A DNA stretch of 64,000 nt. Origin: Cornus controversa (lineage: Eukaryota > Streptophyta > Magnoliopsida > Cornales > Cornaceae). The position numbers and the translations under genes are program-made. Location of the stretch: contig CM048845.1 of the NCBI GenBank assembly GCA_026545225.1, forward strand, positions 84,223,033 to 84,287,032, written 5' to 3'. The notes beneath the pieces are model-generated. The model was given only the letters and a program-made list of their open reading frames with translations, did not search any database and was not told the DNA's origin. Shown here piece after piece: positions 1 through 64,000 of this stretch. Each line of letters opens with the position of its first letter. The first letter of the stretch is position 1.

Positions 1-449
1 TCCCCACTGGTAGGTACTACTAGTCGTGTTTGTTAACTATTGATGTAATTACTCTCTTCTACTACTACATTTCAGTTTCAGATTTTTGATGAAATTACTA
101 TATACTACATTTCAGTTTTAGATTTCATGATATCCCAATGCTAGTTTTGATGTCATACTTCTTTAATTACTTGATGTTGATTGTTGACGCTTGCCTACTG
201 CTCCCCACCGGATCCACATGGTTGCCTACTTCTCTGTGTGTGTGTGTGTGTGTACACTGTATATTTAGAACAGTTCAATCAAATTATATGGACTAAGATG
301 AAAGCTCATCAGATATCAGTACATCCTCCGTACTGTGAACATAATAGCGTGAAAATAATTAAATCAGGAACTCAAATGTATATATATATTTTTTATAAAT
401 TTAGTATTATGAGTGACATGAATAATAAAATTACTTGCAATTATTTTAA
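1..449. other. Gene-free AT-rich stretch
   Basis: No supportable gene is seen. The stretch holds a short (TG)n microsatellite near 236-254 and an AT-rich run near 380-395. It ends with the left copy of the 9-bp target duplication TTATTTTAA (441-449) of the next element. Confidence 0.6.
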
Positions 450-731
450 CGATAATACTTGAGTTCAATTTTATGCAAATTAAGTTGGTTCTTTTAAGTG
501 ATGTAGCTCAATAAAAGTGTGACACGTGTTCCAAATATACAAAAATATTAAAAGAGGTTAAAAATAAAATAAATTTATTTTTTTAACAGGTTAAACTGTA
601 ATCCGAACCAAATTCTCTCATTTGCAATAATCTCTCTCATTTATATTTCTCTCTCTTGCTCTTTCTCTTTGCAACAAACTCTCTCTTTAACAATATTAAT
701 ATTGTTTATATACACGATATATATATCTATA

Positions 732-767
<36 letters not shown>

Positions 768-1040
768 ATTTGTTTTAAATCTGATTAGATCTATGCCTTT
801 TTTGGATATGAAAATTTGAGTTTTGTTGTATCAAATTTGTGAAAAGTTTAACAATGGCGAATGTTATGATGCATTGATTGGAGACTTGGAGTTCAACATT
901 GTCATTCGGTTTAACCCGTTAAAAATGGGTATTACCCATTTTAATTTTTTTTTCCTTTAGACGCGTGTCAGACTTTTATTGGGTCACATCACCCAAGAGA
1001 ACCAACTTGGTTCGCATAGGATTGAATCCAAGTATTGTCC
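450..1040. mobile_element. Non-autonomous Mutator-like TIR element
   Basis: The two ends are imperfect inverted repeats of about 85 bp. The left end reads inward ATAATACTTGAGTTCAAT and the reverse complement of the right end reads ACAATACTTGGATTCAAT. Both continue through matching AGTTGGTTCT, TGATGT, CAATAAAAGT and TGACACG blocks. The element is flanked by a perfect 9-bp direct repeat, TTATTTTAA, at 441-449 and 1041-1049. Long TIRs with a 9-bp target duplication are the hallmark of the Mutator superfamily. The interior is AT-rich with a (TA)n run near 731-762 and no transposase, so it is a non-autonomous or MITE-sized member. The TIR divergence suggests it is not recent. Confidence 0.8.
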
Positions 1041-3600
1041 TTATTTTAATAAAAGATAGCAAGAGAATATGGTTTTTTTAAAGAGAAATTTAATTACTTA
1101 TTAATGTCCACTCCCTTTGTTTAACTACTTTGACCGGAGTCTTTCCACCACCCATGCACAAAAATCTGTCCAAATCGTGAAATCAAACTGGATAATTCAG
1201 TCCAATTTTTTTATGATCCAGCTCGATTATGGTTCTAAAATATTAGAACGGTGAATTAACGGTTCGGTTCTGGTTTCATGTCCTTGAGAACCAGACTGAA
1301 TCGTTTATATATAAAATATATTATATAATTTATAATATTATAAATTAACATAAATAAGTAAGTTGTAAGTGTAACCAGTATAGTAATATACTAATATTAT
1401 ATTCTTATACTCTTATATATATATATAAGAGGTAAACTGTAGAATTGAACTGAACCAAACCGGTTCTTCACGGTTCGGTTCGGTTCCATTTTTAGTGAAA
1501 TTATACCGTACGGTTTGATTCCAAGAAATACCAAAATTAGACTGAACTAGACCGTGTGCACCCCTAGGTATGCCTATAAATGGATTATATTCGGACTGGA
1601 TCGACCATAATTCATACCTGGATTTGGATCACTAATAGGTTATTGAATTGAATGTTTCAATCAATATCCTAATAACCCGAATTCGAATCAGATCGGATCG
1701 TATAGACATCTACCTTCAAAGTGAACAACACAGAACGTGATTTTAGAACTTAGACGTCTAATTAGTACACTTAGAGGGTATGTATTTGATTTTTTATTTA
1801 AGAAAAAAGATAATAAAGAGAGACAAAATAGAGAGAGGGAAGAAGAAGAAAATAATGATAAAAATATTTTAGTAATATGTAAATATATTTATAGTATATT
1901 ATATATATTTTTATATTAGATCAGATTATTATTGGACCAAATTGACCATAATCCATATCTAGTTTGTTTAGTTAACAAATTATCGGATTCATATTGCTGA
2001 CGAATTATCAGATTAAATGTTTCAATCTATATCTTAATTATTGGCTCGAATTTGGATCGAAATTCGATTTATTGACAGGTCTACCCATTAAGCTATTTCT
2101 TTTATTTCCAATGTAGACTCTTCGTGCTTCTCAATTTTAGCTAGCTGAAAAGTTGCAGCTTAGTGTGTTTTTTTTTCAAGGTTTAGTTACAATTTATATT
2201 AACATAATCCTAATTTTGTTGTTGTAAAACAAAGCAAATTCAAGAATTTAGGCTATTTCAAGTCAGTTGAATTGGATAAATTTTTTATTTTTTGTTAATG
2301 TTAATAACAGAGAACTTTAAAGGAAAAAAATAAACATTGTTGGGAATTAATCTTCCTTCGTTCGGCACAGTGAAACATATCATCACGTTAACAATCACAC
2401 AAGCATATATGAAAATAATAATCAAACACCTCATCACATCAACAATCACACAAACATATATGGAGATAATAATCAAACACATCAACGCAGAATATAATAT
2501 TTTACACGGTTCACCCAACGTTATGGTACATCCATGGAAAGAGATTTTCCCATAATTGAAGAGAGAATATATAACATGCGAAGAACATGCCTATCACACA
2601 CACATTTTTTTCTCATTCTTTCGACATCTTTTTCTTAGAATTACACACACTCTCCTCTCCTCACATGATTCATCAACCCCTTACATATTTTCCCTCTCTC
2701 TACCTTTTTTCTCTCCTCACATCACTCACCAACCACATACATATTTTCCCTCTCTCTCTACCTTTTTCCTTTAACCTTACCTCTATTTATAGTCTTCAAA
2801 TTCATTATTTCTTGAAAAAATTTTCATACTTGTCTAATAAGAAGTTACATACCAATTACAACTCTAAAATAGATGCCTACAACTTCTTCTAAGTATTCAG
2901 GCTTTCAAAGTAGAAAAAAAAAATTACTTTCGCAACTAAATTTGAGCCACAAACCTAACAAATATGATAATAGAAGTACAAAAGTGATCAAGGATTCTAA
3001 TCGAGTGCTATCTTTTTACCATCTTAAAGTGAGTTTTGAGTCACCATGGAAACAAATGGGTGTGTGATTTTCTTAGGAGGAAAAAAAATTTATTTATGTT
3101 TTAAATTTTATCCAATTGTTCTATGTATTTAACTTTTCTATTTTTATAAAGTACCCTGACAAAAAAAATAATAAAAGTATATATTAACATATTGAGTGAA
3201 ACAAATTTACCTTGATTAAGTCCTTTCTCAAGTAGGGGCCTTCGGCCATTGTGTTAATGACCTGTACCTTGGGCCGGCCCGGAGTTGTCATTTAAGTTTA
3301 TAGTTTTGAGAACCAGTCATTTTAACGTTCAATTTCTCTACAGTAACCTATTGAATTGAAGATCGATGGAAGATCATACTACTTCCTTCATAGTTCCCCA
3401 ATATATTTACATACGTAACATACTCTCTCTTTGACTAAATCAAAAGGCTATATAGTTCAATCGGGCCGGTCTTTGTGAATTGGTTTCTTGTCCGGTTCAA
3501 GTCCAAATGCCAATGGACATGCTTGGGCCTATTCTTTGAAGCCCAAGTAGGCCCTCAATTGTCATCAGTAGTTATGTTTAAAATCGAAGATCAAATAATA
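1041..3600. other. Intergenic, repeat-like AT-rich DNA
   Basis: No gene is supported. Around 1250-1560 the CGGTTCGGTT motif recurs in both orientations and ends near a GTGCACCCCTAG string, which looks like a degenerate dispersed element whose ends I could not define. The 2590-2790 part is pyrimidine-rich low-complexity DNA in which two short frames run open only because of base composition. A short GC-rich patch at 3235-3290 (GGGCCGGCCCGG) stands out from its surroundings without an identified origin. Confidence 0.5.
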
Positions 3601-3607
3601 ACACCTT

Positions 3608-4125
3608 AAGACTTGGGTTTGGTAAGCAAGAATGAAATAAAATATCTATTTCGATTATTTTTTTATTTGGTATGGATTTTAAAGTGTCCCTTGGAATCAT
3701 TCTAGAAAATGAAAATCAATTCTATAATTAAACCTATGAAATGATTATTTCATTCCCAATTAAAATTTTAAAAAAATTAATGCTCCTACTAAGCTCTTCA
3801 CAACATCGCCACTTCCACCATAGTTACCTCCACCACCTACCATCACCACCTACACCACTACCGCCTTCCATAATCACCACCACCACCTACACTACTATTG
3901 CCTTCCACCACCTCTATTGTCGCCGCCTTCCACCAACACCATCACTTACACCACTGTCGCCTTCTATCACCACCAATACCAATATTTTAAAAAAAAAAAT
4001 TATAAAAGAATGTTATTTTGTTAGTTTAATTTATTCGTCATAGAGAGGGATATTTTGAATAATTCGATTTGAACTTCATTCCATTCTTAAATATTTTTAT
4101 TTTTGCAACCAAACCAAACACTAGA
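3608..4125. mobile_element. Possible MITE-like element with weak TIRs
   Basis: The left edge reads GGTTTGGTAAGCAAGAATGA and the reverse complement of the right edge near 4105-4120 reads GGTTTGGTTGCAAAAATAAA, giving related but diverged inverted ends. The interior contains an imperfect CACCAC/CATCACCACC trinucleotide tract (about 3800-3975). I could not identify a clean target duplication, so the exact borders and superfamily are uncertain. Confidence 0.35.
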
Positions 4126-4356
4126 AAGAATGATCAAATGAAGATTCTATTCTCACTCTATTCCTCCATAGCAAAAGTAAGAACATGATGGTTGGCTTAT
4201 AGCATTGTTTGTAATACACCTAAGATGTTACATATACATTATACTAATGGACTTAAATATATACTTGTATATGCTTTCATTAAGTAGCTAAGAAACACTA
4301 AAAACCTTATAAAAAAAGAAAGAGAGAAAAAAAAAAAGACTAACATAATTCTATTT

Positions 4357-6520
4357 CTATTTCATATTCGTGGAAACAAGCTTAAACCATTGTCTGGTTG
4401 GGTCGTCTGTGCACCTTGAGACATCTTCAAGTGCATCTCCTAAGCAAAGACACTTCTGAGTCAAAATTGTTGAATTATCAGAGTTCCAATCTAAACACAA
4501 GGATTTATCTTGTCCATCTTGAGCAGCTAAATGTAGACCGGACTTGGAAACTGGTTTCCACAGACTCAGATGGCTTGAGCAATCATTCGACACATTCACC
4601 CGAAGCCCCTCACCGGCCACATTGAGACACCCCGGAGTCCCCAATAGCCTTATGGGACTTCCATTACCATCTCCACTGTAACTCCATCGACTCCACTTCT
4701 TGCAATCCCCGGCAAACACATTGTTCTTGTCGTCAACTTGAACACATTGCCCGCTCTTTGGATGATGCATTATGAAGTAATATGGATGTTTTGAATTTGG
4801 ATCTGCATTCGAAACAAAAAAAAAAGAATGTCAATTACGCTGTCTATTTGGTTCAGTTAGAACAATTTTCAGATAATTGTAAAACTGCAAAGAAACTTGT
4901 TTAATTGCATTTTTCTAAAAATTTAGTTAAAAAATGTATGTTTTCAAAGCATTGACTTTTACAGTTTTTTGAAAACAATTTTCTGTTTTTTGAATTCTTG
5001 AAAACTGTTTTGGAAAAACTGAGCTAAACAAGTCCTAATTTGTCTCTACTTTTTCCCTCCCAGTACCGGGCCTTCGTGTAGTAGTAGTAGCTAGTACTGG
5101 GCATTTTATAGTTCATTTCATTCTTTAGAAAGTAAAATAAAACTGAATTGATCACTGAACTGTACCTTGTTTCATTTGTTTTATGAGTTGTAACCTCTGT
5201 GGAAATGACGCATTTCTAAGATTAATCCAGTTGATATCAAACATCCCATAGCTCTCCTCCACATTTAGTTTGGCTTCCCTGAGAATGGTGCTTCCTTGCA
5301 GAGTCCACAAAGCCCAATCAATATCTTTATCGGCCAAATACGACAACGCACAACTGAAATACCTGTTCTCGGCCTCATTTATGCCTCTCTGATCAGCCCC
5401 AAACTCGCTCACAAACAGAGGAAACGGGTTTGGGTCACTGATCAAAAAACCAGTTTGGCCCACGAACCACCCAATGCGAGTTGCACAGAACTCATTTGTT
5501 TGGAACAACCATTTATCAGTTGGGTCACCAAATGAGTACCAATGTGCCTCAAACACCAACTTGTTAGTAAAATTCACTTGCAAAGGCCTTTGCTTTAGGA
5601 AGTTAAGATTGGTGTCAAAAGCTAACCCTGAAACAACCACTAACACATCAGGATTTTCCAAGTGAATTGCCATTGCACCTTGCTGCATATATTCATACCA
5701 AACATCAGCATTCTGTCTTGGGCCTCGTAGCTCATTTCGCAAGCTCATACCCGCAACCTATGCATATAAACAAAACAAGTACGTAAGCAAAAACACACAG
5801 ATTTAGGTGATTCACATTTTACTCAAATTCGTTGATTTAGAGTTACACAATTCCATAGAGTTCCGAATGAATATATACCACCTTCCCCATTAATACTGCT
5901 ATACAATTAGGGCTACATATACAATGAAATTAACATACCGCTTGATTACCCTTGTAGTGCTTAGCTATTGTAGTCAAGCTTTGCAGCCAATCCTGGGGAT
6001 CAAAATACATGTCCCCAAAAAAACCATTTCCATCAGTGTTGCCACAGCACCACACTGGCAGGCTAACATGGTTGTCTAGTATCACCATGATGTTATGCTT
6101 GGCAAGCTCATCAACCACAGCTTGTTGGGCATCAATGAGTTTGAGGCTCAGAAGTTTAGGATTGTTGAGGGCAATACCTTCAATGGCATCTGTTAGGTTC
6201 CATTTCCGGAGAGATTGAGCAACGGTTATGTTGGTATTGGTAGGCTCTGTGAGCATATAGGACGCGTACGAGAGACGAATGCAATTGAACCCCATAGAAG
6301 ACACATTTGCTGCAAGGATTTTAATCGGCCTCTTGTCAGTGCCCTCCGGTACCATGGCGTGCAAGTGGCCTGACCAGTTGGCGCAAGTCAGCTTCACGCG
6401 ACGCCCGGACTTGTCGACGATCCACCTTGAGCTTGTTGACAGAGGCCATGAATGAGAGAGAGTTACAAGCAGGAAAAGAAAACTTAGGAGGATGATATGT
6501 GAGGTGTTTCCCAACTTCAT
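4357..6520 (-). CDS. GH5 glycosidase with ricin-B-like tail, copy A
   Basis: A secreted glycoside hydrolase family 5 enzyme, expected to cut beta-linked glucan or related wall polysaccharides in the apoplast; the true substrate is unknown. Exons are 6520-5939, 5757-5166 and 4802-4357, all with GT-AG borders, giving 539 aa. Residues 1-24 form a hydrophobic signal peptide (MKLGNTSHIILLSFLFLLVT). The (beta/alpha)8 domain follows. It includes the acid/base Glu in RNELRGP (E203) and the nucleophile Glu in FVSEFGADQ (E312), so the catalytic pair is intact. The last exon encodes a beta-trefoil lectin-like domain (about residues 405-535) with SGQCVQV, CLNVAGEG and QWFKLVS repeats and many Cys. Plant proteins of this design are usually placed in subfamily GH5_11, which I recall as poorly characterised. 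The start is the only ATG before the signal peptide. The downstream neighbour on the same strand is a tandem paralogue with identical exon structure. Confidence 0.92.
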
Positions 6521-6589
6521 CTTCTGAATTGAAGCAGCAAATTCAATAATGAAATTGTTTTTGAATCAGTGAATGTGTACAGAATCAAT

Positions 6590-6606
6590 CCACTGCTATT
6601 TATTAG
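6590..6606 (-). promoter_or_regulatory. Probable TATA element of GH5 copy A
   Basis: On the minus strand the sequence CTAATAAATAGCAG lies about 75-85 bases before the ATG at 6520, a normal distance for a plant TATA box plus a short leader. No other core element is evident. Confidence 0.4.
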
Positions 6607-8029
6607 CCTCCCATTCCTTGATATTTGTAGTAGGTAAGGTAGTATTGTACGGTCAAAAACTTTTTCCTATTATCAGCGTCATTGTCATAAATAGAGAAAA
6701 TCACTTTACAATGAACGTAAGTTGAAATTGTTTTACAAATCCACTAAAAGGAAAATGATATTAATATCAAGTCGTTCGAAAGTTAAACAATTCTAACTCT
6801 AACTCGAATGTTGTAAGTGGGAGATATAAGCTCCACTACACACGTCAGACTTTCTTCGAATCGTAAGACAGATTTTCAATGTCTTGTCATATTTCTGACT
6901 ACAGATCTGACATATTACCAGCAAAAATGTCTGCCTCTCTTAAGAATAGAAAAAGGCATGATATGGTTGTTGAGAGAGGATATCCTCTCCTCATCCATCA
7001 AATGTTACCTATGGTTATTACCAAAATGAATCGGTGAAAACACAGGCACTTTTTAGAAAAGTAAGAAAAGAGTGTTTTTGAAATTGAAATTTCTTTTAAA
7101 AAAAATTCCCCTAATTATTATAACAAGAATATCATCATAAATTTATTAAGCCTCGATTTGTTTTTCATATGACAGTTTTCCAGAATACACTCAAGCCACT
7201 TTGACTATGAAGCTAAATATAAACCTAAATATCATGGAGGGCTTGTGAATCTTTTACCCGTACTTGAACTTTTCAGAGGCACTTAAGAGCTTCTGGACCA
7301 GTTTGGCTACTTCAAAATAAATGCTCTAAGTACACAACAAAATAAATGCTAGGTTGTTTACACCCACTACTTTGACTATTTCTTAGCCAAAGAATTTTGT
7401 AGCGGAGCAAAGTGCAGAGGATCCAAAGCAAAATAGAAAGTTTAAACCACAAAATTGTGGCCTAAAATAGTTCTCATGGATTTTTAACTCACACAGCAGG
7501 ACGTCCGAAACATAAAAAGACTGTTTAATAAAGAGGCTGTTTGGCATGTGTTTGTGCTTTTGTCTAAAATATAACAAACTGTTGATTATTTTGAATAGTA
7601 ACCTAAATGTGTTTTAAATGCCACACAAGAATAGCTCTAAGGACCAAACAACACAAAACTTAAATGAATAAGTCATTCTTTACTTCTCATAATTTAAATA
7701 AAGAGTAATTATTAAGTATGTCGGGATTTCATATTTATATGAATTTCATCCATAGTAAACCTCTATTTTACACTATTTTAGAAGATAAATAAGGTCAACC
7801 ACTTGTACGCGGAATTTCATAAAACCAAATCTTTTATTTCTCTTGGGTAAATGAGTACAATTATAAATCACTGAAACAATGAAAGAACAGATCACATAGA
7901 AAGCCGGAAAATAGAGCCTAAACACATCCACAAATAGATCTAAAAAAAGTCTTAACCACTAAACTAGTTGAATAAAATTATTCCTATCACAACCTAAGAG
8001 CCAATTTCCTACTAATACTTGCTACAATC
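6607..8029. other. Spacer between the two GH5 genes
   Basis: About 1.4 kb separates the promoter of copy A from the stop of copy B. I see no coding sequence or recognisable repeat. The short frames present have no family resemblance. The stretch nearest 8029 is presumably the 3' UTR and terminator of copy B. Confidence 0.5.
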
Positions 8030-9948
8030 TTATTTCATATTAGTCTTAATAAACTTGAACCACTGTTTCTGTGGGTTTTCACCACTACATGAAACATCTT
8101 CAAGATCATCATCCAAACAAAGACACTTCTTGGTGTAAAGTACTGAGGAACTGTAAGAGTCCCACTCCAAACACAGGGTCTTCCCTCTTCCATCTTTAGC
8201 AGCCAAATGCAGATTTGACGCTGATACAGGTTTCCACAGACTCTTCTCACTTGTACAATCTTTCGAGAGCTTCGCCGGAAGCCCCTCGCCGATAGCATTC
8301 AGGCAATAAGAAGTACCCATCAACCTGATTGGACTTCCTTTACCATCTCCATTTCCATCGTAGCTCCACCGGCTCGATTTCTTGCAATAGCTTGTATAAA
8401 CATCACCCCCCGAAACTTGAACACATTGACCACTCTCTGGATGATACAATACATTATACACTGGATATTTTGAAGATGGATCTGCATCAAAATAAAATTT
8501 TTAATTATTATTATTTTTTTGTCATTGTAGCGTCTAAAGAGAGTCAGATACACACAATCTTAAACGGTTAAAAAATAAGACTAGAAATCGTAACACATAC
8601 ACATACACCACACAAAGACATTAGTAAAAGTAAAGTGCATTGATTGAAGCATACCATGGATCATTTGTTTGATGAGATGTAACCTGACTAGGATTGATGA
8701 ATTTCTAAGATTATTCCAATCACCATCATACATTCCATAACTCTCATCTGTCCCAATACTGCCATCCCTTACCATGTAACTTCCCTGTAAAGTCCAGTAA
8801 GCCCAATCTATATCTTTGTCAGCCACATAAGCCATCAAGCAGGTCAGATAGCGGTTATCTCTCTCGGTTCCGCCAGTCTGATCAATCCCAAACTCACTCA
8901 AGAACAGAGGATAAGGCTTTTCGTGGCTAACCAAGAACCCTCCGGATTGGTTATGGAACTTCTGGGTAACACTGTAACACTGTCTATTAGGTTGGTTCAA
9001 CCAGTTGTCCTCAGAGTCACCAAATGAGTACCAATGTGACTCATACACCAACTTGTTACTCAAATCCACTTCCAATGGCCTTTCCTTTACAAAGCTGAGA
9101 TTGGTGTCAAATGCCAACCCTGACACTATCACTAGCACTTCTGGATTCACCCTGTGAATGGCCTCCGCACCCTCTTGCATGTACCGGTACCAATCATCCT
9201 CGTTCTGACGCGGGCCTCGTATCTCGTTTCTCATACTCATGCCCACCACCTATATAATGTCAAAATCAAATCTTACATATATATCTATTCTAAATAGCAT
9301 TGTCCATACATACAATGTCGAAATCAAATCTACCCATAATGAAAAAATATATATAGATTAACTCACTGCAGGATGGCCCTTGTAATGCTTAGCTACTGTA
9401 GTCAAGCCCTGTATCCATTCCTGGGGATGGAAGTACTTGTCTCCGAAAAAGCCATTGCCGTCGTCTTGACTACAACACCACTGTGGGAGGCTGACATGGT
9501 TGTCAAGGACAACCATGATATTATGTGCATGAAGTGCATCAACCACTGCTTTCTGGGCATCAATGAGTTTGAGGTTGAGGAGTTCAGGGTTGTAAAGTGC
9601 CATGTCTTGGGTGGCGTTTGTGAGTGTCCATTGCTCGAGAGATCGTGCCACGGTCAGGTGGCTATCATCAGGTCTGGTGAGCATATAAGTGGCATATGTG
9701 AGACGCACACAGTTGAACCCCATTGAAGAGATGTTAGCTGCAATGTGCTTCAATGGTTTCTTGTGAAGACCCTCTGGTACCATGACATGGACGTGGCCGG
9801 GCCAATTGACACAGGCCAACTTCACCCTCTGCCCTGTCTTGTCATCAACTATCCATCTTGAGCTTGTTGAGAGAGGCAGTGAATGAGAAAGACATACAAA
9901 CAAGAACACAAGAAAAGTTAGGAGGATCGTTTGTGAGCCTAGCTTCAT
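8030..9948 (-). CDS. GH5 glycosidase with ricin-B-like tail, copy B
   Basis: A tandem paralogue of the neighbouring GH5 gene, also predicted to be secreted and to act on wall beta-glycans. Exons are 9948-9367, 9249-8655 and 8481-8030, giving 542 aa. The first exon has exactly the same length (582 nt) and both introns sit at the same positions and phases as in copy A, which shows that it arose by gene duplication. The signal peptide is MKLGSQTILLTFLVFLFVCL. The catalytic Glu residues are in RNEIRGP (E203) and FLSEFGIDQ (E313). The C-terminal trefoil domain carries SGQCVQVSGG, CLNAIGEG and QWFKFIK. The catalytic domain is clearly similar to copy A but the surface loops and the C-terminal sugar-binding part differ more, so specificity may have diverged. 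No defect is seen. Confidence 0.92.
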
Positions 9949-10021
9949 TTTGTAAAGAGACAAACGAGAATTGAAGAAGCCAAGAGAAGTATAGAGACAA
10001 ATGAGCTCATGTACATACATA

Positions 10022-10037
10022 CATATATATATATAGA
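10022..10037 (-). promoter_or_regulatory. TATA-rich core promoter of GH5 copy B
   Basis: A TATATATATATAT run read on the minus strand sits about 75-90 bases before the ATG at 9948, matching the position of the TATA-like element of the paralogue. A simple repeat at this place could also be coincidental. Confidence 0.4.
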
Positions 10038-10550
10038 CATATGGGACCCTATATCGTATCTATCACTATCTTGATATGGGAGAAAACTGATAACTCACTT
10101 ATCCAAATTTTGATATGTTTCAAAACAAGAAGTTGTTGAATAATCAAACACTAATTTTAAGTAGTAAAAATTTGGTTTTGAACAAAATTCCTATCTGACT
10201 TGTGGATAGCAGTTTGGATAAACGTAACTTTCTGAAGATCCTATTTGGTGGTTTCAACACTGGATCAACATATATAATCAATATCCTATAAAACGATAAA
10301 GAAGACCCTGGTTTTTAAATTTTCGTTTTTCTTTATTCTTAATACAGTATTTATCATCAACTTATATTTTCATATATGCATATGATATAATTTAAAGAAA
10401 TCGGAAACGGGTTCAGGGTTTTATGGTACCGTCTTTTCAATGACGTTTGTTTTCTTCTTTAAGCGTGGTCTTGTAATGAACTACTATTTTTAATTGTGCT
10501 TGTGCATAACCAACAGTCTAATGTTCGAGTTTAATGAGGGATCTATTTTG

Positions 10551-10583
<33 letters not shown>

Positions 10584-11666
10584 GGGTAATGTTAGTCATA
10601 GGCAAAAACTTTTAAATGCATATGATAAGTCCCACCACATACACTTACCACATACATCCGATGAATATAAATATATATATATATATAGACACACACACAG
10701 CCTACCCAAGTTTCACCCTCTACTAATACTTGCGTAATTGTACAGGTTCTTGAATAATAATATTAAAGGTTGAGCTGTATTTAAATTGAAATATGTCCCG
10801 GAACACTTATTTTTAAAAATACACAAATGGATATTTTATAATTGTGTTATTGTTATTTTCATTATTTTTCATAAGAGTAACGATAACGATGAAAGTTATC
10901 ATTGAATTCCGTGCAAATAAAATCCATACTTTCACAATTCGATAAATAGTAAAATACGTACTTTCACAATTCGATAAATGGACACTCTATTTACTTTGGT
11001 GATAATTTTTCACTCTACAAATAATTATCTTTTTCATAATATTTTAGATTATAACAAAGTTTAACAAATTGTTAAAAAAAAAAAAGAAAAAAAAGTCATA
11101 TTTATTTTATTTTTTTGAAAAATTCAAGCTTGAATTTTCTTTAAGACCGTACTTTATTATTTAGATTATTCACACTTGAATTTTCTTTAATTATTTTAAA
11201 CAAAATCATATTTATTATTAATAAAGAATGCAATGAAATCAATAAATTATAAATAATTTTTTTTAAAAAAATGTTTGCTTATGAGCAGACCCCTTTTTAT
11301 TTTTTATCTTAACCTGGCAAGATAATGAACCAACTTGATTTGCAAAAAAATGGGAGAAAAACTTGAGCTTGATCTTTTAGCTACTCACTTGAGTCACTTG
11401 CCTGAGCAAAGCCCCACAACCGAACAACCGAGCCCAATTAATATCTTAAACTCGTCTGAGTTCATCTACAACACCATCAAACCAGCCATAAAAAAGAAAT
11501 AAAATCAATCACTAACACCATCATTCCATAAACCTATCCTCCATGAATTACTAAGTGGACAAAATCAAACAACAAAAGTATCCATTGGCTTAACAATGCA
11601 TCATACCAAGAGGTCGATTTTGCTAACAATATAATATGCAAATAAAAAATATAACCTTCAAAGTGT
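10038..11666. other. Intergenic AT-rich stretch
   Basis: No gene is supported. Two alternating TA/CA microsatellites occur at about 10549-10582 and 10668-10699, and CCACATACA and related CACAC words recur between them. Around 10918-10985 the phrase ACTTTCACAATTCGATAAAT is repeated in tandem. The remainder is poly-A/T rich. The part nearest 11666 should hold the 3' UTR of the L25 gene. Confidence 0.5.
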
Positions 11667-14600
11667 TTATTTGGACTTCTTTTGTTGATCAGAAACCCTA
11701 GATCCCATTATATTGCAAACAGGTTGATCCTCTCGTTTAATAAGCTTCAAAGCTGGATGAACTTTGAGGTCTCCCATTACTAACTTTTGACCCACATCCA
11801 ATTCACTTAGATCCACTTCAATATAGGGAGGGATGACATCTGCAGGGCAAAGGTACTTCACAGTCCTCTTCATGATGTTTAAATAAGCTCCTGCAAAGTT
11901 TTACAAGTAGTAACAATTAGTACTCCATAGATTTTTTATTGATATTTAGCTACCATAAGAGGAAAACAAAAAAAAAACATAAAATTCACAGCATTGTTTA
12001 TCATATAACAACAGTGTGGTGGTTGTACATTTAAGACACTGTCGTTGGAGCAAATGACCATCACCAAGTCCCACACTTCAGGTACATTCTGTGGAAGATA
12101 AAAGGGTGTGTCAAACTTTAATATTTACTGCGAGCTGGCTTGGCGATGCAGGCTGGGATTCACAAGGTCTGAAGTTTGGACAGAATCTGACAGGCTAGGC
12201 AATTTATTGTTCAATTTCCTAGATGGATTGAATCAATTGATGCTTTCCCAAGGCAATGGCTTTTGACAGCTTCTAAAGGCAAAATTTTGAATTGTATTAT
12301 CAGGATTAAATGGTGTTCCAGAAGCAATTGGCGAGTTTAAGGCACCATAAATTTAACTGATTAAATAGTAAATAATTATACGAGAATCACCCGTCTAATC
12401 TAAGATTGAGCTGCTTCAAAAATGTAGAGAATTCTAACTCAGATGCAGGCATCTAGAAGCAGGCTTATTAGGTCAAGAGTGATATAAACCAAATAGAAAA
12501 CACAAGGCATGATTATTTTTTATTGTTTTCACCCTCATAATAACATAATTTCATCATTTCACAATTCAATTTAGTTTCAAAAATATTTTTCCCATTCTCA
12601 TTGTGATCAACATGCACAAAGTTGGATATCCACCACTTTCTGTGTCTGCCAAACGTTTTGGTCTTTACTGTCTTAACTTCTGCAAAGTTATTCCACTGTA
12701 AGTTTCTGAAAAGTGAAAGCTCAAGTTGAGACCCTGTCTATTTACCCAGTCAGCCATGGCCATAGTTGCATGCTGACTGCATCTGATTAACTAATGGTCT
12801 CCATACACGATGATGAAAGTATAATTCCAAATCCAATCCAAGGTCCTAATTAACCCAAACAAAAAAAAAATACATATATATTTATACCCAGTGTCTTTAA
12901 TAATCTTCCAAAAGAATAATTGAAAAATCAGTACACCATATAAGATCTGCAATATTCCGAAATCCTCCCAAAGGTTGTTATTATACATTTCTTTCAAAAT
13001 GAACATTTTAGAAGAGAGTTCAGAATTAACAAAACACGACATCAAAGTCAAAGTAGCTGGGTTGTGCTTGCCAAAATGAATAGTTAAAAGAACCAAAGGG
13101 CACTAAATTTAGTTGTCAGGGATGATTGCCTACAAGGTTCTCAGTAAGGCACCTGAAATATTTGCTATAAACCTAACACTAACAGATTAGTTCTGCTTTC
13201 TTGAAAAATTAGGGTGGAATATAGTTAAGTGGAAGGTGATGGTCATTTATGTTAAACTAGCTTTGGAAAAGCAAAGCAGATAAATTGTTTAAGAGAGTAA
13301 TTCAACAATCATCAGCCTACATAAATTTAAATTTAATATCTAGGATAGTGACCTAATCTGTGCTTATCCAACTATCCAAGTAAGATTAGAAATGATCGTC
13401 TTTTTCTTATAGACTCTATAAAGGAAGAATTACTAAAACCAACTCTATGCCTAGAACTTTTTAAAGCACAGTTTCATTCTTAAAAGAGTGACACATATGG
13501 CAAGAAGCTCAATTAAGAGTTTGTGTCTGTTTCCAAGAACTACAAATGCAGATCAAACAGAATTTCTAACTGAGTGGCATGAAAAATTCTATGAAATCAA
13601 AGAGGTAATTTTGCTGCATATCATTTGAATGATCGTTTATGTCAACCACAGTTGTTAAAGGCTCAAGGCGCACTAAGGCGCTAAGGCTTCCTGGAGCCTG
13701 AGGCGTGGCCTGACTGAAGTGAGGCGTAAGTTGAATTTTTTAAAAAAAATATAACATTTGTAGTGAGTGAGTGAAACAATGTAAAACAACTACAATTGAG
13801 AGCAAATAAAAAGCATATTCATGGCAATTAACAACAAATGACACAGAAAAACAGATTCTGGAGTGAGCGAAACAGGTTCTGCAAGTTGCGCCTCGCGCCT
13901 CAGTGCTTGAGGCGCGCACCTCTTTCAAAGCGCCTTGCCTGGGCATACCCTAGGTGCAGAGGCTGCGCCTCGCGCGCCTTTGACAACTATGATGTCAACT
14001 TACTAATCAAGGTTATGGTATGTATGACTTATAAATAACAGAATATCATAAACAATGAAATTATTTTCAATATATAAATTCCCAAATCATTTAGAGTCTA
14101 TAAAGATAAGATGCAGCACAAGCCTCAGATTCTGAGTAGCAAAAGAATAAAAAATAAAAATAAAAATAAAAAAATGAAAGAAAAGAAAAGAAAAAACACA
14201 CCAAAACTTTAGCAATGAAAAGGTATAAGAAGAGAAGTTTCATTTTTGCCATACCTTTTTTTAACCCAGGGCACACATCATCTCCTATGAATACAAGAGG
14301 AACATCAACCTTTAACAAGGCATGCGATGGAGCCCTTATAAAGGTAACATTAAGTACGGCATCTGTACCGGCATGCAGATGAAGCTGACACAATTGGAAA
14401 GATAAAATCAGAATGTGGCACACCATGGAAGAATTCAGATGATGAGACTACTTAACAACTATAAAACATTTCTTAGTACTAAAGGAAAAAATATGAGATA
14501 ATTATATTTATATATATACTGTATATTTTATTTTATTGGAAAAGTAATTTACATGCACCTATGTCCCAGTGAGGACTAAATCCTGGACTTCCACCTTTTG

Positions 14601-16559
14601 GGGAGGAAGATACGCCACTAAACAACTGATGGAAAACAATATTTAAACTTCGATTTCTCAAAGCTTCAGAAGCTCATGACATATATTTATTTTAAATCCA
14701 AGTTAACTTCTCATACACTCCATTTCAAGAATAGTGTATGCCTGCCAAATAAAGTTTTCACACCCACATGATTCTGATTGTCTGATTGAAATTCAAAAGG
14801 AATACTCGAAAGATAAATTTTAAACCATAAGCTTCAATATGCCTAGCTTCTGCAAACAGATTGTTGTATCACAAATGCAGACCACAGTGCTTAAATTTCA
14901 TCTAATTGAGAAAGCATTTTCACATGATCAGGGCAACATTCAGAATCACAAATGAAAATGATCACATGTGACATGTAATCAGATAGTGTACAACAAAATT
15001 CTAGTAACAATTTTAGAAATTGCAAGCCTTGAACTGTGAAGCCTGTAATTCATCAGCATACTTGTTATGTGGTAATTGTTTGAGAATCTTAATCTTCATT
15101 AACAAACAAATATATCAACATTATTAAAGTTCCCGGATGATGGAATGCATCAGATTATGCCCCTTTTCTGTCAGTTAGAATGGTAAAACAACATATCATC
15201 ACTGTCAATTACAAGCATAACATAATATTTTTTTCCCCAACACACAACATATCATCACACTATAAGACCAACGCTACAACTGGAAATTTGTGGTCACTCT
15301 GACTTTCCAACTTATGGAAGCTGTGCTCTGCTCTTCAGAATTCCTTCAACCTCACAACAGCGGCAATACAGTTGAAGTCTTGAAGTTACCCTCCGCACAG
15401 CTCATTTCTTCCATAACCCAGCAGCATGCAAGCTCACTCTAAAACCAAATGTTACAAGCCTAAACCAATGATCTAGTATGCCAATAGCTCAAAGCTGATA
15501 GAACCATATCAAATTGAGCAGGTTTAACCATTTGGAGACATGTATATAACAACTCATGATCCTCAACTGTTCAGTGTAGAAACTGATAATAATCTTAAAA
15601 GACTTTCAAAATTCTTAAGGCATTTCTAAGTTAGCTCTATGTTTTAGGTGTAGAAACTGATTATGACTAAAATGTTATGTTTTGAACTAATTTTCCGCCA
15701 ATTCCAATTCCAAACACCTGATTCCATGCTTTCAAAAGCAACATAAAGAATGTCAAAATTATTAACACATTTCTAAGTTATTAACTCCTTTCTTTAAAAA
15801 AGAAAAAAGAAAATCAACAATGAATTACAAATTTTATGGGTCTTCCTTCAACATTTCTAACAAGAAACACTAACCTAGCCTTATCAGATAAAAGAACTAC
15901 TCATCAAAAAGTCACAACCGTAGAGATATTATTGTATATCACATGAGAATCACAATAGTTTATGAAGTTGTTATCTATTACAAACCAAAAAGAAAAAAAA
16001 ATACAATTATATACAAACACATGTATATATAATATATATAGGAAATTGTTTAAAGCACTTTTTCTTGCATTTTCCAATTGGCATCACAATCTTAGAGAGA
16101 GAAAATATCACAAACCAAGTCTTCAAAGAAAAACAAAAAGCATACCTTTCGCGGCAAGACCCGAACCTTCTCGATGACATTATCAGACTCGAAATCGGAC
16201 CGAACCTCAAGATCAAAGAGTCTGGAGAGGAAGAACGATCGGCCGAGATGGTTCACGAGCTTTCGAATCTGATTGATTTGAACAGAGATGAGGCGCTTAT
16301 TGCCGCCGTGTTCGCCGTCTTCTTGTTCAAAAACGATGCTGGGGACACGGCCGAGCTTTCTCTCCTTGGCGGCGATATTCTTGCCGGAGGTGGCGCGTGG
16401 GATGGCACGGATGATCTCGTCATATTTGGGGTCTGGTTTGGGTAAGCCTTCGAGGTACGCGAGTGGGACTTCGGGGTCTTGGACGAGAGCTGCCGCTGAA
16501 GATTGGGTGAAGTAGCGGAGATGCAGGACTCTGGTGAGTACTGGGCGGCGGCACCACAT
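11667..16559 (-). CDS. bL25-family organellar ribosomal protein
   Basis: A ribosomal protein L25/Ctc-type subunit. In bacteria L25 binds 5S rRNA in the large subunit. Plants encode nuclear copies for organelles. Exons are 16559-16146, 14384-14255 and 11890-11667, with GT-AG borders, giving 255 aa. The N-terminus (MWCRRPVLTRVLHLRYFTQS) is basic, lacks acids and looks like a mitochondrial presequence; a plastid target is not excluded. The first exon carries the L25 N-terminal barrel (PRATSGKNIAAKERKLGRVP onward). The second has the start of the C-terminal domain (AGTDAVLNVTFIRAPSH, VPLVFIGDDVCPGLKKG). The third ends it (CPADVIPPYIEVDLSELDVG) with a basic QQKKSK tail. The ATG at 16559 is the first in frame. 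Both introns are long (1.8 and 2.4 kb) and hold transposon remnants. The length is typical for plant members. Confidence 0.9.
13647..13991. mobile_element. hAT-type MITE, 345 bp
   Basis: The ends are CACAGTTGTTAAAGG on the left and, reverse complemented, CATAGTTGTCAAAGG on the right. They are flanked by a perfect 8-bp duplication ATGTCAAC (13639-13646 and 13992-13999). Short TIRs plus an 8-bp duplication are diagnostic of the hAT superfamily. The interior has subterminal GC-rich AGGCGC/GCGCCT words, a composition quite unlike the AT-rich intron it sits in. It lies inside the second intron of the L25 gene and has no transposase. Confidence 0.82.
14543..14635 (-). mobile_element. tRNA-derived SINE-like copy
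   Basis: Read on the minus strand, TTTAGTGGCGTATC resembles a pol III A box and CCAGGATTTAGTCCTC resembles a degenerate B box about 35 bases later, followed by CACTGGGACATAGGTGCATG. This arrangement is typical of plant tRNA-related SINEs. The copy lies in the first L25 intron (16145-14385), close to the second exon. The borders are approximate because no clear target duplication was found. Confidence 0.42.
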
Positions 16560-16689
16560 TTGGGGTTTGTAGAGAGAGAGCCACTGGAATGGTGGCGACA
16601 CAGATATGAGTGTGTGTGTGAGAGAGAGGGAGAGAGATAGAGAGGAGTTTAGAAGGGTTTACGAGGGGAAGCGGAAATGGGTGCGAGTG

Positions 16690-17580
16690 TGAGACTCGGA
16701 GGACGAGTTTTGGGAATTTCGGAATGTTTGGACGCAGTAAGATACTGTTCCGAATTTGGACGAGTTTGAGAAAGTCACTTGAATTGGTTCCATTTGGATC
16801 GTCAATCAAGTTCAGATTTTTTTTTTCAACTATGGTAGTGCGGATCTGTCGGAGCACCCTATAATTCTCTCCAGTCTCATTTACAGTATAACTTTTCTGA
16901 ATTAATAGTGGATAAATTAATAATCTATTTTAATTAGTAAATTATGTGGGTTTCAAGACAGTAAATTAATAATTTTGTTAAATTTATAAAATAATACATT
17001 TCAAAATTTTTTTTTATTTTATAAATTTCTATAAATCTCACTTATTACATAGATTAATAATTTGATAAGAAAACTATGTTTTTTTGAAATATTGTTTGTA
17101 ATTTTTTTTAAAAAAAATTTAAGTATAATTAGATCTCATTTCTAATTTTTCGTAAAGCACTTAAAAGTTCAAACTAAACATTTTGAGAAAAATAAATAAT
17201 GTTGATAAAATATTTTGTTAAATTAATAAATAATTAATTTATCAATAAATTAATAAAATTTTATATTGTTCTTTTTTGTTTCAAATAATTATCGAAAAAA
17301 ATCTCGGGGGTATTCAAACTTATGCGAGAGTCTTTGCTATTCATTAGATTATACTTTGAAGTCAACATTTGGAACTAAAACGAATAGATGAAACTGGAGC
17401 GAACGGATTTGGAAGATTTTTGAACGTTTGGATACAAATATATATTGTTCCAATCCAGGATGGGATTGGTGGTGGAATTAAAAGTGGAAATGGGATTGTG
17501 ACCCGGAGTGGACGAGCTTGGGGAATTTTGGAACGTTTGGAAATAGGCTTTTACTATTCCAATCCAGGATGGAATGTGCA
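16690..17580. repeat. Three related repeats flanking the L25 promoter
   Basis: A unit resembling TGGAACGTTTGGA, followed about 20 bases later by a TTCCAATCCAGG-like word, occurs near 16710-16770, 17405-17465 and 17510-17575. The latter two form a direct repeat with a period of about 105 bases. Between them (about 16860-17330) the DNA is very AT-rich with no gene. The open frame across 17369-17728 is a product of this repeat rather than a recognisable protein. It may be remains of a MITE inserted beside the L25 transcription start. Confidence 0.4.
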
Positions 17581-19929
17581 GTTGAAAGGGAATAACTATT
17601 TTGGTAATGAAATGACAGAATCGCCCTCAGTTAGAGACGATAATTGTACACATTCGAACTGTAGGGAACCTTGCCCTCGCATATTCGTTGGATTGTTCTG
17701 TTATGCCATCAGACGGCAATGCCCCTAGCCAATATAACAGTTCCCTGAAATTGCTCTTTCTAACAACTTTGAAGCATTTCACAGATGGGCGCTCAAATGA
17801 GGTAATTTTTGTTTTCCCTGATTCCTCTGTTTGATTGCCGAGAATTTGTTGTCTGTACGTCTGTGATAGATATATAAAATTCATATGTTCAGTGTGAGTT
17901 TTGATGTTGTGATCTCATTCTTATTTCTGTAATGAAATTGGTTTTGAACAACTTGGTCCAGTTATTGAAATTTTAACCACGTGATTCACTTATGCGTTAT
18001 AGATAACACATATTATCAGTAGGACATCTGATGCAATTCAATCACTTCCAATCCATTGTAATACAATTGTATATTCCGCTATATATATATATCTACACAC
18101 ACACACACAAATATATATCATTTTGTCATTATACATGAGATTAAAATTTTCAGCCGTCCACAACTTTCATTAGTTTGTGTGTCATCTCTTCTCATTTTTC
18201 TCTTACATAAGAGCACATCAGTTCCATTTACATTTGTGTGTGTCATCTTATCTCAATTTTCTGTTTAAACTTCATATTGAATTAGCTAACCTTTTGGTTC
18301 CTTTTCTGAGACCAAAAAAGTCAGCTCCAGGTTGGAGGCTTAGTGATTTCCAAATATTACTCTTTCTTTTTTTTTTTCCGGGTATGTAAGTAACAAGCAT
18401 AGACCGCTCACTTCCAATTTTGGGAGGAAAGTTCGTACCATCTGGGCAGTGGTTACTTTTATGCAACTTTTCTGTGTAATTAGCCAACATCTAATTATAA
18501 AACATTGTAGAATTAAAAAGATAATCCCAGAAGATATTAGCACGCTATAGCCTTACATATACTATTATTGAAAATTGTACATGTATCTGACCTTCTCCAT
18601 TATCTATAGTGGAGGGCGGGCGGGCCTTGGGTAAGGTTGCTCTAACGTGACATGGAGATTATGGGTTTGAAATAATGAAACAATATCTCGGCTTGTAAGG
18701 TAAAATTGCATACATCTAACTCTTTGGACTAGTCCTTTTTTTTTTTCACTGTTTATAGTGCTTTGTGTCTCGTCTTATCAATACACATTGCCTCTCGGAT
18801 ATGTTTCTTGTTTCAGTTTTAGTTATCATTATGATTCTTAGACTTGTGATGCTGAATTATTAGCTATTTCTGATTTCTCTGAAATTTTGATGTAAATAAA
18901 TCATGCTAAAACTTAATTCACCATTTCCTTCTATAACTATGACTCAGTATTGCAATACCAATCTTATGGCTCTAAGATGTCATGTTTGGAATTCTACAAT
19001 GATTAAGCACAGCTGCACATATATTGATTCATTTCTTTATTATGATTTCAGTGTTGTAGGTGCTAGATTCATATATCCATGACATATCTGATGTTGGTGA
19101 GGCATTGACTCTCGTTTTCTCTTTTCGTTTCTTTTTTCGGTAGTGGAAGTGGTATGAAACACCTCAAGCCAGATATGGAACTTCCATTCATCAATCAATC
19201 TCACTACTGCACAATCCAATTCATCAGTTGGACATCCACCATGGGCTCTGCACAGTTGTTTGAGTTGATGGAATTCAATGAATAACAATTAATTTAATAT
19301 ATTCAAAATGTCTACATTCCCTTCCATTAGGTATTTTCTTGTTATTTGATCTTACCAACTTTTCAGATTCGTGCGCGGATTCTTCTCCCAACTAATGAAG
19401 AGATCTTGGTGGAATTTTTCCCATATTTAATTGAGCACAACTTTGCAAGGAAATAGTTCATTTCTACGGTAATACTTTGTCTTTGGACTTAAAATTATTT
19501 TCATAAAACTTTTTTTTTTTTGTGTCTTCACCTTCACAAAGTCATTCTGTTTCTTGTTTCTTCCTTTTCCTAGCCAGAAAGATACATGATCCAATGATCT
19601 CTTATTGATCATATAGCAGCACTGCAAGATCTTCCAAGTTATCTATTCAGGTTTAATCTCCTCATGCATGCAGTTCCTTTTCCACTTTTTAGTGCCATCA
19701 ACTTATCTCCAAATTGCTATTCAAACTTAATTCTAAATTAGCCAATCTATTAAGTCCTTTTGTTTGAAGACCACAAAGGCAGCCTGCAAAGTTGGAATCT
19801 TATTTATTTTTCCTATGTTCATGCTTACGTTTATCTACACTCTTCTTCTGTACAATTAACCAACACCCATTATGGAACATTGTGGTATAAAATATCCCGC
19901 GAAAGTCCTAAGTTAAATAAAACTGACAC
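17581..19929. other. Unassigned stretch, possible non-coding transcript
   Basis: No protein gene could be supported. On the plus strand there are isolated splice-like pieces, for example an ATG with a following donor at about 17785-17802 and acceptor-like CAG sites near 19050 and 19366. Assembled frames stop after a few codons and match no family I know. A frame at 19367-19457 (IRARILLPTNEEILVEFF) looks coding-like but is isolated. A SINE copy (18600-18735) lies inside. The region could be a divergent non-coding transcript from the L25 promoter or a decayed gene. Confidence 0.3.
18600..18735 (+). mobile_element. Au-like SINE copy
   Basis: The order GGGTAAGGTTGCTCTAACGT (A-box region), ATTATGGGTTTGAAAT (degenerate B box) and AAGGTAAAATTGCATACATC, ending near CTCTTTGGACTAG and a T-rich tail, follows the layout of the plant Au SINE family as I remember it. 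Several CpG sites are decayed, so the copy is old. The precise ends are uncertain. Confidence 0.55.
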
Positions 19930-20078
19930 TTTACACTAAAATACTGAACCTTCAAATCCGTATTTGAACGAATTTTTATTCATCATTTTTAATCTTTCTT
20001 AAAAAAGATTGCATTGATCGACTTGACCTCCTTAACCTCGACGAATGAATATGAATAGGCTATTATGAGTTCGAGCAA

Positions 20079-20157
20079 GCCGCTATGGTAAAATGGGTAG
20101 ACACTATGCTTTTAGGAACAGTGCTAGAGCATCTTGGTTCGAGTCCGAGTGGCGGCA
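20079..20157 (+). pseudogene. trnL-UAG: Decayed plastid trnL-UAG
   Basis: The copy begins GCCGCTATGG and ends GAGTGGCGGCA, which pair as an acceptor stem. It contains CTTTTAGGA, in which the TAG anticodon is still visible, and GGTTCGAGTCC as the T-arm. Compared with the plastid consensus I remember, the D-arm reads TGGTAAAATGGG rather than TGGTGAAATTGG. The anticodon stem is mismatched and one base short on its 3' side, so it is unlikely to work. It forms part of the surrounding plastid insertion. Confidence 0.8.
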
Positions 20158-20243
20158 TGCCATCTTCTAAAAAAGATACAATAAATCCTATAATGAACTC
20201 AATTCCGTAATTGAGAGATTCCTCTTTTTTTAAGATTTTTTTA

Positions 20244-20284
20244 ATGATATTTTCAACTTTAGAGCATATATTAACTCATATCTC
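20244..20284 (+). pseudogene. ccsA: 5' fragment of plastid ccsA
   Basis: The first 13-14 codons (MIFSTLEHILTHIS) match the start of the plastid cytochrome c haem-attachment protein CcsA. The match then breaks off at the junction of the plastid insertion. It lies 86 bp downstream of the trnL copy in the same orientation, as in plastid genomes. Confidence 0.75.
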
Positions 20285-20689
20285 CACAATGCAGTCCCAT
20301 AGTGACAAGTACTATACATGTATTGACCTTCTACACTGGCATATCACAATTCTGAGAAGTTATGGGGATTTAAATAATGTATTATATGCATGTTACTGCC
20401 CCCTCTTTACATTGCCTAAAATCTACCATCCTTTTTTGTTGATGAATGCTTTCACTCCATTGTGGGGCATCTAAAGTATGTCTAGGAAGAATCTGAGGGT
20501 TAGATCATCTACTGTTACTTTGAATTTTAATGCTTTATTGGTAACTTTGTTTTTCAATTTTATCATTAGCTTATTGTCTTCACTTTCCCTTTTTGTTGGT
20601 TCTAGTTTAGAAGAACTTGTAAAGATCACGTTCCCTATCCGGACCCACTCTAGAATTACGTCCACTTTGGCTGTCTAGAAGAAGGCAGA

Positions 20690-20844
20690 ATTTTTGGTGA
20701 CCGCACAACGTTCATGGTTTCGTAACAAGAGGAGAAAATTGAGTCATACTTCCATTTTCACTGGGGATTGGATTGGATTGTCTCCGATTAGAATTAAGGT
20801 GTGGTACCCATATATATATATATATATATTAAGGTCTCAATCAA

Positions 20845-20878
<34 letters not shown>

Positions 20879-21336
20879 ATCTATCTTTGATTGAGACCTT
20901 AATGCGACTAGACATCTTTATCTCTATCAATTTGGTTAGAGACCTTGCTAGAAGAAGAAGGCACAATCTTTGGTGACTGCACGACGTTCATGGTGTCGTA
21001 ACAAGAGGAGAAAATTGAGTCATACTTTAACATTTTCACTGGGGATTGGATTGGATTGTCTCCAATTAGAATTAAGGTGTGGTACCCATATATATATATC
21101 CAATCCAATCCCCAGTGAAAATGTTAAAGTATGACTCAATTTTCTCCTCTTGTTACGACACCATGAAGGTCGTGCAGTCACCAAAGATTGTGCCTTCTTC
21201 TTCTAGCAAGGTCTCAAACCAAATTGATGGAGATAAAGGTGTGGTACCCATATGGGTACCACACCTTTATCTCCATCAATTTGGTTATGGGTACCACACC
21301 TTTATCTCCATCAATTTGGTTAGAGACCTTGCTAGC
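20690..21336. repeat. Nested palindrome cluster
   Basis: Three inverted repeats lie side by side. First, 20828-20903 folds on ATTAAGGTCTCAATCAAAGA around a (TA)n centre. Second, arms 20916-21056 and 21098-21238 are about 141 bp each, near-identical, around a 41-bp loop. Third, a perfect palindrome centred near 21250 joins TAAAGGTGTGGTACCCATA to its complement. The word GGTGTGGTACCCAT or its complement occurs five times. The 141-bp arm is itself a diverged copy of 20690-20790. Read outward from each centre, the arms encode a coding-looking stretch (SPVKMLKYDSIFSSCYDTM, then VVQSPKIVPSSSSKVSNQI) that stays open in both copies. I do not recognise the protein. The structure resembles a foldback element or a hairpin-RNA locus built from a gene fragment. 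Confidence 0.7.
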
Positions 21337-21518
21337 TTTTCAAACGCAAAATGATTATTATGCTGCATGGCTTCTTAGTTTTCCATTATTCTTCTTATAA
21401 ATTGTGAGTTTAAAGCCAGTGGAACAATGGTAGAACCTTTTTGTGTATGCGCACTTTTGTGAACTGCAATTTTTAAACTAGGATGCATTAGTAACCAGTA
21501 GTAAGACGAAATTATTAC

Positions 21519-21650
21519 ATGGTTCGGGAACATGGATCATGTGGTCTCGATTAATCACAAGCTGTCACGCATTCACAAGGTTGAATAAAAGCTAACACGT
21601 TTAATTTTGTGGCAGGTTGTGATTGGAGGGGTCACATGGTCCCGAACCAT
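21519..21650. mobile_element. Short hairpin MITE-like element
   Basis: The left end ATGGTTCGGGAACATG is inverted at the right end (reverse complement ATGGTTCGGGACCATGTGAC), and the similarity continues inward to AATCACAA. At 132 bp it can fold into one hairpin. The flanks contain AT-rich words resembling each other (AAATTATTA and GAATAATTG) but no exact target duplication, so the superfamily is open. Confidence 0.5.
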
Positions 21651-21807
21651 AGAATAATTGAAAAAATTCCTATGAACATAATACTGGGATGGTCTGAGTT
21701 GTTTGACTAGGTATCTTTGATATACTATATATTGCAGAGTAATAATGCATGATTCAAGTAGCCAATCCCCTATCGATTTCATTTTGAAGATGTCGATTCG
21801 GTGCTAT

Positions 21808-22169
21808 TGATGAATCACAAATCCACCATTGGACTAGTCAAATGCTAACATGTAAAGAGACAAACAAAGAGTAATCGAAAGAGCACCGGATGGTGCCGGC
21901 CGACTACGCTCCGACGATCAAGTCAGAAATCAGAGAAGCTTTCAAAGCTGTAAAGGAAATCAGAAGGTATTAATTACGTACTTAGTATGTGGACCGTTTC
22001 TGTATTTATAGCGGTCAATTGAGAACATGTCCCAATGGGAGATTGATTCTTTAACTCCCCAGACTTATCTAGGAGAGAGAAGTCTCGTCAAAGTATGTTT
22101 TTCGTCCACGTCACGTAGTCCATACCCTTCATGTTATACGTGTCATTATAGGAGTTAAATACTCCATCA
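21808..22169 (-). repeat. LTR of the Ty3 element (3' in element orientation)
   Basis: A 362-bp terminal repeat starting TGATGAATCAC and ending ACTCCATCA, paired with the copy at 30846-31207. The inner border is preceded, in element orientation, by a short purine-rich ACATGGGGCAT that may be the polypurine tract. Confidence 0.93.
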
Positions 22170-22639
22170 GATGCCCCATGTTTATGAGGGTAGCTCGCGG
22201 TCCTTATAAACAACATTGCTGACTTTCTCGGCCATAAAAGTGAATCTGGGCTTAGGTCATTGGGTCTTTATTATAGCCCACGGTCCTCAAAAATTAATTA
22301 TATATATATATATATATATATAATTTTTACTCTTTTTTTTTACGGGACCCACCCCTAGGGCCACCCTTGGGCGCCCTGGGCAGCCCTTGGGGCTATCATT
22401 GGGGGATGTCTTTGGGAGCCTTGAGGGGCCTTTGGTCTCCCTTGGGAGTAGCCATGCTCATGGTGGAGTGTTTAGTCGCGGAAGGGGCCTTCAAATTTTT
22501 GATCGTTGGCATCTTCGAACCTTTGTTATTCGAACGTTGGAGGCTTTGAACCGTTGTTTTTCTAACGTTGATGCTCCTTTTTGACGCCTATAAAAGCCCT
22601 TTTGGTTCTTCATTCACTCATACCAAACAATCAAGCAAT

Positions 22640-24480
22640 ATTCATCCTTGTACTTTGAGTGCACTTTCTTATTTCTAACTTTTACTATCAACTTCTCTAT
22701 TTCTCTACAAGTTCAAGCTTCTTTATTCCCTCTCTATTCCTCTATAGCTGACTATCCTGAATGTCGAGACATTACTTCCACCATGACCAATCAAGACGTG
22801 GAGAATCTGGCTATCCATTACTCGTTTCTATCGGAGTCAAGGTTCAATCCCCCTCCCCAGCCGATCGGGTTTTCTCAATTTACCCAGGAGAAACATGCTT
22901 TTATGAGGGCGCCTTTGCATGTGGTCTCCGTTTCCCAGTTCCAGTATTTGTACAGGAACTTCTTCAAGCGGCAAATCTCTGCCTTTCTTAGCTTAAGCCA
23001 ATTTCTTGGTGCATTATTATAGCTTCCATTGTTTGGTGGAAGACTTGTAATTTTGATACCTCGCTATCGGCGAGCGGGTTCTTTACCTGTTATGGGCTTT
23101 TCAAGAACGGCGATTGGCGCTATGTTCATAGCAAATCTGGTGGCTCGAGCGGAGGTCATATAAAGAAATGCTTGGTTGTAGTTGATCATAATAAAAGCCT
23201 CAAATCATGGAGGAACCGGTTCTTCTTCATTTCTGGCTGCTCGGAGCCCACTCCCCATATCACCCCCCGAACATGGTTCCTGAGGATGCGTCTCGTACGC
23301 TTACTATCTTTCTCTCCTCTGTTTTCATTGCATTATTATCTCTGTATTGACTTACTTTTCTTTTTAGCTTAGAAGTCCCTGCCACCCGTGAGTAGGGCAG
23401 AAAAAGAAAAATTGGAAGAAGCTAGTAATGAGATAGTGAAATATGCCCAGACCCTAACACTTGATAAAGGGTTGGATTTGTTGGGTTACTCTCCTTGTGT
23501 GGACATTATCAAGATAGGTATGTCCTCTTCTTTTTCTTCTCGCACCCTTCCTCTCTAAAAATTATTCTTATGCTTGTTCATAGTTCAAACACACAGGAGG
23601 TCCGCAAAGGCTGTTGTCAAAGGCCCTTGTCAAGGGTAAAGGCAAAGGTGTCACAACTCTTCCTCCCCTTCTGGGTAAAAAAGGCCAAGGTTCTCAATCA
23701 CGCGAACTGGGGACCTATCGTCTCCTCCCTCGGTTGGGAATCCTCTTGTGGTTGTTGTCTCTAGGAGCATTCCTGATCTAGGCTCCTTCAGAGTTCCGCA
23801 GACTCAACTGTTCGACGATGATGGTTCGAACTTGGGCTCTTTTAGTGTCCCTACGACCCCACTTTTTGGGAGTGGGGGCTCTCAGGAATCTTGCTCGTGT
23901 GCCAATAGTGGCCTCAGGTCCATGTTAAATGACCCAAACTTTGCCCTCCAATGCACCTATGTGTACGTTAGCATAGTGATCTTGACGAGGCAAACTCGCA
24001 CGGGGCTCTTTCCTACACTGGGAACCTTCTAGCCCTCATGGCCAAGGTTTGGACCTATTCGTAATTGCTTCGTCTTGCTGGTCTTATTGAAGAGTGTGTT
24101 TATACATATTTTAATATTTTTTGACAGAGCATAACATTCGCCCAGTCTGTCTCTGACCGTTATACGCTTGCGGTGGACCAACTTGGGCAACAACAGGCTT
24201 CTTTTTCTGCTGAGCGTTCTGAACTTAATTCGGAGATAGAATCTCTACGTGCTTCCCACACTTCTCAAGCGGGGGAGATTAATGTTCTCACTTTTTAACT
24301 CCGCCATAACTAGGAGGATATGGCACGCTAGGAGGAGGAGTTACCGAGTCGCGAGGCAGTGGCTGTTGAAAAATTCAAGGACTCGTCTGATTTTGAGAAG
24401 ATATGCGATGATTCATATATCGAGGGATTTGAGTTTTTTCGCACCATGGCACAAGACGAGTGGCCAGGGATAGACTCTTC
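22640..24480 (+). pseudogene. Antisense extra gene zone of the Ty3 element (fossil)
   Basis: Coding-looking sequence here runs opposite to gag-pol. A segment with the pattern FACGLRFPVPVFVQELL resembles the 'putative gypsy type transposon' domain (Pfam Transposase_28) found in plant elements. A later segment rich in charged, coiled-coil-like residues follows. Extra antisense genes between pol and the 3' LTR are known in Tat-lineage elements such as Grande. The function is not established. The zone is broken. Confidence 0.65.
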
Positions 24481-24820
24481 GTAGAAGAGTCTGACTCCTG
24501 ATGTACCCTTTTTATTTTATTATTGTAGCAGCTTTTTCTGTATCTTTTCTGCTTATGATCTTGTAACCTCTTTCAGTGTTGAATGGAAAGCTGTTCTTTT
24601 ATAAAGAACTTCTATAAGATTATTTTGTAAAAGGATCTTAAATATTGGGTAGCTCTCTCTTCATGGAATAATTCTATAAGAACCTTGTTTTCAAGAGACT
24701 TCCCCTTTGACGAACTATGTCCCATAGGGCTATGTTTTTTTTGGAATTAATTTATTCCGCTCCCTATTAAAAAGAAATCCCCTTTGGAGGCGTCTCTCTG
24801 TGGGGCCAAGGGCAACATTT

Positions 24821-25104
24821 CATTAAAGACTCTCCTTGGAGGTATGTCCCTGTAGAGTTATTTATACAATGTTCTCGGGATTAATTCATCCCGCCTTTTT
24901 CATCAAAGGCTCTGCTTGGAGGTGTGCCCCCATAGGGTTATTTATACAATGTTCTCGGAATTAATTTATCCCGCATTTTTCATCAAAGGCCCTCCTTGGA
25001 GGTGTGCCCTCGTAAGGTTATTTATACAATATTCTCGGGATTAATTTATCCTGCCTTTTTCATCAAAGGCCCTCTTTGGAGGTGTACCCTCGTAGGGTTA
25101 TTTA
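24821..25104. repeat. 80-bp tandem repeat inside the Ty3 element
   Basis: Copies start at 24821, 24901, 24981 and 25061 with an exact period of 80 bases; the last is partial. Each contains CATCAAAGGC, TTGGAGGT, GGGTTATTTATACAAT and TTCTCGGGATTAATT-like words. A related, more diverged unit precedes them. The block lies between the integrase zone and the antisense zone, which is the hypervariable 3' region where plant Ty3 elements are known to carry tandem repeats. Confidence 0.88.
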
Positions 25105-25399
25105 TTGATAGCTTTTAGTTTCTAACGCATTTCAAAAAAGTTATTTTATTAATATTATGGAATTAGCAAAATTTTCTCAAAAAGAAGAATAAACAGAAAA
25201 CTGGAGCCTTACTCTAAGGCTTGATAGCGAAGCCAAGTTCCAAATGGAACTGCCAAAAGTAAATGCAAACTAAAAAACAATGGAAAAAGGAAAAACTTTA
25301 CTGATAGTATTTCCTCAAATGTTCAGCATTCCAAGGATGGGCCAACTACTTTCCTTCCAGGGTTTCTAACCAATATATACCCTGTTGTTGAGTCTTAAC

Positions 25400-26480
25400 C
25401 ACTTTGTAAGGGCCTTTCCAATTAGGAGCTAGCTTTCCAGTGCCGAGAGGCTTGGTGGCCTGAGTGACCTCACGAAGGACTAGGCCGCAAAGTTGAAAAC
25501 TCCTCTACTTCACCCTAGCATTATAGTACTGGGACATGGCCTGCTGATACGACGTCATCCGTACTCGTGCCTACTCCCTTTTTTCTTCAATGAAGTCGGC
25601 ACTAGCTCTTAATTCGCGTTCATTGTGTCTGGGGTCACAGTGCTTAGTTTGATGACTTGCTACGTGTCCCATTTTAACTGAGAGGGCCGATTCGCTTTCG
25701 AAAGTCAAAAATTACGGCATTTTTCCAGTGGAGACTTTGGCAGTGGTTCTATAAGCCCATAGGACACTCAAGAGTATATCTGGCCATACGCCTTTGGATT
25801 GTTCCAAGCGTGTCTTGATCATTTTGAGTATTGTCCTATTGGCCACTTTAGCCTACCCATTAGTTGGCGAGTGACCTGGTGAGGAGTAATGGTTACTTAT
25901 GCCATGTTCGACACAAAAGTTCTAAAAACGTTGACTTTCAAACTGTTTTCTGTTATTTGTGATAATGACCTTCGGGACGCCAAACCTGCATATGATTGAC
26001 TTCCATACAAAATTGATGACATTTCTTTTTCCAATCATGGCTAAGGGCTTTGTTTCTACCCATTTAGTGAAGTAGTCGATTGCTATAATTGCGAACTTTG
26101 TCTGCCCCTTTCCCATAGGTAAAGGGTGATCAAATCCATCTCCCATTGGGCAAATGGCCATGGAGCGGCTATCGGAGTTAACTCTTCCAGGGGCTGTTTC
26201 GGAATGTTTGCAAAGCGTTGACACTTTTCACACTTTTTGATAAAGTTTAATGCATCTTGCTGCATAGTGGGCCAATAGTATCTTTGCCTGATGGCTTTAT
26301 GAGCCAAGGATCTACCCCTTGTATGATTACCACACTCCCCTTCATGGATTTTTTTTATGACATGTTGGACTTCCTCTGTAGATATACATCGTAGGTACGA
26401 CAAGGAGATTCCTCTTTTATAGAGGATTTCGTCGATTAGGGTAAATCTAGATACTTTGACCTTTACTTTGCGCACCTCGC
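25400..26480 (-). pseudogene. Integrase zone of the Ty3 element (fossil)
   Basis: The zone carries a zinc-binding HHCC-like region (YYWPTMQQDALNFIKKCEKC) and part of the catalytic core (FAIIAIDYFTKWVETKPL), typical of Ty3/gypsy integrases. It belongs to the surrounding fossil and is broken. Confidence 0.85.
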
Positions 26481-26559
26481 CCTTGTCAAGTAGTAGTTCG
26501 CCATCCCTAATGTACCTGACAATTGGATCTGCCTATTCTATGCCTGGGCGACTTGATTC

Positions 26560-27050
26560 ACCCCACACAATATTTCTTCTGTTATACTAAGGTTGTTCAT
26601 GCGTTCCACCAGAACTGCTCCATTTTTGGCCTCTCGTGCTGTTGCTAATCGAGCAAGAGCATTGGCATTATAATTCTTATGGCGGGGGACCCGTGTGATG
26701 AAAAACTTCTGGAAATGAGTGGACAGCTCTTGTACCTTTTGCAAGTAGGATTTCATCTTTCCTCCCTTCGCTTTATATTCTGCGTGGATTTGCTGTATAA
26801 CTAGTTGGGAGTCATTATATGCTTTTAGCTACTGTAGTTTAAGGATCTTGGCTATCTTCAATCCTACAATCAAGGTTTCGTATTCAGCCTCGTTTGTTGC
26901 TTTGAATCCGAATTGCAAGGCATATTGGAATGTTTCCCCATCTGGGGATATGATCAGTATTCCTGCACCACTGGCCTGCGTATTTGAGGATCTGTCCACA
27001 AACAACTCTCACGCGCAGCCTGGGTCCATTAGGTCATCTCCATTCTGTTA
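26560..27050 (-). pseudogene. Second (archaeal-type) RNase H zone of the Ty3 element
   Basis: A second RNase H-like region lies between the RT-linked RNase H and the integrase. It is indicated by ATNEAEYETLIVGLKIAKIL and by the downstream VPRHKNYNANALARLA pattern. A dual RNase H is a known mark of the Tat lineage. The zone is a fossil. Confidence 0.75.
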
Positions 27051-28460
27051 GAATGGTCTTTCCTCCTGTTCGTGTCTATCTTGCTCCTCCTTTAGGGGAT
27101 GTGTGAACTCAGGTATAAAGTCTGCTATTACTTGGCCCTTTATCATCGTCCTTGGCCTGTACCGGATGTCAAATTCTTCTAGCTCCATGGACCATTTCAC
27201 CAGTCGTCCAGAGGTTTTGGGCTTGAAGAGGACTTGACAGAGTGGTTGATTAGTGAGTACCATTATTGTGTGTGCCTGGAAATACGGCCTGAGTTTTCTG
27301 GCCGACATGACTAAAACGAATGCCAGCTTTTCAATTAAGGGATATCTCCCCTCCGCCCTCGAAGCACTTTATTGGCGTAATAAACTGGCTTCTACACCCT
27401 TCCTCTTCTCGTACCAACGCGGAACTGACTGCTACAGGGGAGACTGCTAGGTATAAGTACAATTATTCCCCTACATGCACGCAAGATAGCAACGGGGGTG
27501 AACTGAGATAATGCTTTAGTTCAGTTAAGGCTTGCTCGCACACTGGTGTCAACTCGAAGGCTTGCTTGGGAGATCAATCTGCTCAACACTGCCACCTTTC
27601 CTGTTAACTTCTATACGTCTTTGATCGTTCTGGGTGACTTTGTATCTAAGATGGCTTGTACCTTCTGCGGGTTGGCTTCTAGTCCCCTTTTGCTGACTAA
27701 GTAGCCTAAGAACTTTCCGGATGAAACTTCGAAAACACACTTACTGGGGTTGAGCTTCATTCTGTATCTTCAAAGGATATCAAAGGCTTCCTATAAATCA
27801 TCCAAATGGGTCGATGCTACCCGATTTTTGACGAGCATATCATCAACGTACACTTCTATGTTTCTGTCGATTTGCTCTTTAAACATCTTGTTCACCAATC
27901 TTTGGTAGGTTGCGTTAGTATTCTTCAAGCCGAATGACATTACCGTGTAGTAGTACAACCCTCTTTCTGTTATGAAATATGTTTTTTCTTGGTCTAACGG
28001 CAACATTGGAATTTGATTATACCCCAAGTAGACATCCATGAAGTTGAGTCGCTCGCACCCTGCCGTTCCTTCCACTAGCATATCGATCCTTGGAAGGGGG
28101 AATCTGTCATTTGGGCATGCTTTATTCAGCTCAGTGAAGTTTACACACAAACGCCACTTGCCATTAGACTTTTTTACCAGTATCACATTCGCCAACCAGT
28201 CTGGGTAGTGAGTTTCCTACATGAAGTTGACCTTTAGTAGTTTATCCACTTCGTCAGAGATTGTCAAATTTCTCTCGGGGGCGAATGTACACCTTTTCTG
28301 TCTAACAGGTTTAACGGCTGGGTCGATATTCAACCGATGCATGGAAATGGCCGGGTCAACTCCGGGCATGTCCTCGTGGGACCAAACAAATACATCCCTA
28401 TTAACTTTGAGAAATTGAACGAGCTCTTCTTGAGCGGCGGGTGAGAGTGACGATCCCACA
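27050..28460 (-). pseudogene. Reverse transcriptase/RNase H zone of the Ty3 element
   Basis: Typical Ty3 RT motifs are visible: FTELNKACPNDRFPLPRID, YLGYNQIPM, MSFGLKNTNATYQRLVN and the catalytic YVDDMLVK. The linked RNase H region with FKPKTSGRLVKWSMELEEFD follows. It is part of the broken fossil. Confidence 0.9.
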
Positions 28461-28559
28461 CAACCTTCTTTCCTGCCTCTTGTTTATATAAGTCAACCTC
28501 AACCAGCTCTTCCATTGGTTTCGCATGGCGGATTTCCTATTTTTTTTCTACTTTAAGGC

Positions 28560-29060
28560 CTTCTATACTCAGAGTTTCGGGTACTTTTTTTCTTTTAGGG
28601 AAGTGGCATAACATTCTCGGGCCGTGGCCTGTACCCCTGTAGCTCTCCAACACCATGGTCGGTGGAGAAACGAAGGAGGAGATTATAGGCGGAGGTTACT
28701 ACTTTCATGGCATTCAACATGACTCTCCCCATAATAATATTGTATGTAGTTGGGCAATCTATCACGAAGACGGTCACCATTTTAGTGATTTACTTAGGAT
28801 TTGTACTCGCGGTGACTAGAAGGTCTACGGTACCGAGTGGAAGAAGTTTCTCTCTAGAGAACCCAACCAATGGGGATTTAGTGGGCTTGAGTCTTTCCCT
28901 CCCAATCCTCATCTGGTCGAAGGCTCCCACAAACAGGATGTCAGCAGAACTGCCATTGTCAACCAGTACTCACCCTATTGTGAAATTGGCGATAACTAGT
29001 GTAACCACGAGGGCATCATCATGAGGTTACTGAACTCCCCTTGCATCATCCTCCGAGAAA
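28560..29060 (-). pseudogene. Protease zone of the Ty3 element (fossil)
   Basis: An aspartic protease-like region is indicated by the YNIIMGRVMLNAMKVV pattern shared by gypsy proteases, together with upstream sequence in the same zone. It precedes the RT zone as expected. It is a fossil. Confidence 0.65.
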
Positions 29061-29539
29061 GTTATTATATGATTATCTAGTCGAGGGCACTTGGAGGGTA
29101 ATTGGCTCACCTTGTCTACTTGGAAAAACTTTTAACTTTCCTTGCACACACTTTGCGAGTCGTATTGGACTCTCCGCCACCCCCGAGTCCTCCGGAGATA
29201 ACTCTAATATCCCCCAATGGGGGATTGCTTCGAGTGTTAGCTGCTTTAACATCCTATGGGCGATCTTGTGCTCTCCTATCATCGCCGGCCACAATTCTCT
29301 ATAGTTGGCCCCTCCGGATTAGACTTTCAATTTGCTTTTTTAAATCTATACACTCATCTATGTCGTGCCCATGGTCGCGATGAAACCTGCAATACTTGTC
29401 ACGGGATCTCTTGGAGGGGTCGGTTCTCAACTTCGGGGGCCACTCCACAGTTGGGTCATCTTGGATGTGAAGGAGGATTTGGCTTATCGATGTACTTAGA
29501 AGGGTAAAGGTACTGAACCCCTTGCTGGATTGTTCTCCC

Positions 29540-30270
29540 CTTTTTCTATCGCCATCTCATTTTTTTCTCCTTGCATCGAGGGTGTTCTCCGTGTTCATGT
29601 ATTTTTGAGCTTTTATGTGTAACTCGGACATACTTTCTGGGGGGTGCTCGGATATTGAGTACAGGAATTTTAAAGGTAGCAAGCCTCCCATAAATGCGGT
29701 AAATGCCACCTTGTCATCCAAACCATCAATCTGCAACATCTCCTTGTTAAACCGATTGATAAAGTCTCGTAATGACTCCCCCTTAGTTTGTCTTACATTC
29801 AAGAGGTAGGTGGCAGGCTTTCTGTGTCTTTGGGCGACAATAAAGTTGTTGACGAACAATTGGCTTAGTTCTTTGAAGGTACGTATAAATGCTGGCTTCA
29901 GACTGTTAAACCATGACCGGGTTGAACCCTTCAATGTAGTAGGAAATGCTTTGCACAATTTTTTATCTGGTACTCTTTGGAGGTGCATCAGAGCCTTCTA
30001 AGTCTCCAGATGATCCAGTGGGTCCCTGGTCCCGTCAAAGCTTTTAATGGTGGGCATCTTAAACTTGCTGGGCAAGGGACAGTTCATTACCCCATTAGAG
30101 AAAGGAAAGTTGATTTGCTTAACCATATCCTCCACTATAGTAAGGCATTTCCCCTTCATGGTGTGAGCCATGCTTTCTATCTTGGCTCTGAGGTTCTGCA
30201 TCTCTAAGTTATAATAGGCAACCTCTCCTGGGTGCCCTGAATCTCCATAGGTAATGGCCATAAACCCCGA
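29540..30270 (-). pseudogene. Gag zone of the Ty3 element (fossil)
   Basis: A capsid-like (Retrotrans_gag) region shows FDGTRDPLDHLET, LKGSTRSWFNSLKP and QTKGESLRDFINRFNKE, the standard plant gypsy gag pattern. It lies next to the 5' LTR side of the element and is broken. Confidence 0.85.
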
Positions 30271-30845
30271 ATCCCCTTGAGTACGGGGTCTCTCTTACGG
30301 GACTAAGTGAGTTGGATTCATTCTTTCTTGGTCACTTCTCACTTGGCTCTGGGCTGCGTCTTCTACTGGTACTCTATTGTCTCGTCCTGTGCCATCCCCT
30401 TCTAGATCAATTGACATAAGATGGCTCCGTGATGACACTGGTTCTACAGGAGGAAGGTGCTGCAGGATTGTCGCATTTTGCTAGAGTACCTGGGCCAGAC
30501 TTTGATTCAAGTTCTAAATCTGATATTCTAACGCTTGGCTCGCTCTTGGTCGTTTGGCACTCCAGGGCGTGCCCCAAGAAAGTCTCCTTGACTAGGAGGC
30601 TGCATGTCTCCTTCTCCTGCTATCGAAATATTGTGACTGGGATGATCCGGGGAGGCAGGCGGATTTTGTGCAGCAGGGGGATCCTGCTCGACAGGAGGAT
30701 CCTGTTCGAGTGGAGGATTGCAAACAAGAGGCTTTTGTACGTCGGCAGTCTCTAGCCCAGATCACAGGTGCATCATGCTTCTTTTATGCTTTTAGGTAGG
30801 ACAAGAGTCTAGTTCGTGGATTCGCTTCCCATAGACAGCGTCAAC

Positions 30846-31207
30846 TGATGAAACACAAATCCACTTTTGGACTAGTCAAACGCCAACCTGTAAAGAGACA
30901 AACAAAGAGTAATCGAAAGGGCACCGGATGGTGCCGACCGACTACGCTCCGATAATCAAGTCAGAAATCAGAGAAACTTTCAAAACTATAAAGAAAATCA
31001 GAAGGTATTAATTGCGTACCTGGTACATGAACCGTTTCGGTATTTATAGCGGTCAATTGAGAACATGTCTTAATGGGAGACTGATTCTTCAACTCCCCAA
31101 ACTTATCTAGGAGAAAGAAGTCTCGTCATAATATGCTTTCCGTCCACGTCATGTAGTCCACATCCTTCACGTTATACGCGTCATTATCGGAATTAAATAC
31201 TCCATCA
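30846..31207 (-). repeat. LTR of the Ty3 element (5' in element orientation)
   Basis: A 362-bp terminal repeat matching 21808-22169 at about 90%. The primer-binding region next to it reads TTGACGCTGTCTATGGGAAG in element orientation, similar to the GGCGCCGTCTGTGGGG-type start seen in many Tat-group elements. Confidence 0.93.
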
Positions 31208-33770
31208 GCTACTAAACCAAATAGAGTATCTTTTGGACTTGTAGTAACAGAGGAAGTGTGGGAGTTCTTTTTGATAGACAATGGGGTTTGAACTTTAGGG
31301 GTCTATTTCTTGCATGCCCTGAGTTAATATTTGATCAATGCATCAACTGGTGCTTCTTATAAGATGTGCTTAAGAGACTAAATGTATGATGATGCGAGGC
31401 CAATGCCATTTGAGATTGAAGTCTCACTGTCAAAGTTAAATGTTATGAACTCTAGAATTTTACCATTAGCCTTATTTTAATTACAATTATTTTAAAAATA
31501 ATCAATGTCTACATAGGAGTATTGGAGAAACTGGCTTATAGAAAAATATCAAGATCAATAAATTTGGATTAATTTCATAACTCAGTGTGTGTGTTTGTTT
31601 TCTCTCTTTTGATAGGTTTCATAACTTGTGTTCTGTAGAAGAACATAATTACATATAGGTTTTATGTTTATTTTGCCATTTTTATTTCATGCTGATGCTA
31701 GTTTTGGTAAATATTTTGTTGAATCAACCATATGACACCAGAGAAAACTCTGGAGAATGTTAGTGAAATATGGAAAATCATCATTAGTAAAATAGGATGT
31801 ATATTGATCAACTAGTTTACTATCAATCTTATGCTTCATTTGATAGAAAAGAAGGAAAAGGGGTGGATGGAAGATAGGAAGGAAAGATTAAATTTTCTTC
31901 ATTTGATAAAGAGGAGGCTGAGGGAAGAGAAAATAGGATGGATGAGCCATCCCTTCCTCCTCTTTCACAATATATTGATCAACTAGTTTATGACCAATCT
32001 TATGCTTCATTTGATAAAAAGGAAGGAAAAGGGATGGATGGAAGATAGGAAGGAAGGATTAAATGTTTTTCATTTGATAAAGAGGAGGTGAGGGAAGAAA
32101 AAATAGGATGGATGAGCCATTCCTTCCTCTTCTTTCACAAAATTTCATCCCTTCAAATATAGACGGAAGACGGAAGGAACAAAAACAAAGCTATTAAAAA
32201 TATTTAAATTACAAAGTAGGACTTGTAACATAATAAATGTTCAAATAAATATTGTAAATAGTGATGTGCATAATGGTAAAAATAATACTACCTAAATGTG
32301 AGATACATCAAAGTTTTAACGTTGCTTTCATATCATTTTTGAACCCCCCTGCTATAACTGTAACATTTATTAGCCATAAAATTTACACTTGTACCACGTA
32401 ATGAATTCTTATGAAATCCAATATCTACATCTCGAAATAAACAATTAATGATAAAATAATTGCATTTTTATGATCCTGATCGACAATACACATGAATTAT
32501 GACATCCTGCTTGATAACATACAATAAAAATACAAAAAACTAATATAGTATAATAAATTTCATAACCTAACCAGTACGTTGATTCAACTTGCCAATTGGT
32601 TGCCATTTTCAAAACCCGTTACCGTAACTTGAACCCAATTCAAAAGCCAACCTCAAGTCTCTCCAACATGAACCCAAACAACCTAGAACTCGGTTAGACC
32701 GTATTTGCCTCACTATTATATATATTGAAAAATAATATCCCATTTCACAACTCTTATATAGTATTATAAAATGGGCATGTGAATATGTGATGATAACCTT
32801 GTCCTTTTCAGTACACAGTGGGGGCAATATGTACTCTTCAATTCATAAGATGCTTGCAAGTGCAAAATTTTTTTTATATAAAATAGATAATTTTACCTTA
32901 CACTCAAGAAAAAAATTATTTTTTTGCAATATTGCATATCTCCTTATCTGACTTTGTCATTTCTTTTATAACAATTTTTATTACATATATTTAGTCTTTT
33001 CTCTCCTTATTTTGGAGTCATTTGAGGTTTGATTACTAACTTTTATGTGTGACGGGTGATGTAAGTCTACCCTGATGACAAGATTGACAGATGTCAATTT
33101 TGCTAGCACTTTCACGTGTCGTTTTTATATAAATAAGAATTTTTTCTCTTTACAATACTCTTAAAATGTTTAATGAAAATTATTGTTATATATACACCGT
33201 AAGTATTCTTGAAGGCTTGAATCTCCGGCCAATCACAATTTAACATATAAACAAATGTGTCAATTATGTGTACGTATGAATTTGTGGTGAGCACATAATA
33301 ATTTTTCCTCAATTCATGGACACTGTCCCGGAACCTTCATTTTCTTAAGAGCTAAGGCGTTTCAAATAGTCAGAACATATCATAAGTATGACTCACCTAA
33401 TCACGTTTTTATAATTATTATATATATTAATTTCTTTCTATGTATATGATATATATCAGTATATCACCTTCCTAACAAAGACAACAATATACTTATAAAT
33501 TCTCTCCACGTGTCTATTGATAGTGGCTCTAACTTTCGTGGTCTCACTTCAATTCATGTGACTGAACGTGTACGGCTATGATGTTGCCACGTAGATGCAA
33601 GATAACGTCCGATTGACGGAGGAGTCGAATTCAATCCGTTAAGCTGAACGTCCGTTTAGCCCCGGGGCTATCAATACACAATTGCACGCACATATCTTTG
33701 GTTTCAGGTCACTCCGAAGCAAGAGAGGCTCGGTTTCAGGTCCGGTCACTTTAGTTTCAACGGTCGTGAT
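31208..33770. other. Intergenic stretch upstream of the RTNLB gene
   Basis: No gene is supported. Apart from the 171-bp tandem duplication listed separately, the DNA is AT-rich. Around 33510-33680 it becomes less AT-rich and contains ACGTG-type words (CACGTGTCT near 33508), which could be upstream promoter elements of the gene that follows, but this is not tested. Confidence 0.45.
31801..32143. repeat. 171-bp tandem duplication
   Basis: The sequence beginning ATATTGATCAACTAGTTTA at 31801 recurs at 31972, and the two units (31801-31971 and 31972-about 32143) are very similar throughout, including GGATGGAAGATAGGAAGGAA and GGATGGATGAGCCAT. The purine-rich part resembles other fragments in the window, notably near 44620-44720. 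A dispersed element may therefore have been duplicated locally. Confidence 0.8.
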
Positions 33771-33843
33771 TGAATCTATCACTTGTTCACCTCACCCCTA
33801 AAAATAGCCCATTTAAAGATCCACACTGGTCTGACCTTCCTCT

Positions 33844-33851
33844 CTATATAG
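33844..33851 (+). promoter_or_regulatory. TATA box of the RTNLB gene
   Basis: CTATATAGA lies about 130 bases before the ATG at 33981. A leader of about 100 nt would follow, ending in a (GA)n run (33967-33980) directly against the start codon. Confidence 0.55.
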
Positions 33852-33980
33852 ATACAGAATTACAGAGATATATACATCGAAAGAGGGTTTATAGCTATCA
33901 GCTTCAGGGCGTTTCGAAACGGACGATACGATTAGGGTTTGGATCAGAGAGGTTTAGAGGTGGAAGAGAGAGAGAGAGAG

Positions 33981-34314
33981 ATGGCCGATCACGAGGAGTC
34001 TAAGGCTCAATCGGTGATGGAGAAGATAGCCGAGAAGTTTCACGGCGATTCGTCCTCGTCATCGTCAGATTCTGACGACGACAAGTCCTCGTCAGATTTG
34101 AAGTCGAAGATTTATCGCCCCTTCGGAAGAGAGAAGCCTGTTCACAAAATTTTAGGCGGTGGGAAACGTACGTTCTTAGTCTCACTCATTGTTTTCCTAA
34201 CTTCTTTTTTCAGTTTTGTACATTTAATTTGTTTCGTAAGTAGACATTTTGGCCTAAATTTGTTTAATTTGAACTTCTAGAGGAAATTGTTTGTCGATTA
34301 TCGGAAAATATGTG

Positions 34315-34367
<53 letters not shown>

Positions 34368-36020
34368 TGTACTCGGTACTTGTTTTTGTATTAAATATTG
34401 TCAATTTAGTTGTTTATTTTGTTTAACATAATAATTTTTTGATTTATTTGTTGCTATTGTTGTTTTGAGTCGATAGTCATCTAGTGAAGTTTCTTTGTGC
34501 CATCTGTTTTTTGATCTTTTGTGTGTGTGAATGTAGATCTGGTTCTTCTTGGATCGAACATGAAGTAATTAATTGATGTTTTATGATATTAAAAAGCAAG
34601 TCTTCACTATTTTAAATTGTGTTGATAGGATTGGTTCTGGAAAGGTTTAACTTTTTGCTTTATAAAGGTTGCTGGGGTATGGCACCTTTCCCCAAAGTCG
34701 AAACTAAACAATTACTAAAAGAATACACTCTAGTATATTTGCTTTTGCCTAGTTTTAAAAGAATACACTAATAGGATATAGGGTTTCTTTACTCTCAAGA
34801 ATGTAAAGTATCAATCACTCATTCTTGATTAAATTGGGTCCCACTTCCTATACGTGGTGGTTAACTGGTGATTAGGATGGAGATTAAATGGATATTTTTA
34901 AAAAGGAGACACCCAAAATCTTGTGGTTCTTAAAAATTTGATCCTAGCATTTCATTTCTGTGTTGTATCAACAATCTCTCTCTATATATATATTTAACAT
35001 ATAACACCTACATGGTGTATTGATGCAGCGGCTGATGTGTTTCTATGGAGGAACAAGAAAATATCAGCAGGAATCTTAGGTGGAGTCACAGCCATCTGGG
35101 TTCTGTTTGAATTACTGGAATATTATTTGCTTACTTTAGTCTGCCATGGTTTGATACTTGCTCTGGCTATATTGTTCTTGTGGTCCAATGCCACCACCTT
35201 CATTAACAAGTAAGACATTAATATGGCTGTCAAATCGGCTCTGTTTGCATTCATAATATATTTGTTTCTTAACTAAATCTCTTCATTGTTAGGTCTCCAC
35301 CGCGTATCCCTGAAGTTAATATTCCAGAGGAACCAGTTCTGGAGTTTGCCGCTGCCTTGAGGATCGAAATAAATCGGGCGTTTGCTATTCTGAGGGATAT
35401 TGCATCAGGAAAAGATCTGAAGAAGTTTCTCTGTGTATGTTTGATTTCTTTCTTGTAATTTGAATACAAAACTATGCTTTTGTGTTTGCACTTCATATTT
35501 GTTATTACTCGTGCAAAACCCCATTTCACAAAGAACCCTGGTAGTCTTCAATTCGGTAAATTGAAGATTGCATAACATTTTGACTTTTCAGTTCCAAAAA
35601 CTGCATTCTAGTAATTTAGTAGTTCTTAGGTATATGATTTCAATATTTGGACTTCATGTTGACCATTTTTATGGATATCGTGGCTCTAAATAATCAGGTG
35701 ATTGCTGGATTGTGGGTCTTGTCAATTGTGGGGAATTGTTGCAACTTCTTGACCTTGTTTTATATAGGTAATTTCAATCCCTGGTTTACGTGTGTGTTAG
35801 TCCTTTTTGGTGTTTGTTGGTTCTATCATTGATATTTCATAATTTATGAACAGTTTTCGTTTTGCTCCACACGGTGCCTGTGCTGTACGAGAAATATGAG
35901 CACAAATTGGACCCATTTGCAGAGAAGGCAACGGTTGAGTTAAAGAAGCAGTATGCAGTCTTTGATGCAAAGGTTTTGAGTAAGATTCCAAGGGGACCAT
36001 TTAAAGGCAAGAAGGCTTAG
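33981..36020 (+). CDS. RTNLB: Reticulon-like protein, RTNLB1/2/4 type
   Basis: A reticulon that inserts as hairpins into the endoplasmic reticulum and shapes tubules. Arabidopsis RTNLB1/2 also affect receptor trafficking and interact with Agrobacterium VirB2. Exons are 33981-34167, 35029-35209, 35293-35434, 35698-35767 and 35854-36020, which sum to 248 aa with all phases agreeing. The N-terminal 40 residues are acidic and Ser-rich ([19 protein letters not shown]). The conserved [20 protein letters not shown] and [11 protein letters not shown] then begin the reticulon domain. Two hydrophobic hairpins follow ([19 protein letters not shown] region and [19 protein letters not shown] region), separated by a 60-residue loop with [20 protein letters not shown]. 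The C-terminal [14 protein letters not shown] is lysine-rich. The first intron contains a roughly 50-bp (TA)n run (34315-34363). The gene looks complete and functional. Confidence 0.95.
34315..34363. repeat. (TA)n microsatellite in RTNLB intron 1
   Basis: A pure AT dinucleotide run of about 48 bases, likely length-variable between individuals. Confidence 0.9.
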
Positions 36021-37555
36021 ATTGGCCATGTTATAGTCATGTTGGCTGTGTTTTGTGAAGGTGGTGTGAATTTTTATCCATTGTTTTCTGGAACCCTTAC
36101 TATTGTCTTTTCTTGTTTTTGGGTTCACAATGTGGATGAATTATGAATATGGAAACTTTATCTACATTTCTAGCATATGGTGTAATCTTGGTGGGCATTT
36201 TAATGGATAGTTAATTTTTAATGTTATGTTGATAATATTATACTGTGTCAATGAGTGCTTTGCACATTGAATATTGAATATTGTATTTTGACATTTAACT
36301 CCTTGCACTTTGGGTTCAGAGGTTACCAGCAAAATTCTGAATGTTAGTGTATTTTTTTTTTTTGCAAATATATATACCTTGTTCAAATAAGGTAATTCTT
36401 CAACCAAGTATTGGGAAAAATGATCACGGTGGTTAATTAGGGGATACAATTGGGGCGGGGGGCAACAATTTTTACAACCAAGGGCTGTAGTTCAGTGATT
36501 TGCAATCAAGGGTAACATGTCTGGTTCCACAAAAAACCTAGTTCGAAGCTCTCATAAAAAAAAATACAAATTCATGATAGTTGAAGGGGAATTTTTTTCA
36601 CTTTATGAACTGTTTTTGAGAATTCTAAGAGAGAACATGAATGTAACGACAACTCTTTGTTTGGGAGTCTGGAAGAACAAAGTAAGGGAATATAAAGTGA
36701 CTTCCCTTTCCCTCATTTGGTTAAAAAGAAAGAAAAACCACTTTTATAGAAGAAAAGCCAACTCATTTTCTTTTTCCTCCAAAATCTCCTATTTTTGAGA
36801 GGAAAACAATAGTTGCATCAAAACGTGGGAAGAAGAGTTTCCTTCTGCCTTTTTTTTTTCTCTCTCCTCCATTTCCTTCCATCAAAACATGATGTAAGTG
36901 AGACATCATCCATGCCATCTTTTTTACTTAAAAAATTGTCACTTTCTCATGATGGTTTCTTTTTCCATTATGCCTTGATTCCATCCAGCTTGTAGGATAA
37001 AAGCTAAGTCTTAAAGCCCTCCTTATTCCCCTTATTTTGCACAATAGTATGATAAAAAGCCAGACCTAATTTCCTCCAATTTTGCAGCTTTCAGTTCCTG
37101 ACTTGATGCTCCATTTAGATTTTTTAAAAAAAAGTACTTTTGAAGGATGGTGGCTGGGGCATACTTTACATAGCAACCAAAATGAGATCAATATGTTTCT
37201 GCGGCCATAGAAACATATCTAATTCATTAGATCTACTTCAGGGATTTGATTAAAATTTATCGTATCAGTAAGCAATTTTCAACTATTATCAATAGTGAGC
37301 CCTTAAAGTGAAGCAGGCTGACAAAAGCAACACCTAAGTATCCATGTTATAAATACAGCTTCTTGTCTTCAAACACTTTTGCACAAAATTGGATTGACAT
37401 TAGTTTCGATGGATTATCTAAAACTCCCAGAAGATATGTTTAGTAACAAAACAAGAACAGAAAAATGACGTGGCATTAGACAGGCCAGTACCTGTCAACC
37501 AGATGCCATTTTGCTGCGGATAAACACATCTCCTCAAACACCCTGGAAGATTGAA
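36021..37555. other. Convergent spacer between RTNLB and KUP genes
   Basis: The two genes converge, so both 3' UTRs lie here. Near 36480-36560 a sequence with TAGTTCAGTGATT (A-box-like) and CCTAGTTCGAAGC (B-box-like) may be a tRNA-derived SINE remnant, but no ends could be set. Nothing else is recognisable. Confidence 0.4.
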
Positions 37556-40500
37556 CTACACATGGTAGTTCATGCCCACCCCGATCAAACTGATATGAGG
37601 AATGGTCAAGGTTACCACAGGTGCACGGCAGTTTTTACGTAGGAAAGAGAATGCCATATTAATCACAAACTTCTTTAAGAATGATGAATTCCTTCTTGCC
37701 TTTACACGTGAATGGCCAATTATATATGCTACCCCAGCACGCTTAGCTTCCACTAGCTCGGAGAGCTCTTCCTTGACATGCTGATAAACATGATCTGTAT
37801 CTAGCAATTTAAACTGGACGCGTCGTCTGTGGCTCAGATGGGGTGATTCCTGCTCATACATAGACTGCAACTTCTGCAATGTGACTGACTTGCCGTTGGT
37901 CACAGTGGTTAAGAGACTTGAACTGCTACTTTCTTCGATGCCAGCACATTCTGACATCACCAATCTTGTCCCAAACTTTTCGGATGTCCTCACAACTGCC
38001 ATCCGGCCATCCACAGAACCGTCTACAGTTCCAGAACCTTCTGCTTCCAGTTTGATGAACTCTGCTAAGCACATCACAAGATGGTTCTCAAAATCTTCTT
38101 CTTCCTTGTGGACATCTTTGTAGCCGTATCGAACAATGCAACGATACATCCTGTAAGCTTTGGGTCCAATCCGACCAATTAGATATCGTTCCTTGTGGGA
38201 GACGTAAGGAACAAGAACAGACTTGACACAGACGAAGATGACCACCTGGTGAATAGCTGGTAAGTTGGTTACAAAATCGGAAAATATGGCTGGAACTCCA
38301 GTAGCCAACTCAGTGTAGATGAGGCCAATTCCTGGAACTCTAACAATCCCAAGACTGGGACCTAATGTGAGTATCCATTTCATTGATACCTTGTTTTGCA
38401 GGTCATATAAATACTTCCGCCTGGTCCCATAGTGCCACACGTGCATAATTAACATCAAGACTGAAGAGAGCACAAGTGGGACCCAACCACCTCGAGGAAT
38501 TTCCATACAAGAAGATGAGAGGTAGATGGCCTCAATTGATCCGAAGAATAAGAGGAATAAAAGGGAAATTATAAGATTCTTATGCTGTACAAAGATGATG
38601 ACTATTGACATCAAACATGTTGTCACCAATGCATCAGCGATGCATGCAATCCCTGAAATCATATACCACATATAAATTTCAATACAAATAATGTGACAAG
38701 GGTTTTACTATATTTGGTTACTATTCTTCTACAAAGTAATATATGGCGTATGGTTAATATCTAGGCCAATACAATAACATAAGAGGGGGGTTGCAGGATC
38801 CATATTTGATAGGTGAACCAAAATCCCACCAACCAAAAATCGGAAGTGTATTGAGCATTACATATTGACCTTAAAGAATATATTCTGCTGACCAGAATAG
38901 GGAGACAAGTGAGGCTCGTAGGAACAGCTGAGCACGTCAAGTTGGATAAGTCGAGGGAAAATTCTAAAGCTTTAACCATCACATGTGCATACATTGTGAG
39001 GGGTCATACATTAAGCGTCTTGTACTCCAAATTTGAGTGTCCCACTTGGGTGATGTAGATGGATCGAACACTCAATTATATTGCCCAGAGTTCTAACCTA
39101 TTCGCTGCTGCATCATGCAAAAAGAGAACACCTACATAGTACTACTGATGTCTTCTTTATATACACACACACACATGAAATCAACAAATATATACACAGA
39201 TGAAAAGCAAAAAGTACATAAACAAGCACAAACGGATACCCTTTCAACCCTTTCAGTGAGATGATTAAACAAAATTATCATGATATTAGGCGGGTAAGTG
39301 AACTTATTCACCAAGTGTTTGCACACTTTGGGCCCCCTCCAATTCTCAGGCGTGCCAGACTCCTTGACTCGGACTCGGAGTATGGTAAACACATTCCCTT
39401 GGTTTGTCCTTAGCCATGAATGGCGGCCTGAGTGGAAGTGGAAATGGTTGTTCGTCAGGCGATTGTGAGGAGGCAAGGGAGATCCCTCCTTTGGAGTTGT
39501 AACTCACGCCCTGATAACAATGGCTTAAAATTTCGCCTTGTGGTTGGTGATCCCTCCTTCGGGGTTGTAACTTGACAAGTGGCACTCCATGTTCCCAATA
39601 AACATGGTTGCCAGCTCTTGGATGAGACAAGTGGCCTTGGGAATGATATTGCCATTAAATGCATGGCTGACACATATACATATAAATATATTCTGGAAAC
39701 TAAAGTCAATATGTATAGAAGCTGACCATTGGATTATGGCCGACATATCTTGAGGGCATGGAACCTACTTCGGCCGAATAACCCAAAGGTACGAAACGAC
39801 CACTTTGCTATTGGTTTGTCCTACGGCCGTAGACCCTTCGGCGGAGACCCCAAATACAGGTGAGCCCTATATTCGGGCATAGCCATACTATGATGACCCA
39901 AAATTTGCAGTATACATATTGGGTCTAGTTTCCCATGATTTGGGTGCAAACACTAAGTTATTTGGCTGCTCACCGAAATTTCCTAACTCCCCAGGCAGGA
40001 AATGTACAATTTAGGTTTTTATGAATGGAAGTTCAGATTCATAATTCCTTTCAAATGAAGTACAAGTTTCTAGTTTCAATATCATCTATGCTTATTGTTT
40101 CAAATTGCATTATTTGCCATTTATTGAACACTACTTTAAATCACCTTGCAATATGTCATTCCGAACTAATCAGAAAATTCAGGGTAAAAGACTCCAAGTT
40201 ATGACACAAAAAGAATTCAACGTTTATGCTACTAGATTCAGCATGTATATGCACATAAACACATACTGAATTAGATTTCTAGATTTAAAGACTCATCTTA
40301 TCAAAGAAAACTTACCATAAGCATTTCCTATCAGGGGTGTCTTCCGAAAACCAACAGTGACAGCCAAACTGAGAATCATAAGGATCCAGTTCATTTCTGG
40401 GATGTAAGTCTGACCAATCCATCTTGATTTGTGCACAACCTTGATGCGGGGAAAACATCCTAATGCATGGCATTGTTTGACAATCGAGAATGTGGCAGAA

Positions 40501-43500
40501 ATGACAGCTTGACTGGCAACAATGGCTGCCAGAGTTGCAACCACAAATACCGGCCAAAATACTGGATCTACAAAATACAAGAACATTGGTAACATAATAT
40601 ATAAAAAAATGTTTCTTTTATAAATTATTCATAAAGCGACTTGAAGTGATATTATGGGATGCATACTTGTTCAAGAACGATAAAGGAGAATAAACACAGG
40701 TGAATTTGGAAAAAAATTCTGTCTATATTAATGAGGAGAAGTTTTTGAAGTGAAGAACATTGCTGCAGAATAGGTCCATTCCCCCTAGACAAACACCCAA
40801 TAGATGTATCCTATCACCTCCTTGGGTGCACAATTATTGGATTCTACTGGAAATTCTGTCAAAAAGCCTTCAGCAGTGCTTAGTGCTTGTAATACTTCAC
40901 CTGGAATTGATGCATAGAAGCTTGAAGATATTGAAGAGAAGTTCTTTGAAAGAAATGCAGCCTGCCCCATGAATTGAAGCACCAGACAGGGGTAAACAAC
41001 ACAAGAAAATGAAACCTGCAATAGCAATAAATCTTTAGAGTTTGACTTGCATTGGTGAGCAAAGTACATAAAGAGAAACACAATGACAAAACCAAATGGA
41101 ACTACTGATCTAAGCCACAAGTATAAGCAGTAGAAGCCAGTTCTTGTTGCAGGGTAAAATTTCAGCATAAGTTTCAGTTATCAAAAGAAATCATCTAGGA
41201 GTTCACTCAACTATAGATCATGAAGAACCTTCTATAATAAAAGGATTGGATTCCACCATTCCATGAATTCAGTATATCAGCAAACTTAAAATTTCATTCA
41301 GCATGCAACTTAAGTTTGAGGAGATAAGAAACTATAGGGTTATAGAACTTACGTTAGGCTTGTTACTTTTTTGGGCAAACTTTCAGCAATCCATAATATA
41401 TTTCAGTATCTTTTCTTTAATGAAAATAACTTAGAATGTAATGATTCACATTGGCTATGCCCATTCCCACCTGAGCTAAAGAAACTAGGCCAAGTCCCAT
41501 TGCATATTTGCATGACTGCAATTGTCAAGCTTTAGCAGCATACTTCATCCTTCCTGTTGACCTAGCGAGGATAATATTGTGTAATAGTCGTACTTTTTCA
41601 GAATACATGCCTTGATCAGAGATCTATTATTGACATCAGGATTCCTGATTTTTAGAGCTATTCATGAGTATCGAGAGCATCAAAGATTTAGATGTTACAA
41701 ACATCTCAGTATATCCAGTTACTCCAGTATATAGGGGTAGCAATATCTATTTCTTCTATTCATTTAAAATGTCAAAATATCAACTAATATATATACACAC
41801 ACACAGACAGATATATTGCCAATATCTTCAAATATTACCTGCATGATGCTGACGCTACTAATATATAACAGCAACATATGGAGGTTTCAATCTGACAATC
41901 TCTATCATCTGTGAGTCTGACTTTCTCTTTTACCACCTCCCCGCCTCCCTTTATGCAAAACTATTTTACCATGCAATTCACCATACTCCTATCTCTTTTC
42001 TTCATCAGTATTTGCGTTATTACTTTCTTTGTTGATGAAAGTTGCTTCCAACATTTCTGCTTCTCTATTTTTTCTAATGATGATGCTTTTCTCCTTTAAA
42101 CTACTCTCCCTGCCCCATAAAAAGTGTCACTTTTGAAAAGTCAATGTTAAAATTTGAAGCTTTCCTAAATTGTCCTAAGTTTTGAATTTTTTTCAAAATT
42201 AAAGATGTACATGCATAAACATTTGGAACTAGTTTTGAAATGTCAAAAGGAGACGAGCATTAAATGCATAATTGCTTAAACTGGAACAAAGGGAGTAATG
42301 TTTTCAAGGCTTTTAGGTTTCTTTGTTAAAGTCATTTGTGAGAACATCAAGTTTTTTGTGAAAACTAGAAAATGCAGTGCATAATTAAATATTGGGATCT
42401 GATGGATGCTTATTCATAGATGATGATTATTACTAGGTTGGAATAAAATAACAGATTCTTAATATTAGTGGTTATAATTATGATCAATCCATTATATTGA
42501 GCTACAGCAAAGAATTACCATAGTATCTGGAACAAGAAAATTTTATAGTTTCAGTGATTATATGAACCAAAGGTGACTGTCCATTATATTTACCAGAATG
42601 TAGTAAACAGTTCTAGCAATTTACTGTACTCTTTCATCATTATATATTTGGATGCTTAAAATAACTAATTACTTGTGAATGTGTTATTTCAGCTCCCCAG
42701 TAACCACTTCAATCTAAACGTGACATTCTGGGTGCATATAATTGTTCTTTGTAATATTTTAAGTTTTATGGACTAAATTCGCTTTTGCAATTCCCTAATG
42801 TTTCATTTATTTCTCCTTGTTTTTTAAATAAAAAAATTTGATTTTTGTATCAATATCGACATCAATCAAATGATCAATCCATCATTATATCATTATTTTA
42901 GGGCCTCAAGAGTCGAGATAACATTGATATTTAGAACCCGGCTAGCAATCCAGTAATATTGAACTTTGAAGAGGAATAAGTGGTCCATTAGCTGTAAGGT
43001 GGAAAAGAATGAGTATTATGTCATCTGTACTGAAGGGTTAATTACTTAATAATAGAACAGTATTATTCAACCCCATGTTCAAAACAGCTTTCTTTGATCC
43101 TGTGAAGCCACAAAAGAAGAAACCAATGCTTAGACCTATGTCAAAAAATCTCTATATATTGCTGCAAGTTAAAAGTATTAATGTGAATGGTAGGTTTTCT
43201 TTCATGACTCCAAAGCATGAATAATTGTGTTATTTAGCAATCACTGACTTCCCATACCCTTATTGATGCAGTTGTGAAGTGGCCAAGGCCCAGAAACATA
43301 GATCCAGTTCCTGAAGATGACAAGAAGAACCCACATTAGTTCGGAAACTCAATTTAAATACATAATAAAAAATAAATAAAAAACGTCAATGGACTACAAC
43401 TGCAACATTCACCTGCTGTACACAGAAGTATTCCTCCAAGAGAAAGCCAACCATCTTTTCCAGTGTTCCTAAAGAACTTGTAAATATAATATGGAGAAAG

Positions 43501-46500
43501 AGCCTTGTATATTCTTGGGTTCCACTCAATGATATTATAGATGCCAATAGCAGCAATACACAGCAACCATACGATTACAATCGGAGCAAACAAGAAGGCC
43601 ACCCTATAGGTGCCAAAATGCTGCAAAGCAAAGAGGCCAACCAACACAACACAAGCAATAACAACCACAATACCTGTGTAGGATGCATAAGTGTTAGCAA
43701 CCTGAACAACAACAATGCTAATACAATAGCAGAAGAATTCTAGTAGAGAGTTCATAGTATTGACACTGATAACCGGAAAGGAACTTATTGATGCCTTTTC
43801 TTTTCTTTATATATGTATATATTATTATTATTATTGGAATCACTTCTATTACATATAATTAAAACTGGACAGTATGCATGAAGTGAGTGTAGTGAAAATG
43901 CGAATGTTGATAACTTGATATGGATGTGAAGCGAGACAAGAAAAGGTAGAACTAGAAATGAGCACGTTCATGAGATGGTTGAAGTTGCACAATTGTTGAT
44001 AAAATGAGAGAGAAATGATTAAGATAGTTTGGGCATGTGCATAGAAAACCACTAAGTGCACCAGTTAAAAAGAATGACACACTCCATATTGACGGTATTG
44101 CTAGGGGAAAGAAATGGCCAAAAGTAACATGGTAAGAGTTACTAATGAAGGATATGATAATATGTGATTTGATTGAGGCTATGGCCTAAGATAAAGCAAA
44201 GTGGAAAAAAATTGGAAAAAGACTTTTTTGAGTTGAGTGTGTTATGACTGAACATTTTTGTCCATCTCATATTGTAGCCTCTACCACCAAAAAATCACAT
44301 TTTATATTCCTTTAAAATCATATCAGAACTTTTCCAAGAAATTAGAGCCATCCTCTTCTTTTCTACTACAAATATTTTATGAATAAAATTTTGTTGTCAA
44401 ATTCAACTTCCATGTTTCTATTATTTGAAACTCAGAAGTTTGGCTTTTGTAAAAAATTGTTGATGCCTCAGAGAGATAAATCTCCCAATCATGGACCATC
44501 TCTCTCTCTCTCTCCACTAAAATGTGTCTTGACTTCCTATGGTAAAATTCACGTTGAATTTGGCATCTGCAAATGAAAGGAGGTTTAAATAATATTATAA
44601 TTTTATGCTACATTTGGTAGGATGGTAAGGGAGGGAGGGAAGAGGGGAAAGATGGAGCATGCTTTCATAATTTTGTAGAGTGGAAAGTAAGAGAAAGGGG
44701 GAAGAGATGGGATGATGGATGAGACATCCCTCTTGTCCTATCAATTTGCTTCCATCCAGAACTAGATGGAAGAGGAAAGAGAAAGAAGGATATTTATTGG
44801 ATAAAATTCAAAAAGATGTTTTTTTTTTATATTTAAAATTAAAGAAGATGTTATTATGCTCATTTATTGACTCCATGTTATATTGTGAGGGTTGTAGTAG
44901 TAAAATAATATTCAAAATCTACTCTTCCCTTCCCTCGTACCAAACAGTGAAAGGTCTCACCACATTCCTTGCCTTCAACTTAAACAAACAGAAGGAGGGA
45001 AAGAACATTCCCTTCTCTAGAACTGTCTCTTCCATTCCTCCTCCTTACCCTTGCATCCACTTTTCCATCTTCCATATAGTTCCTCAAGAGAATTAGCCAT
45101 CATTATAACATTTTTTTCCATTGTTCCATAACTTTTGAATATGGTTTTACTGCACTCAAGGTCAAGCCTTTGATATGATTTGATTTTTGGTTTGATGTCT
45201 TCATAAGCATTTGCTTTTGAATATCATTTTTAGATTATAAAACTGAAAAGTTCCACTCACTGTGATGCAAATTCTCAGCTTGAACTTGCAGCCCTTCAAT
45301 GGAAGCTAACACTGCAAAAGACCAAATTTCTACTAGTGTGAGAATATTAGTAATGAAGGCAAAAGGAAACATATGGAAATGAATCAGTTTGATCCCAAGT
45401 GGATTCTAAGAGAAGCTTGAAAAGGTGAAGACAATATAATTACCAGAAATTGAAGGTGTGAGGACTCCATAACATATCATTAGGCAAGTACCAAATAATA
45501 CCATAAGAAGTAAACCATTTCTAGTCTTTTTATGTTTCTCAACAAATCTTTTCAATGGCGAGGAAGGCATATTCCTGTTTAAGTAGCCGGGTTTATGATA
45601 TGTAGATATCTCCTCATCTGCTGCTTGATGGTTAGGCAGTAAACTCAATTTTACATGTCTACAAATGAGTGAATACAAAGCAAAAGGTCCTCCTGCAAAT
45701 AATGTGAACAGATATTTTATGCCAAAAACCATCAAAGATAGAAAAGGAAAATGGACTTGTAGCATCATCTGAAAGCTTATCATCTTTTACCTTCACCATT
45801 ATCATCTGCATTTAACGTAATGATCACATACTTGAACAATGGAAGAAGGGTGAGAGTCCAAAATATCAAGGAAAATGCCCCAAATATTGCATCCTCATTT
45901 TGGTGATGATGCAACTCCCCAGAAAATGTACTTCTATAAACATAAAGAGGGGAAATGCTCAACGCACCATATGCTAAGCCAAAACTCTGATATGCTAAAA
46001 GGAGAACATGTTTACGTTGACTTTTACGTTCAACCTGCTTGAACAGAAACAATGAACTACATAAATGTTATGAATCAACAGTATTCCATGAATCAACTAA
46101 ATCCCAACTCAAACCATGTTTAGAAGCCCATTGGAAGATACATATAGGGCAATATGCTAGTTTCATGAAGGATAATTGAATGGGTTGATAGATCAAACCA
46201 TTCGCAAGCAAGGACGGGAGCCACATGGGGCCCAGTGGGAGCAGCTGCCCCCACTTGATTTTCTATTTTAATCTTGTATATGTGTTTTAGAATAAGTACA
46301 AAGTTGTCCTTATAAACTTCTTTCCTTATCCTTCAAAATTTTGCCACCTCTTTCACATGAATCAATCCTTCTCTTTTCCCTTCTCTCTCTCAAGCTCCCT
46401 TTGTAACTCTCTCCCCCTCGCCTCCTCTAGAATTAAGACCTCATTTCTGTTTCCAAAAGAGTGTTAAATTTACAACTTATCCTTTGAATATTGACCCATT

Positions 46501-49405
46501 ATACTGCTGGATTCCTCCAACGGTGCTCTGCTATAGCAGGCAACATATAAACTATAAGTTCTAAGCATTTAATGTCTAGGTAGGACTTGATGGATATCTA
46601 ACGTAAACGACAGGAAGAAAAATGTTAACTTTAGTCAAGAAAGACCTATCTGCGTCTAATCCTTTTCTGCCATTCAGCTGCATATAGAGCAATATCCTCT
46701 ATTCACAGGCTTTAGTCTTTTACCTCACAATTTAAAATTTTTCACTCTTCAGTGCCTTCCTCTTGCCTTTTTTCATTATAAACTTGAATCAAAACAATCG
46801 TGCTTTGCTGGATATCCAAAAACATCGTCCTAACTCGATTATTCATTACATTTTTTTGTTATGACATTCATTTATTTTAACATCCATTTTCAGTCGTATA
46901 CCATAGAGCACAACTGACTAGTTCCCAATATAAATAGTTATTTTGTATTGGGTTAGTGATCCGTAATCATACAACAACTAAAAGCACTTCCCTCCACTTC
47001 TTTTTATCCTGTAGTTTTATTCTATGGGTAAAATTTGCTAAAATATCCTCCTCCCGATGGATAATAAATTCCAAAAGGATCACTTTCAGCTAGAATATAA
47101 AGAAAGACAAATCAATCTTGAAAAAGAATAAGCTGATTAAAGGAGCTATGCATAGAACCTACTATGAAAGTTCAAAACTAACTCCCTGGACAGAATTTTG
47201 GCATAGTCATATGCAAAATCAGCCACTAAAACAGCCAAATGAAGTCATATAAACTGTTGGTGATCTAATCAAGCATAAGCATCAACTTAAAGAACATATC
47301 CAAAAAACTAAAGTGTAGCCAAATGATTTCACATCTAATAGTTATCATTCTTCAAGTATCAGGAAAGAAAAAGACATCATATGCCAGAAAATAAAGATGT
47401 AGCAAAACAAGATATTGCATTTACAAAACAACCAAAAAATCAACACTTACAGTTTCATTCAAGGTTGTCAGCATCGGGATTCTATGTAGGATCGATTTGG
47501 ATTCCATAGAACCGGAATCGGAGAATCAGATCGTGAATCGTAAGATTCTACAAAATTAGTACAAAAACAATTCAAACTAACTTTTTAAACAATGATACCT
47601 CTAAAATATAGCAATGATAAGCACAAAACACAAAAATATATAAAAAAATACCACTCCAAACATATACTAGGAGAATGTAGCTCCAAAGGTAGAGCTCTCA
47701 TGCCAACTATGCAACTTCTAAATTTTTGAAATTGTGTGAGGAGATCAAGGTTCGAAACTTCGAATCCTTGCATTCTTTTTCATGCCAACTATGTAATTTA
47801 AAAGTTGTGAACTCTGGGATTGCCAATATAGAGCAACAGATGGAATTACAAAATTCAAACAGGGATAAACAGAGTTAAAAACAGAGCCTATGGATAAAGT
47901 GATAAACAGAGTTACAGAATACAGAGTCACATACAACCAATGAACAAATTGTAGAAGTTCCCGTGTTAACAACTTATTAATGTTCAATTAGTTCTGTTTT
48001 TCCAACGACCCACAGGATCAAAGATTCAAAATCATCAAAGTACTCCTAAAACAATAGATAAGTAAAACCAACATTATTAACTAATAAGTAATAACTACAA
48101 AGCAATCTTTTTCCCCAAATCATCCCATGTAATACAAATAGAATTAAGATGCAAAACAGGCCAAGAGTTCTCATGACATAAGTGTTTTAAATTTTTAATC
48201 TAAGTTTAGTGTAATCTGATAGAAGAGAAAAGACTTGCAAAAAAAAAAACTCAAACGAGAGGAGAGAAATGGAGACTGGAGAAGAAGAATTAAGAAGATG
48301 TGTACTGTGAGTCTGTGTAGTTGTGTACCTTTGGCCTTTTGGAAGTTGAAACACATCCGAAGTGAACAGAGAGACCTTGTCGGTGCTGCTGGAGGTTGCC
48401 GGAGCTGTAGGAGGTCGACAATCGCACTATCGCAGGTCTTCAAGACTTCCAAAAGAAAGAAAAAAGAAGTGGAGAAGTTGATACTTGAAAGTTCAAACAC
48501 ACCGATCAAAAGAGAGAAAACAGAATGGCCGAAGTGAAAAGAGAGTGCTTTTGGAGCTGCCGGAGCTGATGGAGACGGGAGACTAAAGAAAGTCTAGGGC
48601 TTCTTCGAGCGTAATGGGGCTTCGAGTATATATCGTATATCGTATCATCTGTGACTCTGTATAAGTTACGAGAATTAACAGAGCTTTTTTATGGGCTTAT
48701 TGGGCTGCTCAGCCTGTGTGGGCTTTCTATTATATTGCCCAGTATGTTTCTAAAGACCCAAAACAATAAATTTAACCCAAAGAGCTCAGAACGCCAGTAA
48801 AAATAGAATTCAAAAAATAATTTTTATAGTGTGAGTGGAATTGTAGATAATTGTACGATTCCACGGACGAGTCTACAAAATTGTAGAGAATCGTACGATT
48901 CCATGGACGATTCTACATAATTAACGATCTGACTCGTTTTTCACATTTTAAATAATAGAATCGTGTGATTCTATTATTCAATCCACGATTTTGACAACCT
49001 TGGTTTCATTTGCAATTATATGCAACTTCAAATTGTTTCATTTGCAATTATATGCAACTTCAAATTGTACATCATCCTCCTAAGTTGATATGTAGTTAAA
49101 ACCTCAAAATTCTGAGAAATTCTACGCTTTAATGATAAATTGTATTATCCGATTGCAAACCTAAACAAATACTTAATTGATTGATTTTTCATTAACGTCT
49201 CTTACATGAGATGTGCAGATATAGTGCACATTGTCGACGCGCGCACAATTTCTCACATATTTATGTAATTAGGATGTCGACATATTCAAATGACACAATT
49301 CAACATTTCTAGCTATATTGATTAGATCAATTTCTGTCATATTAGAAATATACATGTATAGAAATATAAATATATGTCCAATATAGGGTTCTAAGAGCAT
49401 ACCAT
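37556..49405 (-). CDS. KUP/HAK/KT family protein lacking the acidic K+ motif residues
   Basis: A multi-pass membrane protein of the plant KUP/HAK/KT potassium transporter family, closest in sequence to KUP2/6/8-type members. Exons are 49405-49403 (ATG only), 46034-45791, 45692-45444, 45311-45261, 43673-43413, 43310-43258, 41015-40901, 40567-40316 and 38652-37556. They are all GT-AG and in phase, giving 774 aa. The family signatures are clear: [69 protein letters not shown] and the cytosolic C-terminal domain ending VGMNYHV. Oddly, family motif GDLSISPLY is GALSISPLY (A25), IGDGVLTP is ICYGVLTP (Y157), and SEAMFADLGHF is [11 protein letters not shown] (G272, G277). The corresponding Asp/Glu positions in E. 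coli Kup (D23, E116 and E229) are reported as essential for K+ uptake. The usual hydrophilic N-terminus is also missing, and the one-codon first exon is an inference. It is either a transport-dead homologue or a decaying gene. Confidence 0.85.
39270..39900. other. GC-richer unidentified insertion in the last KUP intron
   Basis: This part of the 1.66-kb intron is clearly less AT-rich than its surroundings. It contains a spaced direct repeat (GATCCCTCCTTTGGAGTTGT near 39481 and GATCCCTCCTTCGGGGTTGT near 39550) and CGGCCGTAGACCCTTCGGCG. It looks like part of an old transposable element, but no ends or coding motifs identify it. Confidence 0.35.
43880..44245 (+). mobile_element. Degenerate 3' part of a plant L1-type LINE
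   Basis: The plus strand follows the well-known C-terminal end of plant LINE reverse transcriptases. The pieces are AAAATGCGAATGTTGATAAC, a segment that would encode an RWFGHVQ-like motif (TAGTTTGGGCATGTGCATAG), CCACTAAGTGCACCAGTTA, GACACACTCCATATTGACGG and GATTTGATTGAGGCTATGGC. It ends near GAGTTGAGTGTGTTATGACT. The copy has frameshifts and stops, for example just after the CGAATG block and within the RWFGHV codons, and only the last 350 bp or so remain (5' truncation is usual). It lies in the KUP intron between the 45261 and 43673 exons, antisense to the gene. Confidence 0.75.
44590..45085. mobile_element. Possible MITE-like purine/pyrimidine element
   Basis: A purine-rich left half starting near CATTTGGTAGGATGG and a pyrimidine-rich right half around CCTTCCCTCGTACCAAACAG look like the two arms of a diverged inverted repeat, within a KUP intron. 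The purine-rich part resembles the tandem duplication at 31801-32143. The ends are not resolved. Confidence 0.35.
46190..46262. other. GC-richer transposon-like scrap in KUP intron 1
   Basis: GACGGGAGCCACATGGGGCC followed by CAGTGGGAGCAGCTGCCCCC is unlike the AT-rich intron and contains a short palindrome (GCAGCTGC). It resembles fragments commonly found at plant transposon ends. No family is assigned. Confidence 0.25.
47460..49002. mobile_element. hAT-type non-autonomous element with captured sequence
   Basis: The ends are CAAGGTTGTCA and its inverse TGACAACCTTG. They are flanked by a perfect 8-bp duplication GTTTCATT (47452-47459 and 49003-49010), so this is a hAT-superfamily insertion of 1543 bp. 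Subterminal regions are full of GAATCGTACGATTC-like inverted words (47510-47545 and 48845-48990), as is usual for hAT transposase binding. There is no transposase. The stretch 48235-48620 is different in character: GA-rich, with CCGGAGCTG repeats, resembling a gene's leader and first exon. It may be captured host sequence. A tRNA-like SINE (about 47675-47785) sits inside. The whole lies in the first KUP intron. Confidence 0.85.
47675..47785 (+). mobile_element. tRNA-derived SINE-like copy nested in the hAT element
   Basis: TAGCTCCAAAGGTAGAGC matches a tRNA A box and CAAGGTTCGAAACTTCGAA a B box, about 60 bases apart. The word CATGCCAACTATG occurs at both 47700 and 47782, which might be part of the repeat's ends. 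It lies inside the hAT-type element. Confidence 0.45.
49003..49066. repeat. 32-bp tandem pair at the hAT insertion site
   Basis: Two copies of a 32-base unit beginning GTTTCATTTGCAATTATATG lie head to tail at 49003-49034 and 49035-49066. The hAT element inserted at the start of the first copy, so its target duplication GTTTCATT belongs to this repeat. Confidence 0.85.
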
Positions 49406-52400
49406 GGCTGCACAGGCCTCTGTGTCGTTTATTTTGTGCGATGTCCAGCTTTGCCAACACTGAAAGACGAACAAATATATATGTATATGTATAGGTAAAG
49501 GTGTGTGTTTAAATATGCGTGGGCGCACGGTGAGTCGAATCAATCGCACATTGCTGTAACTAATTCCGATATCGCGGTATTTTGTGAGAGGCTGTGTGGT
49601 GAAAGCGAGAGGGACCGATATAAATTATAGTACAGTAAATTACGAATTTATCCCTTCATCTTTTCAGAAATAACTCTAAATCTTTTCAGATGAGTTATAT
49701 TATTCAACAAAGGAGATTATTAATAATTTTTATATTATTATCAAAGGAATCATCCTTTGAGGTTTAACAATATTTAAACCTCTAATCTATAAATTAACAA
49801 TATTTAAACCTCTAATCTATAAACAAATAAGCATATTGAAAGGATTTCTTGTGATATATATATATATATATATATATTTAGACTTTCAATGTAATTATAG
49901 TAAGTAACGACGTATTTAACATTACAATAAATGTATATGAATATCAAAACGCATATATGACTCACCATAAAGACACGTGCCCCGAAGGATTAGTTAAATG
50001 ACCATTTTGTGAGTTACGTGCTATTTGATATTGTATGCCTGAGAAAACTAATTCGAAAATCAGAACAATGTCATAAATCTGTGTTAGAATAGGATCTCAA
50101 AATCAGTCTGAGATTCGACTGCAATTGATTGGTTTATAATTTTCTTGGAAGAAGTTTGAATTTCATCCATTGATTCCTTTTCATTTTGTGTTGCTATTAC
50201 TACAAAGAAGTCCATTTATTAAGGCACAGAAGAACACTACAAGCAGTTGCCTGATTTGTGAAATAAATCAAAATTTATCCTTCCAAGCAATACTAGCAAT
50301 ATATTTCCAGTTAATTATTTAGCTACCTATTTGCAACTCCTTTGACTTAGTTGAGTTATTATATTCTTTCAAACTTCTAATTTCCCTTCCCTTGAAAATT
50401 TTCTATTTACTAATTATTTTCCTATCGAAAGAAAGGTACAAAGGAAAGGTAAATGAAGGAAAATTTCAAAAGTGACAGAGTTGGGAATCTCACATGGTGC
50501 CCCTCCCTTCATGTGAGGCCCACAGCTTTGTGAGACACTCAGACTTAGACAAACATGGTCCGATCTTTTTTTTCTTTCCGAAAAGTGGGTAAGTTGTATA
50601 ATTGTGTAAATATGTACAAACAGAGAAGAACTAGAGTCAAAAGACTACAATAAAATAAAATAAAATAACCCACACTATATACAAGCCAACAAACAGATCC
50701 CAGGACCAGCAAACTATTCAAAATAAATACATATGTGTACCTAACCCAAAAGCTTCAAAGAATCCAATGGAAAGAAGATCCAACCCAGAAGAAAGAAGAA
50801 CAAGAGCTATAGAGAGGACACATTAAACTGCTCTATTACTAAAATGGAAGAACCAAATTAAAACTTGCTGCTGCTAGTTAGGAAGCTTCCCATCAGAAGC
50901 AAGCTTTCTGGTAGCCACTGAATCTTTGAATTGCAATGAAAACCAGCTGCCTGTATCTGATAGTGTCCTTAAATTACTTTCACAACTCTAGATGCTGCTG
51001 GTATAGTATGCTAGCTCCTCCAAAGGCTCTAGAATCTCTCTTTCTCTCTCTCTCAATGTGAAGTACACAGAGCAAGCCAACAACAATTTGTTAATGAGAA
51101 CTGAACCACTGTTAATGATAAACCACCCAATCAACTAAAGAAATCAAATTAGGAGGATTAATGTAAAAACCTCCAACACATTGGCAAAATTCCCAGATTT
51201 GAGATGAGAAGGAGCATTTGAAAAAGAAAAAATATGGGATGTTGATTCTGCATCTGAGTTGCATAAAAAGCAATGGCTAGTCTTCCATCCACTGACAATT
51301 AAGTTTTGTCGCGGCTCGCGGAAGCATCATTTTGATTGTTAGGCAAAAATACTTTTAGAAGTCTAAGAATGTCACTGTGATTTCACATTTGATAGAGAAG
51401 TCTATGATTGACCCTTAAAGAAGATGAATGCCAATTGTCATATTCTGTAATAGCATTGGAATTAAATTCATATTAATCAAAATGACACAAATGAAAAAAC
51501 AAAACTGATTAAATCAGTCAGCTTCAAGTGCTAAGAATGAAATTACAACTCAATAGGCCAAAAAAAAAAACTAATACTTATTTTTCATCCTACTGATATA
51601 TGGAACTTGTCATATATTAATCCTAATTAGTAATTACACAAGTATTTGTATGCTACATTTGCAGCTAGCCATATATATGAATGTAATGAGGCAAATGCCC
51701 CCACCAGAGTTTGGTGGCAGAATCAGTATCTTGTCTCTTCTTATTCTTCAATCTTGTCTCCTACAGTTTCTGAACTTTCAGGCAATTCCATAACTTTTCA
51801 GGAAGGGTGTGAAACTGGAAATGAACTTGGTAGTATATGTGCTATTCAGATGCCCCACAGGAGGTAGAGAAAATAAATATCAGTGCCTGGGATTTCTTTC
51901 ATCAATGAGTTCAGATTCGTTAATTGCCAGTTAGGTGCAAGCTTAGATATTCTGCCTCGATCAGTTTGCCTTAAGCGCGAATAAAGCTTTTGTCATCTCC
52001 AATAATCTCACGTCAACCCTGAATATATAGTTGCTTTATCCCTTGAATATATTCCAATAATCGTATCTCATTTTCACATGTAATATTTTTCTCAGCAATA
52101 CTCCAACTCATTTAAAAAGTATTTGTGAAATAGTAAAAGCATATATAACAGAACTGATGAAGAGATATATGCCTTATAATTAATTTTATAAACATAATAA
52201 GCTTATATCATTGAGATGAGTATGGGAAAGAGAAAACAATGAAGATGAGAAATTGGAATATATTCCTCAATGTGTTGATTTTATCATGAACTCTGTGCAT
52301 TAAACTAAATTTGGGCCTTCTCAATGTTAAGCAAGGTAATATTCCCACACATGAAGTAAGGAGGCTTCTCTAGATGAGGCCCCAACTTGTTAATTAGTGA

Positions 52401-52406
52401 CAATCA
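49406..52406. other. Intergenic stretch upstream of the KUP gene
   Basis: About 3 kb without a supportable gene. It holds the presumed KUP promoter close to 49410-49650, a 30-bp tandem pair (AACAATATTTAAACCTCTAA) at about 49768-49827, a (TA)n run near 49855-49876 and a CT-rich run near 51035-51055. A short frame at 51646-51867 is open but resembles no family. Confidence 0.45.
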
Positions 52407-52648
52407 TGTCAAAATAAGTCAGAATTTGTTTGAATGGCCGAATCAATTAGCCTTTGAGTGATCTGTTTATTATATAGGACTTTTACAAGAGAGCTATACA
52501 TGGAAAGAAACTAATTGCCGAGTGATTCTAGGAGTCTAGCTTTATATGGAAACTGTACAATCCTACGTAAATTAAATAAAGGTGAAATAAGGAAAGAAGA
52601 ATAGAAGGAAAGAAGATTAATTATGGACAGCAGAGCTGTCCATTGACA
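52407..52648 (-). repeat. LTR of the copia element (3' in element orientation)
   Basis: A 242-bp terminal repeat matching 57061-57302 at about 93%. It is bordered by the polypurine tract on its inner side. Confidence 0.95.
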
Positions 52649-52689
52649 GCCCCCTCAAATTGATGCGAATTGATCAATAAGCATCAATT

Positions 52690-53220
52690 TGCTACTTATG
52701 AAACAATGTCAATGGCGAGTAAGAGCCTTGGTGAAGATATCAGCAATTTGTAGTTCAGTGGAAACATGTGGAAGAGTGATAACACGAGCTTCAAATGCTT
52801 CACGAATAGAGTGACAGTCAACTTCAATATGCTTTGTGTGCTCATGATAGACAGGATTAGCCGTGATCTGAATAACACTCGTATTATCAGCATGTAGAGG
52901 TGTAGGATCAGTCTCAGAAAAATCTAACTCAGCAAGCAAACCTTGAAGCCAAATAATTTCAGAACAAGCAAAAGAGACATCGCCCGATACTCAAATTTTG
53001 TAGATGACTTAGAGACTCTGTCTTGCTCTTACTCTTCCAGGAGATCAATGCATCACCTAAGAACACACACCAACCAGTGATGGAGTGACGTGGATCAGCA
53101 CAACCGGCCCAATCAACATCGCTATAAGCAGTAAGTCGAGGAGAATTGCCTGCAGGAAAGAATAAGCCACGGGTAGAAGTGCCCTGAACATAGCGTATGA
53201 TCCTACGAACAGCAGCCAAA
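52690..53220 (-). pseudogene. RNase H zone of the copia element (fossil)
   Basis: The copia RNase H pattern is visible: YSDVDWAGCADPRHSITGWC, FLGDALISWKSK, and KHIEVDCHSIREAF toward the end. It belongs to the broken copia fossil. Confidence 0.9.
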
Positions 53221-53249
53221 TGAAGATGACGAGGGGTCTGAAAAAATTG

Positions 53250-54590
53250 GCTGACTTGCTAAACTACAAAAGAAATGTCCGGTCTAGTAATGGTGAGGTA
53301 GACAACACTACCCACCAACTTCCGATATAAACTGGGATTAGCAAGTAAATCACCCTCCTCTTTGCGAAGCTTGACATTCAATTCCATGGGAGTATCAACA
53401 GATGTAGCCTCCTGTAGGCCAGCTGTAGCCACCAAGTCACTAGCATACTTATGTTGATTGAGGGAAATACCAAATGGACTACGATACACCTCAAGACCGA
53501 GAAAATATGTGAGAGATCCAAGATCTTTCATGTGAAAGGACTCAGATAGATGAGTCTTGAGCTGACCAAGTAAAATAGAATTGGAACCAGTAATCACAAT
53601 ATCATCAACATAAACCAAAAGAACAATAAAACCCATGTCTGATTTTCGAAGAAACAAGGAAGTGTCATACTTGCTCTGCTTGAATGAGAAGTGTAATAAA
53701 GTAGTTTAAAATTTATCAAACCAGGCCCTCGGAGCTTGTTTGAGACCATAAAGGGAGCGACAGAGCTTACACGCATGTGATGTCGGAGAGGGAAACTATC
53801 CCGGGGGTGGCTTCATATAAATACACTCTTTAAGATCCCTGTGAAGAAAAGCATTCTTGACATCCATCTAATGTAGTGGCCAATCATTGGAAGCAGCAAG
53901 AGATAGAATCGTACGAACAGTGGTCATTTTAGCCACAGGAGCAAATGTCTCTTCATAATTGACACCATATTCCTGATTATTTCCAAGTGCAACAAGCCGA
54001 GCTTTATAACGATCCAAACTTCTATCAGATCGAACCTTGACGGAGTAAACCCATTTGCAACCCAGGGGAACTATGGTGGAAGGACAAGGTGCAATGTCCC
54101 AGGTGTGATTGGCCTCTAGAGCAGCAATTTCTTCTTGCATAGCTTGTCGCCAACAATCATGCTTGACAGCATGTGAGTAGCATGTGGGAATATCAAAATT
54201 GGACAATGTAGTAGTAAGAGCAGAAATAGAGTGGCCAGAAGAAAAACCATACCAATCCGGAGGTACAGACACTCGAGAAGAGCGACGTACCAAGGACTCT
54301 GGAGGTGCTGCAACTGACTGGTTTTGGAGCATAGTAAGATCAGATATCGGTGGAGCCACCGGAAGACACTGTGGGCAGGAACGTCTTGTATACACAATAC
54401 CTGGTTTAAAGTGAGAGTTGACTTGATGAAGATCTGAGAACTGTTGCTCAAATGAGGGGAGGACCACAGTAGAAGAAGAGGGCAGAGAGGACACAAGAAA
54501 GAAATATTGATTTTCAAAGAAAATAATATTCCTAAAAATGCGCGTCCGATGTAAAGTAGGATCATAGCAAACAAATCCCTTTTGACACAC
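53250..54590 (-). pseudogene. Reverse transcriptase zone of the copia element (fossil)
   Basis: Copia RT motifs are clear: AMQEEIAALEANHTWDI, GCKWVYSVKVRSD, YKARLVALGNNQEYGVNYEE, TFAPVAKMTTVRTI and the catalytic YVDDIVITG. It is part of the broken fossil. Confidence 0.92.
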
Positions 54591-54599
54591 ATTATATAC

Positions 54600-55910
54600 T
54601 AAGAATGCACATTTAACAGATTGAGCAGATAATTTATGTTACTCATGAGGAGGTAAATAGACAAAACATACACAACCAAATATACGGAGATTATCATAAC
54701 TAGGTTGTTTAGCAAACAAGCGAAAATAAGGAGACTCCATGTGTAAGACTTGGGAAAGTAAACGATTAATCAAGTGAGTAGCAATTTTTAAAGCCTCGAC
54801 CCAGAACATGGATGGAACAGAAGATTCTAACAAGAGAGTACGTACCACATCAAGAAGATGTCAATTTTTGCATTCAGCTACTCCATTCTGTTGGGGAGTA
54901 GCAGTACATGACGTTAATGAATAATACCTTTAGAAGCCAAGAATGCCTGAAACTCAGTAGGCAAATATTCACCACCAGAATCTGTACGTAATGTCTTACT
55001 AGTCACAGAATATTGATTCTTAACATACTCTAAAACCTCAGTGAAAGTACGAAGAACCTCAGATTTAGAACGAAGAAAATAAACCTAAGTGAATCTGCAA
55101 TGATTATCAATGAAAGTCACAAAGTATTTAAATTTTTCATGTGAACTAACCGGGGAAGGTCCCCAAACATCACTATGGATAAGATCAAAACAATGAGAAA
55201 CTCTACTAGCATGCAAAGGAAAGGAAAGAATTTTGTTTTTACTAAGTTTACAAGAATCACACTCAAGAGATAAAGAAGAACATTCTTTATTACCAAGAAA
55301 ACTATAGTGCAATACATGAGATAAGATCTGAGTATTGGGATGGCCTAAACAACGATGTCACGCCATGCTCAGATCAAGAACATTATTACAAGCAAAAGAC
55401 TGAATAGAAGAAACTGGAGAAAGTGTTAGAGTAGGTAAAAATAGTGGAAACAAGTGCCCCACTTCAAGTCCCTTCGCGATCGGTTCCCCCATTACCTGGT
55501 CCTGCACAACACAACCATCACCAGAAAAATTAATAGCACAATTGTTATCAACTAATTGACCAACAGAGATAAGACTCGTAGAAAGCTGAGGAGCAAGAAA
55601 CACATCAGGAAATTTAGAAGAGACATCTCCTACAGCAGCTATGGGCAAAGAATTACCATTGGCAGTCTGAATGGCAGATTGACCAGCATAGGGCCGAGCA
55701 TGACACAGAGCGGTGGGAGTATTCGTTATGTGATTAGAAGCTCCCGAGTCTACATACCAAAGTTTAGTAGAATCTTTACCTTGAAACCCCATTGCAGATA
55801 ATGCCGAAATTAACATTTGTTGCACCATTTCTGGTATGCAGTAATTTGGTGTAAAAGGTGCAAGATCAGGGGAAGCACTTGAGGAAGAGCCATGTGCGAT
55901 AAAAGTCACT
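54600..55910 (-). pseudogene. Protease and integrase zone of the copia element (fossil)
   Basis: The zone shows a protease-like WYVDSGASNHIT motif, followed by the pre-integrase and integrase core patterns (CDSCKLSKNK, FDLIHSDVWGPSPV). It is a fossil and broken. Confidence 0.9.
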
Positions 55911-55914
55911 ACGG

Positions 55915-57030
55915 GAGGAACAATAACAAAAGTCTAAAATGCTTGGGCTTGACGATTCTGGGGACGGAGACGACATTCTTTGATAATGTGACACTTCTTC
56001 TTGCAATAAGAACAATATTTCTTAGGACAATTAGCAACAATATGCCCATATTCCTTACAGCAGAAACACTGCAAATGTTTAGAAGGCATAGGTGATCCTT
56101 GGCCTTAGGCAACATAAGCCACTGGTGCCGGACCTGAACTGCCATGAGATTGCTTCAGAATAGCTTAAGTACTAAGACGTTGTTCTTCACGAAGTAACTC
56201 ACCAAAACAAATATCAAGAGAAGGAACAGGAGATCAGTTCAGTAGAGAGGAGCGAACAGATTCATATTCCGGACGTAATTTCATAAGAAATTGATCACGC
56301 TGGCTAGTCTCATGAAGAGTCTGGATAGTCGAAAGAGCACCAGCAGGAACATCTGTTGTAACCAAATCAGTATATTCGTGTCAAAGAGTCAGAAAGGCTG
56401 AGTAGTAGTCTTGGATGGAAAGACTACTATGTTGAAACATGGCAATTGCATGTTCCAACTGAAAGCGACGAGCATCATTAGCTTGATGATAAACCTGCTT
56501 CAAGTAATTTCATATGGATTGAGCGGAGCGATGAGGCCGTAAGTTGGTAACAATATGTGGCTCCAGTGAACCAAGAAGCCAAGACATAATCCGAGCATCA
56601 AGGACGGCCCATGAGGGAGAAGCTCCGAGATATTTGGATTTGTCAGTAACAGATTGAGGAGCGACATCCATGCCATCAATATGACCCCAAAAATCTTTTC
56701 CTTTGAGGAAAAGTTCAAACTAAAAAGCTCAAACTAAAAAGCCCAAGTAGAGTAGTTTGTGCCCATAAACTTGACACACACAGGTGCAGAGTCTATCACA
56801 AAGAAACTAATTCACCAGAAGGATGCAACTGCCGAGATGAAAACAGAAACTGCCGAGAAACTATGGAGACCAGAAACAGATGCGTCGAGAGGCTCACTAA
56901 AAGAGAACTCCTGTCGAGACCTGAACAGAGGCTGCGAAAAAAAAACTCAAACCATGAATAATCCAGAAGACGCCAACACACGAACACCAAGAGGGGAAAA
57001 AAATCACACGGGCGACAACCAAACCGAGAG
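55915..57030 (-). pseudogene. Gag zone of the copia element (fossil)
   Basis: The zone contains a copia-type gag region and, near 55960-56070, a CCHC zinc-knuckle-like stretch. It directly follows the primer-binding site region of the element. Confidence 0.75.
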
Positions 57031-57060
57031 GAAAAAAAATCCAACTTGGCTCTGATACCA

Positions 57061-57302
57061 TGTTAAAATAAGTCAGAATCTGTTTGAATGACCAAATCAA
57101 TTAACTTTTGAGTGATCTATTTATTATATAGGACATTTACAAGAGAGCTATACATGGAAAGAAACTAATTGCTTAGTGATTCTAGCAGTCTAGCTTTATA
57201 TGGAAACTGTACAAGCCTATGTAAATTAAATAAAGGTGAAATAAGGAAAGAAGAGTAGAAGGAAAGAAGATTAATTATGCACAGCAGAGTTGTCCATTGA
57301 CA
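57061..57302 (-). repeat. LTR of the copia element (5' in element orientation)
   Basis: A 242-bp terminal repeat adjoining the initiator tRNA-Met primer-binding site at 57049-57060. Its outer end lies about 660 bp upstream of the ALMT start codon on the opposite strand. Confidence 0.95.
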
Positions 57303-57307
57303 AATCA

Positions 57308-57960
57308 TAGATTGAATATGATAAGCTGCCTCCCAAAAGGAAAAAGAAAGAACTAAATATACATGTAGATGAATACATATATGCATGAATCATCAACCCT
57401 AGAATGTCCACTAAAATTTTGAAATTTCTCCTAATGTTAAAATTATAATGACCACTACTATCAACAACACCACCACCACATCCAGCAGGGGAAGATACTT
57501 CGAGAGATCAAACGTGGCGGTTCAGAACCTCATAGCCCTAATCTTTCATTGTCAGATTCTAATTCTCCATCCATGCAACATTATTGAGGTTAGGCATCTT
57601 TTTATCCAAGTTTGTATGTGCATCTTTTCTGCTATTATTGTTGAATTATTCTTTTTCTCTGTATATCATATACTGACCTGACATACTTTCTACTCCTAGT
57701 TGCATCAACAACTAAGTCGCACTCTCTTCTTTAAATCACTTTCTCCTTCTCCAACTCAGTCCATCACAAAAAAACAAATACCATTACTTCACTCAAACTC
57801 ACCCCTGCAGCTCTGGCTAGCCTTGCTAGCAAATTTTCTTCTTGTCCCTTCAACTGGTTCAATTGTATTGTGCAAAGCATTTATTAGTCTTGAACTGCTT
57901 TACCATCTATTCAAGAAGGTTTGTCAATTGAAAAAAGTTGGAAGAGTGCTTCATTGGAAA
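57308..57960. other. Upstream region of the ALMT gene
   Basis: This 650-bp stretch lies between the copia insertion and the ALMT start codon and must hold the proximal promoter and leader. No clear TATA box was chosen. The frame runs open upstream of the ATG at 57961 for about 260 bases but contains no earlier in-frame ATG, which supports the chosen start. Confidence 0.45.
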
Positions 57961-60900
57961 ATGAATGGAAAAAAGGGTAGTTTTCAGATCAACATCCCTT
58001 CTTTTACCAAAGCTAAACTGCCAGAAACTGGGAAACAGCTCGGCAACCATGGCTTCTCCTGGAAAGGATGGATTTGGAGTGTGTGGGAATTTGGCAAAGA
58101 AGATAGCAACAGAGTAATATTCTCATTTAAAGTGGGTCTTGCTGTTTTCCTTGTGTCTTTGCTCATACTACTCCAAGCACCTTATCAAATATTTGGCACC
58201 AACATCATCTGGTCCATCCTCACTGTTGCCATAATGTTTGAATATACTGTTGGTATGTATATGCATACATTACACATGCACATATATTCATTGTAAAGTC
58301 ATAGACAGTCCTAAAATAAGATTGGCATTCCATAAGTCATACCCATGTATTTTCCACAAGAACTAGACCATGTATAGCAAACATTTATTTACATGCACAA
58401 ACAAAAGTATTCGAACATATACTGAATTATATACATGCATCCTACATGCTGAGTATGTATGTAGGTACATACATACTACTAAAATTGGCAAATTATAGCT
58501 TATGTTCTCGTTATAGTACACCTGCATGCAAAACTAAATTATAACATCCTGGGCATATGCAAAGCTTAACTTTATTCTTTCCTGATATCAATTATGGATA
58601 TTTATTTCTTAAGGTGCAACATTTAATCGAGGATTTAACCGTGCACTTGGAAGCTTGCTTGCGGGGATCTTAGCCATTGGTGTTGCTCAGTTGGCCTTGA
58701 GCAGTGGTCGAGTTGCAGAACCTATCATAATTGGTTTCAGCATTTTCTTCATTGGTATGTCACTTAAAATTTTCCAAGTATAAATGAAATAAATCCATAA
58801 TATATTGCTAAGAAATCTTGTTTAATATATTAAAGGGGCTGTCACATCTTTCATGAAGCAATGGCCATCCCTTGTGCCATATGAGTATGGGTTCAGGGTC
58901 ATACTTTTCACCTACTGTTTGATCATAGTTTCTGGATATCGGATGGGGAACCCGATTAAAACATCCATGGATAGGCTCTATTCAATTGCCATCGGAGGGA
59001 TTGTAGCAGTTCTAGTTAATTTGCTCATTTTTCCTATATGGGCTGGTGAGCAGTTACATAAGGAGCTAGTTAATAGCTTCGATTCAGTGGCTGACTCACT
59101 TGAAGGTAAACTAATTTTAGTACTTCCACTAATATTCCTTTCACTTCCACACAACACTATATATACATACATATATATATCTGTGTATATATTATATAGA
59201 CTATGGTTGTATCCATTTATCTGCCCCAAGTTTTAGGGCTGTAAGATTAGCCCTCATTGTTTCTTCAATATTTTATAGTAAATGTTATAAAAATATCATC
59301 TGGGTAATTGCAGAATGTGTTAGGAAGTATTTGGAAGATGACGGATCAGATCATCAAGAGTTCTCGAAGACTGTCATGGATGAGTTTCCAGATGAGCCTG
59401 CTTATAGGAAATGTCGATCAACATTGAACTCCTCTGCAAAACTAGAATCCTTGGTACTCATTTTCAAGTTAATTAGGATACTTCTGCATATTAGATAATA
59501 ACTAGTGAGAGCAAGCACTAACAGTGGTCTTTTTTTCAAGGCTAATTCAAGTAAATGGGAGCCACCCCATGGCAGGTTCAGACACTTCTTCTATCCATGG
59601 TCAGAATATGTTAAAGTTGGTGCAGTTCTACGTTATTGTGCATATGAGGTTATGGCACTTCATGGGGTTCTTCATTCTGAAATTCAGGTCTGTGCGTTCT
59701 CTCAATGGTAAATATATCATATGATATGATGGGTATCCATTGCCCACTTAACTTCATGATCAGTACCCTTTCCCAATTCCCAAATGTAAACAAAAATGCT
59801 GACAACTCAGGAATATACCAAAAGTGATGTTTACAAGATCTAGATTCCTCGTGGAAATTGAGATAGATTATATCTGATGGTCTAGAAAGTGGGAAGTAGG
59901 AAATGGTAAATGGGAAAAAATAGGTCTAAGAATCAAATAATTAGGAATCATATGGTGTGTTTGTTCTTATGCCCTGGTCCAGTATAACTTTATAAGAGCA
60001 GGTGGAACTGGAATATTTTGACTCTTTGGGTGGGGGCATCAAGGGACACATTCCTAAATACACAATTTTTAGGTTATTCTGTGAACAAAAACCATTTTCT
60101 TAATTGGGATACTTTCACATCAATAGAAAGATTCTGCTCAGTTTATATCCAAAAACAGAATGGATTTTAAATGACTTTAAGCTGTTCAATCACTCAACTT
60201 GCCAGGCTGAGTTTTTACACTATCTCAACAAAAACATTGCATGCTTGTAGTAACTATTTAACTAACCCTTCTTTTGCATATACTTGTAAGTAAGAGAGCT
60301 CGATATCTATGGCATCAACTGTTAATCAGCAACTGTAACAAATTTCAGAAGCTTACCTTAATTCCTCACCATTCCTTACTGCACTCAACCTGTCTTAGAT
60401 GTAACAGAACCACCCAACCCACACCAGCGCGCGCACACACTCCCCCCCCCCCCCCTCTCATTGGCAGTTAGATGATGCCAATTTGTGCATCTTCAGCAAA
60501 CTCAATAACCTTGGCTGCAGAGCAAGACGATGAGAAATATGATAAGATCATTAGTGCATTTTAGTCCATATGATGGTAACTGCATACCAACCTGACCTTC
60601 TGAAATATCAAAAGTAGAAAGCATTGAGCTTCACTTCACCTTACATGTTTCATTTTGTATGAGACTAAACTAAGACAAGAAAATTCAATGTCAAATGGGA
60701 CTGAAATAATACATAAGTGGGATTAAAGTAAGTAGAGTACTTTCATATATTGTTACATCAGAATTCAAATAAACTAGATGTTACAGTCATTCAGTGCTGA
60801 TAATCTAAGGAACTCATTCTGTGTATGTTTGTTGAAATATTTGGTGCATTACAATTGATATACATATCTTGTTATACATTTTTAGGCCCCCTACAATTTA

Positions 60901-61527
60901 AGAATCACATTCCAGACAGAGATCAAAGAAGCGACAAGCCAGGCTGCAGAGCTGGTTAGATCCTTGGGCAAAGACATAAGTAACATGAGGAGAAGCCCCA
61001 AAACCTCTCCACTAATAAAAAGGGCTCACATCTCAATCGAGAGACTCCAACAAGCTATAGACATGCATTCTTATCTCCTCACATCCAATTACGACATCCC
61101 ACCTGATAACTCCTCCAAGCCACTTTCTAAGCTCTCTCATACCTTCTCATCAACGCTTTATGACCTCTCAAATCAATTGCCCCAGCTTGATGAAAACAAC
61201 ACTCTTCAACAGAACTTGAATCCACCTACCCAAACCACACCTTCTGGGACTCTTCCACCACCACTGGCAGAGTCTTATCATGAGACAATGAGGAAACAAT
61301 CAAGAAGGCTCCATTCGTGGCCATCCAGAGAAGTGGATGCTTTTGAAGAAGAGGGAGGCTTTGGTACAGACTTCACTCCCAAGATGCGGGCACTAGAAAG
61401 CACTGCATCACTGTCACTTGCCACTTTTACTTCATTGCTTATTGAATTTGTTGCTCGTCTCGATCACTTGGTTGAAGCAGTTGATGAGCTTGGTAAGATG
61501 GCCAGGTTCAAGCATGAGGTTCAATAA
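57961..61527 (+). CDS. ALMT: Aluminium-activated malate transporter family anion channel
   Basis: A plant anion channel of the ALMT family, which carries malate or other anions across the plasma or vacuolar membrane. Exons are 57961-58252, 58614-58754, 58836-59105, 59314-59453, 59541-59687 and 60886-61527, with all phases agreeing, giving 543 aa. The N-terminal half holds about six membrane spans: FKVGLAVFLVSLLILLQAP, NIIWSILTVAIMFEYTVG, GFNRALGSLLAGILAIGVA, PIIIGFSIFFIGAVTSF, YGFRVILFTYCLIIVSGYR and IAIGGIVAVLVNLLIFPIW. The family motifs GATFNRGFNRALG, PIWAGEQLHK and WEPPHGRF are present. The C-terminal half is cytosolic and helical with the conserved end SLATFTSLLIEFVARLDHLV. Similarity is spread over vacuolar and guard-cell members, so I do not assign a subgroup. 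An AATAAA signal lies at 61662. No defect is seen. Confidence 0.94.
60449..60462. repeat. Poly-C run in the last ALMT intron
   Basis: A homopolymer of about twelve C residues follows a GCGCGCACACACTC run inside the 1.2-kb last intron. Such tracts are uncommon in AT-rich plant introns and prone to sequencing error. Confidence 0.8.
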
Positions 61528-61661
61528 AAGGGGAGGGAACTGCATAAACCAAATTTGATAATACTAATAGTGTACAAGATATACATTGAATAAGTAAGAG
61601 AGAGAAATCTGAGAAAGAGATTGTAAAGAAGTGGTTCTGAAAATTACTATCGTGAACCAGA

Positions 61662-61667
61662 AATAAA
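61662..61667 (+). terminator. Polyadenylation signal of the ALMT gene
   Basis: AATAAA occurs about 135 bases after the stop codon at 61527 within AT-rich DNA, a normal position for a plant near-upstream element. Confidence 0.5.
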
Positions 61668-64000
61668 GAACTAATTCTTGAAAATGAAAGTGTTGTATTG
61701 TTCTGAGAATCACATGTTCTTAAGGTATCAGATGCTCCACATAGCTAATTAGAAAACCTTTTTTAAGTGCTTTAATGATACATGAATGAGACTGCAGGTG
61801 AGCTATGTCACTCAACATTGAAGGTCATTACTTAATGTGACACCCTTATTCAAAAGGTGCTGGATACAAATCTAACCTTTGGACCTTCAGACTCGAACAC
61901 TAGTTCAGAAGTTTGACAGCCCCAGCTTTAACCACTGCTCCAGTTAATGGTTCCTTTGTGATCTGGTATTGTTAATTATTGAGATGTTGCGTTGCAGTAG
62001 ATAAATCATTGCTTCCAAAGTAGAAGGTCAAGAGTTCTGAGTCCCCATAGGGGCAAAGTGGCTGTGTGTTTCAAATAGAAGAAAAAAGAAGAAGGAAATC
62101 ACTTTCTACCACCATGAATTCCAGGAAATTGTTGATATCAATACAATCTGATTGTGAAAGAAAATAGAATGAAAGGAAGCAAAATTTTAAATGTTCAGAA
62201 AACGTAGCATATACAAATATGTTTTGTATCTATCAAAATATTTTAGCATATATGTATTACATAACCCAAAGAAAATGAAGTAGTTAAAATAATGAATGGA
62301 TGGCAAAGAGAATTAGGTATTTATAATGTTGAAAGGACTACTTAAGTTTGATTACTTGGTCAGCAATGAGGACATTTACTCAGCAGGAAATGAAAGCAGG
62401 AGTGAGTAAAAACTATATGGTGTAATACTAATTCAGAATCCAGAAGAAGCTCTTTCTAAATGCACATAGGCTAAAAGGGTGATGGCATGGCTGAAATTGT
62501 CATTTAAAGCAATGTCCAAAGCTACGATGGGGATATAATGTTCTCAGACGTCAAGAGAACCATGCTAAAGCAGTTAGTTGTTGAAAGAAAAGGTTTAAAT
62601 TGATTTTCCTCTGCTATATATATATATGTGTGTGTCTGTGTGTGTGTGTGGATCCAAGATTAATACCATATAGGAGGCACAAGAATTATGATATTTGCAA
62701 TTCTAATGCAGTCACACTACCAGATATCCAGGAAAAAGATTTCAGTCTGATAAAAGTAGAGGTTCCTTTCCCTTTTGTTCATTGCAAACTGGTCCGTTCT
62801 GCAACTGGAGATTGTTGTATGCTATTTGTATCAAGTTGTGAAACACATTTACAATCTAAAAAAGTGGTGCTGAACCAAAAGGTAGCCATTGGATTTGCTT
62901 GTCACCCGGCACAAAATTTTAAGTTATAAAGTGGGGCTACCCATTCGTCCCAAGGCCCTCTCCAACCTGATCGGATGTGGAACAAGACTCCTATGACATC
63001 AGACTTGTGTGGAGCCATTCAGAAGTGGGATGCAGAGTTGTCCTAACTAGGGGTGGCAATTACCCCCGCCCCCAACTAGTTTTCGTTCCGTTCCGCCCCG
63101 CCCTAATAAAAGAGATTTGGTATGCCCCTAATAGGAGTAGGGGCATGTACGTTTTTTTTTAAGAAAACTCGCTTAGTAACCGTCCCGTCTCAATTATATG
63201 CATACACACGCACACATATATATAGTGAAATAATTGTATGAAATGTGCCATTTCTTTTATGATTATATTACTTGTATAAATATAGTATACTAGCTTGCAA
63301 CCACTAGGGCTTATTCTCTTCAGTAAAAATAATTTTCAAATTTCATCCCTGGTCTATAAAAACAACAAAACGAGAAAGAGAGTTAGAAAGAATTGAGAAG
63401 GGAAGGTACTAGAGATCTCTTGGCGACGATTTTATCCCAGTGAAGCCGTAAAGCTGCTCTCTCTTTCTCCCGCTCTCTCTTTATCTTGTTCTGCTATATT
63501 TCTCTCTTTATCTTGTGACTCAAAGAGAACTCTCTACCTTTCTTTCTCTATCTTATATACATAATAAATCTATAATAAAATTTTCTTTAAAGACCAGAAT
63601 TGTTTTTATCTCCATCTACATATGTATGTATGTTTGTGTCATTTTCTTTGGTCTTATATATTGGGGTTTTGACTGTAGAAGTGTTTTGACTGTAGAAGTG
63701 TTGCATCATTGTTTTGGTACATTTAGCCCAAATATTGAATTCATAGCAAATAAAACAAATGATTTTAAGAATTTTGTTATTCCTCTCACTCTAAATAGGA
63801 CGGCGGTGGTATGCTTACCACAAACTCATCAGAGTTCTTAATAGAAGATAGAATAATGGATTGAGTATTTCTTTAACAGAATGGAGTAGGGTTTCAACAT
63901 ACCCGCTCCGTTGCATCGTTAGTCCTAAGATAAAGATAAAGTGGCTGAAACTAAGGTTGAGAAGCAATTGAATGTGGGTTTATTTATTTGGAAGGAGCCA
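61668..64000. other. Intergenic stretch downstream of ALMT
   Basis: No intact gene is seen. Near 62005-62055 a degenerate tRNA-like pair of boxes (GGTCAAGAGTTCTGAGTCCC) may be a SINE remnant. Microsatellites lie at 62615-62650 (TA/TG) and 63200-63225. Near 63048 the string TAGGGGTGGCAATTACCCCC resembles the end of a dispersed element, though no partner end was found. A 19-bp unit (TTTTGACTGTAGAAGTG) is duplicated at 63667-63702. The CT-rich stretch at 63440-63550 could be a leader of a gene beyond the window. Confidence 0.4.
62630..62928 (+). pseudogene. Possible F-box-associated domain relic
   Basis: The frame contains LIKVEVPFPFVHCKLV and VAIGFACHPAQNFKL, which recall the beta-strand pattern of plant F-box-associated domains (VEFPFP..LVGSCNGL and LGFGYHPATNDYK). 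The signature SCNGLVCL centre is not preserved and there is no F-box upstream, so if the match is right this is only a fragment. Chance resemblance is quite possible. Confidence 0.28.

Follow-up and report, generated by a model that had tools for sequence, protein, structure and literature searches.

The KUP gene and its neighbours in the window

The window analysed here, a stretch of 64,000 nucleotides (C1:84223033-84287032) from a 771.7 Mb genome in 61 contigs, is plant DNA by its genes. It harbors a gene of the KUP/HAK/KT family, which was rebuilt from the window DNA as eight exons on the minus strand, running from 46034 to 37556. All acceptors are AG (8/8) and all donors GT (7/7), and 773 codons, free of internal stops and frameshifts, lead to a stop codon that ends at 37556. 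Residues are numbered from the first Val of the first clear coding exon and are set against those of HAK5, introduced below. The exons are listed by window position, with the basis of each in brackets.

49403-49405, minus strand: putative exon 1 of the initial annotation, ATG only, unsupported (bases read, upstream scan)
45791-46034, minus strand: first clear coding exon, with GALSISPLY, A24 against HAK5 D72 (splice sites, alignment)
45444-45692, minus strand: coding exon with ICYGVLTP, Y156 against HAK5 D201 (splice sites, alignment)
45261-45311, minus strand: coding exon of 51 bases (splice sites)
43413-43673, minus strand: coding exon whose last residues read LLCTAG, A268 against HAK5 T309 (splice sites, column comparison)
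43258-43310, minus strand: coding exon with G271 (HAK5 E312) and G276 (Asp in 15/15 paralogues compared) (splice sites, alignments)
40901-41015, minus strand: coding exon (splice sites)
40316-40567, minus strand: coding exon ending in NAYG, Y408 being HAK5 Y450, kept (splice sites, alignment)
37556-38652, minus strand: last coding exon, with the new Asp 415, the remaining membrane domain, the cytoplasmic K_trans_C domain and the stop (splice sites, Pfam, columns)

The Pfam domain K_trans (PF02705) was matched with 498.8 bits over model positions 1-452 of 454 and K_trans_C (PF22776) with 95.7 bits over positions 1-150 of 151, the curated cut-off being 24.8 bits for each. Membership of the KUP/HAK/KT family follows from both domains and from the place of the protein in the tree. 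The intact frame, the intact splice sites and the preserved family signatures described in an initial annotation of this DNA were thus all recovered, both domains being nearly full length, and no stop, frameshift or broken splice site marks any of the eight exons as part of a pseudogene. The same annotation had counted nine exons and 774 codons; eight exons and 773 codons stand, while its exon 1 amounts to nothing but an unsupported ATG triplet. Its exon 2 (46034-45791) contains no in-frame Met ahead of the motif, so that expression of the gene would require a further exon upstream. The scan for such an exon covered 6 kb upstream and candidates of 6-60 codons that begin with ATG and end at a phase-0 GT; none was a convincing first exon with a strong donor. 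Since the same procedure revealed no obvious first exon in C1c either, a paralogue that has the acids, the missing exon is a gap and weak evidence, but no proof of decay. Alternative exons carrying the acids were not found by a whole-genome protein search, in which seven matches in the window touched seven of the eight exons and none duplicated another; the 51-base exon was unmatched, so that very short alternative exons could be missed.

The KUP gene adjoins and converges with a reticulon-like gene (35031-35213, plus strand). A reticulon presumably lies next to a different KUP in Arabidopsis. Conservation of a reticulon-KUP neighbourhood elsewhere was considered and rejected, since of 29 reticulon matches two fall in the window itself and the remaining 27 are all farther than 0.2 Mb from every modelled KUP. 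A tandem pair of glycosyl hydrolase family 5 genes occupies 4357-10059 (minus strand); behind one of them comes a stretch that matches ricin-B-lectin weakly, below the cut-off. An aluminium-activated malate transporter (ALMT) gene with several exons is located at 57700-61527 (plus strand). Reverse-transcriptase stretches of two kinds (RVT_1 and RVT_2) at 27791-28216 and 53868-54638, both on the minus strand, are signs of retroelements flanking the KUP gene on both sides.

Acidic residues of the ion path

The window KUP was aligned residue by residue with a PDB chain named 'Potassium transporter 5' (25jn and others). This chain is presumably Arabidopsis HAK5, since ten residues named in a study of that transporter match its letters at a constant offset of 13 (PMC11450230). 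The alignment covers residues 10-621 and 702-772. Ala 24, Tyr 156 and Gly 271 of the window KUP stand at HAK5 D72, D201 and E312, the acids by whose equivalents a functional K+/H+ symporter was to be recognised, and the Asp of FADLGHF, a fourth conserved acid, is replaced by Gly 276. The claim that all three acidic motifs are replaced thus proved correct. HAK5 T75 and T309 correspond to Ile 27 and Ala 268; the Ile at position 27 is shared by the paralogue C6c, in which all acids are present. Kept are S28, Y31, T160, S164 and Y408, equivalent to HAK5 S76, Y79, T205, S209 and Y450. A new acid, Asp 415, was gained seven residues past Y408, at a position where 14 of 15 other KUPs of the genome have Val.

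For this comparison, 21 KUP loci were modelled besides the window gene (20, to which C5 was added). Five of these loci, being fragments or partial copies (C8c, C2b, C3p, C6p and C1p), did not enter the alignment, and C6a, misaligned in its middle, was dropped from the counts, which leaves 15 KUPs, including the frameshifted models C8b, C8a and C2e. Among these, the equivalents of positions 271 and 276 are acidic in 15/15, that of position 156 in 14/15 and that of position 24 in 13/15. Ten acidic columns are near-invariant, defined as at most 2/15 of the compared KUPs deviating; the window KUP lacks the four that lie in ion-path motifs and keeps all six that lie elsewhere (D78, D107, E133, E449, E563 and D588). 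Since D276 had been named by the initial annotation and not by the transport literature, a cleaner test was restricted to literature-defined pathway columns. The window KUP is changed in 5/9 of these against 19/160 other near-invariant columns (Fisher p 0.0033), and with a stricter cut-off in 3/7 against 11/117 (p 0.031). None of the other 15 KUPs reaches p 0.05 in the pathway-column test, the lowest value being that of C1a (4/9, p 0.054). The loss of the acids is real and non-random. That an assembly or consensus error altered the motifs is hardly credible: several nonsynonymous changes lie in different exons within a frame open over 773 codons, and nothing at the window KUP speaks for such an error, the frameshifts in assembled KUPs belonging to the paralogue models C8a, C8b and C2e.

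The effect of losing these acids can be judged from mutants of related transporters, as far as the consulted parts of the reports describe them. HAK5 D72A, D201A and E312A were each alone electrically silent in oocytes (PMC11450230). D23, E116 and E229 of E. coli Kup, which are called essential, are equated with D36, D117 and E233 of KimA, in which D36A/N, Y43A and E233A/Q abolish uptake, while D117A/N/E leaves growth unaffected (PMC6994465). KimA E233A still exchanges K+ for Rb+, whereas D36A abolishes even exchange (PMC6994465). The first and third acid positions are, on these reports, essential in HAK5, Kup and KimA, and the middle one in HAK5 and Kup. The initial statement, made for E. coli Kup, that the acids are needed for uptake accordingly stands, but the middle acid is not needed in KimA and can be dispensable in some family members (PMC6994465, PMC11450230). 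With the acids for both K+ binding and H+ coupling lost, the mutants of HAK5, KimA and Kup suggest that the window KUP probably performs no canonical K+/H+ symport.

Two readings would nevertheless leave the protein a transport activity. Substrate or coupling may have changed, so that, in the same LeuT-like fold, an uncharged site carries a solute that is neutral or anionic, or lets K+ leak uncoupled from protons. The retention of Y31, T160, S164 and Y408, the new D415 and the residual K+/Rb+ exchange of KimA E233A are in line with such a change, which we consider improbable, as KimA D36A loses even exchange, each of the three HAK5 mutants is silent (PMC6994465, PMC11450230) and another substrate has no positive support. 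Slightly less probable still is an active K+ transporter in which D415 or other residues compensate for the lost acids; the position of D415 and the tolerance of KimA to loss of its middle acid would fit (PMC6994465), but the acid that binds K+ and the Glu that couples protons have disappeared together.

Relatives in the genome and selection along the branch

The nearest of the 21 modelled loci, C1c (C1:128.78 Mb, L020), is 65% identical to the window KUP and has all acids. The two group together with an ultrafast bootstrap of 99 in a tree limited to the KUPs of this genome, and both models contain seven introns. We take C1c to be KUP3-like. The branches measure 0.33 amino-acid changes per site for the window KUP, 0.20 for C1c, 0.70 for both C1a and C2e, 0.49 for C8b and 0.47 for C8a. 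The window KUP resembles its family in the two nearly full-length domains and the kept Y31, T160, S164 and Y408, and differs from it in the replacement of three functionally essential acids and the Asp of FADLGHF. A recent duplicate was rejected as the origin of the gene, its nearest paralogue being merely 65% identical and acid-bearing. A pattern search of genome contigs from bacteria and archaea gave 11 matching stretches, none of which was confirmed as a relative.

Selection was analyzed with a purpose-written codon model, in which the membrane part extends up to residue 505. For the whole protein, omega was 0.10 on the window branch and 0.07 elsewhere, without significant difference (2dlnL 1.7), and omega = 1 was rejected along the window branch (2dlnL 37.7; 41.4 without C8a); with the frameshifted C8a dropped, the values were 0.098 and 0.072 (p 0.29). 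The membrane part gave omega 0.18 against 0.07 elsewhere (2dlnL 8.2), omega = 1 again being rejected (13.7), and without C8a 0.192 against 0.064 (2dlnL 9.5, p 0.002; omega 1 rejected, p 0.001). When C1c received its own omega in the membrane part, 0.156 was obtained for the window KUP and 0.106 for C1c, which indicates that part of the rise is common to the acid-bearing paralogue. Omega was not raised in the C-terminal part, where the length of the window branch is saturated, at or near the optimiser's bound. Saturation at synonymous sites (t_win 4.2-4.5 neutral changes per codon) makes these omega values rough, and each is an average over the whole window branch that says nothing certain on its last part. 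The dN/dS proposed in the initial annotation as a check thus came to about 0.10, and neutrality was rejected: averaged over its branch, the window KUP is under purifying selection.

The main rival to a maintained protein is a young pseudogene that has lost its first exon or promoter and drifts without having gained stops. The lack of a convincing first exon within 6 kb, the raised omega of the membrane part and the presence of dead-looking KUP copies in the genome (C8b and the fragments C2b and C3p) favor decay, whereas the open frame with its intact splice sites, the other near-invariant acids kept 6/6, the unrelaxed C-terminal part and the equal lack of an obvious first exon in C1c argue against it. 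In simulations with 0.01, 0.03 and 0.05 neutral changes per site, 37%, 6.7% and 1.0% of the runs remained without a new stop, and the probability of a residue change at every one of four given codons was 2.5e-7, 2e-5 and 1.3e-4, respectively, by an approximate formula. The losses of the acids therefore rarely fit a stop-free neutral spell and probably built up while the rest of the protein was still under selection, which points to selection that was relaxed or altered specifically on the ion path. A young pseudogene is thus unlikely, and the suggestion of a recently inactivated duplicate fits badly, given both the simulated drift and the distance to the nearest paralogue.

Among the other KUP copies, C8b (L014, C8:48720500-48724800) is apparently broken, with one stop and two frameshifts, and C2b and C3p (L028, L033) are fragments that appear broken as well.

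Retained fold and possible regulatory role

The reading that we favor, tentatively, is that of a KUP deprived of canonical K+/H+ symport in which selection has preserved the fold and the cytoplasmic domain. The proposal of a non-transporting homologue that is still maintained agrees with the low omega of the branch and with the acid-specific loss; the loss of transport itself is inferred from the HAK5 and KimA mutants. The protein is thus a candidate for one otherwise maintained over most of its history. Several observations count against the favored reading: the whole-protein branch evolves no faster than the background, part of the rise in the membrane part is common to the acid-bearing C1c, a second paralogue with an altered site, C1a, is changed in four of the nine pathway columns, and the first exon and promoter were not found in the 6 kb scanned upstream.

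How such a protein might act is suggested by relatives and by analogy. In the KimA dimer, swapped cytoplasmic domains hold the two chains together (PMC6994465, in the part consulted), and the window KUP could likewise pair with an active KUP. A chain with a dead ion path would then join an active one through the cytoplasmic domain, and the pairing would modulate the activity, trafficking or sensing of the active KUP. This partner or sensor mechanism would be the likeliest one for the protein, though doubtful in itself. Whether KUP/HAK proteins are K+ sensors too is an open question, raised for HAK5 (PMC11450230). KC1 is described as a silent subunit of plant Kv channels, inactive alone and acting in heteromers with active relatives (PMC8644596, as far as consulted). 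The likeness is by analogy only, that of a family member inactive alone and working with active relatives; KC1 belongs to an unrelated channel family, and heteromers are reported for KC1 but guessed for the window KUP. A maintained 'pseudo-transporter', stripped of the whole set of ion-coupling acids and confined to regulation or sensing as a subunit that dimerises via its cytoplasmic domain, would be the KUP counterpart of KC1 and is on this analogy conceivable, if doubtful. A natural KUP with fold and cytoplasmic domain and without the ion-coupling acids would set signalling apart from transport with no need of engineered mutants, and would caution against annotating each KUP gene as a K+ transporter.

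No description of a KUP lacking all three acids was recognised in the literature, which was searched by titles and abstract openings. Sorghum HAK5, HAK12 and HAK22 (PMC9478208) and Medicago HAK10 (PMC9509677) are reported to lack the GVVYGDLGTSPLY motif; the consulted parts of the two reports name no residues. The GVVYGDLGTSPLY motif is reported in all members in tea (PMC7430841), and some of its residues are reported as conserved in all members in strawberry (PMC12300644).

Altered motifs were also observed in other KUPs of the genome studied here. C1a (L025, C1:44055000-44061000), whose model of 760 codons is free of stops and frameshifts, carries Arg at the first acid (GRLSIAPLY) and changes at the equivalents of T27, S28 and T268, while the other two acids are kept. 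One pathway acid is missing from C2e (L022, C2:103888500-103898000; GGLVTSPLY), whose model carries one frameshift, and one from a KUP on C9 (L023-L024, C9:32591000-32610900; IAVGVVTP).
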